Assembly (NCBI RefSeq): GCF_900105115.1
Contig: NZ_FNRV01000001.1
Coordinates: 5,707,501-5,771,500, forward strand
Direction of reading: 5' to 3'
Length of the DNA stretch: 64,000 nucleotides
Origin: Pseudomonas mohnii
GTDB taxonomy: Bacteria; Pseudomonadota; Gammaproteobacteria; Pseudomonadales; Pseudomonadaceae
The number at the start of each line of letters is the position of its first letter. Positions within the stretch are counted from its first letter, which is position 1. Positions 1 through 64,000 of this stretch are shown in pieces. Position numbers and translations under genes: made by a program. The notes under the pieces were generated by a model. The model ran no database searches. It was not told the DNA's origin and worked only from the letters and a program-made list of their open reading frames with translations.

Positions 1-2
1 AA

Positions 3-704
3 TGGACTCAAGCGGCTCTCTGCGCGTTCCTTGGCATCTTCGTGCTGTTCCATTTCGAAACGTCCGCCTATCGACACTATGCGGCGGCAGGTGTGGTGGT
101 GGTGCTGATGGCCAGCGCCTCAATATCCTCGATTATTCTGGGGCGTATTTTCCTCAAGGATGCCATCACCGCGAACGCTACCGTTGGCGCCGCACTGGCT
201 ATCGCTGGGATCTCGGTGATCTTCGGCGGCGACCTGCAGCAGGGCTTTACCCTGCAAGGCGCTGCGCTCGCCTGCATGGCCGGCTGCGGCTATGGGGCCT
301 TTTCGGTGGCCATGAAGCGTATGGGTGTGTCGGGGGGGCTGCACTTCACCCGACAATTATTGTTCTTTGGCAGCCTGTACCTGCTGATGCCGGCTGTAGC
401 CGATGGTTTTGCTATAGGCGAGCTGTCGCCGCTGGCGATCGCCGCGCTGCTGGCGCTGGCCACGCTGCCGACAATCCTGGGCTTCTTCTGCACCACCAAG
501 GCCATCGAGTATCTCAAGCCATCCCAAGTGCAAGCGCTGGAACTGACCGAGCCACTGTTCACCGCGCTGCTGGCGTTTTTGGCGCTCAATGAAGTACCGC
601 GTGAAAGCCTTTACGCGGGAGCGGCACTGATCATCGTCGGCCTGTGTTTCTCCAATGAACTAATCCGCTTGGGCAACAAGGTATCCGTCCCTTCGACCAA
701 GTGA
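3..704 (+). CDS. DMT-superfamily EamA transporter, 5' truncated by window
   Basis: The reading frame is open from the first bases of the window to the stop at 704, so the start lies outside. The visible ~233 residues are strongly hydrophobic, with about seven to eight predicted membrane segments. They end with the alternating small and hydrophobic residues typical of the second EamA repeat and a short basic cytoplasmic tail. EamA proteins are ten-helix inner-membrane exporters of metabolites such as amino acids or nucleosides; the substrate is not predictable here. The segment around a central Pro-rich turn (LPTILGFF, then KAIEYLKPSQVQALELTEPL) matches the usual second-repeat signature as I know the family. 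Confidence is high for the family and none for the substrate. Confidence 0.85.
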   Translation, partial: WTQAALCAFLGIFVLFHFETSAYRHYAAAGVVVVLMASASISSIILGRIFLKDAITANATVGAALAIAGISVIFGGDLQQGFTLQGAALACMAGCGYGAFSVAMKRMGVSGGLHFTRQLLFFGSLYLLMPAVADGFAIGELSPLAIAALLALATLPTILGFFCTTKAIEYLKPSQVQALELTEPLFTALLAFLALNEVPRESLYAGAALIIVGLCFSNELIRLGNKVSVPSTK

Positions 705-767
705 GCTATGTTCGGATCTTGATGACTTTAGCAATCAGTGGCTTTTAAGTATTTTGAGCGACTGACC

Positions 768-817
768 GCTTTTGGCCGACTGCTTCCTGTCACCACAGGC
801 AGCAACCGGCCAGAAGC
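768..817. repeat. Dispersed palindromic intergenic repeat, full copy A
   Basis: Two 23-base arms (768-790 and 795-817) form a near-perfect inverted repeat around a 4-base loop. The arms begin GCTTTTGGCCGACTGCTTCC and pair with few mismatches. A second full copy lies at 32432-32481 and single arms lie near 2685 and 3511, so this is a dispersed family and not simply a terminator for the exporter just upstream, although it could also act as one. Confidence 0.7.
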
Positions 818-847
818 AGACGCCCAGATATCTCAACGAATCAGGCG

Positions 848-2566
848 TTATCCGCCTGCAATGCAAACGCGGTTGCGCCCACGGTGCTTGGCCTCATAGA
901 GCGCAGCGTCGGCGCGCTGGAACCAGAGCTGCGAGTCGGTCTCGCCGGCATGGGCAGCGAGACCCAGGCTGAGCGTGTGCGGAATGATCTGGCCTTCGAA
1001 TTCGGTCGGCGTCGCCTCGAAGGCCTCACGCAGGTGATTGGTGATGCGTTCCGCGCCTTCGCGATCAATACGCTCAAGGATCAGGACGAACTCCTCTCCA
1101 CCGAAACGGCCGACGATATCAGTCTGGCGCGAGTTGGCGCGTAAAATCTTGGCAAAGCTACGCAGTACAGCATCGCCGGCAGCATGGCCATAGGTGTCGT
1201 TGACCGTCTTGAAGAAGTCGATATCAACAATCCCGAGCCACAGAGTATCCGGTGTAGAAGGCTGTTTTATCAGCTCGTCCAGACGACGCTCGACGCATTT
1301 GCGGTTATTCAGCCCGGTAAGGCCATCAGTATTTGCCGAATGCTCAGCAGCGAGACGTTCCTGCTGCTGGGTACGTATCCACAGGGCGAGAGAGATGGCG
1401 AAGCATAGGACTTCGATCAGCGCGGCACTCTGAGTCATCGTCATCGGTGCGATCATGTTGATTTCCGGAAGCCCGCCCTTGATACCGTACCAGGCCCAGG
1501 TGACGCTGAGCGCACTGAGACCGAAGGTCGCCCAGCCAATCAGCAGCCAAATTGCATGCGGTGTACCACGCCTCCAACTGACAAAAGCAAAGTACGCATT
1601 GATAATCGCGGTGGCGTTGAAGAAGCGGTACATGAGGAAAAGTGTATCGAGAGGCAATGCGCGCAACGCACACAAGATCGCAACCACGGCATTCGCCAAC
1701 GCAAACCCCAGGGCCACGCGGTCGAGTATCGGAGCAACGGAGTTCAGGCGCAGTGCCTTGCGGGAAAACAGGAAGGAAAAACACAGCGCGCCGCTGACCA
1801 GCAGGCCGAGGCCTTCGTTCGTCCAGAAACTTGTATCCGGTGCAAGATGCTGCGCGAGCAGGCCGCGCAAGTTGAACCACGCGAAGCCAGTACACGTGAC
1901 GAAGGCGGCATAGGTGATAAAGGTCGGCTGACGCAGCACGATACCGAACAGTAGCCAGATGGCACCCAGCGTGATGTATACGCCCAAGTGTGTTGTGTAG
2001 ATGGCGGTATAGGCCTGCAGGGCCGCCATGAACGCAGCAGGCTGGTACAGGCGCAAGGTCAATCGCATATCGTCGCCAGACACCGAGCGCAGCCGCACGA
2101 AAACCTGCTGTGTTTCGCCAGGGGCGATGCTGTGCATGATCGCAGGTAGGGGCGAAGGCAGAGCGCGGCTGGAAAATGGCAGGCGATCGCCGACTTCCTG
2201 CTGCCATGGGGTCGGGGCTGTCACGAAAACCGTCATGGAATCAATCCATGACGTGTCATCAACAAGCACCCAAGGCTGTGCATCCGCGCCTGGATTGTGC
2301 AGCGTTAGCCGCAGCCAGAACCCGTCGCGGGTGATGCCCTGATAAAGATCAGCTTGTGTCAGCGGCTTCCACGCGGAGGGATCGAGTTGCTTCAGCGACT
2401 CGTAATTGTGTGGATCGCGCTGAAATTCGGCATGACCAACCAGCGACAAGCCATCGAGATTTGCATCAACGGCAATAGGCTCCAGCGCATATACATGTGA
2501 ATGCGCCAGCAGCGCCAGAACAACCAGCAAAAACCGAAACACCGCCAAAGCTCCATGCCCTCTCAT
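848..2566 (-). CDS. Membrane diguanylate cyclase with 7TMR-DISM sensor module
   Basis: This 572-residue protein probably makes the second messenger cyclic di-GMP at the inner membrane. It has a signal peptide (about 1-27) and a periplasmic beta-rich 7TMR-DISM extracellular domain (about 30-165). Seven membrane segments follow (about 180-390), then a C-terminal GGDEF domain. The active-site motif reads GGEEF (about 489-493), which is compatible with activity. An RxxD inhibitory I-site (RQTD) lies five residues before it, suggesting product feedback. I chose the ATG at 2566 because AGGGA sits just upstream and the signal peptide follows directly; a longer version from 2611 lacks both. The periplasmic domain should bind an external ligand, possibly a carbohydrate, but this cannot be seen. 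The gene appears monocistronic. Confidence 0.9.
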   Translation of the reverse strand: MRGHGALAVFRFLLVVLALLAHSHVYALEPIAVDANLDGLSLVGHAEFQRDPHNYESLKQLDPSAWKPLTQADLYQGITRDGFWLRLTLHNPGADAQPWVLVDDTSWIDSMTVFVTAPTPWQQEVGDRLPFSSRALPSPLPAIMHSIAPGETQQVFVRLRSVSGDDMRLTLRLYQPAAFMAALQAYTAIYTTHLGVYITLGAIWLLFGIVLRQPTFITYAAFVTCTGFAWFNLRGLLAQHLAPDTSFWTNEGLGLLVSGALCFSFLFSRKALRLNSVAPILDRVALGFALANAVVAILCALRALPLDTLFLMYRFFNATAIINAYFAFVSWRRGTPHAIWLLIGWATFGLSALSVTWAWYGIKGGLPEINMIAPMTMTQSAALIEVLCFAISLALWIRTQQQERLAAEHSANTDGLTGLNNRKCVERRLDELIKQPSTPDTLWLGIVDIDFFKTVNDTYGHAAGDAVLRSFAKILRANSRQTDIVGRFGGEEFVLILERIDREGAERITNHLREAFEATPTEFEGQIIPHTLSLGLAAHAGETDSQLWFQRADAALYEAKHRGRNRVCIAGG

Positions 2567-2684
2567 ACATTCCCTGCTATTGCTCTTGGTGCAAGTTGGT
2601 TTAAGTAACAATATCCCTATGAATAGGCCGCGCTACTCTAAAGCCTCCGAGCAAAAATGAGGAGGCTCGTCGCCAGCAGCCAAC

Positions 2685-2714
2685 GGCTGCATTTGGCCGC
2701 TTTCTGCCTGTCGC
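2685..2714. repeat. Half copy of the dispersed palindromic repeat
   Basis: The stretch GCTGCATTTGGCCGCTTTCT plus GCCTGTCG matches one arm of the palindromic repeat at 768-817 and 32432-32481. The second arm is absent or too diverged to pair. It lies in the gap between the diguanylate cyclase and a MerR relic. Confidence 0.5.
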
Positions 2715-2816
2715 GGTGCCGCTGACCGACTCTGCATGAACACCATGTGCACCCGGACGACACCCGGCCACAGCCAGTAAACTGCGGGCCGGAGTTGGAT
2801 CAGGGAGGAGCGTCAT

Positions 2817-2918
2817 CTGAACATAGGTGAATTTGCCCGGTTGTCGGGGTGCACTCCCGAAGCCATTCGTTTGTATGAGCAACTGGGCCTGCTGAGCCCT
2901 CAGCGCCTTGGCAGTTAA
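2817..2918 (+). pseudogene. MerR-family regulator remnant (N-terminal helix-turn-helix only)
   Basis: In one frame the DNA encodes NIGEFARLSG, then CTPEAIRLYEQLGLL and SPQRLGS before a stop. This is the classic start of a MerR-type regulator: the helix-turn-helix followed by the wing turn. Known family members run 120-150 residues, but here the frame ends after 33 codons. A good ribosome-binding sequence (GGGAGGAG) lies 7 bases upstream, but the expected ATG is CTG. This looks like a decayed, 3'-truncated gene, not a working one. No partner gene of a mer, sox or metal-efflux operon is next to it. Confidence 0.6.
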
Positions 2919-2985
2919 GGGACAGAGTCAAGCGCTGGCGTCATGTCAATCGAAGGTGACAGCACAGGAGCAGGCACTTCAAAGG

Positions 2986-3363
2986 TCATCGGTTTTGTGA
3001 AATCACACCACCCATGTATTGATTTAAATCGCGAAAATCCTTAACGCTCCATGAGTGCGGCGATAGCTTTACTCCATTCTCACGCAAGGTTCTTGGAATT
3101 AAATCGCCATTTGGGCGAAGTATTATCGAAGATACAATCACGCCCGGATAATCATGTAATCGTTTTTTGAAAGCAGAGGTTGTTAGATCAGGTGTAGGCG
3201 GATTGCTTTTATTAGCCAGCGGTCCTGTTGCTTTGAGATCCATTCCGTGGCACATGCTGCATCGCTGTAGATAGAGATTTTTGCCATTAGCATTATCCGC
3301 GAAGGATGGTGATGTTTGAGTCAGCGATAACATTCCTAGCGCAGCGATGAATAATCTTTTCAT
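2986..3363 (-). CDS. Small periplasmic c-type cytochrome
   Basis: A 125-residue protein with a signal peptide (about 1-22) and one heme-attachment motif, CSMCH (Cys35, Cys38, His39), near the mature N terminus. A Met near residue 118 (QYMGG) is a plausible distal heme ligand. The overall shape is that of the short class-I / cytochrome c-551/c5-like periplasmic electron carriers. A partner oxidase or dehydrogenase is not visible on either side, so its electron donor and acceptor are unknown. Base composition is noticeably more AT-rich than in neighbouring genes, which may indicate recent acquisition. The ATG at 3363 is preceded by a weak GAAGAT ribosome-binding site. Confidence 0.8.
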   Translation of the reverse strand: MKRLFIAALGMLSLTQTSPSFADNANGKNLYLQRCSMCHGMDLKATGPLANKSNPPTPDLTTSAFKKRLHDYPGVIVSSIILRPNGDLIPRTLRENGVKLSPHSWSVKDFRDLNQYMGGVISQNR

Positions 3364-3757
3364 TTTTTATCTTCTTTTATCTTCCTTGATGGGATCCGCG
3401 TCGATTGGACGAGATTTGGGGCGCGGGAAAGATATCAGCCATCGCGTCGGCATACACCGTCATTTCTGATGCCCATTAAACCAACACGTTTTCCCGGCGC
3501 ATCCCGGTGACCATTCTTGGCCAATTTCTGCCTGTTACGACCTGCTGAAACCGAACGGAGGCTGAGGGTCGTTTGATCCGAATCAAGCTGAATTGCCCAA
3601 GACACGTCGATAGTCCAACTATGCTGATCGGAGCATTGCATTGAGTTGATTCTGTGTTCACTTTCGCTGTACGCGCTGTGCTACCGGGTCGGGCACCTCC
3701 TGCAGCTTGCTGGCGTTTTTCTCCCTCCTCAGGCATGGCGAAAACAGGGTGAAAATT
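3364..3757. other. Intergenic region without a recognisable gene
   Basis: About 390 bases separate the divergent cytochrome c and DUF2252 genes. No convincing reading frame is present on either strand. The only structure I can point to is a single arm of the dispersed palindromic repeat at about 3511-3536. Promoters of both flanking genes should lie here, but no clear -35/-10 pair stood out. Confidence 0.5.
3511..3536. repeat. Half copy of the dispersed palindromic repeat
   Basis: CCATTCTTGGCCAATTTCTG followed by CCTGTT resembles one arm of the palindrome at 768-817. The mirror arm is degenerate. It lies in the gap upstream of the DUF2252 gene. Confidence 0.4.
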
Positions 3758-5167
3758 ATGGTGGCGCTGACTAAGAAACCTTCGACAGCCAAGCCGAGCG
3801 ACACCGATGTCGGCATGCTTTGCGAACTTCGATCACGGGCCGAGCGAGTTGCAGAAGGTCAATCGCTGCGTGAGCGTGTGCCGCGAAGCAGTCATGCCAC
3901 CTGGCTGCAACCCGCCAACCGCCGCGACCCCGTCGCGATACTCGAACAATCGAGCAAGGGCCGCTTGCCAGAGCTCCTGCCCATTCGCTATGGCCGCATG
4001 CTGCACAGTCCGTTTACCTTTATGAGGGGCTCGGCGGCACTCATGGCCCACGACCTTGCGACCACGCCCAGCACCGGCATCCGGGTCCAGGCCTGTGGCG
4101 ACTGTCATCTGCTGAACTTCGGTTTGTTCGCCACCCCCGAGCGCAACCTGGTCTTTGACATCAACGACTTCGACGAAACCTTGCCCGGGCCCTGGGAGTG
4201 GGATTGCAAACGTCTGGCGGTCAGCTTTGTCTTGGCTGCACGCGATATTCACCTGTCCGCCGCCGAGGCCAGGGACTGCGTTCTGGAATGCGTTTGTGCC
4301 TATCGGCAACGCCTGCGCGAATACTCTCGAATGAGTCCTATGGAGGTCTGGTACGCGCGTCAGGAGGTGGACAGCATCACGGCCATGGCTCAAAAAGGAC
4401 CCATCAGAAAGAATCGCGAGGAGATCGCCGAAAAGGCCCACGCACATTTAGCAGAGCATCTGTTTCCGAAAATTGTCTGCGAGGAAAGCGGTCACTATCG
4501 CTTCATTGAACATCGGCCGACCCTTTTCCATGTCGCTGAAGCAGAATTCGAAGCGCACGTTCATGATCGGCTTTCCGACTACCGACAATCGCTGCCCGAT
4601 GAGCGTCGGGTGCTGTTGGATCGTTACCGCCTGGAAGACTTCGCCATGAAGGTGGTAGGCATTGGCAGCGTCGGAACCCGGTGCTATGTCGTGTTGCTCG
4701 TCGACAAGGACGGACATCCGCTGTTGCTGCAATTCAAGCAAGCCTGCCGCTCCGTCCTGGAACCCTATTGTGGCAAGAGCCAATATCAACGGCAGGGCCA
4801 GAGAATCGTCGTCGGCCAGCGGCTGATGCAGTCCGCCAGCGACATCTTTCTGGGGTGGGTGCGCGGTCGGCAGCAGCATGATTTTTTCGTCCGCCAGTTG
4901 CGCGACATGAAGTACACCGCTCCGGTGGAAAAATTCTCGGCTGTGCAGCTTAAACGCTATGCGCAGGTGTGCGGATGGACACTGGCCAGGGCACATGCCA
5001 AGTCCGGAGACGCAGCGAGCATCAGCGGTTATCTGGGTGGGAGCGATACCTTTGACCTGGCTCTGGCGGTGTTTGCCCAATCCTATGCGGATGAGACCGA
5101 GCGCGATCATGCGGCCCTGGTGGAAGCCGTACGCGCCGGGCGGATACAAGCGCAGATCAACGAGTAG
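3758..5167 (+). CDS. DUF2252 family protein, kinase-like fold suspected
   Basis: A 469-residue soluble protein of the DUF2252 family, whose biochemical role is not established. The motifs GDCHLLNFG (114-122) and DINDFDE (134-140) resemble the catalytic HxxN and metal-binding DxD pattern of aminoglycoside-phosphotransferase/HipA-like kinases, so phosphotransfer to a small molecule is a fair guess but only a guess. I chose the ATG at 3758 because AGGGTG lies just upstream; a TTG start at 3707 would add 17 residues without a ribosome site. It stands alone, with a convergent potassium-channel gene downstream and the cytochrome gene diverging upstream. No signal peptide or membrane segment is visible. 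Confidence 0.8.
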   Translation: MVALTKKPSTAKPSDTDVGMLCELRSRAERVAEGQSLRERVPRSSHATWLQPANRRDPVAILEQSSKGRLPELLPIRYGRMLHSPFTFMRGSAALMAHDLATTPSTGIRVQACGDCHLLNFGLFATPERNLVFDINDFDETLPGPWEWDCKRLAVSFVLAARDIHLSAAEARDCVLECVCAYRQRLREYSRMSPMEVWYARQEVDSITAMAQKGPIRKNREEIAEKAHAHLAEHLFPKIVCEESGHYRFIEHRPTLFHVAEAEFEAHVHDRLSDYRQSLPDERRVLLDRYRLEDFAMKVVGIGSVGTRCYVVLLVDKDGHPLLLQFKQACRSVLEPYCGKSQYQRQGQRIVVGQRLMQSASDIFLGWVRGRQQHDFFVRQLRDMKYTAPVEKFSAVQLKRYAQVCGWTLARAHAKSGDAASISGYLGGSDTFDLALAVFAQSYADETERDHAALVEAVRAGRIQAQINE

Positions 5168-5256
5168 CCCGCTTGGGTCAATGAAACCCGCTTGCTGGAG
5201 AGAACGCGGGCAGTAGATGCGCTGCCTGGGACGTTGCCCTGCACGCTGAGAGCGCA

Positions 5257-5700
5257 TCAGGACTTGTGATCGTTGTCAGCTTTCAAGTGAGCTGTCTGAT
5301 AAATATGATTAACAACCGCGAAGAAGAAGCCCGTGGATAAGCCGCACATGAGTATGCCGATCAAGCCCTCGGTCGGCCCGAACAACCGCCACGGTTTCGC
5401 GAGCGTCACGTCTCCGTAACCAATCGTCGCGTAAGTCACCCCGGAGAAGTAGAGGGCCGTTTCAATATCGGGCAGACATTTTTGCCACAGATAGAACATC
5501 CCCCAGATCGAGATCTCTAGCGTATGGAGCAGAATCAGGTAGGAGGCCACCCATACCAGTCTGCCAATGATGGCCCAGAGGTGATGTAGATGCAGCGTTT
5601 CCAACCGAGCCAGAGCCTTCAGTAACAAAGCCAGGCCGATTGCATGCACCATCACTGTAATGGCCGCCAGCCCCCATGCGAAGACGATAATTGAAGGCAT
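5257..5700 (-). CDS. Two-helix potassium channel family protein
   Basis: This 147-residue inner-membrane protein carries the K+ selectivity filter TIGYGD (92-97) in a pore loop, with flanking helices at about 42-65 and 108-132 and an additional N-terminal helix at about 5-27. It belongs to the Ion_trans_2 pore family. There is no ligand-binding RCK domain or voltage sensor, so the protein is a minimal channel that should work as a tetramer. The short charged C-terminal tail (KADNDHKS) is cytoplasmic. The ATG at 5700 starts directly before the first hydrophobic helix. The gene is isolated and converges with the DUF2252 gene. Confidence 0.88.
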   Translation of the reverse strand: MPSIIVFAWGLAAITVMVHAIGLALLLKALARLETLHLHHLWAIIGRLVWVASYLILLHTLEISIWGMFYLWQKCLPDIETALYFSGVTYATIGYGDVTLAKPWRLFGPTEGLIGILMCGLSTGFFFAVVNHIYQTAHLKADNDHKS

Positions 5701-5927
5701 CGGTGTTCCTCATGGAGGCTGTGACAGGGATCGATTGCCGCCTCGCAGAGGCTCTGGCGATAAGCATCCAATCGGCGGGTCAACGCAAAGGACCTTGACC
5801 CGTTGTTGGGCTGACGCTCTTGAGCATAGTGCACTGAGAATCCCGGCAGTTTCCTCGGTGACCCATGCACCTGACAGCGCCGTCAAGCCCATGCAATGAC
5901 ACACAGTCGACCCTTTTGCATTTGCGC

Positions 5928-6812
5928 TCACTGACGCAACTGCGCGCAATGATCCTGTTCCGGTTGCGCCGCCGTGTACCACACGTAATCAGCGTTCTCG
6001 GCGCTCACGGTCTTGCCCGCTTCGGCCAACACCAACACCACGTTGCCCTGGGCGGCGCCGAGGTCTTTGAGGTGCAACGGCACCCCCAGGTCCTTGCGCA
6101 CATGGAACGCCCCGGCCAGCAACAGGGCAGGGGTTGGCGCGGCCAGCAGGCGTTCGGCCATGCGCCGGTCGCGCTGCTGTTGCACAGCGAGCATGGCCGG
6201 CAGCAGCGCTTCAGGTAACAACCCGCAATGGGACCCTCGGATGTCGTCCAGCAGCGTGGCTTGAACCTGTGGTGTGGTGGAGGCTTCGCCACTCAGCGTC
6301 GGGCGCTGTTGGTAGATTTGCAGGATCTGCGACCGGTCGAGGTTGGCCGCCAGCAGCGGGTAGGGTTGACGCAGCGCGTAGTTGACCACTGCCCCGTAAA
6401 CACCCCAATCCCAATTGGCTTGCCAGGCCAGCGCCTGATAAGGATCGGCCGGCGGCTGACCGGCACGGCTGGCGGCCTGCGCCGCATCGACCCTGGCTTG
6501 TTGGTCGGGGTTGAGCATTTCCATCAGCAGACTGCCCTGGGGACGTTGCGCCGCCAGTTCGCGCAGCAGCCAGAGTTGCAGCGCGTGGTGATCGGGGTTG
6601 TCGTGTTGTTCACCCACCAGCACCCGGGGCGCGCCAGCCAGGTGCTCGACCAGTTCCTGCGGGGTCAGGGCGCGACCGGTGGCCAGTTCACGGATCACCC
6701 CGAAATCGGTGTGATCCCGGCCTTGCGGAGCAATCGGTGCCGGTGGCGCTGCTGCTTGATGGGATTGGCAGGCAGCCAGCAGGCTGAACAGGCAGAGCAA
6801 CAGAATGCGCAT
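5928..6812 (-). CDS. chaN: ChaN-family iron-regulated lipoprotein
   Basis: A 294-residue lipoprotein with a lipobox ending LLAAC (Cys at about 15). The ChaN fold signature follows: GEQHDNPDHH near residues 75-85, and a conserved late segment AGAFHVRKDLGVPLHL. ChaN proteins of Campylobacter and other proteobacteria bind heme pairs at the outer membrane and are iron-regulated; that function is taken from the family. Position supports it: the gene is the last of the run hmuU-hmuV-chaN, 47 bases behind hmuV. AAGGAAA lies upstream of the ATG at 6812. The C terminus (CAQLRQ) is normal, with no truncation. Confidence 0.85.
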   Translation of the reverse strand: MRILLLCLFSLLAACQSHQAAAPPAPIAPQGRDHTDFGVIRELATGRALTPQELVEHLAGAPRVLVGEQHDNPDHHALQLWLLRELAAQRPQGSLLMEMLNPDQQARVDAAQAASRAGQPPADPYQALAWQANWDWGVYGAVVNYALRQPYPLLAANLDRSQILQIYQQRPTLSGEASTTPQVQATLLDDIRGSHCGLLPEALLPAMLAVQQQRDRRMAERLLAAPTPALLLAGAFHVRKDLGVPLHLKDLGAAQGNVVLVLAEAGKTVSAENADYVWYTAAQPEQDHCAQLRQ

Positions 6813-6859
6813 CGGTTTTCCTTAACAGGGCCCTTGATTCACCACCTGAGGATGGGTGA

Positions 6860-7627
6860 TCAGCGCGCGATAATCAAAGGATGGCCACGTTCCGGGTGGC
6901 GATGAATCAGTACCTGCAAGCCATAGACCGTTTCCAGCGCTTCGGCGGTCAGGACTTCGTCCGGGGTGCCGTAGGCGTGGGGGCGACCTGCATGCAACAG
7001 CAGCAGGTGATCGCAATAACGCGCGGCAAGATTGAGGTCGTGCAGGATCACCAGCACCGCCGCGCCGCGCCCGGCGAAGTCGCGCACCGCTTGCAGGGTG
7101 GTGTGCTGGTGCAGCGGGTCGAGCATTGACGTCGGTTCATCGAGCAACAGGGTCTGCCCCTCGGCGCCCGGCCACAATTGCGCGAGCACCCGCGCCAGGT
7201 GCACGCGCTGGCGCTCACCCCCGGACAGGGCCAGATAACTGCGTCCGGCCAGGTGCAAGGCGTCGGCGGCACTGAGCGCCTCGGCGACGATTTGTGCATC
7301 GCGCACCCGGCCACTGGCATGGGGTAAACGGCCCATGGCCACGACTTCATTGACCGAAAAGGCGAAGTTCAGGCTCGAACTCTGGGGCAACACCGCCAGG
7401 CGTCTGGCCCGCTCCTGACCTGGCCAGTCGCTCAGCTTTTGCCCGTCAAGGCTGACCGTGCCCTCGCTGGCCGCCAGCTCATCGCACAAGGCCGCGAGCA
7501 GGGTGCTTTTCCCGGCGCCGTTCGGTCCCAGGACGCCGAGGACCTGGCCCGGATGCAACTGAACATCGATGCCCGCCAACACGGTGCGACTGCCGCGCCG
7601 TACTGCCAGGTTGTTTGCGCGCAACAT
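6860..7627 (-). CDS. hmuV: Heme ABC transporter ATP-binding protein HmuV
   Basis: A 255-residue ATPase of the heme/B12/siderophore class that should energise heme import through HmuU. Walker A is GPNGAGKS (34-41), the ABC signature is LSGGERQR, Walker B is LLLDEP, and the switch region reads [15 protein letters not shown], the wording typical of HmuV/BtuD proteins. The ATG at 7627 overlaps the TGA of hmuU (ATGA), which implies translational coupling. An upstream in-frame extension to 7897 exists but only shadows hmuU. The gene is followed by chaN. No defect is visible in this subunit. Confidence 0.93.
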
Positions 7628-8664
7628 CAGGAACGCCCCCGCACCAGCAAGTAAAGGAAGAAGGGCGCACCGATGAGTGCCGTGACGATGCCGATCGGCA
7701 ATTCGGCCGGCGCCAACAGCAAACGGGCGACCAGATCCGCCAGCAGCAACAGGCTGGCACCGGCGAGCAATGACGCCGGCAACAACACCCGATGATCCGG
7801 ACCGACCAGCAGGCGCATCAGGTGCGGAACCACCAGGCCGATAAAGCCGATCAACCCCGCGGCGGCTACGGCGGCACCGACGCCCAGCGCCGTGCACAAC
7901 ACCAGTTCCAGTTTGACCCGCTCAACGTTGAACCCCAGGTGACGCGCTTCCGATTCGCCCAGCAGCATTGCATTGAGTGCCGCAGCGCGACGGGGCAACC
8001 ACAACGCCACGCCCACGGCCACGATCAGCAACGGCCACAAGCGTGAATAACTGGCACCGTTGAGGCTGCCCAGGTTCCAGAAGGTCAGGGTGCGCAGCGT
8101 GGCGTCATCCGCCAGGTAGGTGAACAGCCCGACCCCGGCGCCGGCCATCGCCGTCATGGCCACGCCTGCCAACAGCATGGTCGCGACGTCGGTCTGGCCA
8201 TTGCGGCGCCCGAAGCGATACACCACCGCCGTGACGATCAGGCCACCGACGAACGCACTGACCGACAGCAGATAAGGTTCGATGGCTGGCGGCAGTCCAC
8301 CGATCAGGCTGCCGCCGACAATGGCGAGGGCCGCGCCCAGCGCCGCACCGCCGGACACGCCGACCAGTCCCGGATCAGCCAGCGGGTTGCGAAACAGCCC
8401 CTGCATGGCCACGCCGGACAATGCCAGCACCGAACCGACCGCGATGCCGAGCAAACTGCGCGGCAGACGGATTTGACCGAGAATCAGCTGCGCCTGCTGG
8501 GTATCGGCGCCGTCCAGGGGCAGCCCGAGCAGCCTAAAACCCGCCAGCCAGGTTTCGCCCAGCGGCAGGCTGACGGGCCCGAGGGCCAAGGACAGCCAGA
8601 ACACCAACAGCAGCAACAGGGCCAGGCCTGTCAGCAACGGACGCGGCCGGATAATCGCCGTCAT
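7627..8664 (-). CDS. hmuU: Heme ABC transporter permease HmuU (FecCD family)
   Basis: A 345-residue FecCD-type permease with about ten membrane helices and the family's conserved segments ([19 protein letters not shown] near residue 85, [15 protein letters not shown] near 270). It should form a homodimeric channel with two HmuV subunits and pass heme delivered by a periplasmic binding protein. The ATG at 8664 overlaps the stop of a 22-codon remnant upstream (ATGA), as expected inside an operon. The usual binding-protein gene hmuT is missing at that place, so import through this permease would need a binding protein from elsewhere. The permease itself appears intact. Confidence 0.92.
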
Positions 8665-8729
8665 CGCCGGGCCCCGGCAGTCCGGGCCAGGCACGCATCG
8701 GCGCAGAGCAGAAGGGGTTTCACAGGCAT
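8661..8729 (-). pseudogene. Remnant of hmuT (internally deleted heme-binding protein gene)
   Basis: A 22-codon frame starts at an ATG (8729) with a strong ribosome-binding site (AAGGAAG) at proper distance, and its TGA overlaps the hmuU start. The peptide begins MPVKPLLLC, like the start of a signal peptide, then changes to [13 protein letters not shown], which resembles an alanine/arginine-rich C terminus. An intact hmuT of roughly 290 codons normally sits exactly here with the same overlap. The simplest reading is a large in-frame internal deletion that kept both ends. The alternative is a leader peptide for hmuU. Confidence 0.55.
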
Positions 8730-8808
8730 CTGGGACTTCCTTGGTCGATCAAAGATGTAGACGGTGGCGGCAAGGTCAGGCACCACCGGTGACTGATGGC
8801 TGAAAAGA

Positions 8809-9237
8809 TCAGACTTTACTGGCGGCCAGGTAAGCACCCAAACGCCGTCCCATTTCCTCGCCCAGGGCCTGCAAGCCACTGAGCGGACGAACCATGACCT
8901 CGAACTCGACGATTTTTCCCTGTTCGTTGAAGCGGATCAGGTCGATGCCTTTGAGCTGTTTCTCGCCGACCCTGGCGCTGAATTCCAGCACCACATTCAA
9001 GCCGTCGGCGGTGGCCAATTCGCGGTGGTAGGCAAAGTCCTGAAAGACGTTGAACACCGTGTTGAGAATCATCGAGACCACCGGTGCGCCCGGGTATGGC
9101 GTATGGGCCATCGGCGAGCGGAAGATCGCGTTCGGGTCGAGTAACCCGGGCAGGGCACTCAAGTCGCCGCTGCGGATCATCGCGTGCCACTGGTCCAGGG
9201 ACGCGGCGGCGTCGGCTTGCAGTTTCAGTTCAGACAT
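8809..9237 (-). CDS. NTF2-like / SnoaL-fold protein
   Basis: A 142-residue cytosolic protein with the pattern of the nuclear-transport-factor-2-like fold. An N-terminal helical pair (WHAMIRSGDLSALPGLL) is followed by DPNAIFRSPMAHTPYPG and four beta strands, ending in a C-terminal helix. Such proteins form cone-shaped barrels used as isomerases, hydrolases or binding modules; the exact activity cannot be inferred. The ATG at 9237 begins MSELKLQ, preceded in the message by CAGGAATTGAAA as ribosome site. It sits 26 bases behind an SGNH hydrolase gene and 79 bases ahead of the hmuT remnant, so the genes may be co-transcribed, though a functional tie with heme uptake is not evident. Confidence 0.75.
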   Translation of the reverse strand: MSELKLQADAAASLDQWHAMIRSGDLSALPGLLDPNAIFRSPMAHTPYPGAPVVSMILNTVFNVFQDFAYHRELATADGLNVVLEFSARVGEKQLKGIDLIRFNEQGKIVEFEVMVRPLSGLQALGEEMGRRLGAYLAASKV

Positions 9238-9263
9238 TTTCAATTCCTGTTTTTTGTTGTTGT

Positions 9264-9995
9264 TCAAACCTTGCCTGATGCGGTTTCTCGACGGCGCCGG
9301 GTAATGGCCTCGACGGCATCGTCCGCCCACACACTGTAGATCGCCGGGCCGGGATGAAAACCATCCCGTGCCATCGAACCGGCCACGGGCGCCAGGCGGG
9401 TGGTCAGCATCGTACAGTGATCGTTGCCAGTCGCCAGCCCGGCGAGCCGTGTATTGAAACGCGCCGCCCGATTGCCCAGGTACCAGCGCAGCGGCTGCGG
9501 CAATGCGGGAAACAGGTGCATGGGTGGAAGCGGGGACATGACGATCTGCGTCGCCGCGAATTTATCGCGCAGCACATCGATCAACTGCTGTTGCAAGGTG
9601 ATCCACTGATCGACCGACAACGTGCTGGTGACATCGTTGACGCCAATGGACAGCAGCACCACATCGAAGGGTTGCGGCGGGTGCTGTTCGAGCAGATCCA
9701 GCAGCGCCCGCGAGTCCAGGCCGGAGCGCGCCCAGAGCTGCCAGAGCACCTGATGATCCTTGGCCAGACGGCTGACCACTTGACCGCTCAGGGCTTCAGT
9801 CTGAGTCGATGCGCCGACACCGGCAGCGGCGCTATCACCCAGAATCAGCACACGAAGGTCTTTGCCGGAGCCCGCCACACCTTCGCGCTCGCCCTCGGCT
9901 TCCGGAAGCTTTGGCGTGACCCGACGGGTGTGCGCACCCTGCATGAGCAACAAGGGGCCGAGCAGGATGTTGGCCAGCGTTTCAATCTTGCTCAT
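9264..9995 (-). CDS. SGNH/GDSL-type hydrolase
   Basis: A 243-residue esterase/lipase-type enzyme. The SGNH blocks are visible: GDSAAAG with the nucleophile Ser55, GVNDVTS with the oxyanion Asn, and DGFHPGP with the catalytic Asp and His near the end. An N-terminal hydrophobic stretch (ANILLGPLLLMQG) could anchor it in the inner membrane with the catalytic part outside. Similar proteins hydrolyse acyl esters of lipids or glycans; the substrate is unknown. The gene is the first of a minus-strand run with the NTF2-like gene. Its C-terminal tail is arginine-rich (AITRRRRETASGKV). Confidence 0.85.
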   Translation of the reverse strand: MSKIETLANILLGPLLLMQGAHTRRVTPKLPEAEGEREGVAGSGKDLRVLILGDSAAAGVGASTQTEALSGQVVSRLAKDHQVLWQLWARSGLDSRALLDLLEQHPPQPFDVVLLSIGVNDVTSTLSVDQWITLQQQLIDVLRDKFAATQIVMSPLPPMHLFPALPQPLRWYLGNRAARFNTRLAGLATGNDHCTMLTTRLAPVAGSMARDGFHPGPAIYSVWADDAVEAITRRRRETASGKV

Positions 9996-10045
9996 ACCGA
10001 GGCTCCTGGGAGAAGAGCCATAGATTCGCTTAAAAATCGCCCACG

Positions 10046-10076
10046 AAAAAGCCCGGCTGATCAGGCCGGGCTTTTT
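10046..10076. terminator. Rho-independent terminator, cassette copy 1
   Basis: A 12-base GC-rich stem (AAAAAGCCCGGC paired with GCCGGGCTTTTT) around TGATCAG makes a bidirectional terminator just behind the repeat-protein gene. The same sequence occurs behind the other two copies. Confidence 0.9.
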
Positions 10077-10102
10077 GCGGGTATGGCGGTGAGGCGATGT
10101 GT

Positions 10103-10543
10103 TCAGGCGACAGTGTTGCCTTGCAGGCGGTCGGAGCCATCAGCGGCGACAGTGTTGCCTTGCAGACGATCGGAGCCATCGGCGGCTACGGTGTTGCCTT
10201 GCAGGCGGTCAGAGCCATCAGCAGCGACGGTGTTGCCTTGCAGGCGGTCAGAGCCATCAGCAGCGACGGTGTTGCCTTGCAGGCGGTCGGAGCCATCGGC
10301 GGCGACGGTGTTGCCTTGCAGGCGGTCGGAGCCATCGGCAGCGACGGTGTTGCCTTGCAGGCGATCCGAACCATCGGCGGCGACGCGGTTTTCGATCAGG
10401 CGGTCCGAGCCACCTTCAGCCACACGGCTTTCAATCAGACGATCCGAGCCACCTTCAGCGACAACAGGCTGGACGGAGGTCGCGGCAAAAGCGTTAACGG
10501 CGAAGATCGAAAAAGCGATGCTGAGGATGGTTTGGCGTTTCAT
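10103..10543 (-). CDS. Secreted 13-residue tandem-repeat protein, paralogue 1
   Basis: A 146-residue exported protein: signal peptide 1-20 ending AFA, a short linker, and two degenerate units (VAEGGSDRLIESR, VAEGGSDRLIENR). Seven identical units VAADGSDRLQGNT follow (residues 54-144), ending VA. Units are 39 bases each. The repeat is acidic, glycine-rich and lacks cysteine, so a repetitive beta-type or disordered surface structure is plausible. The Asp-Gly-Ser-Asp pattern might bind calcium (inference). Start ATG 10543 has GGAG upstream. From memory, similar Pseudomonas proteins are often labelled 'phage infection protein', a name I cannot support from sequence. Function unknown. Two further copies lie at 11829 and 17072. 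Confidence 0.85.
   Translation of the reverse strand: MKRQTILSIAFSIFAVNAFAATSVQPVVAEGGSDRLIESRVAEGGSDRLIENRVAADGSDRLQGNTVAADGSDRLQGNTVAADGSDRLQGNTVAADGSDRLQGNTVAADGSDRLQGNTVAADGSDRLQGNTVAADGSDRLQGNTVA
10112..10384 (-). repeat. 39-bp tandem repeat, 7 units (paralogue 1)
   Basis: Seven in-frame 39-base units each encode VAADGSDRLQGNT. Units differ from each other only at a few wobble positions, so the array is recent or is kept uniform by recombination. Because 39 is divisible by three, several other frames are open across it; these are not genes. Confidence 0.95.
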
Positions 10544-10652
10544 GATCGTGTGCTCCAAGGGTGTTGTTTGTTGGGTATGGAGCCCATGTTACGCCGCGGA
10601 TTTTTTAAGAGAACTTCATTGAGTCAATGGTGACTATCGACGCAGTCAATGA
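10544..10652 (-). promoter_or_regulatory. Conserved 5' region of the repeat-protein cassette, copy 1
   Basis: The 109 bases upstream of the start codon are repeated upstream of paralogue 2 (12309-12417) with a single difference, and the proximal 80 bases upstream of paralogue 3 (17513-17592). On the coding strand they contain TTGACT followed about 14 bases later by TTAAAAAAT, a possible promoter, and the GGAG ribosome site. Conservation beyond the gene indicates that whole cassettes were duplicated. Confidence 0.5.
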
Positions 10653-10740
10653 ATGGACCAAGGCACTTTGTGCAGGCATCGGCTTGCCGGCGATGGCCAT
10701 CTCAAGGGCACCATCGCCCACCCGCTGGATACCGCTGGCT

Positions 10741-11310
10741 TCATTGCTCAGCGATACAAAGCTCCCCGGTGGCGCGTATCAGCGCCTGGCCATGCAGCGC
10801 ATCCTTGATCAGGCTGGAACGCTGGGCGGCCAACCAGGCCGGGCAGTCCGGGTCCACGCGATAAGGCGCGAAATCGGCGTATTGCTGCAGCAGTCGGTTT
10901 TGCAATTCGTCCAGTTGTGGCCTGATTTTATTGAGGTCCGGCCGCGGCACATCAGGCGCCTTGCTCGCCGCTTGCCACTGCGCCAGTAAGCCGTACTGCA
11001 CCAGTTTGTTGGCTTCGATCTGGGCGGCGATCAACTCGGCCGCGTCCTCTGGGTCCACTTTGTGTTCGATCGCCTGCCGGCGGGCATTGGCGATGACCAG
11101 CGTCTCCCGGGCGGTATCCTGGATCGGCTTGCCACTGTCCCATTTGGTCAGTGCCACCTGATCAGCAAGATTCAAGCGTTCGTTGATCGTGGCCAGCAGC
11201 GGTTGCAACGCATCGGGTGCCGGGGTGGGAGCAGCGGCCTGGGTGCCACTGGCGAGAACGCCAAGCAGGGCTCCCGTCAGCAGCTGTGAAAGGCGTGAAA
11301 AGTGGAGCAT
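10741..11310 (-). CDS. Periplasmic chorismate mutase, AroQ-gamma type
   Basis: A 189-residue exported enzyme that should convert chorismate to prephenate in the periplasm. A signal peptide (about 1-26, ending TQA) precedes an all-helical AroQ domain: INERLNLADQVALTKWDSGKPIQD, then VDPEDAAELIAAQIEANKLVQYGLL, as in secreted AroQ-gamma mutases such as that of P. aeruginosa. Two cysteines near the C terminus (DCPAW and ELCIAEQ) can form the disulfide seen in this class. The ATG at 11310 has GAGG upstream; a TTG at 11316 is less likely. Why bacteria export this enzyme is unresolved. The gene is bracketed by two copies of the tandem-repeat cassette. Confidence 0.88.
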   Translation of the reverse strand: MLHFSRLSQLLTGALLGVLASGTQAAAPTPAPDALQPLLATINERLNLADQVALTKWDSGKPIQDTARETLVIANARRQAIEHKVDPEDAAELIAAQIEANKLVQYGLLAQWQAASKAPDVPRPDLNKIRPQLDELQNRLLQQYADFAPYRVDPDCPAWLAAQRSSLIKDALHGQALIRATGELCIAEQ

Positions 11311-11393
11311 AAGCAAACCTCATCGGGAGCGGAGTTCATACAGAGGTCTTGTGTAGCACAGGCGCGCCGAACGGACGAGTGGTCGCGACGCAA

Positions 11394-11693
11394 TCAAGCG
11401 GACTGAGGCTCGGCCAGCCGCCGCTCAATCTGCGCCAGCTCCCAGGTGCTGAGCAGACTCACCGGGTCGGTGCCGTAACGCTGCCAACCGGCGAGCGTAC
11501 GACCGTCCGCGCTGAGGCATTGCAGGCAGTGGCGCAGCTGATGCGCCTCGACCTCCAGCGTCAGGCGCCAACCCTCGATGTCTACCAGCACCTGGCCGGC
11601 CACGGCTTGTTCGTCCAGGCGCGTTAACGTACGAATGCCTTGGGCGACGTCACGCAATTGCTGATAAACCTCGCGGGCGGTCAAGGGGGGCAC
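11394..11693 (-). CDS. Conserved hypothetical protein, 99 residues
   Basis: A small soluble protein without signal peptide or membrane helix. It starts with GTG at 11693, preceded by GGAG six bases upstream, and reads PPLTAREVYQQLRDVAQGIRT at the N terminus. The core alternates Trp-rich strands (VDIEGWRLTLEVE) with a cysteine pair (HCLQCLS). I believe a family of short Pseudomonas proteins begins in the same way (possibly DUF7693), but this is recollection. It lies upstream of the chorismate mutase gene in the same orientation with an 83-base gap. The real gene rather than a shadow is supported by codon usage and ribosome site. Confidence 0.65.
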   Translation of the reverse strand: MPPLTAREVYQQLRDVAQGIRTLTRLDEQAVAGQVLVDIEGWRLTLEVEAHQLRHCLQCLSADGRTLAGWQRYGTDPVSLLSTWELAQIERRLAEPQSA

Positions 11694-11771
11694 AAGTGTC
11701 TCCGACAGATACAGGGCAGGGGGAATGGGGTGGCACAGGATAATCGATCAAGCACAAAACGGGTGCCCATG

Positions 11772-11802
11772 AAAAAGCCCGGCTGATCAGGCCGGGCTTT
11801 TT
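11772..11802. terminator. Rho-independent terminator, cassette copy 2
   Basis: Identical to the terminator at 10046: a GC stem framed by A5 and T5 with loop TGATCAG, 27 bases behind the stop of paralogue 2. Confidence 0.9.
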
Positions 11803-11828
11803 GCGGGTATGGCGGTGAGGCGATGTGT

Positions 11829-12308
11829 TCAGGCGACAGTGTTGCCTTGCAGACGGTCGGAGCCATCAGCGGCGACAGTGTTGCCTTGCAGACGGTCGGA
11901 GCCATCAGCGGCGACAGTGTTGCCTTGCAGACGGTCGGAGCCATCAGCGGCGACGGTGTTGCCTTGCAGACGGTCGGAGCCATCAGCGGCGACAGTGTTG
12001 CCTTGCAGACGGTCGGAGCCATCAGCGGCGACGGTGTTGCCTTGCAGACGGTCGGAACCATCAGCGGCGACGGTGTTGCCTTGCAGACGGTCGGAGCCAT
12101 CAGCGGCGACGGTGTTGCCTTGCAGGCGATCCGAACCATCGGCGGCGACGCGGTTTTCGATCAGGCGGTCCGAGCCACCTTCAGCCACACGGCTTTCAAT
12201 CAGACGATCCGAGCCGCCTTCAGCGACTACAGGTTGAGCAGAGGTAGCGGCAAAAGCGTTCACTGCAAAGATCGAAAAAGCGATGCTGAGGATGGTTTGG
12301 CGTTTCAT
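11829..12308 (-). CDS. Secreted 13-residue tandem-repeat protein, paralogue 2
   Basis: A 159-residue paralogue of the protein at 10103, one repeat unit longer: signal peptide 1-20, linker, two degenerate GGSDRLIE units and eight identical VAADGSDRLQGNT units (residues 54-157). Apart from the extra unit I see one amino-acid difference in the linker (TSAQP in place of TSVQP). DNA differences are mostly wobble changes; this copy uses a different mix of ACA/ACC-type codons in the units. It has the same ribosome site, 5' region and terminator. Secretion by Sec is expected. Function unknown. Confidence 0.85.
   Translation of the reverse strand: MKRQTILSIAFSIFAVNAFAATSAQPVVAEGGSDRLIESRVAEGGSDRLIENRVAADGSDRLQGNTVAADGSDRLQGNTVAADGSDRLQGNTVAADGSDRLQGNTVAADGSDRLQGNTVAADGSDRLQGNTVAADGSDRLQGNTVAADGSDRLQGNTVA
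11838..12149 (-). repeat. 39-bp tandem repeat, 8 units (paralogue 2)
   Basis: Eight 39-base units each encode VAADGSDRLQGNT. Unit number differs from the seven in paralogues 1 and 3, as expected from slippage or unequal recombination. Confidence 0.95.
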
Positions 12309-12417
12309 GATCGTGTGCTCCAGGGGTGTTGTTTGTTGGGTATGGAGCCCATGTTACGCCGCGGATTTTTTAAGAGAACTTCATTGAGTCAATGGTGACT
12401 ATCGACGCAGTCAATGA
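12309..12417 (-). promoter_or_regulatory. Conserved 5' region of the repeat-protein cassette, copy 2
   Basis: Matches 10544-10652 with one base difference, then diverges abruptly at 12418. It carries the same TTGACT...TTAAAAA promoter candidate and ribosome site. A short AC dinucleotide run (12473-12487) follows a little further upstream. Confidence 0.5.
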
Positions 12418-12547
12418 CTGTACGGCGGCGCTTTAGCCAGGCGCCGGTTCGTTTTATCAAGCGCCCCCGGGTACACACACACACACATCATCGTGCTATC
12501 GCCAACTACGAGAGCTCGTCAACAACCTGCCGCGCATGACACCTGAA

Positions 12548-13474
12548 TCAATCCGGCTGCTCGTCATCCGCAGGCACCAACTTCCAACTGTCATCCGGAT
12601 CAAACAGCTTCATCGACTGCGCCAGCTTTTCACCTTCCGGTCCCAGGTCTTTCTCGAACACCTGACCTTCATGGCTGATCATGAAACTCATCACGCCGCT
12701 CTCGCCGTACTTCGCCGGCCAGGCGATCAGTGCAAAGCCCCGGCTCATCTTGTCGCCGATCAGGTAGCTATAGGCACCGCCGGGCGCCGAAGGACCCTGG
12801 CCATCGAGGATGCGGAAGCGGTAACCATGCCAGTCCTGGCCGGCAATTGTCTTGCCGAATTCGGGACCCAGCGGGCTGATCTGACCACTGCTGTCGTCCG
12901 CCCAATAGAGCCCGTCGTGCTGGCCCGGGGTGCTGAAGATTTTCTGCGCATATTCAAGGGCGCCGTCACCGTCACGGTCCACCGACGCGTAGTCCATCTG
13001 GGCGTCGTGATAAGCCAGCGCCGATTGCACCGCGGCCAGTTCGTTGCGACCAATTTGGCGAGCGCGGATCTCGGCGTTGCCAGCCTTGATGTCGAAGCGC
13101 CAACCTTGCGCGCTTTTGACCAGGGGAATGGGCAGTGTCCAGTGATCAGGCCCCACCGACAGAATCGCCTTGCCGTCGCTGGTTTTTTCAATGCTGTGTT
13201 GCTTGCGGTATTGCTTCAAAAACGCATCCACGTCTTTGCGCTCCGCGCCTGCGCGCGGGATGTAGGTGCGCCATTCGTTGCCCAGTAACTCGCTCAGGCG
13301 TTTCTGGTCGGCATGTTTTGTGCCCAGTGCTTCGACGAATGCCTGGGCGGCCTTTTCCGGGGTTGGAAATGCCTGCTGCGCCATGACCAGGCATGACCAG
13401 GCCAAACCGGCCGTGATCGCCAGGACATGACCCAACAGGCCCTTGAGAACCGGAAATCGAGGATGGTTATTCAA
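12548..13474 (-). CDS. DUF2950 family exported protein
   Basis: A 308-residue protein with an N-terminal membrane/signal segment (about 13-32) and the DUF2950 domain over the rest. Landmarks are the N-terminal EKAAQAFVEALGTKD-like helix, WTLPIPLVKSAQGWRFD, a YASVDRDGDGALEYAQKI segment that looks like a Ca-binding loop (DRDGDG), and the C-terminal GESGVMSFMISHEGQVFEKDLG. The biochemical function of DUF2950 is unknown. Its ATG (13474) overlaps the stop of the upstream DUF3300 gene (ATGA). This pairing is a recurrent gene neighbourhood, so the two products probably act together in the envelope. Confidence 0.85.
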   Translation of the reverse strand: MNNHPRFPVLKGLLGHVLAITAGLAWSCLVMAQQAFPTPEKAAQAFVEALGTKHADQKRLSELLGNEWRTYIPRAGAERKDVDAFLKQYRKQHSIEKTSDGKAILSVGPDHWTLPIPLVKSAQGWRFDIKAGNAEIRARQIGRNELAAVQSALAYHDAQMDYASVDRDGDGALEYAQKIFSTPGQHDGLYWADDSSGQISPLGPEFGKTIAGQDWHGYRFRILDGQGPSAPGGAYSYLIGDKMSRGFALIAWPAKYGESGVMSFMISHEGQVFEKDLGPEGEKLAQSMKLFDPDDSWKLVPADDEQPD

Positions 13475-14997
13475 CGGCGGCCCCCCCTTTGACGCGCGGG
13501 TGGAGTGGACGGCCGACTGATCTGTTGACCGGCTGAACGCGAAGCGCTGGGACGCTGAACGGATGCCTCACTGGCCCGGCCACGACTGGCTTGCAGGTTG
13601 GCCTGGGACGGCGAGCGCGCGCCGGCGAAGGCATTGTCGCGGGCACTGCCCTGGCTGGCGGTCTTCGCGGCCGTTCGGTTTTGCGTGGTCTGGCGTGCCT
13701 GTGCATTGCCCTGTGCGCGTTGATTGACCTGCGCCGTCTCTTTCCTGGACGTCTGATTCTCCCGAGTATTCCTGGTCGTGCCCTGGCTTCTGTCAGCTGC
13801 TTGCGGTCTATCGGTGGCCCTGGACCTGTCGGCTGCCTTGGGCCGGTCTGCCCCGGCTTGCAACCGATTGCCCGAGTCTCGCGCCTGGGCTTCGCGGGCC
13901 CGATCCCGGGCTTCGAGGTTGCTGGTGGCCGGTCGTTCGATGCCGTGTTTGTCCATCGAACTACGGGCCCTGTCACGCGCCTGGGCACGCTGGGCATTGT
14001 CCCCCCGATAGGCCTCACGCTGATTGGCACCGTCCAGTTGGCGGCCGTACTGTTCGCGGCTCCTGGTGTCTCGATAGGGCACGCCATTGCGATGCACGGG
14101 GTTGTGCTGCCAGCTGTTATTGGTGATTCGGTTGTTGCCATTGATGTTGTTGTAGCGATTGACGTTGATGTCGACGTCGTTATTGCCCCAGTCGCATTGC
14201 CCCCACAACGCGCCGATGATCGCCACACCGGTCCCGAACGCCAGCCCGGCGATCAGCGCCTGACCGGGGTAATAGGCCGGTGGCGGTGGATAGTAGGCTG
14301 GCGGCGACGCTGGATAAGGCCAGGTGCCGTAGGTGGTGGTCGGGTTATAGGTGGGGACGTACACCACCTGCGGATCAGCGGGCTGAATGATGATGGTGGA
14401 GCTGCTGCTGGCAGGGGGCGGAGCGGACGCTGTGGTCGTGGGTGCCGGTGCGGGGGCGGGTGCCGCTACGTTCTGGATGGTCACGTTCTGATACTGGTTG
14501 CTCTGCAGGTTGCCGGCGGCTTGTGCCTGATGACGCAAGCGTTGCACCCCCTCCATGACATCGTCTGGTTGTGCCAGGAAGGCATCACCCAAGCGCTGAA
14601 CCCACACCGGGTCCTGTCCCAGCGTCGCCAGGACTTGGGGGAAGGCGACCAGCGCCTGCACACTGGGGTCCCACGGCTGGTTTGCCACTTGCTTGACCGC
14701 ATCATCGCCCTTGGCGTCCGGACTGGCTTTCGACCAGGTGACCGCTTCGGCGACTTCCCCTGGGTAGGTAGTAGCCATCAACACCTGTGCCAGCAGTGGG
14801 TCCGGGTAAAGCGCGATGGGCGCCAGCATCTGATCCAGTTGCTCCTGGGTAAACACGGCATCTTTCGCGGGCACCGGGACCGGCGTGGCTGGGGCAGGGT
14901 TGGCGGTGGGGTTGGCGGTCTCTTCGGTCTGCGCAATGCAGGGCGCGCCGCTCAAAAACAGCAGCGCTGACAACGCATAAAGAATTGGAAGGCGCAT
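13471..14997 (-). CDS. DUF3300 family exported protein with disordered basic tail
   Basis: A 508-residue exported protein. The signal peptide (about 1-22, ending CIAQ) is followed by a Pro/Ala linker and the DUF3300 domain (about 45-260: FTQEQLDQMLAPIALYPDPLLAQVLMATTYP). Next come a Pro-Tyr segment (YPPPPAYYPG), a membrane-like helix (AGLAFGTGVAIIGAL), an Asn-rich stretch, and about 190 residues of Arg/Gln/Ala/Ser-rich low complexity ending QRGGRR. The tail is strongly basic and probably binds anionic polymers or membranes (inference). Start ATG 14997 has AGGGAG upstream; an extension to 15108 lacks one. It overlaps the DUF2950 gene by four bases, so both are translated together. Confidence 0.85.
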   Translation of the reverse strand: MRLPILYALSALLFLSGAPCIAQTEETANPTANPAPATPVPVPAKDAVFTQEQLDQMLAPIALYPDPLLAQVLMATTYPGEVAEAVTWSKASPDAKGDDAVKQVANQPWDPSVQALVAFPQVLATLGQDPVWVQRLGDAFLAQPDDVMEGVQRLRHQAQAAGNLQSNQYQNVTIQNVAAPAPAPAPTTTASAPPPASSSSTIIIQPADPQVVYVPTYNPTTTYGTWPYPASPPAYYPPPPAYYPGQALIAGLAFGTGVAIIGALWGQCDWGNNDVDINVNRYNNINGNNRITNNSWQHNPVHRNGVPYRDTRSREQYGRQLDGANQREAYRGDNAQRAQARDRARSSMDKHGIERPATSNLEARDRAREAQARDSGNRLQAGADRPKAADRSRATDRPQAADRSQGTTRNTRENQTSRKETAQVNQRAQGNAQARQTTQNRTAAKTASQGSARDNAFAGARSPSQANLQASRGRASEASVQRPSASRSAGQQISRPSTPPARQRGGRR

Positions 14998-15242
14998 CGC
15001 AGCTCCCTGTGATCTGGCAATTGGAAAGGAGTGGATCAATGCCAGGGAGGTGACAGCTGACTTTGCAAGCCACAGACCTCGATGCCGTTCAGTAATAGTA
15101 GCAAACAAAAAATATCTGCCACTGAGATCGGCGCGCAGCCAGGGGGCGACTGCCTGCGCGGTAAGCAGGTGAGCGCGAGATGAGGCAGTCGGCCGACTAC
15201 CCCGAAAATCCGCGAAGGTTATGCACGCGGGAAAGAGGGGCC

Positions 15243-16799
15243 TCAGCCGTCCGTTCTCACCTTGGGAATGTACGCGGCACTGCCGGATTCATGGGCGTGA
15301 AACAGGCGGGCTCCGTTGTTGGGCCTGGTGGTGATCAACTGATGATCAGCAGTCAGATAACCCAGGGGCAACCGATTGATGTCTTCGTACTGTTCGAAAA
15401 TGATCGTCCGTTCGGGATTCCAGCGCTCGCCACTTTTCTTCTCCAGCCACGCCATGAGCGCCGGGCTGCCACCGGTTTTTGGGAGGTCCGAGTCCGGCAG
15501 TACGTAGTAGAACGGTGAGCCGTGGTTTTGCAGGTACATGGGCAACTTGTTGTCGACGTCTACCAGCACCAGGCGCCATTCGTTCCACGGCGCCGTTTTG
15601 CTGGCTTCGGCACGCACATCCTTGGTGAACTGCATGACACCGCCGTCTCCGCCGTTGGTCCAGGGGTAGACGACGCCCAGAATCAACCATAAAAAAACAG
15701 CCGCGCCGGCAATGCCCTTGGTCCAGCCGGGGCCGCTGACTTTACCGGCAGCCTCGCGTTCGGCCATGCGCCGGGTGACCCACCAGGCCGCCAGCAATTG
15801 GGCAAACGGCACCAGCGGCAATACGTAATAACTGCGCCGGCTGCCACTGGCGGTGAAGAACAGGAACAGCAACCCCAGGCCGCCGATCAGCCAGCGAACG
15901 TTGGGCTCGGTGTGCTTCCAGCTGCGCACGGCCACCCACAGGCCGAGTATCCAGCAGGGAGCCCAGGGCAGGGTGTAGACCGGCAGATAAAGCAGATAGG
16001 TGTAGATCGGGCCAAATTGGTCGAAAGGATGAAAGAACCGGACCACGTTTTCCCGAAAGACCAGATCCAGCCCGCTCTGTTCATAAGTTGGCGTGCCATA
16101 GCGGTGCGACAGCAGGAACGGCAACATGTAGAACGCGCCCGCTACCAGTAGCGCCAGGCACAGACGTGGATTGAGATGGTTTTTCCAGCGCCCTTCGCCC
16201 AGCAGGTGCGGCAGCAGTATCAGGCCGGGAAGAATGAACCCGATCAAACCCTTGAACAGCGAGGTCAGCGCCAGTATCAGAAAAAATACGAGATAGCGGC
16301 TCAGGCGCGTGTCGTTGGGACCGCGCCAATACCACCAGACCGCACCCAGGACACCGCAAACCGTGAGGATGTCCGCCGTGGCGACCCGAGCCCAGAACAC
16401 GAAAAAAAACGTCGTTGCCAGAAACCAGCCAGCGATCAGGCCCGTGCCTTTGCGATACAACTGTTCGCCGATCAGGTAGACCAGCCAGACACTCAGCCAC
16501 GCCGACAAGACCGAGGGCAGGCGTAGGGACCAGTGCCCGAGGCCACCCATCAAGTGGGCCGTGGCCGTGATCAACCAATAGGAGGGCAGTGGCTTGTCGT
16601 AATAGGGCATGCCCTTGAGATAAGGGTCGAAATAATCGCCAGTTTGCAACATTTGCAGGGCGATATTGGCCCAGCGGGTTTCCGGGCCCCAAAGCTCTCT
16701 GGCGCCCAGCCCGAAAAGCAACAAGAGCGCGGACACGCCCAGCAAAAGTGACAGCGCCCCCTGATCACTTTTCAGAAAGCTGACTAACGATTTTTTCAT
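15243..16799 (-). CDS. GT39-type glycosyltransferase (ArnT/PMT-like)
   Basis: A 518-residue inner-membrane protein with about 11-12 helices. The first periplasmic loop carries the GT39/ArnT hallmark: GPETRWANIALQML, then YFDPYLKGMPYYDKPLPSYWL. Enzymes of this type transfer a sugar from polyprenyl phosphate to lipid A or other acceptors in the periplasm. No arnBCDEF genes flank it, so the donor and acceptor are open, and a general PMT_2 assignment is safer than ArnT. The C-terminal ~130 residues are soluble and periplasmic. The start ATG 16799 is chosen over an upstream one (16823) because the hydrophobic helix follows directly. Monocistronic. Confidence 0.85.
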   Translation of the reverse strand: MKKSLVSFLKSDQGALSLLLGVSALLLLFGLGARELWGPETRWANIALQMLQTGDYFDPYLKGMPYYDKPLPSYWLITATAHLMGGLGHWSLRLPSVLSAWLSVWLVYLIGEQLYRKGTGLIAGWFLATTFFFVFWARVATADILTVCGVLGAVWWYWRGPNDTRLSRYLVFFLILALTSLFKGLIGFILPGLILLPHLLGEGRWKNHLNPRLCLALLVAGAFYMLPFLLSHRYGTPTYEQSGLDLVFRENVVRFFHPFDQFGPIYTYLLYLPVYTLPWAPCWILGLWVAVRSWKHTEPNVRWLIGGLGLLFLFFTASGSRRSYYVLPLVPFAQLLAAWWVTRRMAEREAAGKVSGPGWTKGIAGAAVFLWLILGVVYPWTNGGDGGVMQFTKDVRAEASKTAPWNEWRLVLVDVDNKLPMYLQNHGSPFYYVLPDSDLPKTGGSPALMAWLEKKSGERWNPERTIIFEQYEDINRLPLGYLTADHQLITTRPNNGARLFHAHESGSAAYIPKVRTDG

Positions 16800-17014
16800 G
16801 AACGGTTCGCACGTTGCGCTCACCGTGACGTCGGCGAAGCGGCTGAATCATCAAGGCTATCGGTTGAAATGTGATGAAATTGTCAGTAGATCGCGAACAA
16901 ATCATTCGTTGCGATTCAAGTCCAGTTAACACATGCATTAATGCAGGGCTGTGAACAACGGCATGAACAATTGTTCATGTAAGGACATTAGAGGGGTGAA
17001 TTGCCGTGAACACG

Positions 17015-17045
17015 AAAAAGCCCGGCTGATCAGGCCGGGCTTTTT
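17015..17045. terminator. Rho-independent terminator, cassette copy 3
   Basis: Same sequence as at 10046 and 11772, 27 bases behind the stop of paralogue 3. Confidence 0.9.
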
Positions 17046-17071
17046 GCGGATATTGCGGTGAGGCGATGTGT

Positions 17072-17512
17072 TCAGGCGACGGTGTTGCCTTGCAGACGGT
17101 CGGAGCCATCAGCGGCGACGGTGTTGCCTTGCAGGCGATCAGAGCCATCAGCGGCGACGGTGTTGCCTTGCAGACGGTCAGAACCATCAGCGGCGACGGT
17201 GTTGCCTTGCAGACGGTCGGAGCCATCAGCGGCGACGGTGTTGCCTTGCAGACGGTCGGAGCCATCAGCGGCGACGGTGTTGCCTTGCAGGCGGTCGGAG
17301 CCATCGGCGGCGACGGTGTTGCCTTGCAGGCGATCCGAACCATCGGCGGCGACGCGGTTTTCGATCAGGCGGTCCGAGCCACCTTCAGCCACACGGCTTT
17401 CAATCAGACGATCCGAGCCACCTTCAGCGACAACAGGCTGAACGGAGGTCGCGGCAAAAGCGTTAACGGCGAAGATCGAAAAAGCGATGCTGAGGATGGT
17501 TTGGCGTTTCAT
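17072..17512 (-). CDS. Secreted 13-residue tandem-repeat protein, paralogue 3
   Basis: A 146-residue protein that appears identical in amino-acid sequence to paralogue 1 (7 repeat units, linker TSVQP), although its DNA differs at wobble positions. Signal peptide, two degenerate units, seven VAADGSDRLQGNT units, final VA. The proximal 80 bases upstream and the terminator are shared with the other two copies, but the homology upstream ends earlier. Conservation of protein while synonymous sites vary suggests selection on the protein, not mere recent duplication. Function unknown. Confidence 0.85.
   Translation of the reverse strand: MKRQTILSIAFSIFAVNAFAATSVQPVVAEGGSDRLIESRVAEGGSDRLIENRVAADGSDRLQGNTVAADGSDRLQGNTVAADGSDRLQGNTVAADGSDRLQGNTVAADGSDRLQGNTVAADGSDRLQGNTVAADGSDRLQGNTVA
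17081..17353 (-). repeat. 39-bp tandem repeat, 7 units (paralogue 3)
   Basis: Seven 39-base units each encoding VAADGSDRLQGNT, with scattered wobble differences between units. Confidence 0.95.
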
Positions 17513-17790
17513 GATCGTGTGCTCCAGGGGTGTTGTTTGTTGGGTATGGAGCCCATGTTACGCCGCGGTTTTTTTATGAGAACTTCATTGAGGTGATTGT
17601 GAACATCGACGGGATTGATAGGGCGAGCAGAACATCGTAGGTGAGCGTGATGAAGAGGCGAAGCCTATGCGGCGCATATTGATTACATTGGGTATCAACT
17701 GTAATTCGCGATCATGCCGTTATCAGTAAAGCCAATCAGAAATAGAGTCCGCCTGACGATGATGTCTTCCGCGCAGTTAAGGTGCCTCCC

Positions 17791-18285
17791 ATGATTCAAA
17801 GCATGATCAAAACGGCGGGTCTGGCCGCCCTGCTTGTCGCAAGCGCGGCAATGCCCCTGGCCCAGGCACAACCCTTGCCACTCGATAAAGTCGGTGCCTT
17901 GCATAATGAAGACGTGGAATGGCGCAACTTTCCGGCTTTTCCGAGTGAAGTGAAACTCGCTGTTATCGCCGGCGACCCCAGTAAACCTGCACCTTATGTA
18001 GTGCGAGTCAAAGTGCCCAACGGCATCAAGTTAATGCCCCATACTCATCCGGAAGATCGTATCTACACCGTCATGTCCGGTGTGTTCTACATCGGCTTCG
18101 GCACTGTTTTTGATCCGGACAAACTGGTGGCGTATGGTCCGGGGAGTGTGGTGATACTCCCGGCCAATACGCCGCACTTTCATTGGGCGAAATCAGGGGA
18201 ATACATCTCGCAAGTCTACGGAACGGGGCCGCTGGGGCTCAAGTATGTGGATGACCATGACGATCCGCGCAACGCGTCGAAGTGA
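17791..18285 (+). CDS. Exported cupin-domain protein
   Basis: A 164-residue periplasmic protein: signal peptide about 1-26 (ending AQAQ), then a single cupin beta-barrel. The metal-binding cupin motif 1 is seen as MPHTHPEDRIYTVMSG (two His and a Glu-like position) and motif 2 as ILPANTPHFHW. A bound Fe, Mn or Zn is therefore likely; the reaction is unknown. The ATG at 17791 has AAGGTG eight bases upstream; a GTG at 17782 is less likely. Divergent from paralogue 3 of the repeat protein, with which it shares a 278-base promoter region. Confidence 0.85.
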   Translation: MIQSMIKTAGLAALLVASAAMPLAQAQPLPLDKVGALHNEDVEWRNFPAFPSEVKLAVIAGDPSKPAPYVVRVKVPNGIKLMPHTHPEDRIYTVMSGVFYIGFGTVFDPDKLVAYGPGSVVILPANTPHFHWAKSGEYISQVYGTGPLGLKYVDDHDDPRNASK

Positions 18286-18312
18286 CAACGCCGCGTCCAG
18301 GTCAATACCCCT

Positions 18313-18334
18313 GTAGGAGCGAGCCTGCTCGCGA
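18313..18334. repeat. Single REP element
   Basis: GGAGCGAGCCTGCTCGCGA with the flanking GTA is a standard fluorescens-group REP palindrome. No mirrored partner lies close by, so it is a solitary copy behind the cupin gene. Confidence 0.8.
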
Positions 18335-18466
18335 AAAACCCAACGTCGCCGCAGGTACCCGGTTGCCAACGAAGCGGGCGCCATCAGGCAGCCCGCGTTT
18401 TCACACAACCTGGTGCACCACTGAGACACGCCCGGTGCGCCAGGCTGGATATCCGATCATCCGGGA

Positions 18467-18787
18467 TTACGTAGTGGGCAATTGCGCCGACCAGTGTTTC
18501 ATTTCTTCGGCAATGAAGTGGTTAACCAAGTCGCTATACAACTTTTCGATTGCATCCGGGCTCAGGCCTTCGGCCTCTGCCCATTCGCGGCGGGTCGCGA
18601 GCATGGCATTGAATCGCTCCCGGGCACGCACCGAGGCCGCAGAGGTCTTGAATTTCGAAGCCGCAAGCACGTACTGGAAACGCTTGCCCAACAGCTTGAT
18701 AACGGCCCGGTCGAGGGCATCGATCTCGCGTCTGATGTCCTCCATTCCGGCACATTCTGAGGGTTGCAATTGATTGGAAACGTCCAT
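18467..18787 (-). CDS. PchB-like isochorismate pyruvate lyase / chorismate mutase-fold protein
   Basis: A 106-residue all-helical AroQ-fold protein that closely resembles P. aeruginosa PchB (my recollection of its sequence), which splits isochorismate into salicylate and pyruvate. Active-site residues correspond as follows: Arg19 (DIRRE), Arg36 (LGKRF), Lys47 in the lid (KFKTS). The position of the PchB active-site Gln90 is a Glu here (IAEEMKHW, Glu95). That change could lower activity or make it pH-dependent. No pchA-type isochorismate synthase is adjacent, so the substrate source is unclear. The ATG at 18787 is preceded by AGGGAG; a GTG at 18796 is the alternative. Confidence 0.75.
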   Translation of the reverse strand: MDVSNQLQPSECAGMEDIRREIDALDRAVIKLLGKRFQYVLAASKFKTSAASVRARERFNAMLATRREWAEAEGLSPDAIEKLYSDLVNHFIAEEMKHWSAQLPTT

Positions 18788-18862
18788 GTGAGTCACTCCC
18801 TTTGCTGAAATAAATCGTGAAATGGCTGATGTGTCATTCAGGGTCTGACTTTCCCGAGAGTC

Positions 18863-19801
18863 TCAAGCCGGTGACCTACCGATAAGCTCTCTTGCAGTGT
18901 CTGCCAATTGGCCACCCACCCGCGCTTTTAGCGTTTCTACGAAGCGGGTTATCTTCGCATCGACAAACTGGCGGGAAGTGTAAACGGCATAAACATTGCG
19001 CTCGTAGGTATGGTACTCCGGCAAAACGCGCACGAGTTGTCCCGAGCGCAGATCGTCGATGGCCGAGAATCCGGCCAATAAGCCAATCCCCGCTCCGGAT
19101 CGAACAGCGACTGCCATTGCATCCATATCATTTACGCTAAAGCTCGGCCCGGTGGGTACGAAAGTGGCGGTGCCGGATTTGCTTCTCAGTTGCCATTCAT
19201 CCCGTGCGTAATCAACGGTTCCCAGCAACAGGCACTGATGATCGTTGAGGTCTTCAGGCTTCGCCGGCGGTGCATGTTGTGCCAGGTAGGCAGGGGACGC
19301 GACCAGCACGCAATGACTGACCCCAATCTTTTGACTGACGTACGCTGAATCCGGCAGCGTTCTGGCAATCAGAATTGAAACATCCAGTTGGTCTTCCAGC
19401 AGGTTCGGCATCCGTTGGGATAGCAGCAAATCGACCGTGACTGCCGGAAACTCCTTGCGGTACTCAAGGACGGCGCGGGTCACCAGATGACGCGCAAGGC
19501 CGGGCACGCTATGAACCCGTAGCGTGCCCTTGGGTTCCAGGATCGAATCACTTGCTTCGGCTTCAGCGTTTTCGAGGTCGGCCAGGATTGCCGTACAGCG
19601 TTCGTAAAATCGTCGACCTGCGTCAGTCACGGAAAGACGGCGAGTGGACCTTTGCAGCAGGCGGGCATCGAGCATTGTTTCGAGCGCAGAAACGGCACGG
19701 GACACATTGCCGACTGTTGAGTCCAGATGGTTGGCCACTGCAGTGAAAGTGCCCATCTCAACGACTTTTACGAACACAGACATATTTGAAAATTTGTCCA
19801 T
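18863..19801 (-). CDS. LysR-family regulator of the adjacent aldehyde/quinone operon
   Basis: A 312-residue LysR-type transcriptional regulator. The N-terminal winged helix-turn-helix covers residues 1-60 (FTAVANHLDSTVGNVSRAVSALE), and a periplasmic-binding-protein-like effector domain covers about 90-300. It belongs to the CrgA/DntR-like branch by its N-terminal wording (MSVFVKVVEMGTF). It is transcribed away from the ALDH operon across a 323-base gap, the standard LysR arrangement, so it probably controls that operon in response to an aldehyde or quinone (inference). Nothing is unusual in the sequence. Confidence 0.9.
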   Translation of the reverse strand: MDKFSNMSVFVKVVEMGTFTAVANHLDSTVGNVSRAVSALETMLDARLLQRSTRRLSVTDAGRRFYERCTAILADLENAEAEASDSILEPKGTLRVHSVPGLARHLVTRAVLEYRKEFPAVTVDLLLSQRMPNLLEDQLDVSILIARTLPDSAYVSQKIGVSHCVLVASPAYLAQHAPPAKPEDLNDHQCLLLGTVDYARDEWQLRSKSGTATFVPTGPSFSVNDMDAMAVAVRSGAGIGLLAGFSAIDDLRSGQLVRVLPEYHTYERNVYAVYTSRQFVDAKITRFVETLKARVGGQLADTARELIGRSPA

Positions 19802-20124
19802 CCCTACCGTCCTTTTCTACCGGTTTAACGCTCAAATTACAGAGAAAATCCACTGAGGCTGTTCAGTGCTCGTGAGCGCAACGCCACCACCCACCGACCC
19901 CGCATCATGGACGTTGACTGTTGAGGACACAACTCAACGACGGCGCATGATCTTCCCTCTGCACACAACAATGATTCCCTCGTGGCTATCTAAATCAAAC
20001 CTGTCGCCCTCCATAGACTTGGTTGCATGGGCCGCCTGAACCGGCTCTGTCGCAAACCACCGAAGCGAGGATTGACGCAGCGCGCTTCGGCCCGATTCCT
20101 GACAATCAAGTGAAGGCCACATCG
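19802..20124. promoter_or_regulatory. Divergent promoter region between LysR gene and ALDH operon
   Basis: A 323-base gap with no gene. It must hold the promoters of both divergent units and the LysR binding sites. A repeated CTTCGG/CCGAAG arrangement (20063-20096: ACCGAAGC ... GCTTCGGC) forms an imperfect inverted repeat shortly before the ALDH start and is a candidate for regulation, though I cannot tell protein site from hairpin. Confidence 0.4.
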
Positions 20125-21561
20125 ATGAACACACCATACGACGCGCTCTATCTTTTCATTGGGGGTGAGTGGATCAGCGCTGAAGGGCGCGACACCGCAG
20201 CCGTCATAAACCCAGCCACAGCAAGTGAAATCGGACGTGTGCCGCTGGCCACTTCAGCCGACCTTGACCACGCCCTTGAAGTCGCCCGGCTCAGCTTCCA
20301 GACGTGGCGTCAGATGGTGCCAGACCAGCGCGCAAAAATTCTCAAACGTGCCGCTGATCTTATCCTGGAGCGAGCGCCACACATCGCATCCCAGATGACG
20401 CTGGAGGAGGGCAAACCCCTTGGCGAAAGCATGGACGAGGTCACGCGTGCAGCGGAGTATTTTGAATGGTTCGCCGAAAGCGCCCGCCGCATCGATGGCC
20501 GCGTCGTGCCGGCCAACCGCCCAGGCGTCTTGCAACTGGTGAAGCGCCAGCCCATCGGCCCGGTCGCAGCCTTCACGCCCTGGAACTTTCCGGCCATTAC
20601 TCCGGCTCGCAAGTTGTCAGCTGCTTTGGCGGCAGGTTGCAGCGTCATTCTCAAACCCGGTGAAGAGAGCCCTGCCACGGCGCTGGCCCTCGCTCGCGCC
20701 CTTGATGATGCGGGCTTGCCCAAAGGCGTTTTGCAAGTCGTTTTCGGTGTGCCCGATCAAGTCTCCAGCCACCTGATTGCCTCGCCGATCATTCGCAAGG
20801 TGACCTTCACCGGTTCCGTACCGATTGGGCGACTGCTGTCGACCAGGGCAGCCGCAGGCGTCAAGCCAATCACTTTGGAACTGGGCGGCCACGGCCCTGT
20901 GCTGGTGTTTGAAGACGCCGACATTGAAAAGGCGGCAGTAGAAGGCGTGGCGAATCGGTTCCGGGGGACAGGGCAAGTCTGTATCTCGTCAACACGCTTC
21001 CTGATCCAGCGTGGTGCTTATCAGGCGTTCACTGATCACTTTGTTGCAGCAACCAACGCCCTGAGAATCGGCAACGGCCTGCATCCCGATACTCAGGTCG
21101 GGCCACTCGCCAACCCAAGGCAATTGTCAAAGATGAAAGAACTGGTGGCTGACGCCGTCGAGAAAGGCGCGCGGGTGCTTGCCGGTGGCGAAGGCCTGCC
21201 AGGACAAGGCTTTTTCTTCCAGCCCACCGTTTTGGCTGATGTGCCCATGGACGCTCGGGTCATGCATGAAGAACCCTTCGGCCCGATCGCGATTTTGATG
21301 CCCTTCGATACGTTGGCCGACGGCCTGGAAGAGGCCAACCGCCTTCCCTACGGGTTGTCTGCCTACGCCTTTACCGCTAACGCTCGAACCGCCATTGACG
21401 TCGCAGATGGCCTCGAGGCCGGAATGATCGGGATCAATCAATACCGAATTGTTGCTACTGAACTTCCCTTCGGCGGCATAAAGGAGAGCGGTCATGGCTC
21501 AGAGGGCGGCATTGAAGGCATCGAACACTATCTGACCAACAAATTCATCAGCCAGATTTAA
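20125..21561 (+). CDS. NAD(P)-dependent aldehyde dehydrogenase (succinate-semialdehyde type)
   Basis: A 478-residue ALDH that oxidises an aldehyde to its acid. Substrate class is suggested by similarity to GabD-like enzymes (LELGGHGPVLVFEDADIEKA). The catalytic Cys286 lies in GQVCISS, the general-base Glu in LELGG, and the cofactor loop in FTGSVPIGR. Start at ATG 20125, with GAAGG upstream. It is first of a three-gene operon with a carboxymuconolactone decarboxylase-like gene (11-base gap) and a quinone oxidoreductase (4-base overlap). Together these look like a detoxification or aromatic side-chain pathway under the divergent LysR gene. The exact substrate is not predictable. Confidence 0.9.
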   Translation: MNTPYDALYLFIGGEWISAEGRDTAAVINPATASEIGRVPLATSADLDHALEVARLSFQTWRQMVPDQRAKILKRAADLILERAPHIASQMTLEEGKPLGESMDEVTRAAEYFEWFAESARRIDGRVVPANRPGVLQLVKRQPIGPVAAFTPWNFPAITPARKLSAALAAGCSVILKPGEESPATALALARALDDAGLPKGVLQVVFGVPDQVSSHLIASPIIRKVTFTGSVPIGRLLSTRAAAGVKPITLELGGHGPVLVFEDADIEKAAVEGVANRFRGTGQVCISSTRFLIQRGAYQAFTDHFVAATNALRIGNGLHPDTQVGPLANPRQLSKMKELVADAVEKGARVLAGGEGLPGQGFFFQPTVLADVPMDARVMHEEPFGPIAILMPFDTLADGLEEANRLPYGLSAYAFTANARTAIDVADGLEAGMIGINQYRIVATELPFGGIKESGHGSEGGIEGIEHYLTNKFISQI

Positions 21562-21572
21562 GGACGCCCGAA

Positions 21573-21911
21573 ATGTCGAACATCAATTTCAGCAGCCCTC
21601 GTGAAGCGGCCAGAGCGTTCACCCCAAAGCTGGCGCAGTTCGTCGACGCTACGCTCTATCCGCAAATCTGGAGTGATCCGGCACTGTCTCCACGTGACCG
21701 CAGCCTGATAACGGTGGCTGCATTGATTGCCGGTGGTCACTCCGAAGAGCTGCCTGCGCACCTGCGGCGCGCGGTCAGCAATGGGGTCACCCATGACGAA
21801 ATATCCGCAGCGATCACCCACCTGGCGTTCTATGCCGGTTTCCCGGCCGCCATCACCGCGTCCGCCATTGCCAATGCCACATTCACTCAATCGCAGGCGA
21901 AGCAACCATGA
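21573..21911 (+). CDS. Carboxymuconolactone decarboxylase-like protein
   Basis: A 112-residue protein of the CMD/AhpD fold. The segment LSPRDRSLITVAALIAGGHSEELPAHLRRAVSNGVTHDEI and the closing HLAFYAGFPAA follow the decarboxylase branch. The CxxC redox pair of AhpD is absent, so a peroxidase role is unlikely. Members decarboxylate gamma-carboxymuconolactone or serve as uncharacterised helpers in catabolic operons. Its TGA overlaps the ATG of the next gene (ATGA), which suggests coupled translation. It is somewhat shorter than PcaC (about 130). Confidence 0.85.
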   Translation: MSNINFSSPREAARAFTPKLAQFVDATLYPQIWSDPALSPRDRSLITVAALIAGGHSEELPAHLRRAVSNGVTHDEISAAITHLAFYAGFPAAITASAIANATFTQSQAKQP

Positions 21912-22909
21912 AAGCCATCACCATTGAAGAATTCGGCCACCCCGACGTACTGAAGTTGAGCGATGTTCCCGACCCGCTAGTACGCCCTGCCGACTTGCTG
22001 GTGCGGGTCTATGCGGCCGGTGTCAATCGCGCGGATCTGACGCATCGCACCGGTGGCTACGGGCGTCCTGATTTTGGAGATTCGCCCATCATCGGACTTG
22101 AGATCGCAGGCGAGGTCATTGAAAAAGGCAATGCCGTCGTTGGTTTCGAAGTGGGGGATCGGGTGATGGGCGTGGTGGGTGGCGGGGCGTATGCCGAGCT
22201 GGCACGCATTGACTACCGCATGGCCATGCCAATTCCTGCTCAACTGGATTACGTGCACGCGGCGGCGATTCCCGAGGTGTTTGTCACCGCTCATGAGGCG
22301 CTGATGCATCTGGCTCGACTCAAGCCAGGTGACTCGGTCTTGATTCATGCCGCCGCGGGTGGTGTTGGCTCCGCTGCGGTACAGCTCGCTTACGCCACAG
22401 GTGCGACGGTTTATGCGACAACCGATGGCAGCAAGTTATCCCGCGTCGAGCATTTGGGTGCCGATGTCGCCATCGACTACAAGAACAGTGATTTCGCGGA
22501 AGTCATCGCCAGCAAAACCGATGGCCGGGGTGTCGATGTCATCATCGATTTCGTCGGCGAACCTTACTTCGCCCGCAACCTGGCTTCACTCGCTAACGGC
22601 GGGCGGCTGATCCAGGTTGGCATCCTTGGCGGTGGCGGGAAGGTCGCCCTGGAGCTGGAGCATATTCTCTACCGTCACCTGCAAATCATCGGCACGGTCA
22701 TGAAATCCCGTACCCAGCCGGAGAAGCACGAGATGATCAAGCGATTCCGCGAGCATTGGCTTGAACGGTTCGAAGGGGGAGGAAGCCTGGAGCCGGTAGT
22801 CGACAGCACTTTCCCCCTGTCACGCGCCGCAGATGCCCATCACAGGATGGAGTCGTCCGAAAACGTCGGGAAGATCATTCTCACGATGCAGCCTGCGGAC
22901 TTGCTCTAA
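21908..22909 (+). CDS. Zinc-less medium-chain quinone oxidoreductase
   Basis: A 333-residue medium-chain dehydrogenase/reductase of the quinone oxidoreductase (QOR/PIG3) branch. It has an N-terminal GroES-like half (MKAITIEEFGHPDVL) and a Rossmann half with the NADPH-binding AAAGGVGSAAVQLA near residue 155. Structural and catalytic zinc cysteines are absent, as normal for QORs. It should reduce quinones or enals with NADPH. It is last in the ALDH-CMD-QOR operon. The C-terminal HRMESSENVGKIILTM pattern is also characteristic. Confidence 0.9.
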   Translation: MKAITIEEFGHPDVLKLSDVPDPLVRPADLLVRVYAAGVNRADLTHRTGGYGRPDFGDSPIIGLEIAGEVIEKGNAVVGFEVGDRVMGVVGGGAYAELARIDYRMAMPIPAQLDYVHAAAIPEVFVTAHEALMHLARLKPGDSVLIHAAAGGVGSAAVQLAYATGATVYATTDGSKLSRVEHLGADVAIDYKNSDFAEVIASKTDGRGVDVIIDFVGEPYFARNLASLANGGRLIQVGILGGGGKVALELEHILYRHLQIIGTVMKSRTQPEKHEMIKRFREHWLERFEGGGSLEPVVDSTFPLSRAADAHHRMESSENVGKIILTMQPADLL

Positions 22910-22958
22910 GTCCGGTCTTCTGCGAGAAGTGCCTGCCAAAGGTGCCGATACTCAAGTC

Positions 22959-23597
22959 TCAGGCCGTCTGCCGGCGTATAGCGAGAATCGCAGCGCCAAA
23001 CCCGATGAATGTGACCCCCACCACCCGGCTAACCCAGCGGGACAACTCGGGTCGTACCAGCAGGCCCTTGGCGCGTGAGGCCAGCGCGGCATACAGGCTC
23101 AACGACGACACTGAAAGCGCCATGAAAATCGCGGTCAGGATCATGAATTGTGGGAACAGGGCTGCGCCTTGATCGATGAACTGCGGGAATAACGCTGTAA
23201 AAAACAGCGTCGCCTTGGGGTTGGAGAGGGCGGTAAAAAACGCCGACCTGTACAGTTTTAGCCGTGTGGGCCTGCGGCTCAGGCCCTCATGAATGCCATC
23301 AGCCAGCAGCGGCGTCTTATTGAGCAACTGCCTCACCCCCAGGTAGAACAGATACCCGGCGCCAACAATCTTTACCATGTTGAACAACCCTTCGGAGCTG
23401 GCAAGCAGCGCCCCCAACCCCAGCATTGCAGCCCCCGACAGGCAGAACAGGCCAGTGGCATTGCCCAGCGAGGACCAGATCGTGCTGCGTTGTCCGTGGG
23501 CGAGGCTGTTGTTGATCGCCATTAATGTCGCGGGCCCGGGGCTGGCGATGGCAATCGCGGCGACCAGGGTAAAAGCCAGCATCGTGTTCGTGTCCAT
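22959..23597 (-). CDS. LysE/RhtB-family amino-acid exporter
   Basis: A 212-residue inner-membrane protein with six predicted helices. It carries the LysE family signature near the N terminus (IASPGPATLMAINNSLAHG) and the conserved middle motif SNPKATLFFTALFPQF. It should export an amino acid or homoserine-lactone-like compound; the substrate is open. Start ATG 23597 has AGGAG upstream. It converges with the QOR operon. A perfect operator-like palindrome lies about 55 bases upstream of the start (23652-23670). Confidence 0.9.
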   Translation of the reverse strand: MDTNTMLAFTLVAAIAIASPGPATLMAINNSLAHGQRSTIWSSLGNATGLFCLSGAAMLGLGALLASSEGLFNMVKIVGAGYLFYLGVRQLLNKTPLLADGIHEGLSRRPTRLKLYRSAFFTALSNPKATLFFTALFPQFIDQGAALFPQFMILTAIFMALSVSSLSLYAALASRAKGLLVRPELSRWVSRVVGVTFIGFGAAILAIRRQTA

Positions 23598-24036
23598 GGG
23601 TCCAGGCTCCTGAATAACTGAGGGTATGCTACCGGAGACATCGTTACCTGATGATGCAAATTACGCATCACCTACAGGAGTCACCGAAGCCCAGCCAACA
23701 ATGATGGGGAAACTGTGTATCGCCTCACGGAGAAAGATGTTCCCGTCGATGGCATCTGCTCAGTTAGCCAGACGCGTGTCATCACCCGGAGGAGAGCGCA
23801 GTCGATAAAAGCCTTGCAGCGATCGATAAAATCCAGGTCCTCCTTTATGGCGCTCGGGCGCAATCCAAAAAAAGCCTGCCGTCAGAATGGCCGGGAGTCC
23901 TGAGCAGATGTCAGGGTCATAACCACCGATATGCCGGAAAAAACCGATAAATCCAATATTCTGCCGGGTCCCGCCCGGCATTTCGCACACTCATAATTGG
24001 CTTACAACAAAGGGACACCCCTAAGGAGCGTAAGCC
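23598..24036. other. 439-base intergenic region with operator-like and hairpin sequences
   Basis: No credible gene on either strand between lysE and the ABC operon; the short frames have neither ribosome sites nor typical codon use. It contains the palindrome at 23652-23670 and a GC hairpin at 23962-23980 (TGCCGGG / CCCGGCA) that lacks a strong T run. Confidence 0.5.
23652..23670. promoter_or_regulatory. Operator-like palindrome upstream of the LysE exporter
   Basis: TGATGC-AAATTAC-GCATCA has perfect 6-base arms around an AT-rich 7-base centre. This is the size expected of a dimeric regulator, for example of the Lrp or LysR kind that commonly control LysE exporters. The regulator is not adjacent. 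Confidence 0.45.
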
Positions 24037-25002
24037 ATGTACAAAGACCATATCGTCAAGGCGCGCATGACTGACAGTGCCCTGTTCATGGGGGGAGTCG
24101 CTGCAGTCATTTTCATCATCACGCTGGTCTGCGGTGTAGGTGAAGGCCGTCTTTCCACGTTGATGGGGCCAATCGTTCTCGACTTGAAAGCTCCTCTGGC
24201 GCGTGACATCGCCGTCGGGGGGACCTTCACGATCACGGCCGTACTGAACCTGTTCATCCTTGGGCGGTTTCCCTTGCGGGCGCAGATCATTACGGTCTGG
24301 TGCGAATTGCTGGTGCTGTTCCTTTTATTCTTCGACACCTTCAATCTTTCTTACAGCTTCATCGCGACCAAAGTCGGCTTCATGATCACCCAAGGGGTTT
24401 TCACCACCGTCTACGTGTCCGCGATTTCCATTGCCATTGCGTTTGTCCTGGCATTGCTGGGAGCGACCGCGCGTTTATCTTCCAACGGTTTCGCCATTGC
24501 CATCGCGAGCTTCTACACCTCGTTTTTCCGAGGTGTTCCGCTGCTCATCCAGATCTATCTCATTTACCTGGGCATTCCTCAGCTCGGCTACGTGGTCGGC
24601 GCCGTGCCGGCAGGGATTCTGGCGCTCTCGCTCTGCTACGGCGCCTATATGACGGAGATCTTCCGTGCGGGGATCAGCAGCATCCCGCGGGGGCAGTGGG
24701 AAGCCTCCCGGGCGATTGGCCTGAACCCATTTCAAACAATGACCCGGGTCATTCTCCCGCAGTCCATGCGCCTGATCATTCCGCCCACTGGCAACCAGTT
24801 CATCTCGATGCTCAAGGACAGCTCACTGGTGTCCGTGATCGGCGTCTGGGAACTGATGTTCCTGGCGCGAACACAAGGACGCGCCGAGTTCCGTCACCTG
24901 GAAATGCTCATCACCGCAGCCGTGCTGTATTGGCTGCTGTCGATCGTGCTGGAAACCGTTCAGTCGCGTCTGGAAAAGCACTTCAATCGCGCCCACCGCT
25001 GA
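24037..25002 (+). CDS. Amino-acid-type ABC transporter permease
   Basis: A 321-residue inner-membrane permease of the HisMQ class. The C-terminal ~220 residues form the standard transporter core with the EAA loop (QWEASRAIGLNPFQTMTRVILPQSMR). It is longer than usual: about 110 extra N-terminal residues with roughly three further helices precede the core. Only one permease gene is present, so a homodimer is likely. A good ribosome site (AAGGAG) precedes ATG 24037. It heads an operon with an ATPase (15-base gap), a binding protein, an FAD oxidoreductase and an Lrp regulator. Confidence 0.9.
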   Translation: MYKDHIVKARMTDSALFMGGVAAVIFIITLVCGVGEGRLSTLMGPIVLDLKAPLARDIAVGGTFTITAVLNLFILGRFPLRAQIITVWCELLVLFLLFFDTFNLSYSFIATKVGFMITQGVFTTVYVSAISIAIAFVLALLGATARLSSNGFAIAIASFYTSFFRGVPLLIQIYLIYLGIPQLGYVVGAVPAGILALSLCYGAYMTEIFRAGISSIPRGQWEASRAIGLNPFQTMTRVILPQSMRLIIPPTGNQFISMLKDSSLVSVIGVWELMFLARTQGRAEFRHLEMLITAAVLYWLLSIVLETVQSRLEKHFNRAHR

Positions 25003-25017
25003 ATCAGGAGCCTTACG

Positions 25018-25788
25018 ATGAATCAGCCGTCAGCTTCAGCAGTCACTGCCCCGTATCCCGCCATATCGATTCACGAGATGCAAAAATGGTATGGCGATTT
25101 TCATGTGCTCAAGGGCATCGACCTGCACATTTCCAGCGGCGAAATAGTGGTCGTCTGTGGTCCATCGGGTTCCGGAAAATCGACGTTGATTCGCTGCCTG
25201 AATCTGCTGGAAGATTTCCAGAAAGGCAAAGTGTTCATCGACGGAATCGAGTTGACCCGCAATGCCGCCTGCGTGGCCAGCATCCGGCGCCAGGTCGGCA
25301 TGGTCTTCCAACAGTTCAATCTGTTTCCGCACATGACGGTATTGGAGAACCTGATGCTGGGGCCGCGCCTGGTGAGCAGGCTCGATGAGTCGCAGGCTCG
25401 CCAACTGGCTTACGAGTACCTGGATCGAGTGCGGATCGGGAACCAGGCGGACAAGTACCCCAGCCAGCTCTCCGGCGGTCAGCAGCAACGCGTTGCCATC
25501 GCCCGGGCCCTCTGCATGCGACCACGCATCTTGCTGTTCGACGAACCCACCTCGGCACTTGATCCCGAAATGGTCAAGGAAGTGCTGGATGTCATGGGCG
25601 AGCTCGCTCAGGACGGCATCACGATGGTGTGCGTCACCCACGAGATGGGGTTTGCCCGGCGGGTCGCCGACCGGATCATCTTCATGGATCAGGGTTGTAT
25701 CGTCGAGCAGGCCAAACCCAATGATTTTTTTGAGAACCCGCAGCATGAACGCGCCCGAGAATTTCTGTCACAGATTCTCAGCCACTGA
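25018..25788 (+). CDS. Polar amino-acid ABC transporter ATP-binding protein
   Basis: A 256-residue ATPase of the GlnQ/HisP class. Walker [10 protein letters not shown] (48-56), Q-loop [11 protein letters not shown], signature LSGGQQQR, Walker [16 protein letters not shown], and the switch His in VTHEMGFA. It pairs with the permease just upstream and the binding protein downstream. All catalytic elements are intact. Confidence 0.93.
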
Positions 25789-25863
25789 GCAGCATCGTCA
25801 CACCGTCCAACGTCATCGATAAAAACAACAAAGACCTGCACTCAAACACCTGGAGGCTTACTC

Positions 25864-26703
25864 ATGATCTCGATCACTCGCTTCTTCACCACAGCGGCTA
25901 TCGCCACAGCCGTCACGATCAGCTCAGGCGCCGCCTGGGCGGGCTCGACCCTCGACCGCATCCATGAAACCAAGGTGATCAAAGTGGCCACGGCCGCCAA
26001 CTGGCCACCACAATCGTTCCTGGGGCCGGACAACAAGTTGCAAGGTTTTGATATCGATGTTGCCACCGAAATCGGTCGACGCCTGGGTAGCAAGGTCGAC
26101 TTCGTCACCCCCGAATACGGGATCATCACCGCAGGGCGCTGGTCGAATCGCTGGGACTTGTCGGTCGGTTCGATGACGCCAACCACCGAGCGCTCCCGAG
26201 TCCTCGACTTCCCCGCGATCTACTACTACACGCCCTATGTATTCGCCGTGCACAAGGACGCGGCCGGGGCAAAGGCGGCGGACCTGAACGACAAGATCAT
26301 CGGCGTCGAAGCAGGCACCACGTCGGAGGACTATATCAATCGCCGGCTCAAGATCGACGCCGCCGATGTGCCGGCGTTCACCTACGACGTCACACCCGGC
26401 GAGGTGAAGACGTATGGCGACAGCATGGGCCCTCTGGATGATTTGCGTATGGGCAACGGGGTCCGTCTGAACGCCACCCTGTCTGCGCTTCCAACCGTCG
26501 TCGCGGCCGTCAAGAATGGCTATCCCATCGTACGCGTGGAAGGCAAACCCGCTTATTACGAACCGCTGGCCATCGCCGTGGATAAAGGCGATGAGGCGTT
26601 CAATAGCGAATTGAGCAAGGCCATTGCGCAGATGAAAGCCGACGGAACGCTCAAGCAACTTTCCGAGAAGTGGTACGGCGCCGATCTCACCCAGGTGCAA
26701 TAA
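25864..26703 (+). CDS. Periplasmic amino-acid-type binding protein
   Basis: A 279-residue periplasmic solute-binding protein (SBP_bac_3). Signal peptide about 1-26 (ending AWA), then the lobe-1 start LDRIHETKVIKVATAANWPPQSF and the LQGFDIDVATEIGRRLG motif. The ligand-binding arginine region is seen at GSMTPTTERSRVLDF. The family binds polar amino acids, opines or amines. The ligand here is likely an amine or amino acid oxidised by the next gene (inference). GGAGG lies upstream of ATG 25864. Confidence 0.9.
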   Translation: MISITRFFTTAAIATAVTISSGAAWAGSTLDRIHETKVIKVATAANWPPQSFLGPDNKLQGFDIDVATEIGRRLGSKVDFVTPEYGIITAGRWSNRWDLSVGSMTPTTERSRVLDFPAIYYYTPYVFAVHKDAAGAKAADLNDKIIGVEAGTTSEDYINRRLKIDAADVPAFTYDVTPGEVKTYGDSMGPLDDLRMGNGVRLNATLSALPTVVAAVKNGYPIVRVEGKPAYYEPLAIAVDKGDEAFNSELSKAIAQMKADGTLKQLSEKWYGADLTQVQ

Positions 26704-26808
26704 CTCCGGGTGCAATAAATTCCAGAGCAATAAACCCAATCATTGCAGGCGCCCGTTCCAAACGCGGCGCCCTGTATGACTGCGCCGCGAAGAAGGACAA
26801 GGGACTTC

Positions 26809-28116
26809 ATGTACACGTATAACAACAATTACTACACCGCCACGATGAACGACACGACTGAGCGCGCGGCGCTGTCAGGCAATGTCCAGGCCGATGTGTG
26901 CGTCATCGGCGCGGGCCTGGCGGGGCTGAGCACGGCCTGGGAGTTGGTCTCACGAGGAAAGTCCGTGGTGCTGCTCGAGGCAGGCCGTGTTGCCTGGGGG
27001 GCCTCCGGCCGTAACGGTGGCTTCGTCCTTCAGGGCTGGTCCGAAGGATTGTCATCCATCGAGCGGCGCTGCGGAAAAGCGACAGCCGCCGCCCTGTTCA
27101 AATTGTCGCTCGAAGGTGTCGACACTGTTCGCGACATGATCGCCCGTCATCAACTGCCAGGTTGCTCGCCAACGCCTGGAAAATTGAGCGTGGTTCGCTA
27201 CGAGGATGGCGATAATCTCAAGCGTTTGCGCGACAGGATGGCGACGGATTTCGACTTCCACCTCGACTACCTGGATCGCCAGGCCGTGCGTGAAAAGCTC
27301 AAGACGGAGCGGTATTTCCAGGCTCTGCGCGATACCCATGGATTTCACTTCCATCCCTTGAACTACTGCTTGGGCCTGGGTCGGCTGATTGAATGCAACG
27401 GGGCAAAGATTTACGAACAGTCGCCGATGACCCGTGTCGAGAGCCGAAGCGGGCGACACCGAGTCATCACTGACCGGGGCACTGTCGATTGCGCCAACGT
27501 GGTGTATTGCTGCGGCGGTTATGGCGGCCCCGAGTTCGGTAAATTACGCCGTGCCTTTCTGCCCATTGCGACCTACGCGGTACTGACCGAACACTTGGGC
27601 GAGCGGCTGGCCGATGCGGTAGGCACCACCGATGCCGTGGGTGATAATCGCCGGGCCTCAGACTATTACCGAATCGTCGAAGGTGACCGACTGCTCTGGG
27701 GCGGTCGTATCACCACCAGGAACCTGCAGGACGAAAAGCGCCTGGGGCAGTTGCTGACCGAAGACATCCTCGATGTGTATCCGCAATTGCGCGGCATCAA
27801 GATCGAAAAAGCCTGGTCGGGACTGATGGGTTATGCGCGGCACAAGATGCCTCACATCGGCCCTCTCGGGAAGGGGCTATGGGCATGTACATCATTTGGT
27901 GGCCATGGTATGAACACGGCGCCTATCGGCGGGCGCGTCATTGCCGAAGCCATTTGCGGCGAGACCAATCGCTACCGTCTTTTCGATGCCTACGGCCTGG
28001 AATGGAATGGCGGCCCGCTCGGCCCGGCTGCGGCGCAAACGGTATATGCCGGCCTGAAAATGATGGACAAGTTTCAGGAAACGCGTTCGCAGTACAGGGC
28101 GAGTCAAAAAAACTGA
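26809..28116 (+). CDS. FAD-dependent amine/amino-acid oxidoreductase (DAO family)
   Basis: A 435-residue flavoenzyme of the D-amino-acid-oxidase/PuuB group. The dinucleotide fold is VCVIGAGLAGLSTAWELVSRG at about 30-50, with the following acid in LLEAG, and the family signature ASGRNGGFVLQGW. A C-terminal GGHGMNTAPIGG segment closes the flavin site. Such enzymes oxidise secondary amines, gamma-glutamylputrescine or D-amino acids. It follows the importer in the same direction and precedes an Lrp-type regulator, so the unit probably imports and oxidises one nitrogen compound. Start ATG 26809 with AAGGACAAGGGA upstream. Confidence 0.9.
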   Translation: MYTYNNNYYTATMNDTTERAALSGNVQADVCVIGAGLAGLSTAWELVSRGKSVVLLEAGRVAWGASGRNGGFVLQGWSEGLSSIERRCGKATAAALFKLSLEGVDTVRDMIARHQLPGCSPTPGKLSVVRYEDGDNLKRLRDRMATDFDFHLDYLDRQAVREKLKTERYFQALRDTHGFHFHPLNYCLGLGRLIECNGAKIYEQSPMTRVESRSGRHRVITDRGTVDCANVVYCCGGYGGPEFGKLRRAFLPIATYAVLTEHLGERLADAVGTTDAVGDNRRASDYYRIVEGDRLLWGGRITTRNLQDEKRLGQLLTEDILDVYPQLRGIKIEKAWSGLMGYARHKMPHIGPLGKGLWACTSFGGHGMNTAPIGGRVIAEAICGETNRYRLFDAYGLEWNGGPLGPAAAQTVYAGLKMMDKFQETRSQYRASQKN

Positions 28117-28144
28117 AAATCACAGTGAGGTCAAGGCAGTGTTG

Positions 28145-28615
28145 ATGGATGCGCACAATCCCGGTCCGTTGTTTAACCTGACTGATAAGGACCGGCAGTT
28201 GCTTGGCCTGCTGCAGGCCAACGCCCGCGAGCCCACGGCATCCTTGGCACGTAAACTCGAGGTCTCACGCTCTTCGGTGCAAGAACGCATCGCCCGCCTG
28301 GAAAAGGCCGGGGTCATTACCGGTTACAGCGTGCGCATCGACCAGAACAGACTCCAGCAGACAATCAACTGTTTCACCATGACCTCTTGCACCAACAAGA
28401 GTTATACCGATGTCATGACCTCGCTTCGCAAGATGGATGCGGTGCAGGCGGTGTATGCGGTCTCGGGCGAATCCGACTTCATCATCCATCTCGCCACGTC
28501 GACGCTGAGTGAACTCAATGCCGAGCTGACCCGGATCAACATGATCAAAGGCGTGGCGCACACCGCGTCGCATATTGTGATGGAAACTAAATTCAGCCGG
28601 AAATTGATGGTTTAA
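28145..28615 (+). CDS. Lrp/AsnC-family transcriptional regulator
   Basis: A 156-residue regulator: N-terminal helix-turn-helix (about 15-60: LLGLLQANAREPTASLARKL, SRSSVQERIARLE) and C-terminal RAM effector domain (about 75-150). It should sense an amino acid and likely controls the preceding import/oxidation operon. ATG 28145 has AAGG upstream; GTG at 28139 would add two residues. The gene lies 28 bases behind the oxidoreductase, so it may be co-transcribed and autoregulated. Confidence 0.9.
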   Translation: MDAHNPGPLFNLTDKDRQLLGLLQANAREPTASLARKLEVSRSSVQERIARLEKAGVITGYSVRIDQNRLQQTINCFTMTSCTNKSYTDVMTSLRKMDAVQAVYAVSGESDFIIHLATSTLSELNAELTRINMIKGVAHTASHIVMETKFSRKLMV

Positions 28616-28722
28616 CGCCTGCCCATCAACTCAGCGACCCAATCGATGAACACGCGCAGTTTGATGCTACCCCCGCCATCGACCAGATTGCCGACACTGA
28701 CCGGCGTGGGCGTCACGTGGCT
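28612..28722 (-). pseudogene. C-terminal remnant of a LysR-family regulator
   Basis: On the minus strand an open stretch of about 36 codons reads PTPVSVGNLVDGGGSIKL then RVFIDWVAELMGRR and stop. This is the usual closing helix of a LysR effector domain. Upstream the frame hits a stop, and no DNA-binding part is present. It overlaps the stop codon of the Lrp gene by a few bases. It is best read as the leftover end of a deleted regulator gene. Confidence 0.6.
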
Positions 28723-29004
28723 TTATGGTTATCAGTTCGAGATCAAGGTGATCGCCAGGCTGCCAGAAACCATCGGGGGATGATCTGGTCAGTGATTACG
28801 CAAGGGAGCGGTACGGAAAGCGGTCCATCATGAACCTTTGGGCTGCAACGAGTCGCACGTCGGATCCAGGGAAATAATGGGGACACCCATTTTCGTCTCC
28901 ATTTTCTGGGACAGGTGCCTGCGAAATCAGGGGCGATTTAAAAAGCCCTGCTCTAGAATGGCCCCAAATGAGCGTGGATCGCTTGTCAAGTAATCATTCA
29001 AAGG
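28723..29004. other. Intergenic region with degenerate sequence
   Basis: Between the LysR remnant and the DinB gene I see no gene. A plus-strand stretch ending at about 28783 (WLYGYQFEIKVIARLPE and stop) looks coding-like and may be another remnant, but I cannot name it. A GGGGACACCCATTTTC segment near 28873 resembles short sequences often found beside mobile elements; its origin is uncertain. Confidence 0.35.
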
Positions 29005-29541
29005 ATGAATACGATGGGCCGCATCGACCATATCTGCCTGATGGCGATCTATAACGACTGGATGAACGCAAAGGTTTATGAAGCGGCCAGACGTCTGACA
29101 GATGAAGAGCTGTCAGTGGACAGGAAAGCATTCTTTGGTTCTATTCTCGGGACGTTAAACCACCTGGTGGTCGGGGACACAATCTGGCTAAAGCGATTTG
29201 CCCAGCACCCAGCGAATTACTTGGCTCTGGAGCCGATTCGACAGCTTCCTGCCCCCCAAAGCCTCGACCAGTTACTGCTCTCAAATATCCGAGAACTTTC
29301 GACATATCGCGTTTGGCTCGATCAGGTAATTGTCGAGTGGTCTCGCTCCATTACAGAGTCAGATTTAGATTACACCCTCAATTACACAAGCATGAAAGGA
29401 GCTCCCGCTGACAAGAGCTTTTATGGCTTGGTCATGCATTTCTTCAACCATCAGACTCATCACCGAGGCCAAGCTACTACTTTGCTGTCACAAGGTGGTG
29501 TCGACGTAGGCGATACTGATCTGGTAGCCCTCATTCCTTAG
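29005..29541 (+). CDS. DinB-family metal-dependent protein
   Basis: A 178-residue four-helix-bundle protein of the DinB/YfiT family. The metal-ligand histidines are visible: LNHLVVGDTIWL (His about 53) and HFFNHQTHHRGQ (His triad near 150-154). DinB homologues act as thiol-dependent metalloenzymes in small-molecule detoxification or as damage-inducible proteins; the substrate is unknown. The gene is slightly AT-richer than its neighbours. The start ATG 29005 follows AAAGGATG. It stands alone. Confidence 0.88.
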   Translation: MNTMGRIDHICLMAIYNDWMNAKVYEAARRLTDEELSVDRKAFFGSILGTLNHLVVGDTIWLKRFAQHPANYLALEPIRQLPAPQSLDQLLLSNIRELSTYRVWLDQVIVEWSRSITESDLDYTLNYTSMKGAPADKSFYGLVMHFFNHQTHHRGQATTLLSQGGVDVGDTDLVALIP

Positions 29542-29910
29542 AAGTCCCGCGCATAATTTAAAAACCAGCACTAGACCGGGATTTTCATGTCATGCCGGTA
29601 AACCAGTGTGGCCATCTTAAATGACTGAAATGGGGGGCGGATTTATATAGTGCGTGTGACCTGACGGAATTTGAACATCATCTCGTATGGGTCCTGGCGA
29701 CAAGGCTTACAGATAACGGGCACGATCTTGGCTGCGCAAGGGGATGCTGGCTTATTGTGATCTACACTCCCGGGGCGGGTGAGTTGGCGCTTCGCCGCAG
29801 GAGTTACTCATTCGCCAGGTAAAGAGACAGCCAGAGTTTCAGTTGGGGCGCGGTCTGGGTGGTGCATGCCAGTCGACAGCAAAACGTTGCTCAGAACAAA
29901 CGAGGTGAAA
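29542..29910. other. Intergenic region, no gene seen
   Basis: About 370 bases upstream of the DUF1254 gene. No frame with a ribosome site or typical codon use, no clear repeat. It presumably contains the DUF1254 promoter and possibly remnants of deleted genes, given the low-quality frames. Confidence 0.4.
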
Positions 29911-31392
29911 ATGAACAGGAAGTCTAACCGGGGCTGGACAATGGCTGCGGCACTCGTCGTGGTGGGTTCAACGCTTTTCACGGGGTGTGCGAGCAAGAAC
30001 GACCCCATCGCACAGGCAGACAAGGCGGACGTGGCCAAGGGCGTACCCGCGCCGAGCCTCGAGCAGACCAAGGCGATCGCCGAGGAAGGCTTTATTTACG
30101 GCTTGCCGCTGGTCATGAACTACGCCGTGATGAACGAGTTCGCGGTGGACCCCAAATCCAGCCAGTTCAAGGCCCCCTTCAATCAACTGCATAACGAGCA
30201 TCGGGTCGCGACACCCGCTGATACCGCCGTCATTACGCCAAACAGTGACACCCCCTACTCGATACTCTGGACCGACCTGCGCGCAGAGCCTCTCGTGATC
30301 ACCGTGCCGGCAGTCTCCAAAAAGCGCTACTACTCGGTGCAGCTAATCGACGGCAACACCTATAACTACGGCTACATCGGCAGCCGGGCAACTGCAAGTG
30401 CCCCCGGGAGCTATCTGATTGCAGGCCCCGATTGGAAAGGGGCGACACCGCCTGGCATCGATAAAGTGTTCAACTCCACGACTCCCTTCTCACTGACGCT
30501 GATCCGGACCCAGTTGTTCAATCCAGCCGACATGCCCAATGTCGAGAAGGTTCAGGCGGGTTACAAGGTCCAGCCACTTTCAGCCTTCCTCCATCAACCA
30601 GCGCCGGTCGCGGCCCCGAAGATTGATTTCGTACCGGCCACCACGGCTGGCATCAAGGACAATTTCTTCGAGTACCTGTCGGCCGCGTTGGAGTATGTGC
30701 CGCCATCGGCTGACGACAAGGCGATTCGGTCGAAGCTGGCCAGCATCGGCGTAGGCCCCGGCCGGCGCTTCGAATTCAAAGACCTCTCGCTTGAACACAA
30801 GGCGGTGGTCTTGTTGGGGATGAAAGCTGGCGATGAGAAGGTCGACAAGTTTCTCTCCAGCGGCATGAAAAACATCAACGGCTGGAACGTCGGCGCGTTC
30901 TTTGGCGACCAGGCGTTCTACAAGGGCGACTGGCTGATGCGTGCCGGCGCCGCGAAGGGCGGCCTTTACGGCAATGACGCCGTTGAGGCGATGTACCCCT
31001 ATACCCGCACCGACGGTAAAGGCCAGACGCTGGATACCAGCAAGCGCAATTACACGCTGACCTTCCCGGCGGGCAAGCTGCCGCCAGTGAACGCCTTTTG
31101 GTCGGTGACCCTGTACGACGGCAAGAGCCAGCTGCTGATCAACAACCCGCTCAACCGTTACCTGATCAATTCGCCGATGCTGTCGGCCATGAAGAAAAAC
31201 GCGGATGGCTCACTGACGCTGTACATCCAGAAGGACTCCCCCGGCAAGGCAAAAGAAAGCAACTGGCTGCCGGCGCCTGACGATACGGTCTATCTGGTGA
31301 TGCGTCTCTACTGGCCGAAGACCGCACCGCCTTCGATTCTTCCCGCTGGCGAAGGCAGCTGGCAGCCACCGGCGCTGGTGGTTTCGAAGTAG
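29911..31392 (+). CDS. DUF1254/DUF1214-domain lipoprotein
   Basis: A 493-residue lipoprotein: signal with lipobox LFTGC (Cys about 24), then DUF1254 (about 60-190) and a C-terminal DUF1214 (about 380-490: NAFWSVTLYDGKSQLL, then YIQKDSPGKAKESNWLPAP). The pair of domains is widespread in Pseudomonas, often in several copies, but the activity is unknown. ATG 29911 has GAGGTG upstream; the frame extends further upstream but without a site. It stands alone before a convergent carbonic anhydrase gene. Confidence 0.9.
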   Translation: MNRKSNRGWTMAAALVVVGSTLFTGCASKNDPIAQADKADVAKGVPAPSLEQTKAIAEEGFIYGLPLVMNYAVMNEFAVDPKSSQFKAPFNQLHNEHRVATPADTAVITPNSDTPYSILWTDLRAEPLVITVPAVSKKRYYSVQLIDGNTYNYGYIGSRATASAPGSYLIAGPDWKGATPPGIDKVFNSTTPFSLTLIRTQLFNPADMPNVEKVQAGYKVQPLSAFLHQPAPVAAPKIDFVPATTAGIKDNFFEYLSAALEYVPPSADDKAIRSKLASIGVGPGRRFEFKDLSLEHKAVVLLGMKAGDEKVDKFLSSGMKNINGWNVGAFFGDQAFYKGDWLMRAGAAKGGLYGNDAVEAMYPYTRTDGKGQTLDTSKRNYTLTFPAGKLPPVNAFWSVTLYDGKSQLLINNPLNRYLINSPMLSAMKKNADGSLTLYIQKDSPGKAKESNWLPAPDDTVYLVMRLYWPKTAPPSILPAGEGSWQPPALVVSK

Positions 31393-31543
31393 TGCGACCC
31401 ATTGCCGACACTCGCTGCAGGTTGGTGTCGGCAAGTGCTGCTTGTTGCCAATAGCTGCCGATCATGAAGGGCAGCTATTGGTCTAAAACAGACATTCACG
31501 AATGACCTGAAGTCATGCGGCCACCCTCACTTGTCGGTCGCCA

Positions 31544-32203
31544 TTACATCTGTTTGCCGTTGCGCGCAGCGATCGCCACGGTGGTCGGCGACTCGGCAAG
31601 TGAAACGAACTGTCGTGTCGCGCCGTCCAGCGCATCGATGCACCCCGCCTCGATGTCGTAGACCCAGCCGTGTAGATTCATGCGCCCCTGCTCGAGCGCG
31701 AGGGCCACCGATGGATGCGTACGCAGATTCGCCAGTTGCGCGATCACGTTTTCGCGCACGAGGCCATCGAGTTTCGCGCGTGGCGTGTCGAACTCATGCG
31801 CCGCGTTAATCGCTTTCGCGGCGTCCGAGTGACGTAGCCAGTTAGCGACTGCCGGAAGATGATCCAGACACGTGCAGCGTGAAATCGCGCCCATCGCTCC
31901 GCAGTCCGAGTGACCGCAGATCACGATGTCCTGTACGCCGAGCACTGCGACCGCATATTCGACGGTGGCCGAGACGCCGCCGGGTTCGGGACCATACGAC
32001 GGCACAATGTTGCCGGCGTTGCGAATCACGAACAGTTCACCCGGCTCGCGCTGTGTCAGGAGTTCGGGCACAACACGACTGTCTGAGCAGGTGACGAATA
32101 GCGCCTTCGGATTTTGTGTCGTCGCGAGCTGCTTGAAAAGCTCGACGCGTTGCGGATAAACCTCGCGCTGAAAGCGCAGAAAGCCGTCAATAATGTCACG
32201 CAT
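31544..32203 (-). CDS. Beta-class carbonic anhydrase
   Basis: A 219-residue cytosolic zinc enzyme that interconverts CO2 and bicarbonate. The zinc ligands are Cys39 (TCSDSR, with Asp41 and Arg43 as the catalytic dyad), His98 and Cys101 (CGHSDCGAM). Length and layout are standard for bacterial beta-carbonic anhydrases. ATG 32203 has GGAGG at six bases; a TTG at 32215 is unlikely. Codon choice (many GCG, ACG, CGA third-position patterns) looks a little different from neighbouring genes, which may point to transfer, but this is an impression and not a calculation. Confidence 0.93.
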
Positions 32204-32666
32204 GGAGTCCTCCAAACCCGAGTAGCGGATGGTGGCACGAGCACTCGATATGCCATCGCGCCGCTGTGGTCGTCATTATCGCAGACCTCACGCGCGTTGG
32301 CTTTACTCGATCAACGATGCACTTCGAGACACGACCAGCGCGGCGGATGTCCGATGCCTCCTGGCAGCCGCCATTGACCTTTCGCTGGCCTGAAAGGTGC
32401 GTGAATTGCCTGGTTTTTTAGGCAACCCATTGCTTCTGGCCGTTTTCAGCCGGTCGCCACAGGCAGAAAACGACCAAATGCAGCCTCTCAAAATCCTTGG
32501 CGAATCGATGCAGCGCAGGAACCTTCTATTCTTAACGGTTAGACAGTACTTCCTGTGTATCCCTGTGGTGCATTGCATGTTCAAAAACTGGAGTGGTCAG
32601 CTCGCGTTGGGGTGACGGCTTTATAAAGTGCAGTGAAAAAACAGATCAGTCCCCATTTTCCCGTCA
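32204..32666. other. 463-base intergenic region holding a palindromic repeat
   Basis: No gene visible. It contains the full palindromic repeat at 32432-32481 and a short hairpin just before it (TTGCCTGGTTTTTTAGGCAA, 32406-32425). Confidence 0.5.
32432..32481. repeat. Dispersed palindromic intergenic repeat, full copy B
   Basis: Arms at 32432-32454 and 32459-32481 pair over 23 bases with about five mismatches around the loop CGCC. The arm sequence (GCTTCTGGCCGTTTTC ... GACCAAATGC) matches the repeat at 768-817 and the half copies near 2685 and 3511. It is intergenic, like the others. Confidence 0.7.
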
Positions 32667-33479
32667 TCAATCAACGACAGGTTGCGAGGGGAACCGGCGG
32701 ATATGGATTTGCTCGAGCACGCCGTTAGCCTGTATGCGCCGATAGCCTTCCTCATAGATCTTCAACGCCCGCAATCCGTCAGGGTGAGTCAGGCTAAAGC
32801 CTATGGTCGCGGTTACCACCCCGCAACTGAAGGCAAACCGAACAGCCTCTTCTGTGCCCGCCAGTTTGGCCTTCTGGTCTTTTGCTTCCAGGTCATTGGT
32901 CACGATCAAGGCGGCAGACAGACGGCGAGCAGCGAGCTTCTGAAGGTTTTGCCCATCAGATTCGGCGCTCTCAAACACTATTCCCGCGGACCGTAGCGCT
33001 GTGGCTTGGGTCGAGTACTCGTAGTCTCTGACCGAGCCCACTACTGTGCCGGGCGGCAAGGTGCATGTGCCTTTGCTTGGCTTGGGCAAGGGCGCGTCCA
33101 CCTGTTCGAAAATGTCATTGTTAACCGTAAAGATGGGTTGCGCGGCCAGCTTGATCTTGCCCTCGAATTCGGGCGACCAACTCATGTTAAAGCAAGCGAT
33201 GTTCGTGCCATTGAGCACCATGTACTTGCACCGGGCGTAGGGTACGACTTTGAGCTGAACGTCGACCGCCATTTCCTTGAAGGCGGCGACCACTACATCA
33301 TTGGCGTAACCCGTGCCGTCATGCTCCGACCATGGCGGGGCTGCATCCTCTGCCAGGATCGTCATCGTCTCACGCGTTTCCAGCGCAGCGACGGTGCTCG
33401 GAGCCAGTAGATAAAGAAGGCACATCAGCAGCATCGGTCTGGACTGCCACTTGCTTGAGTTCATCTTTGCTGAACGCAT
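32667..33479 (-). CDS. Periplasmic amino-acid-type solute-binding protein, orphan
   Basis: A 270-residue exported protein of the SBP_bac_3 fold: signal peptide about 1-32, then METMTILAEDAAPPWSEHDGTGYANDVVVAAFKEM, typical of short orphan binding proteins in Pseudomonas. No permease or ATPase gene is adjacent, so it may feed another importer or act in sensing. Several cysteines (CKYM, ACFNMSW, CTLPPG, SCGV) are unusual for the fold and could form disulfides. ATG 33479 has GAGGAA close upstream; ATG 33464 is an alternative. Confidence 0.75.
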   Translation of the reverse strand: MRSAKMNSSKWQSRPMLLMCLLYLLAPSTVAALETRETMTILAEDAAPPWSEHDGTGYANDVVVAAFKEMAVDVQLKVVPYARCKYMVLNGTNIACFNMSWSPEFEGKIKLAAQPIFTVNNDIFEQVDAPLPKPSKGTCTLPPGTVVGSVRDYEYSTQATALRSAGIVFESAESDGQNLQKLAARRLSAALIVTNDLEAKDQKAKLAGTEEAVRFAFSCGVVTATIGFSLTHPDGLRALKIYEEGYRRIQANGVLEQIHIRRFPSQPVVD

Positions 33480-33944
33480 GTTTCCTCATTGAACGGTCGT
33501 CCCTCATAACAGTTGGTCGATACCTCGAACACAGGTCGATCGCAGCCCCACTTCCCAGTCGACGATCAATAGGCGCCAATGGCTATCGATGGAAACGCTC
33601 GGCAAGACTATGCAGATACTTGGCCTTGTTCAAGAACCGGGGTCATTTTCACCCCAGCGACCCGCAACGACGGCCTGCTTTTTTGGCCCAGATAAAACGA
33701 AACCAACGTCCGTCCGTTGTCAGGTCGCCAAACCCGAATCGTCATTTGGGTGACGGCGCAGACTATAAGCGGCATGGAATCCGCGCGGTAGGTGAGCCAT
33801 TCCGAGCTTTTTGTAGGACCCACGACGACGAAACCTCAGACCTTTCGCCCCCCACGCCAGAAATCCAAACCCAATCCTCAAATGTTCATTGCCCCTGGCT
33901 CGTAACTCACCGAAGCTATCCCTATCAACCCTCACGCCGTCGAG
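33480..33944. other. 465-base intergenic region, no gene seen
   Basis: Divergent gap between the orphan binding protein and the MATE exporter. No convincing frame. A GACCCGCAACGACGGCCTGC stretch at about 33659 has a weak resemblance to the tail of the palindromic repeat family, but I could not align it. Confidence 0.35.
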
Positions 33945-35321
33945 ATGGACCTCCGCCCCATGCAAACCCCCACCCAACCCCAACGCCCCCTCTGGAAAAC
34001 CTATCTCCTGTTTCTCGCCCCCATGGTCCTGTCGAATTTCCTTCAGGCCATGTCCGGCACCGTCAACAGCATTTACATCGGCCAAATGCTCGGCACCCAG
34101 GCCCTGGCCGCCGTGTCCGGCATGTTCCCCATCGTGTTTTTCTTCATCGCCCTGATCATCGGCCTCGGCGCGGGGGCGGGGGTGTTGATCGGGCAGGCCT
34201 GGGGCGCACGGGAGAAGCATTTGGTGAAGGCCATCGCCGGGTCGACCTTGTTGTTGGGCTTGTTGATCGGTCTGGTCGCGGCAGTGGTGGGGAGTGTGTT
34301 TGCGCGGGCGTCGCTGGTGGGGTTGGGGACGCCAGCGGATGTGCTGGACGATGCGGTGGCGTATGCCCATGTGATGTTGTGGTTCATGCCGACGCTGCTG
34401 GTGTTCGTGCTGTTCACCCAGTTGCTGCGCGGGGTGAGCGATACCTTGTCGCCGCTGCTGGCGCTGGTGGTCTCGACCTGTATCGGGTTGGCGCTGACGC
34501 CGGCGTTGATTCGCGGCTGGGTGGGGTTGCCGCCGATGGGGATTCAGAGTGCGGCGTTTGCCGGGTTGGTCAGTAACCTGGCGGCGATGGGCTGGCTGGC
34601 GTGGCGCTTGATTCGCAGGGGGCATCCGTTGGCGCCGGACCGGGAGTTTTTCGCGGCGATGAAGCTGGACGGGGCGATCCTGGGCAAGGTGCTGCGCATC
34701 GGCTTGCCGACCGGGTTGCAAATGGTGGTGTTGTCGCTGTCGGAGCTGGTGATCCTGGCGCTGGTGAACCAGCACGGTTCCCAGGCGACGGCGGCGTATG
34801 GCGCGGTGACGCAGATCGTCAATTACGTGCAGTTCCCGGCGCTGTCGATTGCGATCGCGGCGTCGATCCTCGGTGCGCAGGCGATTGGGGCAGGGCGCAT
34901 CGAACGCATCGGCTCGATTTTGCGCACGGGGCTGATGATCAGCCTGTGCCTGACCGGCGGCCTGGTGGTGTTGAGCTATGCGCTGTCGCACTGGTTGCTG
35001 GGCCTGTTCCTCACCGAAGAGGCGACGCAAAGCATGGCCGAACACCTGTTGCACATCATGCTTTGGAGCCTGCTGGTGTTCGGCTTCCAGGCGGTCATCG
35101 GCGGCATCATGCGCGCCAGTGGCACGGTGATGGTGCCGGTGGGTATTTCCATTGTGTGCGTGGTCGGCGTGCAATTGCCGGCGGCGTACCTGCTGGATGC
35201 GCGGTTCGGGCTGCCGGGGGTGTGGATGGCGTTTCCGCTGGCGTACCTGGGGATGCTGGCGTTGCAGACGCTGTACTACAAACAGGTGTGGAAGCATCAG
35301 AAGATTGAGCGGTTGGTGTAG
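33945..35321 (+). CDS. MATE-family multidrug/metabolite efflux protein
   Basis: A 458-residue inner-membrane exporter with 12 predicted helices in two homologous halves. Family wording includes PMVLSNFLQAMSGTVNSIYIGQMLG at the N terminus and GLPTGLQMVVLSLSELVIL opening the second half. It should export organic cations or drugs in exchange for Na+ or H+. The start may be ATG 33945 or 33960; neither has a clear ribosome site, so the N terminus is uncertain by five residues. A 720-codon frame on the opposite strand is a composition artefact. Confidence 0.9.
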   Translation: MDLRPMQTPTQPQRPLWKTYLLFLAPMVLSNFLQAMSGTVNSIYIGQMLGTQALAAVSGMFPIVFFFIALIIGLGAGAGVLIGQAWGAREKHLVKAIAGSTLLLGLLIGLVAAVVGSVFARASLVGLGTPADVLDDAVAYAHVMLWFMPTLLVFVLFTQLLRGVSDTLSPLLALVVSTCIGLALTPALIRGWVGLPPMGIQSAAFAGLVSNLAAMGWLAWRLIRRGHPLAPDREFFAAMKLDGAILGKVLRIGLPTGLQMVVLSLSELVILALVNQHGSQATAAYGAVTQIVNYVQFPALSIAIAASILGAQAIGAGRIERIGSILRTGLMISLCLTGGLVVLSYALSHWLLGLFLTEEATQSMAEHLLHIMLWSLLVFGFQAVIGGIMRASGTVMVPVGISIVCVVGVQLPAAYLLDARFGLPGVWMAFPLAYLGMLALQTLYYKQVWKHQKIERLV

Positions 35322-35486
35322 GTATCTCGGAATACGCCTGACGTCTGGCGCATCGCGAATGCTGGCGATCCGCCACAACGGGTATGAGGTGGAATAAAGC
35401 GCCGTTCTTTGCTTTAGTCCTTCTGTTGCTGGCTGGCGTGCGCTGGCCACCTCAACCCCTGAGGAGGCTCTGGCCCGGAGCGTTCC

Positions 35487-36089
35487 ATGAACTTTCGATT
35501 CCCTCGTTTCACCCTCCTGGCGGCCCTCTTCGCGGCGGGCGTGCAGCCCGTCGCCGAGGCGGCGCAGTACGCCGATGTCAACACCACGGCCAGTACCATC
35601 AGCTTTACCTATGACCAGGTGGGGGCGAGCGTGTATGGCACCTTTTCCAGGTTCGAAGGCAGCCTCTATTTCGACACGGTCAGGCCCGAATCGGCCCATG
35701 CCAGGTTGATCATCGAGCTCGACAGCATCGATGCCGGCAGCAGCGACGCCAACAGCGAACTGAAGAAAACCGCCTGGTTCGATACGGCGGTTTATCCGCA
35801 GGCGATTTTTGAGTCGAACGGCGCCAAAGACCTGGGCAACAACCGCTATCAGATCACCGGTCACCTCACGCTCCGTGGGCAAACACGGGAGGTGGTGGTG
35901 CCGGTTCTGCTAAAGGTGGAGAACGCCATCGGCATTTTCGACGGTCAGTTAACGCTTAAACGCAGTGACTTCAACATCGGCGAAGGGGAGTTCGCCAGCG
36001 GTGTGGTTTCCGACGACATCAACATCCGGTTTCGCATGGTCGCGCCGCAACGCAGCGATCAAGCAATGCCCGTTACTGAAGGGAGATAG
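35487..36089 (+). CDS. YceI-family periplasmic lipid-binding protein
   Basis: A 200-residue exported protein: signal peptide about 1-26 (ending AEA), then the YceI lipocalin-like barrel (ASTISFTYDQVGASVYGTFSRFEGSLYFD, NRYQITGHLTLRGQTREVVVPV). The family binds isoprenoid chains such as polyprenols in the periplasm. It is followed after two bases by a DUF2235 gene, so both are one operon. The C-terminal GEGEFASGVVSDDINIRFRM is standard. Confidence 0.9.
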   Translation: MNFRFPRFTLLAALFAAGVQPVAEAAQYADVNTTASTISFTYDQVGASVYGTFSRFEGSLYFDTVRPESAHARLIIELDSIDAGSSDANSELKKTAWFDTAVYPQAIFESNGAKDLGNNRYQITGHLTLRGQTREVVVPVLLKVENAIGIFDGQLTLKRSDFNIGEGEFASGVVSDDINIRFRMVAPQRSDQAMPVTEGR

Positions 36090-36091
36090 TC

Positions 36092-37144
36092 ATGCCAAAA
36101 AAAATCATCATCGCCTTTGATGGTACCTGGAACCTGCCGGATCAGGCGCCGGAAATCGACGGCGACTCGAGCACCAACGTCGTTAAATTGCATGATGCGA
36201 TCCTGCCCGCGCACAAGGACGGCACTGTCCAGCATGCGGTGTACATCGCCGGTGTGGGCACCGATTGGTACGACAAGCTTGAAGGCGGGGCATTCGGGGT
36301 CGGCCTGTCAAAGAAGATCAAGGAAGGTTACCTGGCCCTGGCCAAGAGTTACGAAGACGGTGATCAGGTGTACATCATCGGCTTCAGTCGCGGCGCTTAT
36401 TCGGCGCGCAGCCTGGTGGGGCTGATTCGAAACGTCGGGTTGCTGACCAAACGACACCTCAATCGTATCGATGAGGCCTACAGCCTGTACCGCACCCGTG
36501 ACTCCAGCGCCGACACCGAAAACGCCCAGTACTTTCGGCAAAGCTACTCGCGGGAAATCGAGATCCACTTCCTGGGCGTCTGGGACACGGTCGGGGCGCT
36601 GGGTGTTCCGTTCAAGTCGGCCGAGTGGTTCAACCACAAATATTACGAATTTCACGACACTGAACTCAGCGGGATTGTGCGCAATGCCTTCCATGCCGTG
36701 GCCATCGATGAACATCGGGAAAACTACGAGTGCACGCTGTGGGACCCGATCGCCAAGCCCAATCAGGTCATGGAGCAGCTGTGGTTCTGTGGGGCCCATG
36801 CCAACGTCGGAGGCGGTTATGCCGATAACAACCTGTCGGATATTCCGCTGCGCTGGATGGCCAACAAGGCCATGGACTGCGGGTTGGAGCTGGACCCGAT
36901 GAAAATTCCCCGGCAGCCGAAAAACCTGCCGGACGTCACCGACTCCTACAGTGATTTCCTCGGTGGAACCTACCGCTTGCTCAATGCCCGGTATTTCCGG
37001 CCGGTCGGCACCAAGACCTTCGGCCAGGAATGCATCGATGACAGCGTGCAGCAGCGGGTGACCACGGTGGGCACGTATCGGCCCAAGAATCCGGTGGGTG
37101 TGTTCTTGTCTGGCGATTACCGACCGCTGAACAAGATCAGTTGA
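36092..37144 (+). CDS. DUF2235 alpha/beta-hydrolase (phospholipase-like)
   Basis: A 350-residue protein of the DUF2235 family, related to the Tle1 phospholipase effectors. The nucleophile elbow GFSRGAYSAR places Ser at about 99; the acid is probably Asp in LGVWDTVGALG, and the base His in CGAHANVGGGY. N-terminal KKIIIAFDGTWN is the family start. There is no signal peptide and no VgrG/immunity gene next to it, so a T6SS effector role is not supported here. AGGGAGA lies before ATG 36092. Co-transcribed with yceI. Confidence 0.85.
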   Translation: MPKKIIIAFDGTWNLPDQAPEIDGDSSTNVVKLHDAILPAHKDGTVQHAVYIAGVGTDWYDKLEGGAFGVGLSKKIKEGYLALAKSYEDGDQVYIIGFSRGAYSARSLVGLIRNVGLLTKRHLNRIDEAYSLYRTRDSSADTENAQYFRQSYSREIEIHFLGVWDTVGALGVPFKSAEWFNHKYYEFHDTELSGIVRNAFHAVAIDEHRENYECTLWDPIAKPNQVMEQLWFCGAHANVGGGYADNNLSDIPLRWMANKAMDCGLELDPMKIPRQPKNLPDVTDSYSDFLGGTYRLLNARYFRPVGTKTFGQECIDDSVQQRVTTVGTYRPKNPVGVFLSGDYRPLNKIS

Positions 37145-37245
37145 TCCCGCGCCATCGTACGCACGCGCGTTCGATTGCGGAGTCATCGCTCCAGAGTGAT
37201 CGGATCTGCAGCCCATTTTTCCCCGGCGGCGGGGTACCTAGCATG

Positions 37246-37267
37246 GCTCCACTCATTTCAGTGGAGC
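37246..37267 (+). promoter_or_regulatory. Hairpin that encloses the MFS gene's ribosome-binding site
   Basis: GCTCCACT (37246-37253) pairs perfectly with AGTGGAGC (37260-37267) around a 6-base loop. The GTGGAG ribosome site of the MFS gene (ATG 37274) is inside the right arm. The leader could therefore repress translation when folded. Confidence 0.5.
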
Positions 37268-37273
37268 TTTGCC

Positions 37274-38494
37274 ATGAACGATTCACCTGCATTACCGGCC
37301 AACCCCGCGCTCGCCCAGGGGCAGCCGTCCTCCTGGCGCGACTGGCTGTCGGTGTATTCGGTGGCATTGGGCGCCTTTGCCTTTGTCACCACCGAATACC
37401 TGCCCGTTGGCGTCCTGCCGTCTATCTCCAGCAGCCTGGGCATCACCGACGGGGTGGCTGGGTTGATGGTGACCGTGCCGGGGATCGTCGCCGCCATCGC
37501 TGCGCCTGCAATCATGTTGGGGGCTGGGCGGATGAACCGCCGGCAGTTGCTGTTGTTGCTGACGCTGTTGCAGTTGATTGCCAACCTGGTGTCGGCCATC
37601 GCGCCTTCGCTGCCAGTGATGCTGCTGGGACGGGCGTTGTTGGGGGTGGCGCTGGGTGGTTTCTGGGCGGTGGCGATTGCCGTGGCCGGGCGACTGGTCA
37701 GTGAATCGAACGCCGCCAAAGCCACGGCGTTGATCTTCGCCGGCATTACCTTGGCCACCGTGTTTGGCGTGCCGTTCGGCACCTTTCTCGGCAGCTTGTT
37801 CTCCTGGCGCGTGTCCTTTGCCGTTGCCGCGGCATTAGCGCTGCTGGCCTTGATCGCCCAAGGCCTGACCCTGCCTTCATTGCCATCCCGGGACGGCTTG
37901 CAGGTGCGCGCGCTGCTGAGCTTCCTGGCGCGCAAAAACGCCCGGCGCAGCATGTTGCTGCTGGGCCTGGTGGTGGCGGCGCACTTCTCGGCCTACACCT
38001 ACATCGCGCCATTTCTTGGCCGTGAAGCGGGCTACTCGACGGGCGCCATCACCTCGATCCTGTTGGGCTTCGGCCTGGTCGGCATGCTGGCCAACTTCGC
38101 CATGGCCAGCGGGGTTGCCCGGCATCTGCGGGCGTCGTTGGGTGCGGTGGTGCTGCTGATGGTCATCGCGCAACTGGCGTTGCCGCAGTTGCAGGGAGCG
38201 GGTGTGGTGTTGGCGGTGCTGGCATGGGGCATTGCCTATGGCGCGATTCCGCTGGGTGTGAGCACCTGGATGCAACTGACTTCGCCGCAGTTGCCGGAAG
38301 CGAGTTCGGCGATGCTGGTCACCATGTTCCAGGTGGCGATTGCCTCGGGTTCGTTGTTCGGTGGCTGGATGGTGGATCATCACGGCGTACCGTCGGCGCT
38401 GTGGTTGGGCGCAGGCATTGGCATGCTCGGGGTGGCGGTGATGCTCAGCTTCGGCCTCGGCAAGGCACCGATTGCCGAGGCGCTGCAACGCTGA
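37274..38494 (+). CDS. MFS efflux transporter (DHA1, YdhP/SotB-like)
   Basis: A 406-residue inner-membrane exporter with 12 helices. N-terminal ALGAFAFVTTEYLPVGVLPSIS is the signature of the sugar/purine/drug efflux subgroup that includes YdhP, NepI and SotB. Residues MLLGRALLGVALGGFWAVA match the family helix 4. The start ATG 37274 is supported by GGAG at 37263-37266. It converges with a LysR gene only 2 bases away; LysR regulators often control such exporters, but usually divergently. Confidence 0.9.
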   Translation: MNDSPALPANPALAQGQPSSWRDWLSVYSVALGAFAFVTTEYLPVGVLPSISSSLGITDGVAGLMVTVPGIVAAIAAPAIMLGAGRMNRRQLLLLLTLLQLIANLVSAIAPSLPVMLLGRALLGVALGGFWAVAIAVAGRLVSESNAAKATALIFAGITLATVFGVPFGTFLGSLFSWRVSFAVAAALALLALIAQGLTLPSLPSRDGLQVRALLSFLARKNARRSMLLLGLVVAAHFSAYTYIAPFLGREAGYSTGAITSILLGFGLVGMLANFAMASGVARHLRASLGAVVLLMVIAQLALPQLQGAGVVLAVLAWGIAYGAIPLGVSTWMQLTSPQLPEASSAMLVTMFQVAIASGSLFGGWMVDHHGVPSALWLGAGIGMLGVAVMLSFGLGKAPIAEALQR

Positions 38495-38496
38495 GT

Positions 38497-39387
38497 TCAG
38501 CCCTTGAGAATGTTGTCCTTGAAGTAATCGATCAACACCCGCAGCCTCGGCGCGGTCTGCTTCGAGGCGGGCCAGAGCATCCACAGGTTGCCGGTATGGT
38601 CAGTGTAATCCTCCAGCACCACCTTCAGCCTGCCGTCGGCGAGTGGCTGGCGGATTGAAAAGTCCGGCAGGCAGGCAATCCCCACCCCATCGATCGCCAG
38701 GTACGTCAGCGGGTCCATCGTCGTACAGATCAACGCCTTCGACAGGTGCGGCTCGATGTGCGTTTCGCCAATCCGCAGCGGCCAGCGCTCGATCATCCCG
38801 GTAGCCGGAAACTTATGCAGCAGGCAGACGTGGCCGATCAGGTCGTCCGGATGCGTCGGCTCGCCGTGCTCTCGCAGATACTCCGGCGATGCCACCAACT
38901 GCAATTGATAGCCGCCCAGTTTACGCGCCATCAGCCGCGAATCTTGCGGTGCGCCGGTGCGGATCACCGCATCGAACCCTTCCTCGATCACGTCCACCAT
39001 GCGGTCGGACATGTCCACGTCCAATTCGATGTCCGGGTAGGCGCGCATGAACCCGGCCAGCACCGGCATGATCAACACGTTCTGGATCGGCACGCTGAGG
39101 CGCACTTTGCCCCGTGGATTGGCGGACAGGTCCAGCAGCTCCATTTGCGCGGCTTCCACTTCACTGAGGATGCGTTTGCAGCGGTCCAGGAACAGCTCGC
39201 CTTCGGTGGTCAGGGTGACGCTGCGGGTGCTGCGGTGGAAGAGCCGGACACCCAAGCGTTCCTCCATCCGCGCCACGCTCTTGCCCACCGCGGACGAGGA
39301 GATTTCCAGCAGGCGCCCGGCTTCGGTGAAGCTGCGGGTTTCGGCCACTTGAATGAAGGCCGTGATACCGCTGAGGCTGTCCATCAT
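38497..39387 (-). CDS. LysR-family transcriptional regulator
   Basis: A 296-residue LysR regulator of the CrgA/DsdC-like branch: helix-turn-helix about 1-60 (FTEAGRLLEISSSAVGKSVARMEERLGVRLF), effector domain about 90-290. Two ATGs in a row (39387 and 39384) make the exact start ambiguous by one residue. It is convergent with the MFS exporter and lies 211 bases from the old-yellow-enzyme gene on the same strand. Alkene reductases are often under LysR control, so either neighbour could be the target. Confidence 0.9.
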   Translation of the reverse strand: MMDSLSGITAFIQVAETRSFTEAGRLLEISSSAVGKSVARMEERLGVRLFHRSTRSVTLTTEGELFLDRCKRILSEVEAAQMELLDLSANPRGKVRLSVPIQNVLIMPVLAGFMRAYPDIELDVDMSDRMVDVIEEGFDAVIRTGAPQDSRLMARKLGGYQLQLVASPEYLREHGEPTHPDDLIGHVCLLHKFPATGMIERWPLRIGETHIEPHLSKALICTTMDPLTYLAIDGVGIACLPDFSIRQPLADGRLKVVLEDYTDHTGNLWMLWPASKQTAPRLRVLIDYFKDNILKG

Positions 39388-39481
39388 GGGATGTGCTCGG
39401 TGCTGGGAGGGTTAACGCAGAGTAGAGGGGGGAGGGGCAATTGCAAAGCAGAGGTTTGGCCTGGAAACCGGTTGGCCCCAT

Positions 39482-39572
39482 TCGCGAGCAGGCTCGCTCC
39501 CACAAGGGGTCTTTGGCGAGCACATTATTCGTGCACGACGCAGACCCAATGTGGGAGCGAGCCCGCTCGCGA
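39482..39572. repeat. REPIN (inverted REP pair)
   Basis: Two REP palindromes in opposite orientation (39482-39503 and 39551-39572; core GGAGCGAGC..GCTCGCGA) separated by about 47 bases. Confidence 0.85.
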
Positions 39573-39598
39573 TAGCGATGTTGCATCCAGCGCCAATG

Positions 39599-40705
39599 TC
39601 AGGCGCTGTGCTGATAGACCGGATAATCAGTAAACCCCACCTCGTTACCCCCGTAAAACGTCTCCCGGTCGTAGGCGTTGAGCGGCCGGTCATGGCGAAT
39701 GCGCTCCGGCAAGTCGGGGTTGGCGATGAAGTCACGACCGAAAGCCACCAGGTCTGCGTCGCCTGCCTGGAGGATCTGCTCGGCCGACGTGGCGGTGAAG
39801 CCACCGGCGGCAACGATCAGACCGTTGTAATGCCGGCGGATCAACTGCGCGGCCACCGGGTTCTGGTCCTTGCTTTCATCGATGGAATTGCCCAGTACCC
39901 GGGGCTCGATCAAGTGCAGATAGGCCAGTTGCAGCGGTGCCAGCTGCTGCGCGACGTAGACGAACAGGGCTTCGGGATCGCTGTCGTGCATGTCGCCGAA
40001 GTTGCCGCTGGGCCCGAGCCGCACGGCCACGCGTTCGCTGCCCCATACCGAAATCACTGCACGGGTGATATCCATCAGGAAGCGCGCACGCTTGGCAATG
40101 GTGCCGCCGTAGGCATCGGTGCGGCGGTTGCTCCCGTCCTGCAGGAACTGGTCGATCAGGTAACCGTTGGCGCCGTGGATTTCCACCCCGTCGAAACCGG
40201 CTTGCAAGCCCCGTTGCGCGGCACGGCGGAAATCTTCGACCAGCGCCTCGACTTCCATTTCGTCGAGAGCGCGGTGCGGCGTGCTCGGCACCCAGCCGTT
40301 GGCGGTGTAGGCAACGCCGTTGTAATCGACCTGCGAAGGCGCGACCGGTGGCGCGCCGTCGGGCTGCATGTCGCTGTGGGACTGGCGACCGGCATGGAAC
40401 AGCTGCAGGAAAATCCGCCCGCCCTTGGCGTGGACGGCTTCGGTGATGGCCTTCCAGCCCGGAATTTGTGCATCGTTATACAGGCCGGGCGAACCGAGGT
40501 AGCCGTTGCCGGTGGTGGACACAACCGTCGCTTCGGAAATGATCAGGCCGCCATCGGTGGCGCGTTGCGAGTAGTACTCGGCCATCAACGCACCCGGCAG
40601 GTCGCCGGGCTCCGAACGCATGCGGGTCAGCGGTGCCATGACTACGCGATGGCTGAGGGAGTAGGGGCCGATCTGGATGTTGGACAGCAGGGTGGGGTGT
40701 TTCAT
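39599..40705 (-). CDS. Old-yellow-enzyme alkene reductase (NemA-like)
   Basis: A 368-residue FMN enzyme that reduces activated C=C bonds or nitro groups with NAD(P)H. Family landmarks: VMAPLTRMRS near the N terminus, HAGRQSH (substrate-binding), EIHGANGYLIDQFLQDGSNRRTDAYGG with the catalytic His-x-x-Asn pair and active-site Tyr, and the phosphate loop FGRDFIANPDLP. ATG 40705 begins MKHPTLL; a long in-frame extension to 41068 is a shadow. GNAT gene diverges 235 bases away. Confidence 0.9.
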   Translation of the reverse strand: MKHPTLLSNIQIGPYSLSHRVVMAPLTRMRSEPGDLPGALMAEYYSQRATDGGLIISEATVVSTTGNGYLGSPGLYNDAQIPGWKAITEAVHAKGGRIFLQLFHAGRQSHSDMQPDGAPPVAPSQVDYNGVAYTANGWVPSTPHRALDEMEVEALVEDFRRAAQRGLQAGFDGVEIHGANGYLIDQFLQDGSNRRTDAYGGTIAKRARFLMDITRAVISVWGSERVAVRLGPSGNFGDMHDSDPEALFVYVAQQLAPLQLAYLHLIEPRVLGNSIDESKDQNPVAAQLIRRHYNGLIVAAGGFTATSAEQILQAGDADLVAFGRDFIANPDLPERIRHDRPLNAYDRETFYGGNEVGFTDYPVYQHSA

Positions 40706-40940
40706 GGTGATCTCCGTTAAATGTCTGGAGGCCACCTTAGGCCAGGCGAGTGTGGAGAAAAACGGCCCGGCGATCCGCTCTCTCAGGACGCATTGCTCCG
40801 TAATCGCTCCGGCGCCAGTTTCCGCGGCCGGACGTTCAGCCGTCTCGACGGTTTGGCAGGCGAGTAATGCGCCCGGGCACGTTATGATAGGCAGCCCCGC
40901 GATCAACGCTTCACCCCAGCCCCCGGAGTCAGCCCCCGCA

Positions 40941-41663
40941 ATGCCCCAGATCAGCCACTTCAAAACCCCGTGCCCCGAGCACATCAACAGCCAGATCCTG
41001 CAGATGGTGGTCGATAACCTGACCGACATCAGCATGGTCGCGATCCCGCCCAGCAACCTGTTGTACAACGTCTACCAGTATGCGATTGGCTATGAGGTGC
41101 ACCTGTATCTGGAGGCGTTGAACGGGGCGAAAGGGATTGATGTGGAGTTGCTGGTCGCCACCGATCTGGACGACCCGGACAAGGTCATCGGCTTTTTGCT
41201 GTACTTGCCGGTCAAGGACGATCCCGAGGCGTGCGGCGTGGCTTATATGGCGGTGGATGCTAGCCATCGGCGCCAGGGCGTTGCGCGCAAAATGCTGCGG
41301 GAGATGGTCGGTCGCTATCCCCATGCCGAGCTGACCTGTGCAGTGGGCAAGGTGCCGTACTTCGAAGCGATGGGCTTTCAGGTCGTGGGTGCGCGCGCTA
41401 CCCAGGTGCTGATGAACACCCGCGATCACGGCAGCGACGGCCTGATGGCGCTGCTGGATGTGGCGTCAATCTACAGCTCCCTGGAAGTGCGGCAGATTCA
41501 CACCTACCTGCTGCAAAAACATGGCAAGCGCGCCATGCTCGACGCGGAAAAACAGCGTGACCGGCATCTGGACCAATTGACGCGCAAGGCCAACGAGTTT
41601 GTGCGCGAACGACTGGGGGAGGACGCCGTGCCCGCCACCGGCCCGCGCTTGCGCCTGGTCTGA
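40941..41663 (+). CDS. GNAT-family N-acetyltransferase
   Basis: A 240-residue protein with a GNAT domain in the first ~155 residues: VAYMAVDASHRRQGVARKMLREMV carries the acetyl-CoA pyrophosphate loop (RRQGVA). The last ~85 residues are helical and charged (YLLQKHGKRAMLDAEKQRDRHLDQL) and are not part of the fold; they may be a dimerisation or partner segment. The acceptor is unknown. ATG 40941 has GGAG about 12 bases upstream. The gene ends just before the 7-unit REPIN array. Confidence 0.8.
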   Translation: MPQISHFKTPCPEHINSQILQMVVDNLTDISMVAIPPSNLLYNVYQYAIGYEVHLYLEALNGAKGIDVELLVATDLDDPDKVIGFLLYLPVKDDPEACGVAYMAVDASHRRQGVARKMLREMVGRYPHAELTCAVGKVPYFEAMGFQVVGARATQVLMNTRDHGSDGLMALLDVASIYSSLEVRQIHTYLLQKHGKRAMLDAEKQRDRHLDQLTRKANEFVRERLGEDAVPATGPRLRLV

Positions 41664-41679
41664 TAACCCGATCGAAACC

Positions 41680-42478
41680 GTAGGAGCGAGCCTGCTCGCG
41701 AAAAACGCCCGGGCAACACGGGCATTCAGACAGCCCGCGTTATCGTTGACGACCATCGCGAGCAGGCTCGCTCCCACAAAGATCTGCATGGCACCTGTAG
41801 GAGCGAGCCCGCTCGCGAAAAGCGCGCGGGCAATGCGGGGTGTTCAGATACCCCGCGTTATCGTTGAGGTCCATCGCGAGCAAGCCCGCTCCCACAAGGA
41901 TCTGCATGGCACCCGTAGGAGCGAGCCTGCTCGCGAAAAACGCACGGACAACACGGGCATTCAGACAGCCGGCGTTATCGTCGACGTCCATCGCGGGCAA
42001 GCCCGCTCCCACAAGGATCTGCATGGCACCTGTAGGAGCGAGCCTGCTCGCGAAAAACGCACGGACAACACGGGCATTCAGACAGCCGGCGTTATCGTCG
42101 ACGTCCATCGCGGGCAAGCCCGCTCCCACAAGGATCTGCATGGCACCTGTAGGACCGAGCCTGCTCGCGAAAAACGCACGGGCAACACGGGCATTCAGAC
42201 AGCCGGCGTTATCTTCGACGTCCATCGCGGGCAGGCCCGCTCCCACAAGGATCTGCATGGCACCTGTAGGAGCGAGCCTGCTCGCGAAAAACGCCCGGGC
42301 AACACGGGCATTCAGACAGCCGGCGTTATCGTTGACGTCCATCGCGGGCAGGCCGCTTCCACAAGGATCTGCATGGCACCTGTAGGAGCGAGCCTGCTCG
42401 CGAAAAACGCCCGGGCAACACGGGCATTCAGACAGCCGGCGTTATCGTCGACGTCCATCGCGGGCAGGCCGCTTCCAC
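41680..42478. repeat. Tandem array of seven REPIN units
   Basis: Seven near-identical units start at about 41680, 41797, 41915, 42032, 42149, 42266 and 42382, a period of 116-118 bases. Each holds two inverted REPs (GGAGCGAGCCTGCTCGCGA and its mirror) around a conserved centre that includes GGGCATTCAGACAGCC and GCGTTATCGT. Units share most bases, so the array grew by tandem duplication. It is not a CRISPR: the 'spacers' are conserved. Frames running across it are not genes. Confidence 0.95.
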
Positions 42479-42501
42479 AAGGGGCGGATTTCAGGCAGCA
42501 C

Positions 42502-42526
42502 AAAGCCCGGCCATTTGCCGGGCTTT
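42502..42526. terminator. Bidirectional Rho-independent terminator
   Basis: AAAGCCCGGC (42502-42511) pairs with GCCGGGCTTT (42517-42526) with loop CATTT. It separates the REPIN array from the P1 peptidase gene and could stop transcripts from either side. Confidence 0.7.
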
Positions 42527-42756
42527 CTCTGGTCTGGAAGTCGCGCAGTTAAAAAAGAGCCTCAAAGCTCTTTGATGGGGAGGAAGTGGAGCCATTGAGG
42601 CTCAAGATGCGCATGAAGCAGGCGGTGAGCTTGATAGGGGTTCAGTACACTCACCACCTGCGCAACGGCTTGGGCAAGCAAGCGGCTGCGCAGAATCATC
42701 GTAGAAAGTTGGGGGTTCGACCTCAAGTACCGCTAGTCGAATCACCCCCATAATTG
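42527..42756. other. Region downstream of the P1 peptidase with two hairpins
   Basis: About 230 bases with a small stem (AAAGAGC / GCTCTTT, 42554-42573) and a larger GGGGGTTCGAC / GTCGAATCACCCCC hairpin (42711-42749) that lies directly behind the peptidase stop and may be its terminator. A plus-strand frame (42589-42747) contains RMKQAVSLIGVQYTHHLRNG, which I cannot identify. Confidence 0.35.
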
Positions 42757-43899
42757 TCAGCTTTTTGTTTTCCCGGCGCCCGGCCATCCGGCCTGCTGCA
42801 GGGCATCGAGCAGCGTTTCCGGATCCAGTCCCGGCACGGCATGCCCATTGCCTTCGGCACTGTCGGCGGCCAGCAGGGCGTTGATGATGGCTTCTTCCAC
42901 CGCTTCGGTGGCCGCCAGGAACAATTCGCTGATGTGATCGTTATTGACCATGCTCAGGTTGCCCGTGGTGGGCGCGCGTTTGCTCTCGTAGGCGGCGGGC
43001 GGCACGTGCGGGTTGCCGGTGGAAAAGGCGATGAAGATGTCACCGCTGTGGTCTTCGTTACCACCGCCGGTGCGGGCCAGGCCGAGGCTGGCACGCTGCG
43101 CCAGGCGTGTGCATTGGTGTGGCAGCAACGGCGCATCGGTGGCCAGGCACACCACGATCGAACCCATGCCCGGATGCGGCAGCGATGCCTTGAGGAACGG
43201 CGAATCGACCTGTTCCATGTAGCGCCCGACCGGGTAGCCATCGACGCGCAACTCACCGCGAATACCGTGGTTGGCCTGGACGATGGCGCCGACCGTCCAG
43301 CCGCCCTGGGCATTGTTCAGGCGCCGTGAAGCGGTGCCGATGCCGCCCTTGAATTCATGGCAGATCATGCCGCTGCCACCGCCGACATTGCCCTCGGCCA
43401 CCGGGCCGCTTTCTGCTGTACGCAGGGCCTGGGCCACATGTTCGACCTGCACATGGAAGCCGTTGATGTCGTTGAGCAAACCGTCGAAGGTCTCCAGCAC
43501 GACCGGCATGTTCCAGTAGAGCCGGCCGTCGTCCGGTTGCTGCTCACGGTCCAGCACGATCAGCGCATCTCGCACCACGCCCAGGCTATGGGTGTTGGTG
43601 AAGGCGATCGGACTGGTCAGCAGACCCGCTTCGCGAATCCATTCCAGGCCGGTCGCGTCGCCATTGCCATTGAGCACATGAACGCCGGCAAAACACGGTT
43701 GCAGGCTGGTCGAACCGGCACGCGGTTCGATCACGGTGACACCGGTGAGGATGTCACGACCCTTGGCACTGCGGCCGCGCACATTGCTGTGGCCGACGCG
43801 CACGCCGGGGACATCGGTGATGGCATTGAGCGGGCCGGGTTGCAGTTGGCCAAACTGGATATTGAGGTCGCGGGCACGTGGTTTCATCGGTTTACTCAT
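42757..43899 (-). CDS. P1-family peptidase (DmpA/BapA-like aminopeptidase)
   Basis: A 380-residue member of peptidase family P1/S58, N-terminal-nucleophile enzymes that cleave themselves into two chains and hydrolyse beta-amino- or D-amino-acyl peptides. Landmarks: GPLNAITDVPGVRVGHSNV at the start, GVHVLNGNGDATGLEWI, the glycine-rich ENVGGGSGMICHEFKGGIGTAS (autoprocessing region) and QANHGIRGELRVDG. ATG 43899 (MSKPMK) is preferred; ATG 43887 is possible. It lies 147 bases behind the polyamine-type binding protein on the same strand, so they may serve one nitrogen-compound pathway. Confidence 0.88.
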   Translation of the reverse strand: MSKPMKPRARDLNIQFGQLQPGPLNAITDVPGVRVGHSNVRGRSAKGRDILTGVTVIEPRAGSTSLQPCFAGVHVLNGNGDATGLEWIREAGLLTSPIAFTNTHSLGVVRDALIVLDREQQPDDGRLYWNMPVVLETFDGLLNDINGFHVQVEHVAQALRTAESGPVAEGNVGGGSGMICHEFKGGIGTASRRLNNAQGGWTVGAIVQANHGIRGELRVDGYPVGRYMEQVDSPFLKASLPHPGMGSIVVCLATDAPLLPHQCTRLAQRASLGLARTGGGNEDHSGDIFIAFSTGNPHVPPAAYESKRAPTTGNLSMVNNDHISELFLAATEAVEEAIINALLAADSAEGNGHAVPGLDPETLLDALQQAGWPGAGKTKS

Positions 43900-43949
43900 C
43901 TTCGAATTCGTGGGTTGGAAAATATCTGGCTGACAGCGGTGATTCACTT

Positions 43950-44036
43950 GTGGGAGCGCGCCTGCTCGCGAATGCGGTGTATCAGGCGAAGTGATGTCGA
44001 CTGACCCGACGTCTTCGCGAGCTGGCTCGCTCCCAC
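43950..44036. repeat. REPIN (inverted REP pair)
   Basis: REP palindromes at 43950-43971 and 44015-44036, inverted, between the binding protein and P1 peptidase genes. Confidence 0.85.
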
Positions 44037-44046
44037 AGGATCAAAT

Positions 44047-45150
44047 TCATTCGCCGTTCTTGACCTTGCTCCAGATCCGCGTGCGCACCCGTTCGGTAGC
44101 CGGCGGCAAGGGTTGCAGGGTGAACAGGGTGGCCAGGGCCTCGGCCGACGGGTAGACCGCAGGGTTGTTGCGGGTTGCCTCGGCCACCAGCGCCGTCGCG
44201 TTGCGGTTGCCGTTGGGGTAGTTGAGGTGATTGCTGACCGGGGCAATGACGTCGGCACGCATCAGGTAGTCGATGAACGCCAGCCCCTGTTGCGGATGCG
44301 GGGCATCCTTGAGCAACACCAGGGTGTCGAACCACACCGGCGCGCCTTCCTTGGGCAGGCTGTAGGCGATCTTCACGCCATTGCCGGCCTGTTCGGCGGT
44401 GGCCTTGGCCTCCAGCATCGCGCCGGACCAGCCCACCGCGACGCAGATGTTGCCGTTGGACAGATCGCTGATGAATTTCGACGAATTGAAGTAAGCGATG
44501 TGTGGACGCAGCTTGAGCAGCAGCGCTTCGGCCTTGTTGTAGTCCTCGGGGTTGGTGCTGTTGGGCGGCAGGCCCAGGTAGTGCAGGGCGACCGGCAGCA
44601 TTTCCGAGGGCGAATCGAGCATCGCCACGCCGCACTGGCCGAGCTTGGCCAGGTTCTCTTCCTTGAACACTAGGTCCCAGGAGTCCACCGGCGCCTTGTC
44701 ACCCAGGGCAGCGCGAACCTTGTCGACGTTGTAGCCGATGCCGTTGGTGCCCCACAGGTACGGCACGGCGTACTGGTTGCCCGGATCATTGTTGGCCAGT
44801 TTCGCCATCAGATCCGCGTCCATGTTAGTGAAATCCGGCATCCGGGCGTGGGGCAGCGGGGCGAGGGCGCCGGCCTTGATCAGGGTCGGCAGGCTGAAGT
44901 TGCTGGCCACCACCACGTCGTAGCCGCTGCGGCTGGTCAGCAGTTTTCCTTCCAGGACTTCGGCGCTGTCGAAGGTGTCATAGACCGGCTGGATACCGGT
45001 GTCACGCTTGAAGTCATGCAGGGTGTTCGGGCCGATGTAGTCGTACCAGTTGTACACATGCACGGTCTCGCCATCGGCGGCGACCGCCGACAACGAGATC
45101 GCCAGACAGGCGCCCAACCCCAGATTGAAATACGAGCGGTGACCACTCAT
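44047..45150 (-). CDS. Polyamine-type ABC substrate-binding protein (PotF/SpuD-like), orphan
   Basis: A 367-residue periplasmic protein: signal peptide about 1-24 (ending AVAA), then the PotD/PotF fold, beginning ETVHVYNWYDYIGPNTLHDF, a polyamine-binding-protein hallmark. Aromatic and acidic pocket residues (NWYDY, WGTNGIGYN, DSWDL) are conserved. No permease or ATPase genes are adjacent. It is divergent from a LuxR regulator and followed by the P1 peptidase. ATG 45150 has AGGAG upstream. It may supply another spermidine/putrescine importer or serve in sensing. Confidence 0.9.
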   Translation of the reverse strand: MSGHRSYFNLGLGACLAISLSAVAADGETVHVYNWYDYIGPNTLHDFKRDTGIQPVYDTFDSAEVLEGKLLTSRSGYDVVVASNFSLPTLIKAGALAPLPHARMPDFTNMDADLMAKLANNDPGNQYAVPYLWGTNGIGYNVDKVRAALGDKAPVDSWDLVFKEENLAKLGQCGVAMLDSPSEMLPVALHYLGLPPNSTNPEDYNKAEALLLKLRPHIAYFNSSKFISDLSNGNICVAVGWSGAMLEAKATAEQAGNGVKIAYSLPKEGAPVWFDTLVLLKDAPHPQQGLAFIDYLMRADVIAPVSNHLNYPNGNRNATALVAEATRNNPAVYPSAEALATLFTLQPLPPATERVRTRIWSKVKNGE

Positions 45151-45261
45151 GATGCGGCACTCCTGGCCTGCTGCAGGCCGGTGATAATCAGGAGTCTGCA
45201 GCGTATCGACCGGGGTGGCCGTCACCCATTCCCATCATGGGTTACTCGAAAGGGGTAGTGC

Positions 45262-46035
45262 GTGGACGCGTTGTTGAAAGAGTTACCGCTGCACCAGGGG
45301 CTGGCGCGGGTGTTTGGCGCCGTGGGCCAGGAGGGCTTCTGGCGGGCGCTGGTCGACACCCTGCGTTTGCTGGTGCCGCTGGACAACGCGCTGGTCGCGG
45401 TGATGCAGGCCGGACGGGTGCCCAGCCTGCTGATTGATTTCGACTCGCGGGGCGTTGCCGACGAGCATGAAGAACTGGCGGATTACCGCGCCGGCATGTA
45501 CCTGCTCGATCCGTTCTACCTGGCCGTGTGCGCGGGCATTGCCGATGGCTTGCACAGGCTCGAATCGGTGGCACCCGACCAGTTCCAGCAGAGCGAGTAC
45601 TACCTGAGTTACTTCCGTTCGGTGGTCGGCGGCGACGAATTGCAGTTCATGCTCAACGTCGACGGCGCCGTGCTCGGTTTGTCCCTGGGACGTTCCACAC
45701 GCTTCAGCCTCGAAGAGCAGGGTCGCCTGCTGTGCGTGCGCGATTGGGTGCTGGCCGCCATGCGTCGACATACGCAACTGCTGCCGCTGCAAGGGCCGGC
45801 CGCCGAGGCGGTGGCCGGTGATCTGGCGACCTTGCTGGACCGCTTCGATGCACGCCTGTCGGCACGGGAAATCGAAACCGCGCGCCTGATTCTCCAGGGC
45901 TTCTCCAGCAAGGCCATCGCCCAGCACATGGGGATCTCGCCGGAGACGGTGAAGGTGCATCGGCGCAATCTCTATCACAAGCTCAATGTGAACGGACATG
46001 GCGAGCTGTTTGCCCTGGTGTTGCGGCCACGCTGA
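45262..46035 (+). CDS. LuxR-family transcriptional regulator
   Basis: A 257-residue regulator with an N-terminal sensing region (about 1-180, no autoinducer-domain signature that I recognise) and a C-terminal LuxR helix-turn-helix (about 195-252: LSAREIETARLILQGFSSKAIAQHM, SPETVKVHRRNLYHKL). Start is GTG 45262 after AAAGGGGTA. It is divergent from the polyamine-type binding protein across 111 bases and probably controls it; the signal would be the ligand or its catabolite (inference). Confidence 0.9.
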   Translation: MDALLKELPLHQGLARVFGAVGQEGFWRALVDTLRLLVPLDNALVAVMQAGRVPSLLIDFDSRGVADEHEELADYRAGMYLLDPFYLAVCAGIADGLHRLESVAPDQFQQSEYYLSYFRSVVGGDELQFMLNVDGAVLGLSLGRSTRFSLEEQGRLLCVRDWVLAAMRRHTQLLPLQGPAAEAVAGDLATLLDRFDARLSAREIETARLILQGFSSKAIAQHMGISPETVKVHRRNLYHKLNVNGHGELFALVLRPR

Positions 46036-46049
46036 CGCTTTCGCTTTTG

Positions 46050-46073
46050 CAGGCGCCGGCTTGCCGGCGAAGG
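46050..46073. repeat. REP-like palindrome, GCCGGCTTGCCGGC type
   Basis: CAGGCGCCGGCTTGCCGGCG is a second REP class common in Pseudomonas. It sits in the 45-base gap between convergent genes. A related sequence (CATCGGCTTGCCGGCGATGG) lies near 10677. Confidence 0.6.
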
Positions 46074-46080
46074 CGGTGTT

Positions 46081-47022
46081 TCAGCTTTGCAGTTTGAACA
46101 CCAACGCCTTCAGCCCGCATTCGATATCGGCATCCGGAAATTCCGGCGGATTTTCCAGTCGTTCGATGAATTGCAGGCTCGGCGCTTCGCGGGTGACGCC
46201 GTCGATCAGGAAGTCGGCACCGAAGGCCGGGTCGTTCATGCAGGCCAGAACGGTGCCGTTTTCAGCGAGCAATTCCGGCAGGCGGCGCAGCACGCGCTGG
46301 TAGTCCTTGGTCAACAGGAAGCTGCCTTTCTGGAACGACGGCGGGTCGATGATCACCAGGTCGTAAGGGCCTTTGCCGATGACTTTGCCCCAGGACTTGA
46401 ACAGGTCGTGGCCAAGAAAGGTCACCTTGCCAAGGTCATGCCCATTGAGCCGGTGATTGTCGCGACCGCGGCTCAGGGCCGGGCTGGACATGTCGAGATT
46501 GACCACGTGGGTCGCGCCGCCCTCGATGGCGGCAACGGAGAAGCCGCAGGTGTAGGCGAACAGGTTTAGCACCCGTTTGCCCTCGGCGTTGGCCCGTACC
46601 CAATCGCGACCGTAGCGCATGTCCAGAAACAGGCCGGTGTTCTGTTTGCGCCCAAGGTCCACCCGGTACTTCAGACCGCCCTCGACAATCGTCAGCTCGT
46701 CGATTTCTTCCCCGAGCAACCATTCGGTGGTGCTTTGCAGCAGGTAGCGATGTTGCAGCAGCAGGGTGTGCGCGCCGGATTGCGCCCAGGCGTCTGACTG
46801 CGTGAATGCCAGCAGAAGCTGTTTCAACGCCTCCAGCTGCGCCGCTTCCGGCTCCTTGAACAACGCCACCAGTACCACGCCCTGCAACCAGTCGACGGTC
46901 AATTGCTCCAGCCCCGGCCAGCAGCGGCCGCGGCCGTGGAACAGGCGGCGGGTTTCGGCGGGGGCGGCCGCCAGGGCGGTCAGCAAATGTTCGCGGAGGG
47001 TGGCGAGGGCTTCAGGGTTCAT
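46081..47022 (-). CDS. Class I SAM-dependent RNA-type methyltransferase (RlmI-like)
   Basis: A 313-residue protein of the Methyltrans_SAM (RlmI/RlmL C-terminal) family. SAM-binding motif I is LNLFAYTCGFSVAAIEGGA, motif IV is VIIDPPSFQKGSF (DPPS, typical of nucleobase methyltransferases), and GLFLDMRYGRDW precedes. Target RNA base is unknown; the PUA domain of true RlmI is absent. The start is uncertain: ATG 47022 and ATG 47055 both lack a good ribosome site. Confidence 0.85.
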   Translation of the reverse strand: MNPEALATLREHLLTALAAAPAETRRLFHGRGRCWPGLEQLTVDWLQGVVLVALFKEPEAAQLEALKQLLLAFTQSDAWAQSGAHTLLLQHRYLLQSTTEWLLGEEIDELTIVEGGLKYRVDLGRKQNTGLFLDMRYGRDWVRANAEGKRVLNLFAYTCGFSVAAIEGGATHVVNLDMSSPALSRGRDNHRLNGHDLGKVTFLGHDLFKSWGKVIGKGPYDLVIIDPPSFQKGSFLLTKDYQRVLRRLPELLAENGTVLACMNDPAFGADFLIDGVTREAPSLQFIERLENPPEFPDADIECGLKALVFKLQS

Positions 47023-47094
47023 CGGGTCGGGTCGGTCATTTGAAGGGGGCGGCATTTAACCATAGTTGCAGCATGGGCGGTTCCCACAAACCTT

Positions 47095-47192
47095 GTAGGA
47101 GCGAGCCTGCTCGCGATGGACTTGAGTACGCTGCGGGGTGTCAGACTTCCCGCGTTTTCGTTAACGACCATCGCGAGCCGGCTCGCTCCTAC
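47095..47192. repeat. REPIN (inverted REP pair)
   Basis: REPs at 47095-47116 and 47171-47192, inverted, around the same centre as in the large arrays (GGGGTGTCAGAC, GCGTT). Confidence 0.85.
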
Positions 47193-47301
47193 AAGGGGTC
47201 GGGTGAGGGCAGTTATCACGATTTATTTAACTTTACGTGAGGATTTGGCGACCTTGCGGCTCCCATACTCGGCCCCAACGAACAACAGCCGGGAGCCCGT
47301 C

Positions 47302-47919
47302 ATGTCGCCGCTACCTGCCTCACCCAGAGCCAGCCATCCACGATGGCTAAGGCTGACCCACTGGCTCAACGCCCTGGCGGTGCTGGTCATGGTCACCAGC
47401 GGTTGGCGCATCTACAACGCCTCGCCGATCTTCGATTTCAGCTTTCCCAAGTCGATCACCCTCGGCGGCTGGCTCGGTGGTGCGTTGCAATGGCACTTCG
47501 CTGCCATGTGGTTCCTGGCGATCAACGGTCTTGTCTATCTGGCGTTCAACCTGTTCAGCGGGCGCCTGAAACGGCGCTTTTTCCCGGTCTCGCCCAAAGG
47601 CGTGCTGCAAGACTTGTGGGCCGCGTTGCGGGGCAAACTCGGTCACGCCGACCTCAGTCATTACAACCAGGTGCAGCGCGTGGCCTACCTGTTCGTGATG
47701 GTCGATATCACGCTGCTGGTGCTTTCCGGGCTGGTGCTGTGGAAGTCCGTGCAGTTCCCGCTGTTGCGTGAGCTGCTGTGGGGCTACGAAGGCGCACGAC
47801 GTGTGCACTTCTTCGCCATGGCGCTGTTGGTCGCCTTCGTGGCGGTGCATCTGGTGATGGTCGCGCTGGTGCCAAAAACACTCTTGGCCATGATCGTGGG
47901 TCGCAAGGAGCCCGTATGA
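47302..47919 (+). CDS. Cytochrome b561-type membrane subunit
   Basis: A 205-residue inner-membrane b-type cytochrome with four to five helices. Candidate heme histidines are in the first helix (RLTHWLNAL), LQWHFAAMWF, ARRVHFFAM and FVAVHLVMV. It should pass electrons to or from the molybdopterin enzyme encoded next, whose ATG overlaps its stop (ATGA). ATG 47302 follows GGGAGC. The arrangement resembles, but is not identical to, MsrPQ (MsrQ has a different fold signature). Confidence 0.85.
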   Translation: MSPLPASPRASHPRWLRLTHWLNALAVLVMVTSGWRIYNASPIFDFSFPKSITLGGWLGGALQWHFAAMWFLAINGLVYLAFNLFSGRLKRRFFPVSPKGVLQDLWAALRGKLGHADLSHYNQVQRVAYLFVMVDITLLVLSGLVLWKSVQFPLLRELLWGYEGARRVHFFAMALLVAFVAVHLVMVALVPKTLLAMIVGRKEPV

Positions 47920-48701
47920 AAAAGCACATTCAAGGATCGGGTCTGGACGAGTCGTCCATCCTGACCGACGCCCGCAAAATCCTCGCCCCGCAGATCGAAG
48001 ACCGCTCGCGCCGTTCGTTCCTGCTGCGCGGTCTGACCCTCGGTGGCGTGGCCATGCTGTCCGGCTGCAACCTCACCGACAACGAAAGCGTCGACACCGC
48101 CTTGTCGTCGATGTCGCGCTTCAACGATCGGGTGCAGGGCTGGCTGTTCAACCCCAACGCCATGGCGCCGACCTATCCGGAGTCGATGATCACCCGGCCG
48201 TTTCCTTTCAATGCCTTCTACGGCATCGACGAGGCACCGGTGGTGGACCAGGAGAGTTATCGCCTGGAAGTGACCGGCCTGGTCGCCGACAAGCGCAGCT
48301 GGCGCCTCGAAGAGCTACGCGCGATGGCGCAGACCGACCAGATCACCCGGCACATTTGCGTCGAAGGCTGGAGCGCGATCGGCCGCTGGGGTGGTGTGCG
48401 CTTCAGCGATTTCCTCAAACGCGTGGGCGCCGACACCGATGCCAAATACGTCGGCTTCAAGTGCGCCGACGACTACTACACCAGTATCGACATGGCCACC
48501 GCACTGCATGCGCAAACCCTGCTGGCGCTGACCTATGACGGCGCCGTGCTGCCTCGCGAATACGGTTTCCCGATGAAGCTGCGCATGCCCACCAAGCTCG
48601 GCTACAAGAACCCCAAACACATCCAGGCGATTTTCGTCAGCAACACCTACAGCGGTGGCTACTGGGAAGACCAGGGCTACAACTGGTTCGGTGGCAGCTG
48701 A
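47916..48701 (+). CDS. Tat-exported molybdopterin-dependent oxidoreductase (SuoX/MsrP-like)
   Basis: A 261-residue periplasmic molybdoenzyme. A twin-arginine motif (RSRRSFLLRG, 30-39) is followed by a hydrophobic run and a lipobox-like LSGC, so it may be a lipoprotein. The sulfite-oxidase fold covers the rest; the molybdenum-ligating cysteine is Cys148 in TRHICVEGWSAIGRW. The C terminus ends SGGYWEDQGYNWFGGS, typical of the family. It could reduce oxidised sulfur or nitrogen compounds, with electrons through the b561 subunit upstream. Confidence 0.88.
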   Translation: MKKHIQGSGLDESSILTDARKILAPQIEDRSRRSFLLRGLTLGGVAMLSGCNLTDNESVDTALSSMSRFNDRVQGWLFNPNAMAPTYPESMITRPFPFNAFYGIDEAPVVDQESYRLEVTGLVADKRSWRLEELRAMAQTDQITRHICVEGWSAIGRWGGVRFSDFLKRVGADTDAKYVGFKCADDYYTSIDMATALHAQTLLALTYDGAVLPREYGFPMKLRMPTKLGYKNPKHIQAIFVSNTYSGGYWEDQGYNWFGGS

Positions 48702-48751
48702 CAGGCGCCCGGCAACTTCGTTTGTCCCCCCATGCATCAAGGAGTTTCATC

Positions 48752-49078
48752 ATGAAAAAGTTGACCACCGTTGTTCTGTCCCTGTGCCTGGCCGTCGGCG
48801 CCGCCAGCGTGTTTGCCGCCGATACGATGAGCAATGACAGCATGAGCAAAGACTCGATGTCCAAGGACGCCATGTCCAAGGACACGATGAAAAAAGACGC
48901 GATGACCAAGGATTCAATGTCCAAGGACACCATGTCCAAGGACGCGATGAAAAAAGATGCCATGTCCAAAGATGCCATGTCCAAAGATGCCATGTCCAAA
49001 GATGCGATGAAGAAAGACGCCATGTCCAAGGACAGCATGAGCAAGGACGCGATGAAAAAGGACGCCATGTCGCAGTAA
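48752..49078 (+). CDS. Pentapeptide MxKDx repeat protein, exported
   Basis: A 108-residue protein: signal peptide about 1-22 (ending VFA), then about 17 units of MSKDA/MSKDS/MKKDA. This is the MxKDx family known from beta- and gamma-proteobacteria, whose role is unknown. The sequence is rich in Met, Lys and Asp and lacks Cys; Met could bind metals such as copper (inference). AAGGAG precedes ATG 48752. It follows the molybdoenzyme by 50 bases and may be in the same transcript. Confidence 0.9.
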   Translation: MKKLTTVVLSLCLAVGAASVFAADTMSNDSMSKDSMSKDAMSKDTMKKDAMTKDSMSKDTMSKDAMKKDAMSKDAMSKDAMSKDAMKKDAMSKDSMSKDAMKKDAMSQ

Positions 49079-49099
49079 CCCCGGCCAACTGCAAACCCT

Positions 49100-49186
49100 G
49101 TGGGAGCGAGCTTGCTCGCGATGACGGTGTGTCAGTCAACATCAATATCGACTGGTAAACCTCATCGCGAGCAGGCTCGCTCCTAC
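49100..49186. repeat. REPIN (inverted REP pair)
   Basis: REPs at 49100-49121 and 49165-49186, inverted. A short perfect palindrome ATGACTTGAAGTCAT (49200-49214) follows. Confidence 0.85.
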
Positions 49187-49346
49187 AGGTTTATCACCCT
49201 ATGACTTGAAGTCATGCCCCATGCCATTGCCTGGTTTCACCCTTTGCCTGCATCAAAAATGAATTTCCGCCCACTCCGCTGCTCCTACCTGTAGGCAGCG
49301 GCATTGAGCCCGCGAATTCATTGAAGCATCAGGGAGCGGCACGGTC

Positions 49347-49757
49347 ATGAGTCGAGTACCGACAGCGGGCGAACACCTTCCTGGCGGGTTGATCCTGGTG
49401 GTTGAGGATGACCCGCTCATTCTGGAGTTTCTCTGTGAAATCCTGCAGGACGAAGGCTTTGTGGTGCAGCCGCAGACCAGTGCGGACGCTGCATCGCAGT
49501 ATCTGGAGCAGCATGCGCAGGATGTGCGGATGCTGCTGACCGACATCACCATGCCGGGCAAGCTCAATGGCGCGGACCTGGCCAACCTGGTCGGTGATCG
49601 CTGGCCGGACAAGCCGATCATGATCATGTCCGGCTATGAAACCCCCGAAAGTTCAGGCGTGCGGCATGCGGTTTGGTTCATCAAGAAACCCTGGGCCCTC
49701 GGGCAGTTGCTCGACTGCGTACAAAACGCATTGCAGGCTAATCTTCCGCCGCATTGA
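49347..49757 (+). CDS. Stand-alone CheY-like response regulator
   Basis: A 136-residue receiver domain without an output domain. Acidic pocket at ILVVEDDP (residues 20-22), phospho-acceptor Asp66 (LLTDITMPG), and conserved Lys in FIKKPW. It resembles receivers attached to hybrid histidine kinases. No kinase gene is adjacent. GGGAGCGG precedes ATG 49347. Confidence 0.92.
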   Translation: MSRVPTAGEHLPGGLILVVEDDPLILEFLCEILQDEGFVVQPQTSADAASQYLEQHAQDVRMLLTDITMPGKLNGADLANLVGDRWPDKPIMIMSGYETPESSGVRHAVWFIKKPWALGQLLDCVQNALQANLPPH

Positions 49758-49810
49758 TCCTGTACATTGGCCATCACACCCGCCAGCTCCGTTAGACAGG
49801 AAGGTCCGCC

Positions 49811-50476
49811 TTGTCCGCTCAAACCTGCGTTTTCCATCACCCGTACCGTGCCTTTCTGTTCGATATGGACGGCACCGTACTGACGTCCATTGCCGCCGCC
49901 GAGCGCGTCTGGGCGACCTGGGCCAAGCGTCACGGCGTCGATGTCGAGACCTTCCTGCCGACCATCCACGGCGCCCGCGCCATCGACACGATCAGCCGTC
50001 TGGCGTTACCCGGCGTCGATGCCGAAGCCGAAGCGGCATGGATCACCCAGGCGGAACTCGAGGATGTCGACGGGGTGGCAGAGGTGGTGGGTGCGGCGGG
50101 GTTTCTCAAGTCATTGCCGGCCCATCGATGGGCCATCGTCACCTCGGCCCCCAGAGCGTTGGCGTTGCGCCGCATGGCCGCCGCCGGGATTCCCGAGCCG
50201 CAGGTGATGGTCACGGCCGAAGACGTCAGCGCTGGCAAACCTGATCCGGCCGGTTATCGATTGGCGGCCCGGCGACTGGGTGTCGAGATCACCGAATGCC
50301 TGGTGTTCGAAGACGCCACTGTTGGTATTCTCGCGGCCGAAGCGGCGGGGGCGGATTTGCTGATCGTCACGGCCACCCATGATCAGCCGATGCAGACGGC
50401 GCACGCGACCCTGGCCGGTTATGACCAGATTGTGGCCAGACTGAACGACGACCTGATCCAGCTGCAGCTTTTGTGA
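49811..50476 (+). CDS. HAD-superfamily phosphatase (sugar-phosphate type)
   Basis: A 221-residue HAD-IA hydrolase: motif I FDMDGTV (Asp18, Asp20), motif II VTSAPRAL (Ser/Thr), Lys in GKPDPAGY, motif IV FEDATVGILAAEAAG. It should dephosphorylate small sugar phosphates, like YfbT/YniC. Start is TTG 49811, with AGGAAGG upstream, which is unusual but the only start with a ribosome site. Isolated, followed by a terminator shared with the convergent lipoprotein gene. Confidence 0.88.
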   Translation: MSAQTCVFHHPYRAFLFDMDGTVLTSIAAAERVWATWAKRHGVDVETFLPTIHGARAIDTISRLALPGVDAEAEAAWITQAELEDVDGVAEVVGAAGFLKSLPAHRWAIVTSAPRALALRRMAAAGIPEPQVMVTAEDVSAGKPDPAGYRLAARRLGVEITECLVFEDATVGILAAEAAGADLLIVTATHDQPMQTAHATLAGYDQIVARLNDDLIQLQLL

Positions 50477-50495
50477 GTGATAGCGCCTTCCAATG

Positions 50496-50529
50496 AAAAA
50501 GGCCCGCCAGCAGGTTCTGCTGAAGGGCC
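50496..50529 (-). terminator. Rho-independent terminator of the convergent lipoprotein gene
   Basis: On the minus strand GGCCC-TT-CAGCAG / CTGCTG-GC-GGGCC forms a long stem followed by TTTTT. Read from the plus strand it has no T run, so it mainly ends the minus-strand gene. Confidence 0.75.
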
Positions 50530-50607
50530 GTCAGGTGAGCGTTAAGGGGGCGTTCGCACCGCTGCCGGCGTCGCCTCGCCAGTCGGGATGCGGGTGCTGG
50601 CCTTGAG

Positions 50608-51060
50608 CTATTTCTGCGCAACGCCTTGCTTGATGTCCCCACAGAAAATATCGACATTTCCATCGGTCGCCGCAGTGCGCACGACAATGGAATACTCACC
50701 GGCCAGCAGCACGGACAATTCGACGGGGGCGCTTCGGCTGAACGACCAGCCACGTACGGCCTGGCGTTCGGTATCGACCTTGTCGTTCATGGCGTAGGCG
50801 ACGGGCCCGGGTTTTGCGCAACTGCCCTTGTTGATGAACGAATAGAGGCGCAAGGGCAGCACCGCTCCGGTTGGAACACCGCTGATGAAGAAGCTGAGGC
50901 CGGTCTGTTTGCCCCAGTCGGACAAGGCGACATTGCCGATCTGACCAGTGTTTTGCCGGGTGGCAACCAATGTAACGGACACGCTCTTGTTTGATGAAGT
51001 AGCGCAGCCGAACAGACTGGTCATGACCATGAGCGCGGTAAGTGAGTTTCTGAATTTCAT
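50608..51060 (-). CDS. Small lipoprotein of unknown function
   Basis: A 150-residue protein with a lipoprotein signal (ALMVMTSLFGC, Cys about 19) and a beta-rich exported part with two further cysteines (KGSCAKPG and IFCGDI) that may be bridged. I do not recognise the family. ATG 51060 has GGAGG upstream, so it is a genuine gene. It lies alone, downstream-convergent to the HAD gene. Confidence 0.75.
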   Translation of the reverse strand: MKFRNSLTALMVMTSLFGCATSSNKSVSVTLVATRQNTGQIGNVALSDWGKQTGLSFFISGVPTGAVLPLRLYSFINKGSCAKPGPVAYAMNDKVDTERQAVRGWSFSRSAPVELSVLLAGEYSIVVRTAATDGNVDIFCGDIKQGVAQK

Positions 51061-51204
51061 TGCCAACCTCCTGCATAGAAGAACCGCAATGGGTGATTAA
51101 GGGGTATAGCTCATTAATCGCTGTCCGGGGCTGCAATGCTGTCCACTCAAGGTCGAACACTGACTTGTGGCGAGGGAGCAAGCGCCCTCGCCACAGATTA
51201 ACGA

Positions 51205-52566
51205 TTACGACGCTTGCTTCAGCACCGGCGCGCGCTTGCCGAGCTTCATCAGCCAGAAGTAGCTCAAGGCCGGCACCAGCAACCCGACCAGCCAGGCCAG
51301 GTCGACGCCGTCGAGGGCCGTGGCCACCGGGCCGACGTAGAGCGTGGTGTTCATGAACGGAATCTCCAGCGCAATCGCCAGCACAAAACTGCCGCAGGCA
51401 ATCCAGTTGACCCGGCCATAGATCCCGTTGACGTCGAAGATGTCATCGATCCGGTACTGACCTTTGCGCAAGCAGTAGTAATCCACCAGATTGATCGCCG
51501 TCCACGGGATCAGGAAGTAGCTCATGAAGAAAATGAAGTTGAGAAAGAAGGTGATGAAGTCATCCTGACTGATGGTGCACAGGGCGGTGGCCACCAGGCT
51601 GATCACCAGCATGAACAGGCCGCGCACCCGGGGTGTCACTTTCAGGCGGGTGAAGGGTTCGATCACGGTGATGGTCGACATGAAAGCGCCGTACAGGTTG
51701 AAGACGTTGATCGACACCTGGCCGTAGACGATGAAGGCGAACAGCAGGAGCGCGCCGCTGCCGAACAGCCCGGCGACATGGCCGCCGACGTTACTGGAGA
51801 AGTCGCCGATGCCGACGCTCAGGATCGCCCCGAGAATCATCATCCACGCACCGCCACTGACCGTCCCGGCGTAGCTGTACCAGAACACCTTGGCGGTCGG
51901 CGTTTGGCTGGGCAGGTAGCGCGAATAGTCGGCGACATACGGCGCATACGACAGCTGCCAGGTGACGGCAATGCTCACGGCCACCAGGAATTTCGACAGC
52001 GAGAACCCGGTCGGTAGCCACTGCTCGGGCGGAATCGACAGTTGCAGGGCGAAGAGCGTGGCGACGACGAACACCAGCAGCGAAAGGATCGACAGCAGTT
52101 TCTGCAGGCGGTGAATCAATCGGTAGCCGTAGAGCGCGACGACGAAGCACAAGGCGCCGATCAGGTAGATGTTGCCGTTGGCGGGCAACGGGCTGACCGA
52201 CTCCAGCGCTTGGGCGGCGAGCAGCGTGTTGCTGACGAAGAATCCCAGGTAGATCAGCATCACGAACAACAGCGGCAACACCGCCCCGAGCACGCCGAAC
52301 TGGGCCCGGCTCTGGATCATCTGCGGGATGCCCAGTTTCGGTCCCTGGGCGGAGTGGGAGGCCATGAATATCGCCCCGATCAGCGAGCCGATGATGATTG
52401 CCAATGCGCTCCAGAACAGGTTGAGCCCCATCACCACCGGCAGCACACCCGAGGCGATGGTGGTGATGTTCATGTTGGCGCCGAACCAGATGAAAAACAG
52501 TGAACCCGGCTGACCATGACGTTCGGCTTCGGGGATGAAATCGATGCTTCTTTTTTCAACTTGCAT
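51205..52566 (-). CDS. NCS1-family nucleobase/vitamin permease A
   Basis: A 453-residue inner-membrane symporter with 12 helices, of the purine-cytosine permease branch: FFIWFGANMNITTIASGVLP near the N terminus, ASHSAQGPKLGIPQMIQSRAQFG (family hallmark) and SYAPYVADYSRYLP. The family imports nucleobases, hydantoins, allantoin or vitamin-like heterocycles. AGGAG precedes ATG 52566. It follows the isochorismatase gene by five bases (one operon). A second NCS1 gene is at 56330, about 40% similar by eye. Confidence 0.9.
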   Translation of the reverse strand: MQVEKRSIDFIPEAERHGQPGSLFFIWFGANMNITTIASGVLPVVMGLNLFWSALAIIIGSLIGAIFMASHSAQGPKLGIPQMIQSRAQFGVLGAVLPLLFVMLIYLGFFVSNTLLAAQALESVSPLPANGNIYLIGALCFVVALYGYRLIHRLQKLLSILSLLVFVVATLFALQLSIPPEQWLPTGFSLSKFLVAVSIAVTWQLSYAPYVADYSRYLPSQTPTAKVFWYSYAGTVSGGAWMMILGAILSVGIGDFSSNVGGHVAGLFGSGALLLFAFIVYGQVSINVFNLYGAFMSTITVIEPFTRLKVTPRVRGLFMLVISLVATALCTISQDDFITFFLNFIFFMSYFLIPWTAINLVDYYCLRKGQYRIDDIFDVNGIYGRVNWIACGSFVLAIALEIPFMNTTLYVGPVATALDGVDLAWLVGLLVPALSYFWLMKLGKRAPVLKQAS

Positions 52567-52571
52567 GGCGA

Positions 52572-53249
52572 TCACTCCTGAGTCCGGACGAGGTGGGTGT
52601 GCAGGCGGGCGATGGTGCTTTGCAGTTCGTGGGGCTGGTGGGCGAACAGGTCCGGGTGCTCGGGACTCAGGCTTACGTAGTCACGGTTTTCCAGGGCGCG
52701 CCGGCATTCGCCGGTGGTGAGGATTTCCAGGGAGTAGACCCAGTTGGCCATGATCAACAGCGCCGAATAGTGCCCGGCCTCGGTGGTCGTGGTGCACGCA
52801 TCGCTGACCAGGCGAATGTGGTAGCCGAGGGCAAAGGCATCGAACACCGTGGTCAACACGCAGACATCGGTCAGCACGCCGCCGATGATCAGCGTGTCGA
52901 CGTCCAGTGCCTTGAGCCGGGCATCGAGGTCGGTACGGTGGAAAGCGCTGTAGCGGCCTTTATCGACGACGGCTTCATCGGGTCGCGGGGCGAGGCTTTG
53001 GATGATCTCCACTTGCCGCGTGCCGGCGCGATAGCCGCTCGGGCCGCCATCGGCGGCGCGGGGTTCGCCCGGTGGCAGATCACTGCCGTCGGCCTGGTTG
53101 ATATGGCGGGTATAGATAACGGGGACCCGCTGCTGGCGGGCGCTTTGGAGCAGTGTGGCGGTGTTGGCCAGCACCGAATCGAAGTGTTCGAGGACGAAAC
53201 CGTCCTCCTGTTGCATGTCGATGATCAACAGTGCGTTTTTATTGTTCAT
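52572..53249 (-). CDS. Isochorismatase-family cysteine hydrolase
   Basis: A 225-residue hydrolase of the RutB/nicotinamidase/N-carbamoylsarcosine-amidase group. The catalytic triad is visible: Asp11 (IIDMQQ), Lys97 (VDKGRYSAF), Cys130 (GGVLTDVCVL, with the cis-peptide before it). It should cleave an amide or ureido C-N bond. It forms an operon with NCS1 permease A and lies next to a luciferase-like monooxygenase and flavin reductase, the set used for ring opening and hydrolysis in the Rut pathway. ATG 53249 starts MNNKNALL. Confidence 0.9.
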   Translation of the reverse strand: MNNKNALLIIDMQQEDGFVLEHFDSVLANTATLLQSARQQRVPVIYTRHINQADGSDLPPGEPRAADGGPSGYRAGTRQVEIIQSLAPRPDEAVVDKGRYSAFHRTDLDARLKALDVDTLIIGGVLTDVCVLTTVFDAFALGYHIRLVSDACTTTTEAGHYSALLIMANWVYSLEILTTGECRRALENRDYVSLSPEHPDLFAHQPHELQSTIARLHTHLVRTQE

Positions 53250-53382
53250 AGAGCAAACCTGATCATGGGCCGGACGCTGTTGCGTCCAGCCAGCCCGATA
53301 ACCACCGGGCCGAAGCACAATGCACCACAACCGCGAGGCTATCGCCTGACGTCGAGGTACGTGGATTCCTGTTCGGGAGTGC

Positions 53383-53535
53383 TCAGTGAACTATTTGCCA
53401 GAAGCCGTTCTGCTTGGCCGAAACACTGGCGCGCAAACGCTTGAAATGCAGGTGCGAAGCGGTCCATTCACCGCGCAGGTAAGCCCGCGCGGCGCCGGAG
53501 GGAAGGGCGAGTGACTGGAGACGACCATTGAACAT
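53383..53535 (-). CDS. Possible 50-residue small protein
   Basis: A 51-codon frame starts at ATG 53535 and reads MFNGRLQSLALPSGAARAYL, ending KQNGFWQIVH. It is basic, has typical Pseudomonas codon use, and has GGGTC about ten bases upstream. I do not recognise it. It lies upstream of the isochorismatase operon. It may equally be a chance frame. Confidence 0.3.
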   Translation of the reverse strand: MFNGRLQSLALPSGAARAYLRGEWTASHLHFKRLRASVSAKQNGFWQIVH

Positions 53536-53548
53536 GGAAATCGACCCT

Positions 53549-53660
53549 GTAGGAGCGAGCCCGCTCCGGGCGGCGTTCCGACGAAAGACCTGAGAACCCC
53601 GCGGGGTGTCAGGCCCCCAGCGTTATCGTTGACGAACATCGCGAGCAAGCTCGCTCCTAC
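53549..53660. repeat. REPIN (inverted REP pair)
   Basis: REPs at 53549-53570 (slightly diverged) and 53639-53660, inverted, with the common GGTGTCAGG...GCGTTATCGTTGACG centre. Confidence 0.8.
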
Positions 53661-53679
53661 ATAAAGCAACTCAGAGGAC

Positions 53680-54723
53680 TCAGCGGAACGCCGGGACCAC
53701 GTGTTTGATAAACAGCTCCAGGGATTTCTTCTTCTCGGCGTGCGGCAAGCTGTTGTCGCACCAGAAGCTGAACTCGTCGACGCCCAGTTCCTGATAGTAC
53801 TTGATGCGCGGAATGATCTCTTCCGGGGTACCGATCATGGCGGTTTTGTGCAGGCTGTCCAGTTCGAACTCCGGACGGCCGGCGAATTTCTCTTCCGGGC
53901 TTGGCGCCAGGAAGCCGTTGACCGGGGTTTCCTTGTTGCCGAACCAGGCATCGAAAGTGCGATAGAACTTGGCGATCGCCTTGGCCCCGACCTTCCAGCC
54001 TTCGGGATCATCGACTGCGTGAACATGGGTGTGACGCAGCACCATCAGTTGCGGGCGTGGCACGTCCGGGTTGTTGTCCAGCGCGGTCTGGAACTTGTTC
54101 TTCAGGTCCAGTACTTCTTCGTCGCCTTTCATCAACGGCGTCACCATGACGTTGCAGCCATTGGCCACGGCGAAGTTGTGCGAGTCCGGGTCACGGGCGG
54201 CGATCCACATCGGCGGGTTCGGCTTCTGGATTGGCTTGGGCACGCTGGTAGAGGTCGGGAATTTCCAGATGTCGCCGTCATGGGCGTAGTCGCCTTGCCA
54301 CAGGGCACGAACCACCGGAACCATTTCCCGTAGCGCCTGGCCGCCGCTTGAGGCTGGCATGCCACCGGCCATGCGGTCGAATTCAACCTGGTAAGCACCA
54401 CGGGCCAGGCCCACTTCCATGCGCCCGTTGCTGATCACGTCCAGCAATGCGCATTCGCCGGCGACCCGGATCGGGTGCCAGAACGGCGCGATGATGGTGC
54501 CGGCGCCGAGGTGGATGGTGGTGGTCTTGGCCGCCAGGTAGGCCAGCAGCGGCATCGGGCTCGGCGAGATGGTGTATTCCATGGCGTGGTGCTCACCGAT
54601 CCAGACGGTGCTGAAACCACCGGCTTCGGCCATCAAGGTCAGCTCGGTCAAGTCTTCGAACAGCTGGCGATGGCTGATGCTTTCGTCCCAACGTTCCATG
54701 TGTACGAACAGGGAAAATTTCAT
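53680..54723 (-). CDS. Luciferase-like (LLM) flavin-dependent monooxygenase
   Basis: A 347-residue TIM-barrel enzyme of the bacterial-luciferase-like class, which uses reduced FMN from a separate reductase. Landmarks: STVWIGEHHAMEYTISPSP near 35-55, LGAGTIIAPFWHPIRVAGE, GRMEVGLARGAYQVEFDRM and IGTPEEIIPRIKYYQELGVDEF. Close relatives include RutA-type and alkanal-type oxygenases; the substrate is open. ATG 54723 has GAGGTAA upstream. The flavin reductase at 55527 is the likely partner. An operator-like GGTATACC site is 130-150 bases upstream. Confidence 0.9.
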   Translation of the reverse strand: MKFSLFVHMERWDESISHRQLFEDLTELTLMAEAGGFSTVWIGEHHAMEYTISPSPMPLLAYLAAKTTTIHLGAGTIIAPFWHPIRVAGECALLDVISNGRMEVGLARGAYQVEFDRMAGGMPASSGGQALREMVPVVRALWQGDYAHDGDIWKFPTSTSVPKPIQKPNPPMWIAARDPDSHNFAVANGCNVMVTPLMKGDEEVLDLKNKFQTALDNNPDVPRPQLMVLRHTHVHAVDDPEGWKVGAKAIAKFYRTFDAWFGNKETPVNGFLAPSPEEKFAGRPEFELDSLHKTAMIGTPEEIIPRIKYYQELGVDEFSFWCDNSLPHAEKKKSLELFIKHVVPAFR

Positions 54724-54852
54724 GACGCTTACCTCGGATCTTTTGTTGTCGGCCTGTCGACTGCGGGCCTGTTGCCTGGAATGAGCGCAGGGCTCCCCGG
54801 TGTTCTCGCCAGTGTAAAGCGCGTTCCTGAGTACGGCTGTTCGGCTGATTGA

Positions 54853-54873
54853 TTATTGGTATACCATAATACG
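54853..54873. promoter_or_regulatory. Operator O1 (GGTATACCATAATAC) upstream of the monooxygenase gene
   Basis: ATTATTGGTATACCATAATA plus C: a palindromic GGTATACC core with A/T-rich flanks. The same sequence recurs at 56061, 56236, 62471 and 63762, always in promoter regions of this gene cluster. Shape fits a dimeric regulator such as a GntR protein (inference). Confidence 0.7.
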
Positions 54874-54975
54874 GAATATCTGCAAAATATTTCTCTTAGA
54901 CGGTCACTTACCAAGAGTCACTCGGCTTATGCCTATCTGTCCCTGGGCACGCAGGAGGGCGGTTATGTATTCCGG

Positions 54976-55513
54976 CGCGGACAACACGGGCATTCAGACG
55001 GTCGGCGTTATCGTTGACGTCCATCGCGGGCAAGCCCGCTCCCACAAGGATTTGCGTGGAACCCAAAACCGTAGGAGCGAGCCCGCTCGCGAAAAACGCG
55101 CGGACAACGCAGTCATTCAGACAGCCAGCGTTATCGTTGACGTCCATCGCGAGCAGGCTCGCTCCTACAGGGATTTGCGTAGATCTGTAGGAGCGAGCCT
55201 GCTCGCGAAAAACGTGCGGGCACCACGGGCATTCAGACGACCCGCGTTATCGTTGACGTCCATTGCGAGCAGGCTCGCTCCTACATGGATTTGCGTAGAT
55301 CTGTAGGAGCGAGCCCGCTCGCGAAAAACGCGCGGGCAACACGGGCATTCAGACGACCCGCGTTATCGTTAACGCCCATCGCGAGCAGGCTCGCTCCTAC
55401 AGGGATTTGCGTAGATCTGTAGGAGCGAGCCCGCTCGCGAAAAACGCGCGGACAACACGGGCATTCAGACGACCCGCGTTGTTGACGCCCATCGCGAGCA
55501 GGCTCGCTCCTAC
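54976..55513. repeat. Tandem array of four and a half REPIN units
   Basis: Full units start at about 55071, 55187, 55303 and 55419 (period 116); a partial unit begins near 54976. The unit is the same REPIN as in the array at 41680-42478, with the shared GGGCATTCAGACGACCC and GCGTTATCGTTGACG centre. The array separates the monooxygenase promoter from the flavin reductase gene. Confidence 0.95.
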
Positions 55514-55526
55514 ATGGATTGTGGAA

Positions 55527-56012
55527 TCAGGCGAGAACGGGCAGGGCGCCCATCTTGCCGTGGCAATACACCAGTGGTCCGGCATTCTGCCGGGGCACGA
55601 TCAGGTTCTTCACCGCGCCGACCATGATCGCGTGGTCGCCCCCTTCATATTCGCGCCACAGTTCGCATTCGATGACCGCCGTGGCGTTGGCCAGGATCGG
55701 ATTGCCCAGCTCGCTCAATGTCCACTCGATGCCTTGTGCCTTGTCTTTGCCCTTGCGCGCGAAGGCATAGGCTTCGCTTTGCTGACCGCCGGAAAGCACA
55801 TGAATGGCAAAGCGTTTGTTCTTGATCAGAACCGGGTAGGAGTCGGAGCTGTAGTTGGGGCAGAACAGCACCAGGGCCGGATCCATGGACAGCGAACTGA
55901 ACGCACTGGCTGTCAGGCCGACGATTTGCCCGTCGTCATCGAGCGTGGTGATCACGGTTACGCCGGACGGGAACGAGCCCATGACTTGTTTGTAGATGGC
56001 GGCATCGATCAT
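55527..56012 (-). CDS. Flavin reductase (HpaC/RutF-like)
   Basis: A 161-residue NAD(P)H:flavin reductase of the flavin_reduct family. Landmarks: MGSFPSGVTVITT, GLTASAFSSLSMDPALVLFC (flavin-binding loop) and GDHAIMVGAVKNL near the C terminus. It should supply reduced FMN to the luciferase-like monooxygenase. ATG 56012 has GAGGAC upstream. Operator O2 lies about 50 bases upstream of the start. Confidence 0.9.
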   Translation of the reverse strand: MIDAAIYKQVMGSFPSGVTVITTLDDDGQIVGLTASAFSSLSMDPALVLFCPNYSSDSYPVLIKNKRFAIHVLSGGQQSEAYAFARKGKDKAQGIEWTLSELGNPILANATAVIECELWREYEGGDHAIMVGAVKNLIVPRQNAGPLVYCHGKMGALPVLA

Positions 56013-56060
56013 TGGACTGTCCTCGGGTGTGGTGCATGGTTTTTATGAGTTTGTAGGTCT

Positions 56061-56080
56061 GATGGTATACCGTAATACAT
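56061..56080. promoter_or_regulatory. Operator O2 upstream of the flavin reductase gene
   Basis: GATGGTATACCGTAATACAT contains the GGTATACC core of O1 with one change in the right flank. It is close enough to the reductase start to overlap its promoter. Confidence 0.65.
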
Positions 56081-56233
56081 CGTTTGCAAGGGCTTTTTCT
56101 ACCGGCCGATAAACGTACACCTCCGGTCTTGAGGTCAATAAATACAGGGCTTTCAGCTAGGCAGAGGGTGGGGGTTTGCGGCAGGATTGCAGATCAGATG
56201 GGATTGCAAAGACCGGATCAGTCTTGTGAAAAA

Positions 56234-56254
56234 GTTGGAATACCATAATATGGT
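56234..56254. promoter_or_regulatory. Operator O3 upstream of NCS1 permease B
   Basis: GTTGGAATACCATAATATGG is the same element with GGAATACC in place of GGTATACC. It is the near-exact mirror of O4 (62471). It lies about 80 bases before the permease start, in the gap shared with the divergent flavin reductase gene. Confidence 0.65.
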
Positions 56255-56329
56255 GTTCATCTGAGGGGCGACCAGAGAGTCCCCCCGGTTTGGCTTCATA
56301 CAAAGATAAGAACAGACAAACTCGAGTTC

Positions 56330-57742
56330 ATGCATATGTCCCAGATGTCCCGGCAAGACCCGTTGATCGAGAATCACACGGTCGACTACGTTCCACTCGC
56401 AGAGCGCCACGGGAAGGCCCGCGATCTGTTCACCCTATGGTTCAGCACCAACATTGCGCCACTGCCTATCGTCACCGGTGCCATGGTGGTTCAAGTGTTC
56501 CATCTCAATTTGTTCTGGGGGCTGTTGGCGATTGCCCTGGGACACATGGTCGGCGGGCTGGTGATTGCCCTGGCATCGGCCCAGGGCCCGCGCATGGGCA
56601 TTCCGCAAATGGTGCAGAGCCGGGGTCAGTTCGGTCGCTATGGCGCGCTGCTGATCGTGTTCTTTGCCGCCCTGATTTACGTCGGTTTTTTCATTTCCAA
56701 CATCGTGTTGGCCGGCAAATCGATCGTCGGCATCGTGCCTTCGGTCCCGGTGCCTGCCAGTATCCTGATCGGTGCCCTCAGCGCGACCGCCATCGGGGTG
56801 ATCGGTTACCGCTTCATCCATACCCTCAATCGTATTGGTACCTGGGTGATGGGCAGCGCGCTGCTCGCCGGTTTCCTCTACATCTTCGCCCATGACTTGC
56901 CGGCGGACTTCTTCACCCGTGGCGGTTTCAACCTGTCCGGCTGGTTGGCCACCGTGTCCCTGGGCATCATCTGGCAGATCAGCTTTTCGCCTTACGTGTC
57001 GGACTACTCGCGCTACCTGCCGGCGGATATCGGCATCACTCGCCCGTTCTTCGCCACTTACCTGGGCGCGACGCTGGGCACGATCCTCTCGTTCACTTTC
57101 GGCGCGGTGGCGGTCCTGGCGACCCCGGAAGGCACTGAAGCGATGGCTGCGGTCAAGCAATCGACCGGTTGGCTGGGGCCGATTCTGATGGTGCTGTTCC
57201 TGCTCAACATCATCAGTCACAACGCCTTGAATCTGTATGGCGCGGTGCTGTCGATCATCACCTCGATCCAGACCTTCGCCAGTCAGTGGACGCCGAGCAT
57301 CAAGGTGCGCGTGGTGTTGTCGAGCGTGGTGCTGGCGGGGTGCTGCGTGGTCGCGCTCGGCGCTTCGGCGGACTTCATCTCACAGTTCATCGGGCTGATC
57401 CTGGCGCTGCTGTTAGTGCTGGTGCCGTGGGCTTCGATCAACCTGATCGATTTCTATGTGATCAAGCGTGGGTGCTACGACATTGCCTCGATCTTCCGTG
57501 CGGATGGCGGGATCTATGGGCGGTTCAATCTGCATGCGATCGTGGCGTATTTCATCGGGATCATCGTGCAGTTGCCGTTCGCCAATACATCGCTGTATGT
57601 CGGGCCTTATGCCAATCTGGTTGAGGGCGCGGATCTGTCGTGGCTGGTGGGGTTGGTGGTGACGTGTCCGCTGTATTACTGCCTGGCAACTCGTGGGCAG
57701 GCTCGGTTGAGCCGGGTTGCGGGGCTTGGTTTTACTGATTGA
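56330..57742 (+). CDS. NCS1-family nucleobase/vitamin permease B
   Basis: A 470-residue 12-helix symporter of the purine-cytosine permease branch: LAERHGKARDLFTLWFSTNIAPLPIVTGAM, then ASAQGPRMGIPQMVQSRGQFGRYGALL, and SFSPYVSDYSRYLP, the same landmarks as permease A. Two NCS1 proteins in one cluster may handle related substrates, or substrate and product. The start is ATG 56330 or 56336 (no clear ribosome site). A strong terminator follows. Confidence 0.9.
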   Translation: MHMSQMSRQDPLIENHTVDYVPLAERHGKARDLFTLWFSTNIAPLPIVTGAMVVQVFHLNLFWGLLAIALGHMVGGLVIALASAQGPRMGIPQMVQSRGQFGRYGALLIVFFAALIYVGFFISNIVLAGKSIVGIVPSVPVPASILIGALSATAIGVIGYRFIHTLNRIGTWVMGSALLAGFLYIFAHDLPADFFTRGGFNLSGWLATVSLGIIWQISFSPYVSDYSRYLPADIGITRPFFATYLGATLGTILSFTFGAVAVLATPEGTEAMAAVKQSTGWLGPILMVLFLLNIISHNALNLYGAVLSIITSIQTFASQWTPSIKVRVVLSSVVLAGCCVVALGASADFISQFIGLILALLLVLVPWASINLIDFYVIKRGCYDIASIFRADGGIYGRFNLHAIVAYFIGIIVQLPFANTSLYVGPYANLVEGADLSWLVGLVVTCPLYYCLATRGQARLSRVAGLGFTD

Positions 57743-57762
57743 TATTGGGTGATGTTTGTCTG

Positions 57763-57792
57763 GAATGCCCGGCTTTTGGCCGGGCATTTTTG
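57763..57792 (+). terminator. Rho-independent terminator of NCS1 permease B
   Basis: AATGCCCGGC pairs with GCCGGGCATT around TTTTG, followed by TTTTG; 20 bases behind the stop. Confidence 0.85.
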
Positions 57793-57912
57793 TTCTGGTG
57801 ATTCGTGAATACAGGCAGCCTGGTGCCGACCTGTTGTTTGTTTTCGGAGTACCTACCCATTCCTGCGGTAACGGCCACTTTTGGTTTTGCCCTGATGGCG
57901 AGTCTCTTTTTC

Positions 57913-58134
57913 AAAAGCCAAAGCGAGGCGGCCTGACAGCGGACCTGATTACAGGTCTGTCTGCGATCCCCTTGTGGGAGCCAGCCTGCTGGCGATGAAC
58001 GCCCGGATAACGCGATCCTTCAGACAGGGCGCGTTATCGTTGACGTCCATCGCCAGCAGGCTGGCTCCCACAGGGGATTGGCGGTGTCCGCGAAAATCAG
58101 GTCGGCTGTCAGGCCGCCTCGCGTTGCTCTGGCT
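57913..58134. repeat. Nested inverted repeat: outer arms around a REPIN
   Basis: Outer arms (57913-57950 and 58094-58134) share AGCGAGGCGGCCTGACAG and GACCTGATT in inverted order. Inside is a REP pair of a slightly different type (57974-57995 and 58050-58071, core GGAGCCAGCCTGCTGGCGA). The layers share one centre, so they probably moved or expanded as a unit. Confidence 0.75.
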
Positions 58135-58368
58135 ATTGATGATCTTGCCCCATCGCGGCGGGCCCAGCGAACGCCAGGGTTTGATTACTTGGCCCCGGGT
58201 GGCGTTGCGCTTTTCAAAGTGACCCGCTGTAAGAGCGGAACCCCAAGTGGCCGTTACCGAAGGAATGGACAGGTACACTCACTGAAAAAAAAGGTCACCA
58301 CAACCCGACGTTGTGATGACCCGAGGGTGACACTCTATTACCGGTCCACTGGCATGGACCTCAAAACA
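58135..58368. repeat. Dispersed intergenic sequence common in fluorescens-group genomes
   Basis: Includes AAGTGACCCGCTGTAAGAGC and GGCCGTTACCG, a sequence I recall from many intergenic regions of related Pseudomonas. No gene. A stem (CACAACCCGACGTTGTG, 58300-58316) lies within. It is downstream of the ABC operon and may contain its 3' end. Confidence 0.4.
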
Positions 58369-59523
58369 TCAATGGGCCCCAGCCGCCTTGTTCAGGTCGC
58401 TCTCAGCCCATTCGGTATAGACACAAGCATCCGCCGTCGCCCAGCGCACGCGCACCGGATCGCCCGCCTTCATGGGCATGCCGGCGGCAGACAACGCCTT
58501 GACGGTCATCGAGGTGCCACCCGAGGTCACCACACTGCAGGTCTGGCTTTCGCCCAGGAACAACACTTCCACGACCTTGGCCGAGACTTCATTCCAGCCG
58601 GCGGCCAGTGGCTCCCGGGCTGCTTGCTCAACGCTCAAGGCCAATGCTTTTTCCGGACGCACCATCAGCAGCACATCCTGATGGGTTTGCAGCCCGGCGG
58701 TCAGGCGGATCGACAGCGACTGCCCTTCAAACGAAGCCGCCGCATTGCCCTGGGCCTTGAGTTTGAGGAAGTTCGAGTTGCCGAGGAACGAGGCGACGAA
58801 GGCATTCGGCGGGTTCTGGTACAGGTCATAGCCGCTGCCCAGGCCAACGATCTTGCCGTGGCTGAAGATCGCGATGCGCTGGGACAGGCGCATGGCTTCT
58901 TCCTGGTCGTGGGTCACGTAGACGATGGTGATGCCCAGGCGCCGATGCAGCTGGCGCAGTTCATCCTGCAAATCTTCACGCAGTTTTTTGTCCAGTGCGC
59001 CGAGGGGTTCGTCCATCAGCAGGATGCGTGGCTCGTAGACCAGTGCCCGGGCGATGGCGACCCGTTGCTGCTGGCCGCCGGACAGTTGCGAAGGGCGGCG
59101 ATGGGCAAACTGCTCGAGCTGCACCAGCTTGAGCATGGCATCGACCCGGCGTTCACGTTCGGCCGCGGACAGTTTGCGAATCGTCAGCGGGAAGGCAATG
59201 TTGTCGCGCACCGACAGATGCGGGAACAGCGAGTAGCGCTGGAACACCATGCCAATATCGCGTTTGTGCGGCGGTACATTGACCAGCGACTGACCATTGA
59301 CCAGGATCTCGCCGCTGCTCGGCGTTTCGAAGCCGGCGAGCATCGACAGGGTGGTGCTTTTGCCGGAGCCGCTGGAGCCGAGGAAGGTCAGGAACTCACC
59401 GTCCTTGATGTCCAGCGAGATGTTGTCCACGGCGGCGAAGTCGCCGTAGTACTTGTTCAGGTTGCGCAGGCTGACCAGCGGCTGGTCGTTTTGCTGGGCG
59501 CTATCTTTGATCACTGCACTCAT
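58369..59523 (-). CDS. PotA-like ABC transporter ATP-binding protein
   Basis: A 384-residue ATPase of the spermidine/Fe3+/2-aminoethylphosphonate class. Walker A GSSGSGKST (49-57), signature LSGGQQQR, Walker B LLMDEPLGALDKKLR, switch His in VTHDQEEAMRLS, then a C-terminal TOBE domain (about 290-380). AGGAGAACGAC precedes ATG 59523. It is last in the operon binding protein - permease - permease - ATPase. Its C terminus is complete. Confidence 0.92.
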   Translation of the reverse strand: MSAVIKDSAQQNDQPLVSLRNLNKYYGDFAAVDNISLDIKDGEFLTFLGSSGSGKSTTLSMLAGFETPSSGEILVNGQSLVNVPPHKRDIGMVFQRYSLFPHLSVRDNIAFPLTIRKLSAAERERRVDAMLKLVQLEQFAHRRPSQLSGGQQQRVAIARALVYEPRILLMDEPLGALDKKLREDLQDELRQLHRRLGITIVYVTHDQEEAMRLSQRIAIFSHGKIVGLGSGYDLYQNPPNAFVASFLGNSNFLKLKAQGNAAASFEGQSLSIRLTAGLQTHQDVLLMVRPEKALALSVEQAAREPLAAGWNEVSAKVVEVLFLGESQTCSVVTSGGTSMTVKALSAAGMPMKAGDPVRVRWATADACVYTEWAESDLNKAAGAH

Positions 59524-59540
59524 GTCGTTCTCCTGCGCGC

Positions 59541-60350
59541 TCAGGCGCTGATTTCGTTGCGCCGGCGCAGTGCGGCGGCGATCACCATGACCAATACCGA
59601 GAGGCCGATCAGCAGCGTCGAGGCGACGGCGATCACGGGCGTCAGGTCCTGGCGCAGGGTGGTCCACATTTTCACGGGGAGGGTTTGCAGGGTCGGGCTG
59701 GCCATCATCACGCTCAACACCACTTCATCCCACGAGACGAGGAAGGCGAAGAGGGCGCCGGCCACCATGCCGGGACGAATCGCCGGGAAGGTGACCTTGA
59801 ACACTGCTTGCAGGCGCGAGGCACCGCAGATCACCGCGGCATCCTCGATCGACTGGTCGAACAGCTTCAGCGAGTTGATGATCGAGATGATGGTGAACGG
59901 CAACGCGACGATCACATGGCTGACCACGAACGCGAACATCGTCCCGGTGTAGCCCAGTTTCAGGAACAGCGCGTACACCGCCACGGCGATGATCACCAGC
60001 GGCACGATCATTGGCAGGGTGAACAGGCCGTAGAGCATTTCCCGGCCAGGAAAGCGGCCGCGCACCAGGGCGAACGCGGTTGGCAAACCCAGGGCCACGG
60101 CGAAGAACGTGGTCAGCACCGCGACCTTGAGGCTGGCCATGGCCGCGTTCATCCAGTCGGCGTTGGAGAAGAACTGGACGTACCATTTCAGCGTCCAGCC
60201 CGGTGGCGGGAACACCAGCCATTGCGACGATCCGAACGACAGCAGCACGATGAACACGATCGGCAGCAACAGGAACAGACCGATCAGCCCGGTGGTGGCG
60301 TACAGGCCGAAGCGCATCCGGCGGCTCATGGCATTGGGGGTCAGGAGCAT
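59541..60350 (-). CDS. PotC-like ABC transporter permease
   Basis: A 269-residue inner-membrane permease with six helices and the EAA loop SIEDAAVICGASRLQAVFKVTFPAIRPG. It follows PotC/PhnV-type permeases and pairs with the permease encoded upstream. ATG 60350 starts MLLTPNAMSRR; a start at the inner ATG (MSRR) is possible. Gap to the ATPase is 17 bases. Confidence 0.9.
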   Translation of the reverse strand: MLLTPNAMSRRMRFGLYATTGLIGLFLLLPIVFIVLLSFGSSQWLVFPPPGWTLKWYVQFFSNADWMNAAMASLKVAVLTTFFAVALGLPTAFALVRGRFPGREMLYGLFTLPMIVPLVIIAVAVYALFLKLGYTGTMFAFVVSHVIVALPFTIISIINSLKLFDQSIEDAAVICGASRLQAVFKVTFPAIRPGMVAGALFAFLVSWDEVVLSVMMASPTLQTLPVKMWTTLRQDLTPVIAVASTLLIGLSVLVMVIAAALRRRNEISA

Positions 60351-60356
60351 GACGGC

Positions 60357-61289
60357 TTACCTCGCGTTACTGGCGCCAACCGGGGATTCCGGCTGAAGCT
60401 TCAGGTAGAAGTAGAACAGCACCAGCGTAATCACGATCAGCAACGCGGCGCCGGCGCTCGCCAGGCCCCAGTTGAGGAACGACTGCACCTGCTGAATGAT
60501 GAACTCGGGCAGCATCATGTTCTGCGCACCGCCCAACAGGGCCGGGGTGACGTAGTAACCCAGCGACATCACGAACACCATCAGGCCCCCGGAGAACAGG
60601 CCCGGCCGGCACAGCGGCAGGAACACCCGGAAGAAGTTGGTCCACGGGCTGGCACCGCAGATCGAACCGGCCTGCAGGATCATTGGGTCGATCGCCTGCA
60701 TGGTCGCCTGCAGCGGCAGCACGATGAACGGGATCATGATGTAGCTCATGCCGATCACCACGCCGGTCAGGTTGTGCACCATTTCCAGGGGCTGGTCGAT
60801 GATGCCCATGGCCATCAGCGCCTTGTTGATCACCCCGGAAGCTTGCAGCAGCACCAGCCAGGAGTAGGTGCGGGCGAGGAGGCTGGTCCACATCGACAGC
60901 AGCACGATGTTGAGAATCCAGCGACCCCAGCCGCGCGGTACCAGGGTGATCGCCCAGGCCAGCGGGAAGCCCAGCAACAGGCTGAACAGCGTGACCAGGC
61001 CGGCCACCGAGAAGGTGTTGAGCAACACCCGGGCGTACGCCGAGTTGGCGAACAACTGTTCGTAATTGCCCAGGCCCGGCACCGGTTCAAGCACCCCGCG
61101 CAACAGCAGGCCAATCAACGGCGCGAGAAAGAACAGGCCAAGGAACAACAGCGCGGGGATCAGGTTGCTTGCACCACGCCAGCGCTGCGCCAGGGTCGGG
61201 GATTGCGTCATCGCAGCGGCCTTGCCGGCAGCGCCGGAGGCGCTCCCGACGGGCGTGGATGGACGGGACGCGGTTACCGTCATTTTCAT
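60357..61289 (-). CDS. PotB-like ABC transporter permease
   Basis: A 310-residue inner-membrane permease with six helices after a Ser/Ala-rich N-terminal tail (about 1-35). EAA loop: MILQAGSICGASPWTNFFRVFLPLCRPG. ATG 61289 overlaps the stop of the binding-protein gene (61286), so translation may be coupled. The cluster order is that of Pot/Phn-type importers. Confidence 0.9.
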   Translation of the reverse strand: MKMTVTASRPSTPVGSASGAAGKAAAMTQSPTLAQRWRGASNLIPALLFLGLFFLAPLIGLLLRGVLEPVPGLGNYEQLFANSAYARVLLNTFSVAGLVTLFSLLLGFPLAWAITLVPRGWGRWILNIVLLSMWTSLLARTYSWLVLLQASGVINKALMAMGIIDQPLEMVHNLTGVVIGMSYIMIPFIVLPLQATMQAIDPMILQAGSICGASPWTNFFRVFLPLCRPGLFSGGLMVFVMSLGYYVTPALLGGAQNMMLPEFIIQQVQSFLNWGLASAGAALLIVITLVLFYFYLKLQPESPVGASNAR

Positions 61290-62310
61290 TTGACCAGCCA
61301 TTCGTTCCACCGTGTCGCGATGGCCGGACCGTTCTTGGCCCAGTACGCGAAATCAAGAGTGATCTGATCCTTAACGTAGGCCGTCGGCAGGTTAGGGGCG
61401 AGCACCGAGTCCAGGCGCGCCACGCTGTCGACGTTGACCGGGGCGTAGGCGGTCAGGTTGGAGAAGTCGGCCTGGCCCTTGGCACTGCTGGCGTTGGCCA
61501 GGAACTTCATCGCCGCGTCCTTGTTTTTCGAACCTTTTGGGATGACCAGGATGTCGGCCATGACCAGGTTCTGCTTCCAGCTTACGCCCACCGGGGCGCC
61601 GTCTTCCTGCAGGGCGTGAATCCGGCCGTTCCAGAACTGACCCATGCTCGCTTCACCGGAGGCCAGCAACTGTTGCGACTGCGCGCCACCGCCCCACCAG
61701 ACGATGTCTTTCTTGATGGTGTCGAGTTTCTTGAAGGCGCGATCCAGGTCCAGCGGGTAGAGCTTGTCGGCCGGCACGCCGTCGGCCAGCAGTGCCAGTT
61801 CCAGCACGCCTGGGCTTGGCCATTTGTAGAGGGCGCGTTTGCCGGGGTAGGTCTTGGTGTCGAACAGCGCGGACCAGTCCTGGGGTTTGGCGGCGCCGAG
61901 CTTGCCTTCGTTGTAGCCGAGGACGAAGGAGAAGAAGAACGAGCCCACACCGTGATCGGAGACGAACCGCGGGTCGATCTTGGTGCGATCGATGACTTTG
62001 AAATCGAGGGTTCGAGCAGGCCCTCAGAGGCGGCGCGCAAGGCGAAGTCAGCTTCGACATCGACCACGTCCCATTGCACGTTGCCGCTTTCGACCATGGC
62101 TTTGAGCTTGCCGTAGTCGGTCGGGCCATCCTGGACCACCGTGATGCCGCTGGCCTTGCTGAACGGGTCGGCCCAGGCCTGCTTCTGCGCGTCCTGGGTG
62201 CTGCCGCCCCAGCTGACGAAGTTGACGCTTTCAGCCGCCATTGCCACGTGACTGGCCGTGGCCAGCAAACCCGCGAACAGTACTGCGGTTGCACGTTTGT
62301 TCAACACCAT
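61286..62310 (-). pseudogene. ABC transporter binding protein (PotD/2-AEP type) with a frameshift
   Basis: The first ~98 codons from ATG 62310 give a signal peptide (ending AMA) and AAESVNFVSWGGSTQDAQKQ, then WDVVDVEADFALRAASEGLL. After EGLLEP the frame is lost and continues in another frame as DFKVIDRTKIDPRF, SFFFSFVLGYNEGK and so on to 61286. One G too few in the run at 62008-62010 explains it; with it restored the protein would have about 341 residues, normal for the family. Either the gene is broken or the base call is wrong. GAGGGCG precedes the start. The 3' part retains normal codon use. Confidence 0.85.
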
Positions 62311-62469
62311 TTTCACGCCCTCATTTGTTGTGTTTTTGAGCGGGCTTTGTATTGCCCGCCTATCGGGAGCAGTAGGTCCATCTGGCCTCTAAAGGCGACC
62401 GTGCCAAGGGCTGTTATTGGTGCTTTCCCTGCCGGGCGCACTTGGCTAAATCGTTCGGTCTATGGAATA

Positions 62470-62488
62470 TCATATTATGGTATTCCAA
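62470..62488. promoter_or_regulatory. Operator O4 upstream of the ABC importer operon
   Basis: TCATATTATGGTATTCCAAA is the inverted form of O3 (GGAATACCATAATATG). It lies about 165 bases before the binding-protein start, in the gap to the RibB-type gene. Confidence 0.65.
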
Positions 62489-62575
62489 ACTTTGTGCAAG
62501 CATTTTGCCTTACCGGCTATCTGCCGAATCGGTTTTATTTGGAAAACTTCGGTGCCTCTGATCGCCACAATTCCA

Positions 62576-62599
62576 TGGGGGAGCGAGCTTGCTCCCACC
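62576..62599. repeat. Single REP element
   Basis: TGGGGGAGCGAGCTTGCTCC plus CACC, a solitary REP directly behind the RibB-type gene. Confidence 0.75.
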
Positions 62600-62618
62600 G
62601 GGGCAAATTCCGCTCGGA

Positions 62619-63728
62619 TCACTGGGTAAACGCAATACTCTCCACCACCTCCAGGTCGTACCCGGTCAAACCGGCGTATTTCAGCGGTGGCCCCAAGTGC
62701 CGCAGTTTGCCCACACCCAGGTTCTGCAAGATCTGCGCCCCGGTGCCGACTTCCGAATAGATCCGTGACTGCGAACGGCTGAACTGCCGTGGCGGTTGGG
62801 TCAATTGTGGTACGCGCTCCAGCAACGCTTGCGAGGATTCGTGATTGGCCAACACCACGACCACGCCACATCCTTCTTCAGCCACTCGCTGTAACGCCGC
62901 CCACAACGTCCAGTTGGACGGCCCGCTGTACTCGGCGCCGACCAGGTCGCGCAACGGGTCGATCACATGCACGCGCACCAGCGTCGGTTGTTCGCGACGC
63001 ACGTCACCCATGACCATTGCCATGTGCACACCGCCTTCGATGCGATCCTCAAAGGTGATCAGACGGAAGGTGCCATGCACCGTTGGCAGCTCGCGCTCGC
63101 CGATGCGTACGACCGTGTGCTCGGTACTTAAACGATAGTGGATCAAATCGGCGATGGTGCCGATCTTGATCCCGTGTTTGCGCGCGAACACTTCCAGATC
63201 CGGGCGACGGGCCATGGTGCCGTCGTCGTTCATGACTTCAACGATCACCGAGGCCGGTGTGAAACCGGCCAGGCGTGCCAGGTCGCAACCGGCCTCGGTA
63301 TGCCCGGCGCGGGTCAGGACGCCGCCTTCCCGGGCGCGCAACGGGAAGATGTGCCCCGGCTGCACGATATCGGCGGCACTCGCGCCTTGGGCGACGGCAG
63401 CGGCGACGGTACGCGCCCGATCAGCGGCGGAGATGCCGGTGGTCACGCCGACGGCGGCTTCAATCGACACGGTGAACGCCGTGCTGAACACGCTGCCATT
63501 GCTCGGCACCATCTGTTCCAGGCCAAGGCGCTGGCAGTGCTCGTCGGTCAGGGTCAGACAGATCAGCCCGCGTGCTTCCCGGGCCATGAAGCTGATGGCT
63601 TCGGCGCTGCAACGGTCGGCGGCGAGCAACAGGTCGCCTTCGTTTTCCCGGTCTTCGTCGTCAACCAGGAGCACCATCTTGCCTTGGCGGTAGTCTTCGA
63701 TGATTTCTTCGATGCTGTTGAAGGCCAT
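62619..63728 (-). CDS. 3,4-dihydroxy-2-butanone-4-phosphate synthase with degenerate GTP-cyclohydrolase II domain (RibBX type)
   Basis: A 369-residue protein. Residues 1-200 form an intact RibB domain, which makes the four-carbon precursor of riboflavin: DDEDRENEGD (23-32) binds Mg2+, and TRAGHTEAGCDLARLAG holds the catalytic His and substrate residues. The C-terminal ~165 residues match GTP cyclohydrolase II but lack the three zinc cysteines (no CDC motif), so this part is probably inactive, as in RibBX of Pseudomonas. There is no FMN riboswitch upstream; the promoter instead carries O5. It is probably a second, pathway-specific copy. ATG 63728 has no clear ribosome site. Confidence 0.9.
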   Translation of the reverse strand: MAFNSIEEIIEDYRQGKMVLLVDDEDRENEGDLLLAADRCSAEAISFMAREARGLICLTLTDEHCQRLGLEQMVPSNGSVFSTAFTVSIEAAVGVTTGISAADRARTVAAAVAQGASAADIVQPGHIFPLRAREGGVLTRAGHTEAGCDLARLAGFTPASVIVEVMNDDGTMARRPDLEVFARKHGIKIGTIADLIHYRLSTEHTVVRIGERELPTVHGTFRLITFEDRIEGGVHMAMVMGDVRREQPTLVRVHVIDPLRDLVGAEYSGPSNWTLWAALQRVAEEGCGVVVVLANHESSQALLERVPQLTQPPRQFSRSQSRIYSEVGTGAQILQNLGVGKLRHLGPPLKYAGLTGYDLEVVESIAFTQ

Positions 63729-63760
63729 GTGAGGATTCTCGGTGTTTGTTGGAAATATTT

Positions 63761-63778
63761 TGTGGTATACCATAATAC
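63761..63778. promoter_or_regulatory. Operator O5 between the divergent RibBX and DUF1330 genes
   Basis: TGTGGTATACCATAATACAA fits the consensus of O1-O4 best. Both genes start within 40 bases on either side, so one bound dimer could control both. Confidence 0.7.
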
Positions 63779-63799
63779 AAAACAACCGGAGAGGTCACT

Positions 63800-64000
63800 A
63801 TGAAGGCGTACTGGATTGCTCACGTGGATATCACCGATCCCGTTCAATACAGCCAATACACCCAGCGGGCGCCGAAGGCGTTTGCCGAATACGGCGGACG
63901 GATATTGGCGCGTGGTGGGCGCAGCGAGGCGATGGAAGGGCGGCCGACACCGCAACGCAGCGTGGTGATCGAGTTCGATTCCTATGACCAGGCGGTGGCC
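63800..64000 (+). CDS. DUF1330 protein, 3' end outside the window
   Basis: 67 codons are visible: MKAYWIAHVDITDPVQYSQY, then PKAFAEYGGRILARGGRSEAMEG. This is the start of a DUF1330 protein (normally about 95 residues), a small dimeric alpha/beta-barrel fold found in catabolic clusters, function unknown. GGAGAGG precedes ATG 63800. It is the first gene of what is probably another operon of the same regulon. Confidence 0.85.
   Translation, partial: MKAYWIAHVDITDPVQYSQYTQRAPKAFAEYGGRILARGGRSEAMEGRPTPQRSVVIEFDSYDQAVA

Follow-up and report, generated by a model that had tools for sequence, protein, structure and literature searches.

A predicted trigonelline-type catabolic regulon of Pseudomonas mohnii with a divergent oxygenase and putative flavin-supply genes of its own

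The window analyzed here, a stretch of 64,000 nucleotides, carries part of a gene cluster which, judging from its sequence, is likely to be a Tgn-type (trigonelline) catabolic regulon controlled by one GntR/FadR-type regulator. The substrate would probably be trigonelline or a close relative. The type of pathway is already known, but this version has an oxygenase of a divergent clade and putative flavin-supply genes in the same regulon.

Gene content and extent of the cluster

The enzyme and transporter genes which the initial annotation had listed within 13 kb were all recovered by Pfam, with corrections to the binding protein, the operator and the extent. The set within the window is incomplete, as further cluster genes lie past the window end: the cluster continues for approximately 10 kb, the rest being contained in locus L003 (window position = L003 position + 61000). 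The host, P. mohnii, is a soil-type Pseudomonas.

Within the window, the minus strand encodes the NCS1-family permease A (51205..52575; PF02133) and an isochorismatase-family cysteine hydrolase (52572..53249; PF00857), an optional module downstream of the oxygenase gene. The proposed ring-opening oxygenase component, a luciferase-like monooxygenase (LLM; 53680..54723, minus strand; PF00296), is separated by a REP-like array of direct repeats (54975..55520) from the gene of flavin reductase 1 (161 aa; 55527..56012, minus strand; PF01613). Permease B, also of the NCS1 family (56330..57742, plus strand; PF02133), is by best genome match the counterpart of the tgn permease. It is followed on the minus strand by a Pot-type ABC importer comprising the ATPase (58369..59523; PF00005 and PF08402; start deduced from its overlapping the neighbouring gene), permease 2 (59541..60350; PF00528), permease 1 (60357..61310; PF00528) and a frameshifted binding protein (about 61286..62316), two pieces of which match SBP_bac_8. 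RibBX (62619..63728, minus strand), composed of a DHBP synthase (PF00926) and a GTP-cyclohydrolase-II-like (GCH-II-like) domain (PF00925), is divergent from a DUF1330 gene (63800..64000, plus strand; PF07045) that is cut by the window end and complete at L003:2800-3096. Beyond the window, the minus strand encodes a NUDIX protein (L003:5721-6290), the GntR regulator (L003:6287-7039), a PcaC-like CMD protein (L003:7128-7517), a succinate-semialdehyde dehydrogenase (SSADH; L003:7599-9167), flavin reductase 2 (L003:9219-9704), an aldehyde dehydrogenase (ALDH; L003:9717-11198), a PcaD-like alpha/beta hydrolase (L003:11195-12043) and a TgnF-like AA_synth protein (L003:12071-12661).

Relationship to the tgn clusters

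Trigonelline is a plant betaine whose degradation is reportedly carried out by tgnABCDEF-R of Acinetobacter baylyi ADP1 and its relatives, as Perchat et al. are said to have described in 2018. According to excerpts from two articles, the ring is opened by TgnA/TgnB (PMC8269262), and TgnF, a homologue of DUF1185/AA_synth, stimulates TgnE (PMC7913881). The initial annotation was aware of no described pathway with such a gene content; this view was not supported, as the content corresponds to that of tgn clusters in Acinetobacter and in other bacteria, and the operator does so too. The gene set is the same as that of a cluster of Acinetobacter sp. PK01, in which tgnA, tgnB and tgnC are annotated by NCBI. 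Shared with the Acinetobacter tgn genes are the GntR regulator and its operator, AA_synth, the alpha/beta hydrolase, ALDH, SSADH, CMD, DUF1330, an NCS1 permease and an LLM with flavin reductase. Counterparts of TgnC, TgnD, TgnE and TgnF (ALDH, hydrolase, SSADH and AA_synth) thus occur together, accompanied by a GntR-type regulator and a common operator. Identities to six TgnB-like clusters amount to 51-56% for ALDH, 55-61% for AA_synth and 31-38% for the hydrolase, and those to two Acinetobacter clusters to 70% for SSADH and 77-79% for CMD. The best match of the Acinetobacter tgn hydrolase in the P. mohnii genome is the alpha/beta hydrolase of the cluster. On the other hand, the P. mohnii cluster differs from Acinetobacter tgn by an oxygenase of a sister clade, by two short reductases with NUDIX as a protein apart instead of a long TgnA, by the addition of RibBX and the optional isochorismatase/permease A module, and by the distribution of its genes over several operators.

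A cluster on pSymA of Sinorhizobium meliloti, presumably the trigonelline trc region, is situated between nodulation and nitrogen-fixation genes. It has AA_synth, hydrolase, reductase, LLM, ALDH and a Pot-type importer in common with P. mohnii, as well as an operator-like site upstream of AA_synth, but its LLM is 50% identical, and neither RibBX nor a NUDIX gene nor DUF1330 was found near this cluster.

Operator sites

A regulatory site, as proposed in the initial annotation with GGTATACC, does exist, but the true site is longer and comprises the 15-bp GGWATACCRTAATAY. The 6.6-Mb genome contains six exact copies of it, all inside the cluster (five in the window and one at L003:12704). Allowing one mismatch yielded one further genomic site, located outside the cluster, while the reversed control gave none. 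Enrichment of the 8-mer in the window, with at most one mismatch allowed, was weak (13 sites versus a shuffle mean of 7.8; 3 of 100 shuffles reached 13). According to the genome site search, predicted operators are placed upstream of the oxygenase gene (GGTATACCATAATAC, 54858..54872, plus strand), of flavin reductase 1 (GGTATACCGTAATAC, 56064..56078, plus strand), of permease B (GGAATACCATAATAT, 56237..56251, plus strand) and of the importer operon (GGAATACCATAATAT, 62472..62486, minus strand), and between the divergent RibBX and DUF1330 genes (GGTATACCATAATAC, 63764..63778, plus strand). The sixth is located at L003:12704-12718. The earlier suggestion of one regulon is borne out by these six exact copies; a single GntR/FadR-type regulator would control the cluster, with the TGGTATACCATAATAC-like sites as its putative operators.

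The operator is absent in 146 of 198 Pseudomonadaceae genomes, and four genomes possess it, each as a single copy, without a window-type LLM. A site model derived from 128 unique Pseudomonas sites detected intergenic sites in eight of nine TgnB-like loci, those of Acinetobacter and Sinorhizobium among them, with scores of 17-34, whereas shuffles never exceeded 7.8. The model gave no site in the remaining TgnB-like locus (L137), which is a short contig, and none in an Arthrobacter cluster (L118) with an LLM sharing 79% identity with that of the window. The GntR protein is 36-42% identical to its counterparts in six TgnB-like clusters. The matches of the operator model in these clusters suggest that the P. 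mohnii cluster works like tgn, and the common operator points to a common inducer.

The oxygenase and its clade

The assumption of an oxygenase of the two-component, ring-opening type was supported. The initial annotation had also considered that the monooxygenase might be orthologous to a characterised enzyme. The nearest characterised enzyme found is indeed TgnB; the relationship is, however, that of a sister clade rather than of strict orthology. The LLM shares 49% identity with the TgnB of Acinetobacter taken for comparison (P0121) and falls into a separate clade with a support of 100/100. Between the two clades, identities are 47-51% and 16 positions are fixed differently, including Met193 versus Gln193 on the strand aligned with the FMN pocket of luciferase. 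Owing to this separation and the fixed differences, the substrate may differ from that of TgnB, though as a pointer to the substrate the clade-specific residues are only suggestive. Among the 120 matches listed, four LLM relatives (77-83% identical) bear the JGI name 'flavin-dependent trigonelline monooxygenase, oxygenase component'; the others have generic names only. In a phylum sample of 398 genomes, the window-type LLM (at least 66% identity) was found in six and other types (43-54%) in 16; that none has both is uninformative because only approximately 0.2 would be expected by chance. One genome (G028) contains a third type of oxygenase beside its window-type cluster (43% identity to the window LLM, 42% to TgnB), at whose locus (L127) the site model gave no match.

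Flavin genes

A long TgnA (approximately 310 aa, a flavin reductase with an additional C-terminal domain) is absent; the cluster reductases are two short proteins of 161 aa, accompanied by the separate NUDIX protein. The latter shows homology to TgnA, namely to its C-terminal half, which has no Pfam annotation. This homology rests on comparisons such as hhalign and not on Pfam, which even at E 5 detected no NUDIX domain in six long reductases. Ten long reductases were cut for the comparison; L126 was dropped since the cutting rule gave no match. NUDIX matches of 27-30% in two loci (L122 and L129) proved to be C-terminal halves of long reductases, and PDB entry 3rh7 is a full-length match to TgnA. 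The cluster NUDIX has an intact Nudix box. The strict pattern was found in none of the TgnA tails, but has to be read jointly with the alignment because it also misses two other NUDIX proteins, a housekeeping paralog and the one of Arthrobacter; the latter did not match the TgnA tails either (hhalign 1.5%).

The view that RibBX belongs to the set was corroborated by the 198 Pseudomonadaceae genomes, where a second RibBX and the window-type LLM occur in the identical 48 genomes (48/48 with the LLM, 0/150 without). A second NUDIX copy is present in 47 of these 48 and in 0/150 others. In the GCH-II-like domain of RibBX, cysteines of the E. coli enzyme, which have a zinc role there, are replaced (alignment to 2bz0), so that the domain lacks the catalytic cysteines. 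No Rfam family was found at gathering thresholds in window positions 50000-64000 and L003, and thus no FMN riboswitch on the cluster RibBX. The Arthrobacter cluster carries a riboflavin kinase. RibBX and NUDIX are confined to the window-type side, TgnB-like clusters with the same operator being devoid of RibBX. The two proteins may constitute a regulated part for supplying or handling flavin that is peculiar to the window oxygenase clade.

Transport genes and the isochorismatase module

The best genome match of the permease of the Acinetobacter sp. PK01 tgn cluster is permease B (57%, 537 bits versus 254 for the next), while permease A is 35% identical to the Acinetobacter permease and is not its counterpart. 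Permease B is 51-58% identical to those of TgnB-like clusters (56-58% for two Acinetobacter clusters), and the importer binding protein is 55-70% identical to those of four TgnB-like clusters with importer. In the P. mohnii strain this protein is frameshifted: the gene has three stops in one frame, and the intact protein of a relative matches it across two frames. Of the 80 named Pseudomonas loci, 18 yielded this gene, always as a single ORF of 327-385 aa.

The absence of a site ahead of the isochorismatase/permease A pair was confirmed by the genome site search. The resulting doubt about its membership is largely settled, since the hydrolase is present in 14 of 198 genomes, always together with the LLM (14/14) and in 13 adjoining it. 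The isochorismatase, with the adjoining permease A, is thus optional, but exclusive to genomes with the window-type oxygenase. Its best NCBIfam models, BiuH (82 bits) and RutB (58 bits), remained far under their cut-offs.

Discussion

From gene content, operators, co-occurrence and homologies, we infer the following reactions, substrate and roles of RibBX and NUDIX. Trigonelline or a close N-methylpyridinium carboxylate would be taken up by permease B, the ABC importer or both. The short flavin reductases would provide reduced FMN to the LLM, which would open the ring by C-C cleavage. The product may be oxidised by the aldehyde dehydrogenase and then split by the PcaD-like hydrolase, whereupon SSADH, aided by the TgnF-like AA_synth protein, would yield succinate. 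RibBX would supply a riboflavin precursor, the NUDIX protein possibly converts FAD to FMN, and the isochorismatase and permease A may serve as an optional entry route, perhaps for the substrate in its amide form. Counting against this reading are the 49% identity of the LLM to TgnB with a clade of its own and 16 fixed differences, the identity of the hydrolase of only 31-38%, the lack of a site in L137 and in the Arthrobacter cluster, and the generic names of the other LLM relatives listed.

A less probable alternative is that the sister-clade oxygenase performs the same chemistry on another N-heterocycle, such as 1-methylnicotinamide, homarine, nicotinate or pyridine derivatives, with the downstream enzymes and the regulator retained. 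The clade split with its 16 fixed differences, Met193 versus Gln193 included, the deviating reductase architecture and the restriction of RibBX/NUDIX to the window side would fit this assumption, as might the optional amidohydrolase and permease A in the case of an amide. However, the binding protein (55-70%), permease B (51-58%) and, in Acinetobacter, SSADH and CMD (70-79%) are conserved above the level of the oxygenase, and the operator is common to TgnB-like clusters. For homarine, no genetic description of a pathway was found in the open-licence literature. A more far-reaching proposal, which we regard as rather unlikely, is a distinct Tgn-type branch in which one operator couples the oxygenase to a dedicated FMN supply (the precursor by RibBX, FMN from FAD by NUDIX), TgnA would be a fused, catalytically decayed reductase-NUDIX pair, and amidohydrolase and permease A would feed an amide such as 1-methylnicotinamide.

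Photobacterium lux-rib operons couple riboflavin genes to luciferase. The P. mohnii cluster similarly ties a riboflavin gene to a luciferase-fold, FMN-dependent oxygenase, but is a predicted catabolic regulon with only the RibB branch and NUDIX. That a flavin itself (riboflavin or lumichrome) is degraded, RibBX and NUDIX serving its turnover, is highly improbable in spite of the several flavin genes in the regulon and the riboflavin kinase of the Arthrobacter cluster: DHBP synthase and riboflavin kinase build flavin rather than break it down. Flavin catabolism was rejected, given that the downstream genes correspond to those of tgn and that RibBX is missing from TgnB-like clusters having the same operator. 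At least as improbable is a Rut-like pyrimidine or hydantoin pathway, as suggested by the comparison in the initial annotation; Rut is not the nearest system. General enzyme types are shared with Rut, namely LLM, flavin reductase, isochorismatase fold and alpha/beta hydrolase, and the permeases are of the nucleobase family, but the downstream enzymes differ, SSADH, AA_synth and the operator link the cluster to tgn, and no Rut model reaches its cut-off. It was rejected on the scores of RutB (58 bits, cut-off 378), RutF (68, 255) and RutD (90, 239).

With the trigonelline-type reading, a Pseudomonas gene set would be assigned to an already known kind of plant-betaine pathway, with a precise predicted operator and a candidate regulator. 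It would provide an example of a catabolic regulon with flavin genes of its own, the co-occurrence being complete in the sample of 198 genomes. Moreover, a first reading, as a NUDIX-like domain, is offered for the C-terminal half of TgnA, which is blank in Pfam.

Gene content and conservation

All genes listed in the initial annotation were detected in the window (G000:C1:5707501-5771500) of the 6.6 Mb Pseudomonas mohnii genome, the DUF1330 gene being truncated by the window end. Past this end, on the continuing stretch L003, an IS element is followed by genes for a NUDIX protein, a GntR regulator (FCD type), a PcaC-like protein (CMD) and a succinate-semialdehyde dehydrogenase (SSADH), and further along by those for a second flavin reductase (161 aa), an aldehyde dehydrogenase, an alpha/beta hydrolase and the TgnF-like AA_synth. 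The IS element, comprising two transposase ORFs (HTH_Tnp_1 and rve domains; L003:3285-4822), sits between the convergent 3' ends of the DUF1330 and NUDIX genes and leaves all pathway genes unbroken. The importer binding-protein gene (window 61286-62316) is frameshifted in this genome; in relatives it is a single intact ORF (18 of 80 named loci, those in which the gene was detected). Tandem REP-like repeats with 116-nt spacing occupy window positions 54975-55520, between the luciferase-like monooxygenase (LLM) and flavin reductase 1, with more copies close by (53590-53675 and 57974-58151). Three additional NCS1 permeases are encoded within ~35 kb ahead of the window (G000:C1:5675267-5696962), and window positions 48722-49078 encode a small protein built from repeated MSKDSM/MKKDAM units.

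Named LLM relatives at 95-99% identity are Pseudomonas. At an identity of at least 81%, LLM was found in 48 of 198 Pseudomonadaceae genomes, spread over six genus groups, and because the genomes are mutually related, counts over the 198 cannot be treated as independent events. Most of the genus groups concerned mix presence with absence; one further genome, G002, has just a 47% relative. RibBX-like proteins occur in 196 of the 198 genomes, and a second RibBX copy (at least 78%) in precisely the same 48 as LLM. Both share a contig in 38 of these, at a distance of up to 12 kb in 34 genomes and of 39-55 kb in four, and lie on separate contigs in ten. A second NUDIX gene (at least 56%) was present in 47 of the 48, missing in G106, and in none of the 150 genomes without LLM. 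The isochorismatase is confined to 14 genomes, every one among the 48, and adjoins LLM in all except G154. It was detected in 25 of 80 named loci, lying 255-453 bases past the LLM match and always accompanied by the permease NCS1-A.

A shared operator

The whole genome contains six exact copies of the motif GGWATACCRTAATAY: 5' of LLM, flavin reductase 1, the permease NCS1-B, the importer operon and AA_synth, and between RibBX and DUF1330. One mismatch added a single match, outside the cluster; the reversed motif, used as a control, gave none in the same genome. The site is present in 52 of the 198 genomes, with at least two copies in all 48 LLM genomes and one copy in each of the other four. 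A site model trained on 128 unique Pseudomonas sites was applied to loci resembling that of the trigonelline oxygenase TgnB, with ten shuffles per locus as background. Eight of nine (L119, L120, L121, L122, L123, L126, L129 and L138, L123 being counted as TgnB-like though branching just outside the TgnB clade) scored 17-34, compared to at most 7.8 in shuffles. These matches are intergenic, mostly adjoining AA_synth or GntR. No match was obtained in L137 (TgnB-like, short contig), L127 (third oxygenase type) or L118 (Arthrobacter). In L124, whose LLM relative is 66% identical, RibBX and DUF1330 are divergent genes with a site between them, as in the window.

Relationship to the trigonelline pathway

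The course proposed for the cluster's pathway is modelled on trigonelline degradation, the later steps of which are reportedly those summarized by Perchat et al. 2018. Among the genes named by NCBI, the plasmid cluster of Acinetobacter sp. PK01 contains tgnA, tgnB and tgnC; it also holds genes for DUF1330, GntR, AA_synth, an alpha/beta hydrolase, an NCS1 permease, a porin-like protein, SSADH and CMD. Every member has a counterpart in the window cluster, except for the porin-like protein and the long-form TgnA. The best genomic matches of the Acinetobacter hydrolase (35%, 145 bits vs 82 for the runner-up) and permease (57%, 537 bits vs 254) both lie in the cluster. Excerpts of the literature describe ring opening as the first step of the trigonelline pathway (PMC8269262) and link TgnF to TgnE (PMC7913881). 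As TgnB references, the NCBI-named Acinetobacter proteins P0121-P0123 stood in for UniProt Q6F9F6, which a figure legend identifies as TgnB (PMC11354265).

The oxygenases themselves differ. LLM is 49% identical to P0121 and belongs to a 20-row clade with support 100/100; tree rows at least 70% identical to P0121 share 47-51% with the window LLM. Sixteen positions are fixed differently between the two groups (122 vs 124 sequences). Besides its window-type cluster, genome G028 has another Tgn-like one (L127, G028:C1:725000-744900), which is deeply divergent and whose LLM is 43% identical to that of the window.

Flavin-related genes

While TgnB-like loci encode long reductases (302-320 aa) or fusions with the hydrolase (575 aa in L129, 621 aa in L123), Pseudomonas window-type loci have 161-aa reductases and a standalone NUDIX protein. 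In both fusions, a single ORF apparently joins alpha/beta hydrolase, flavin reductase and a NUDIX-like tail. Nine of ten long-reductase tails can be aligned to seven NUDIX proteins of the window type at 99.8% (hhalign, E 1.4e-27), compared to 88.8% for housekeeping NUDIX and less than 1% each for CMD, DUF1330 and AA_synth. Searched against solved structures, a profile from six tails matched 3rh7 (E 2e-51) and next the NUDIX hydrolase 3cng (E 2e-6). The strict Nudix box is present in all seven window-type proteins and in none of nine tails. Since fused forms exist, it is likely that NUDIX works together with the flavin reductase; FAD cleavage is one option for its role, a regulatory function the other.

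RibBX was not found in the stretches of DNA examined around the nine TgnB-like loci. The RibBX of the cluster retains its DHBP synthase domain, and its second domain lacks the cysteines found in E. coli GTP cyclohydrolase II. Riboflavin kinase and NUDIX genes (L118:6881-7830) also lie within the cluster of an Arthrobacter plasmid whose LLM is 79% identical; this is a single actinobacterial example and its NUDIX is unrelated to the window type.

The gene set proves real, and it is both conserved and co-regulated. The initial annotation knew of no described pathway with this content, but the kind of pathway is already known. Judged from sequence, the flavin role and the substrate are candidate assignments; the cluster itself represents a new version of this kind of pathway, in which the oxygenase forms its own clade, the reductase-NUDIX pair is split and a putative flavin-supply gene is present.
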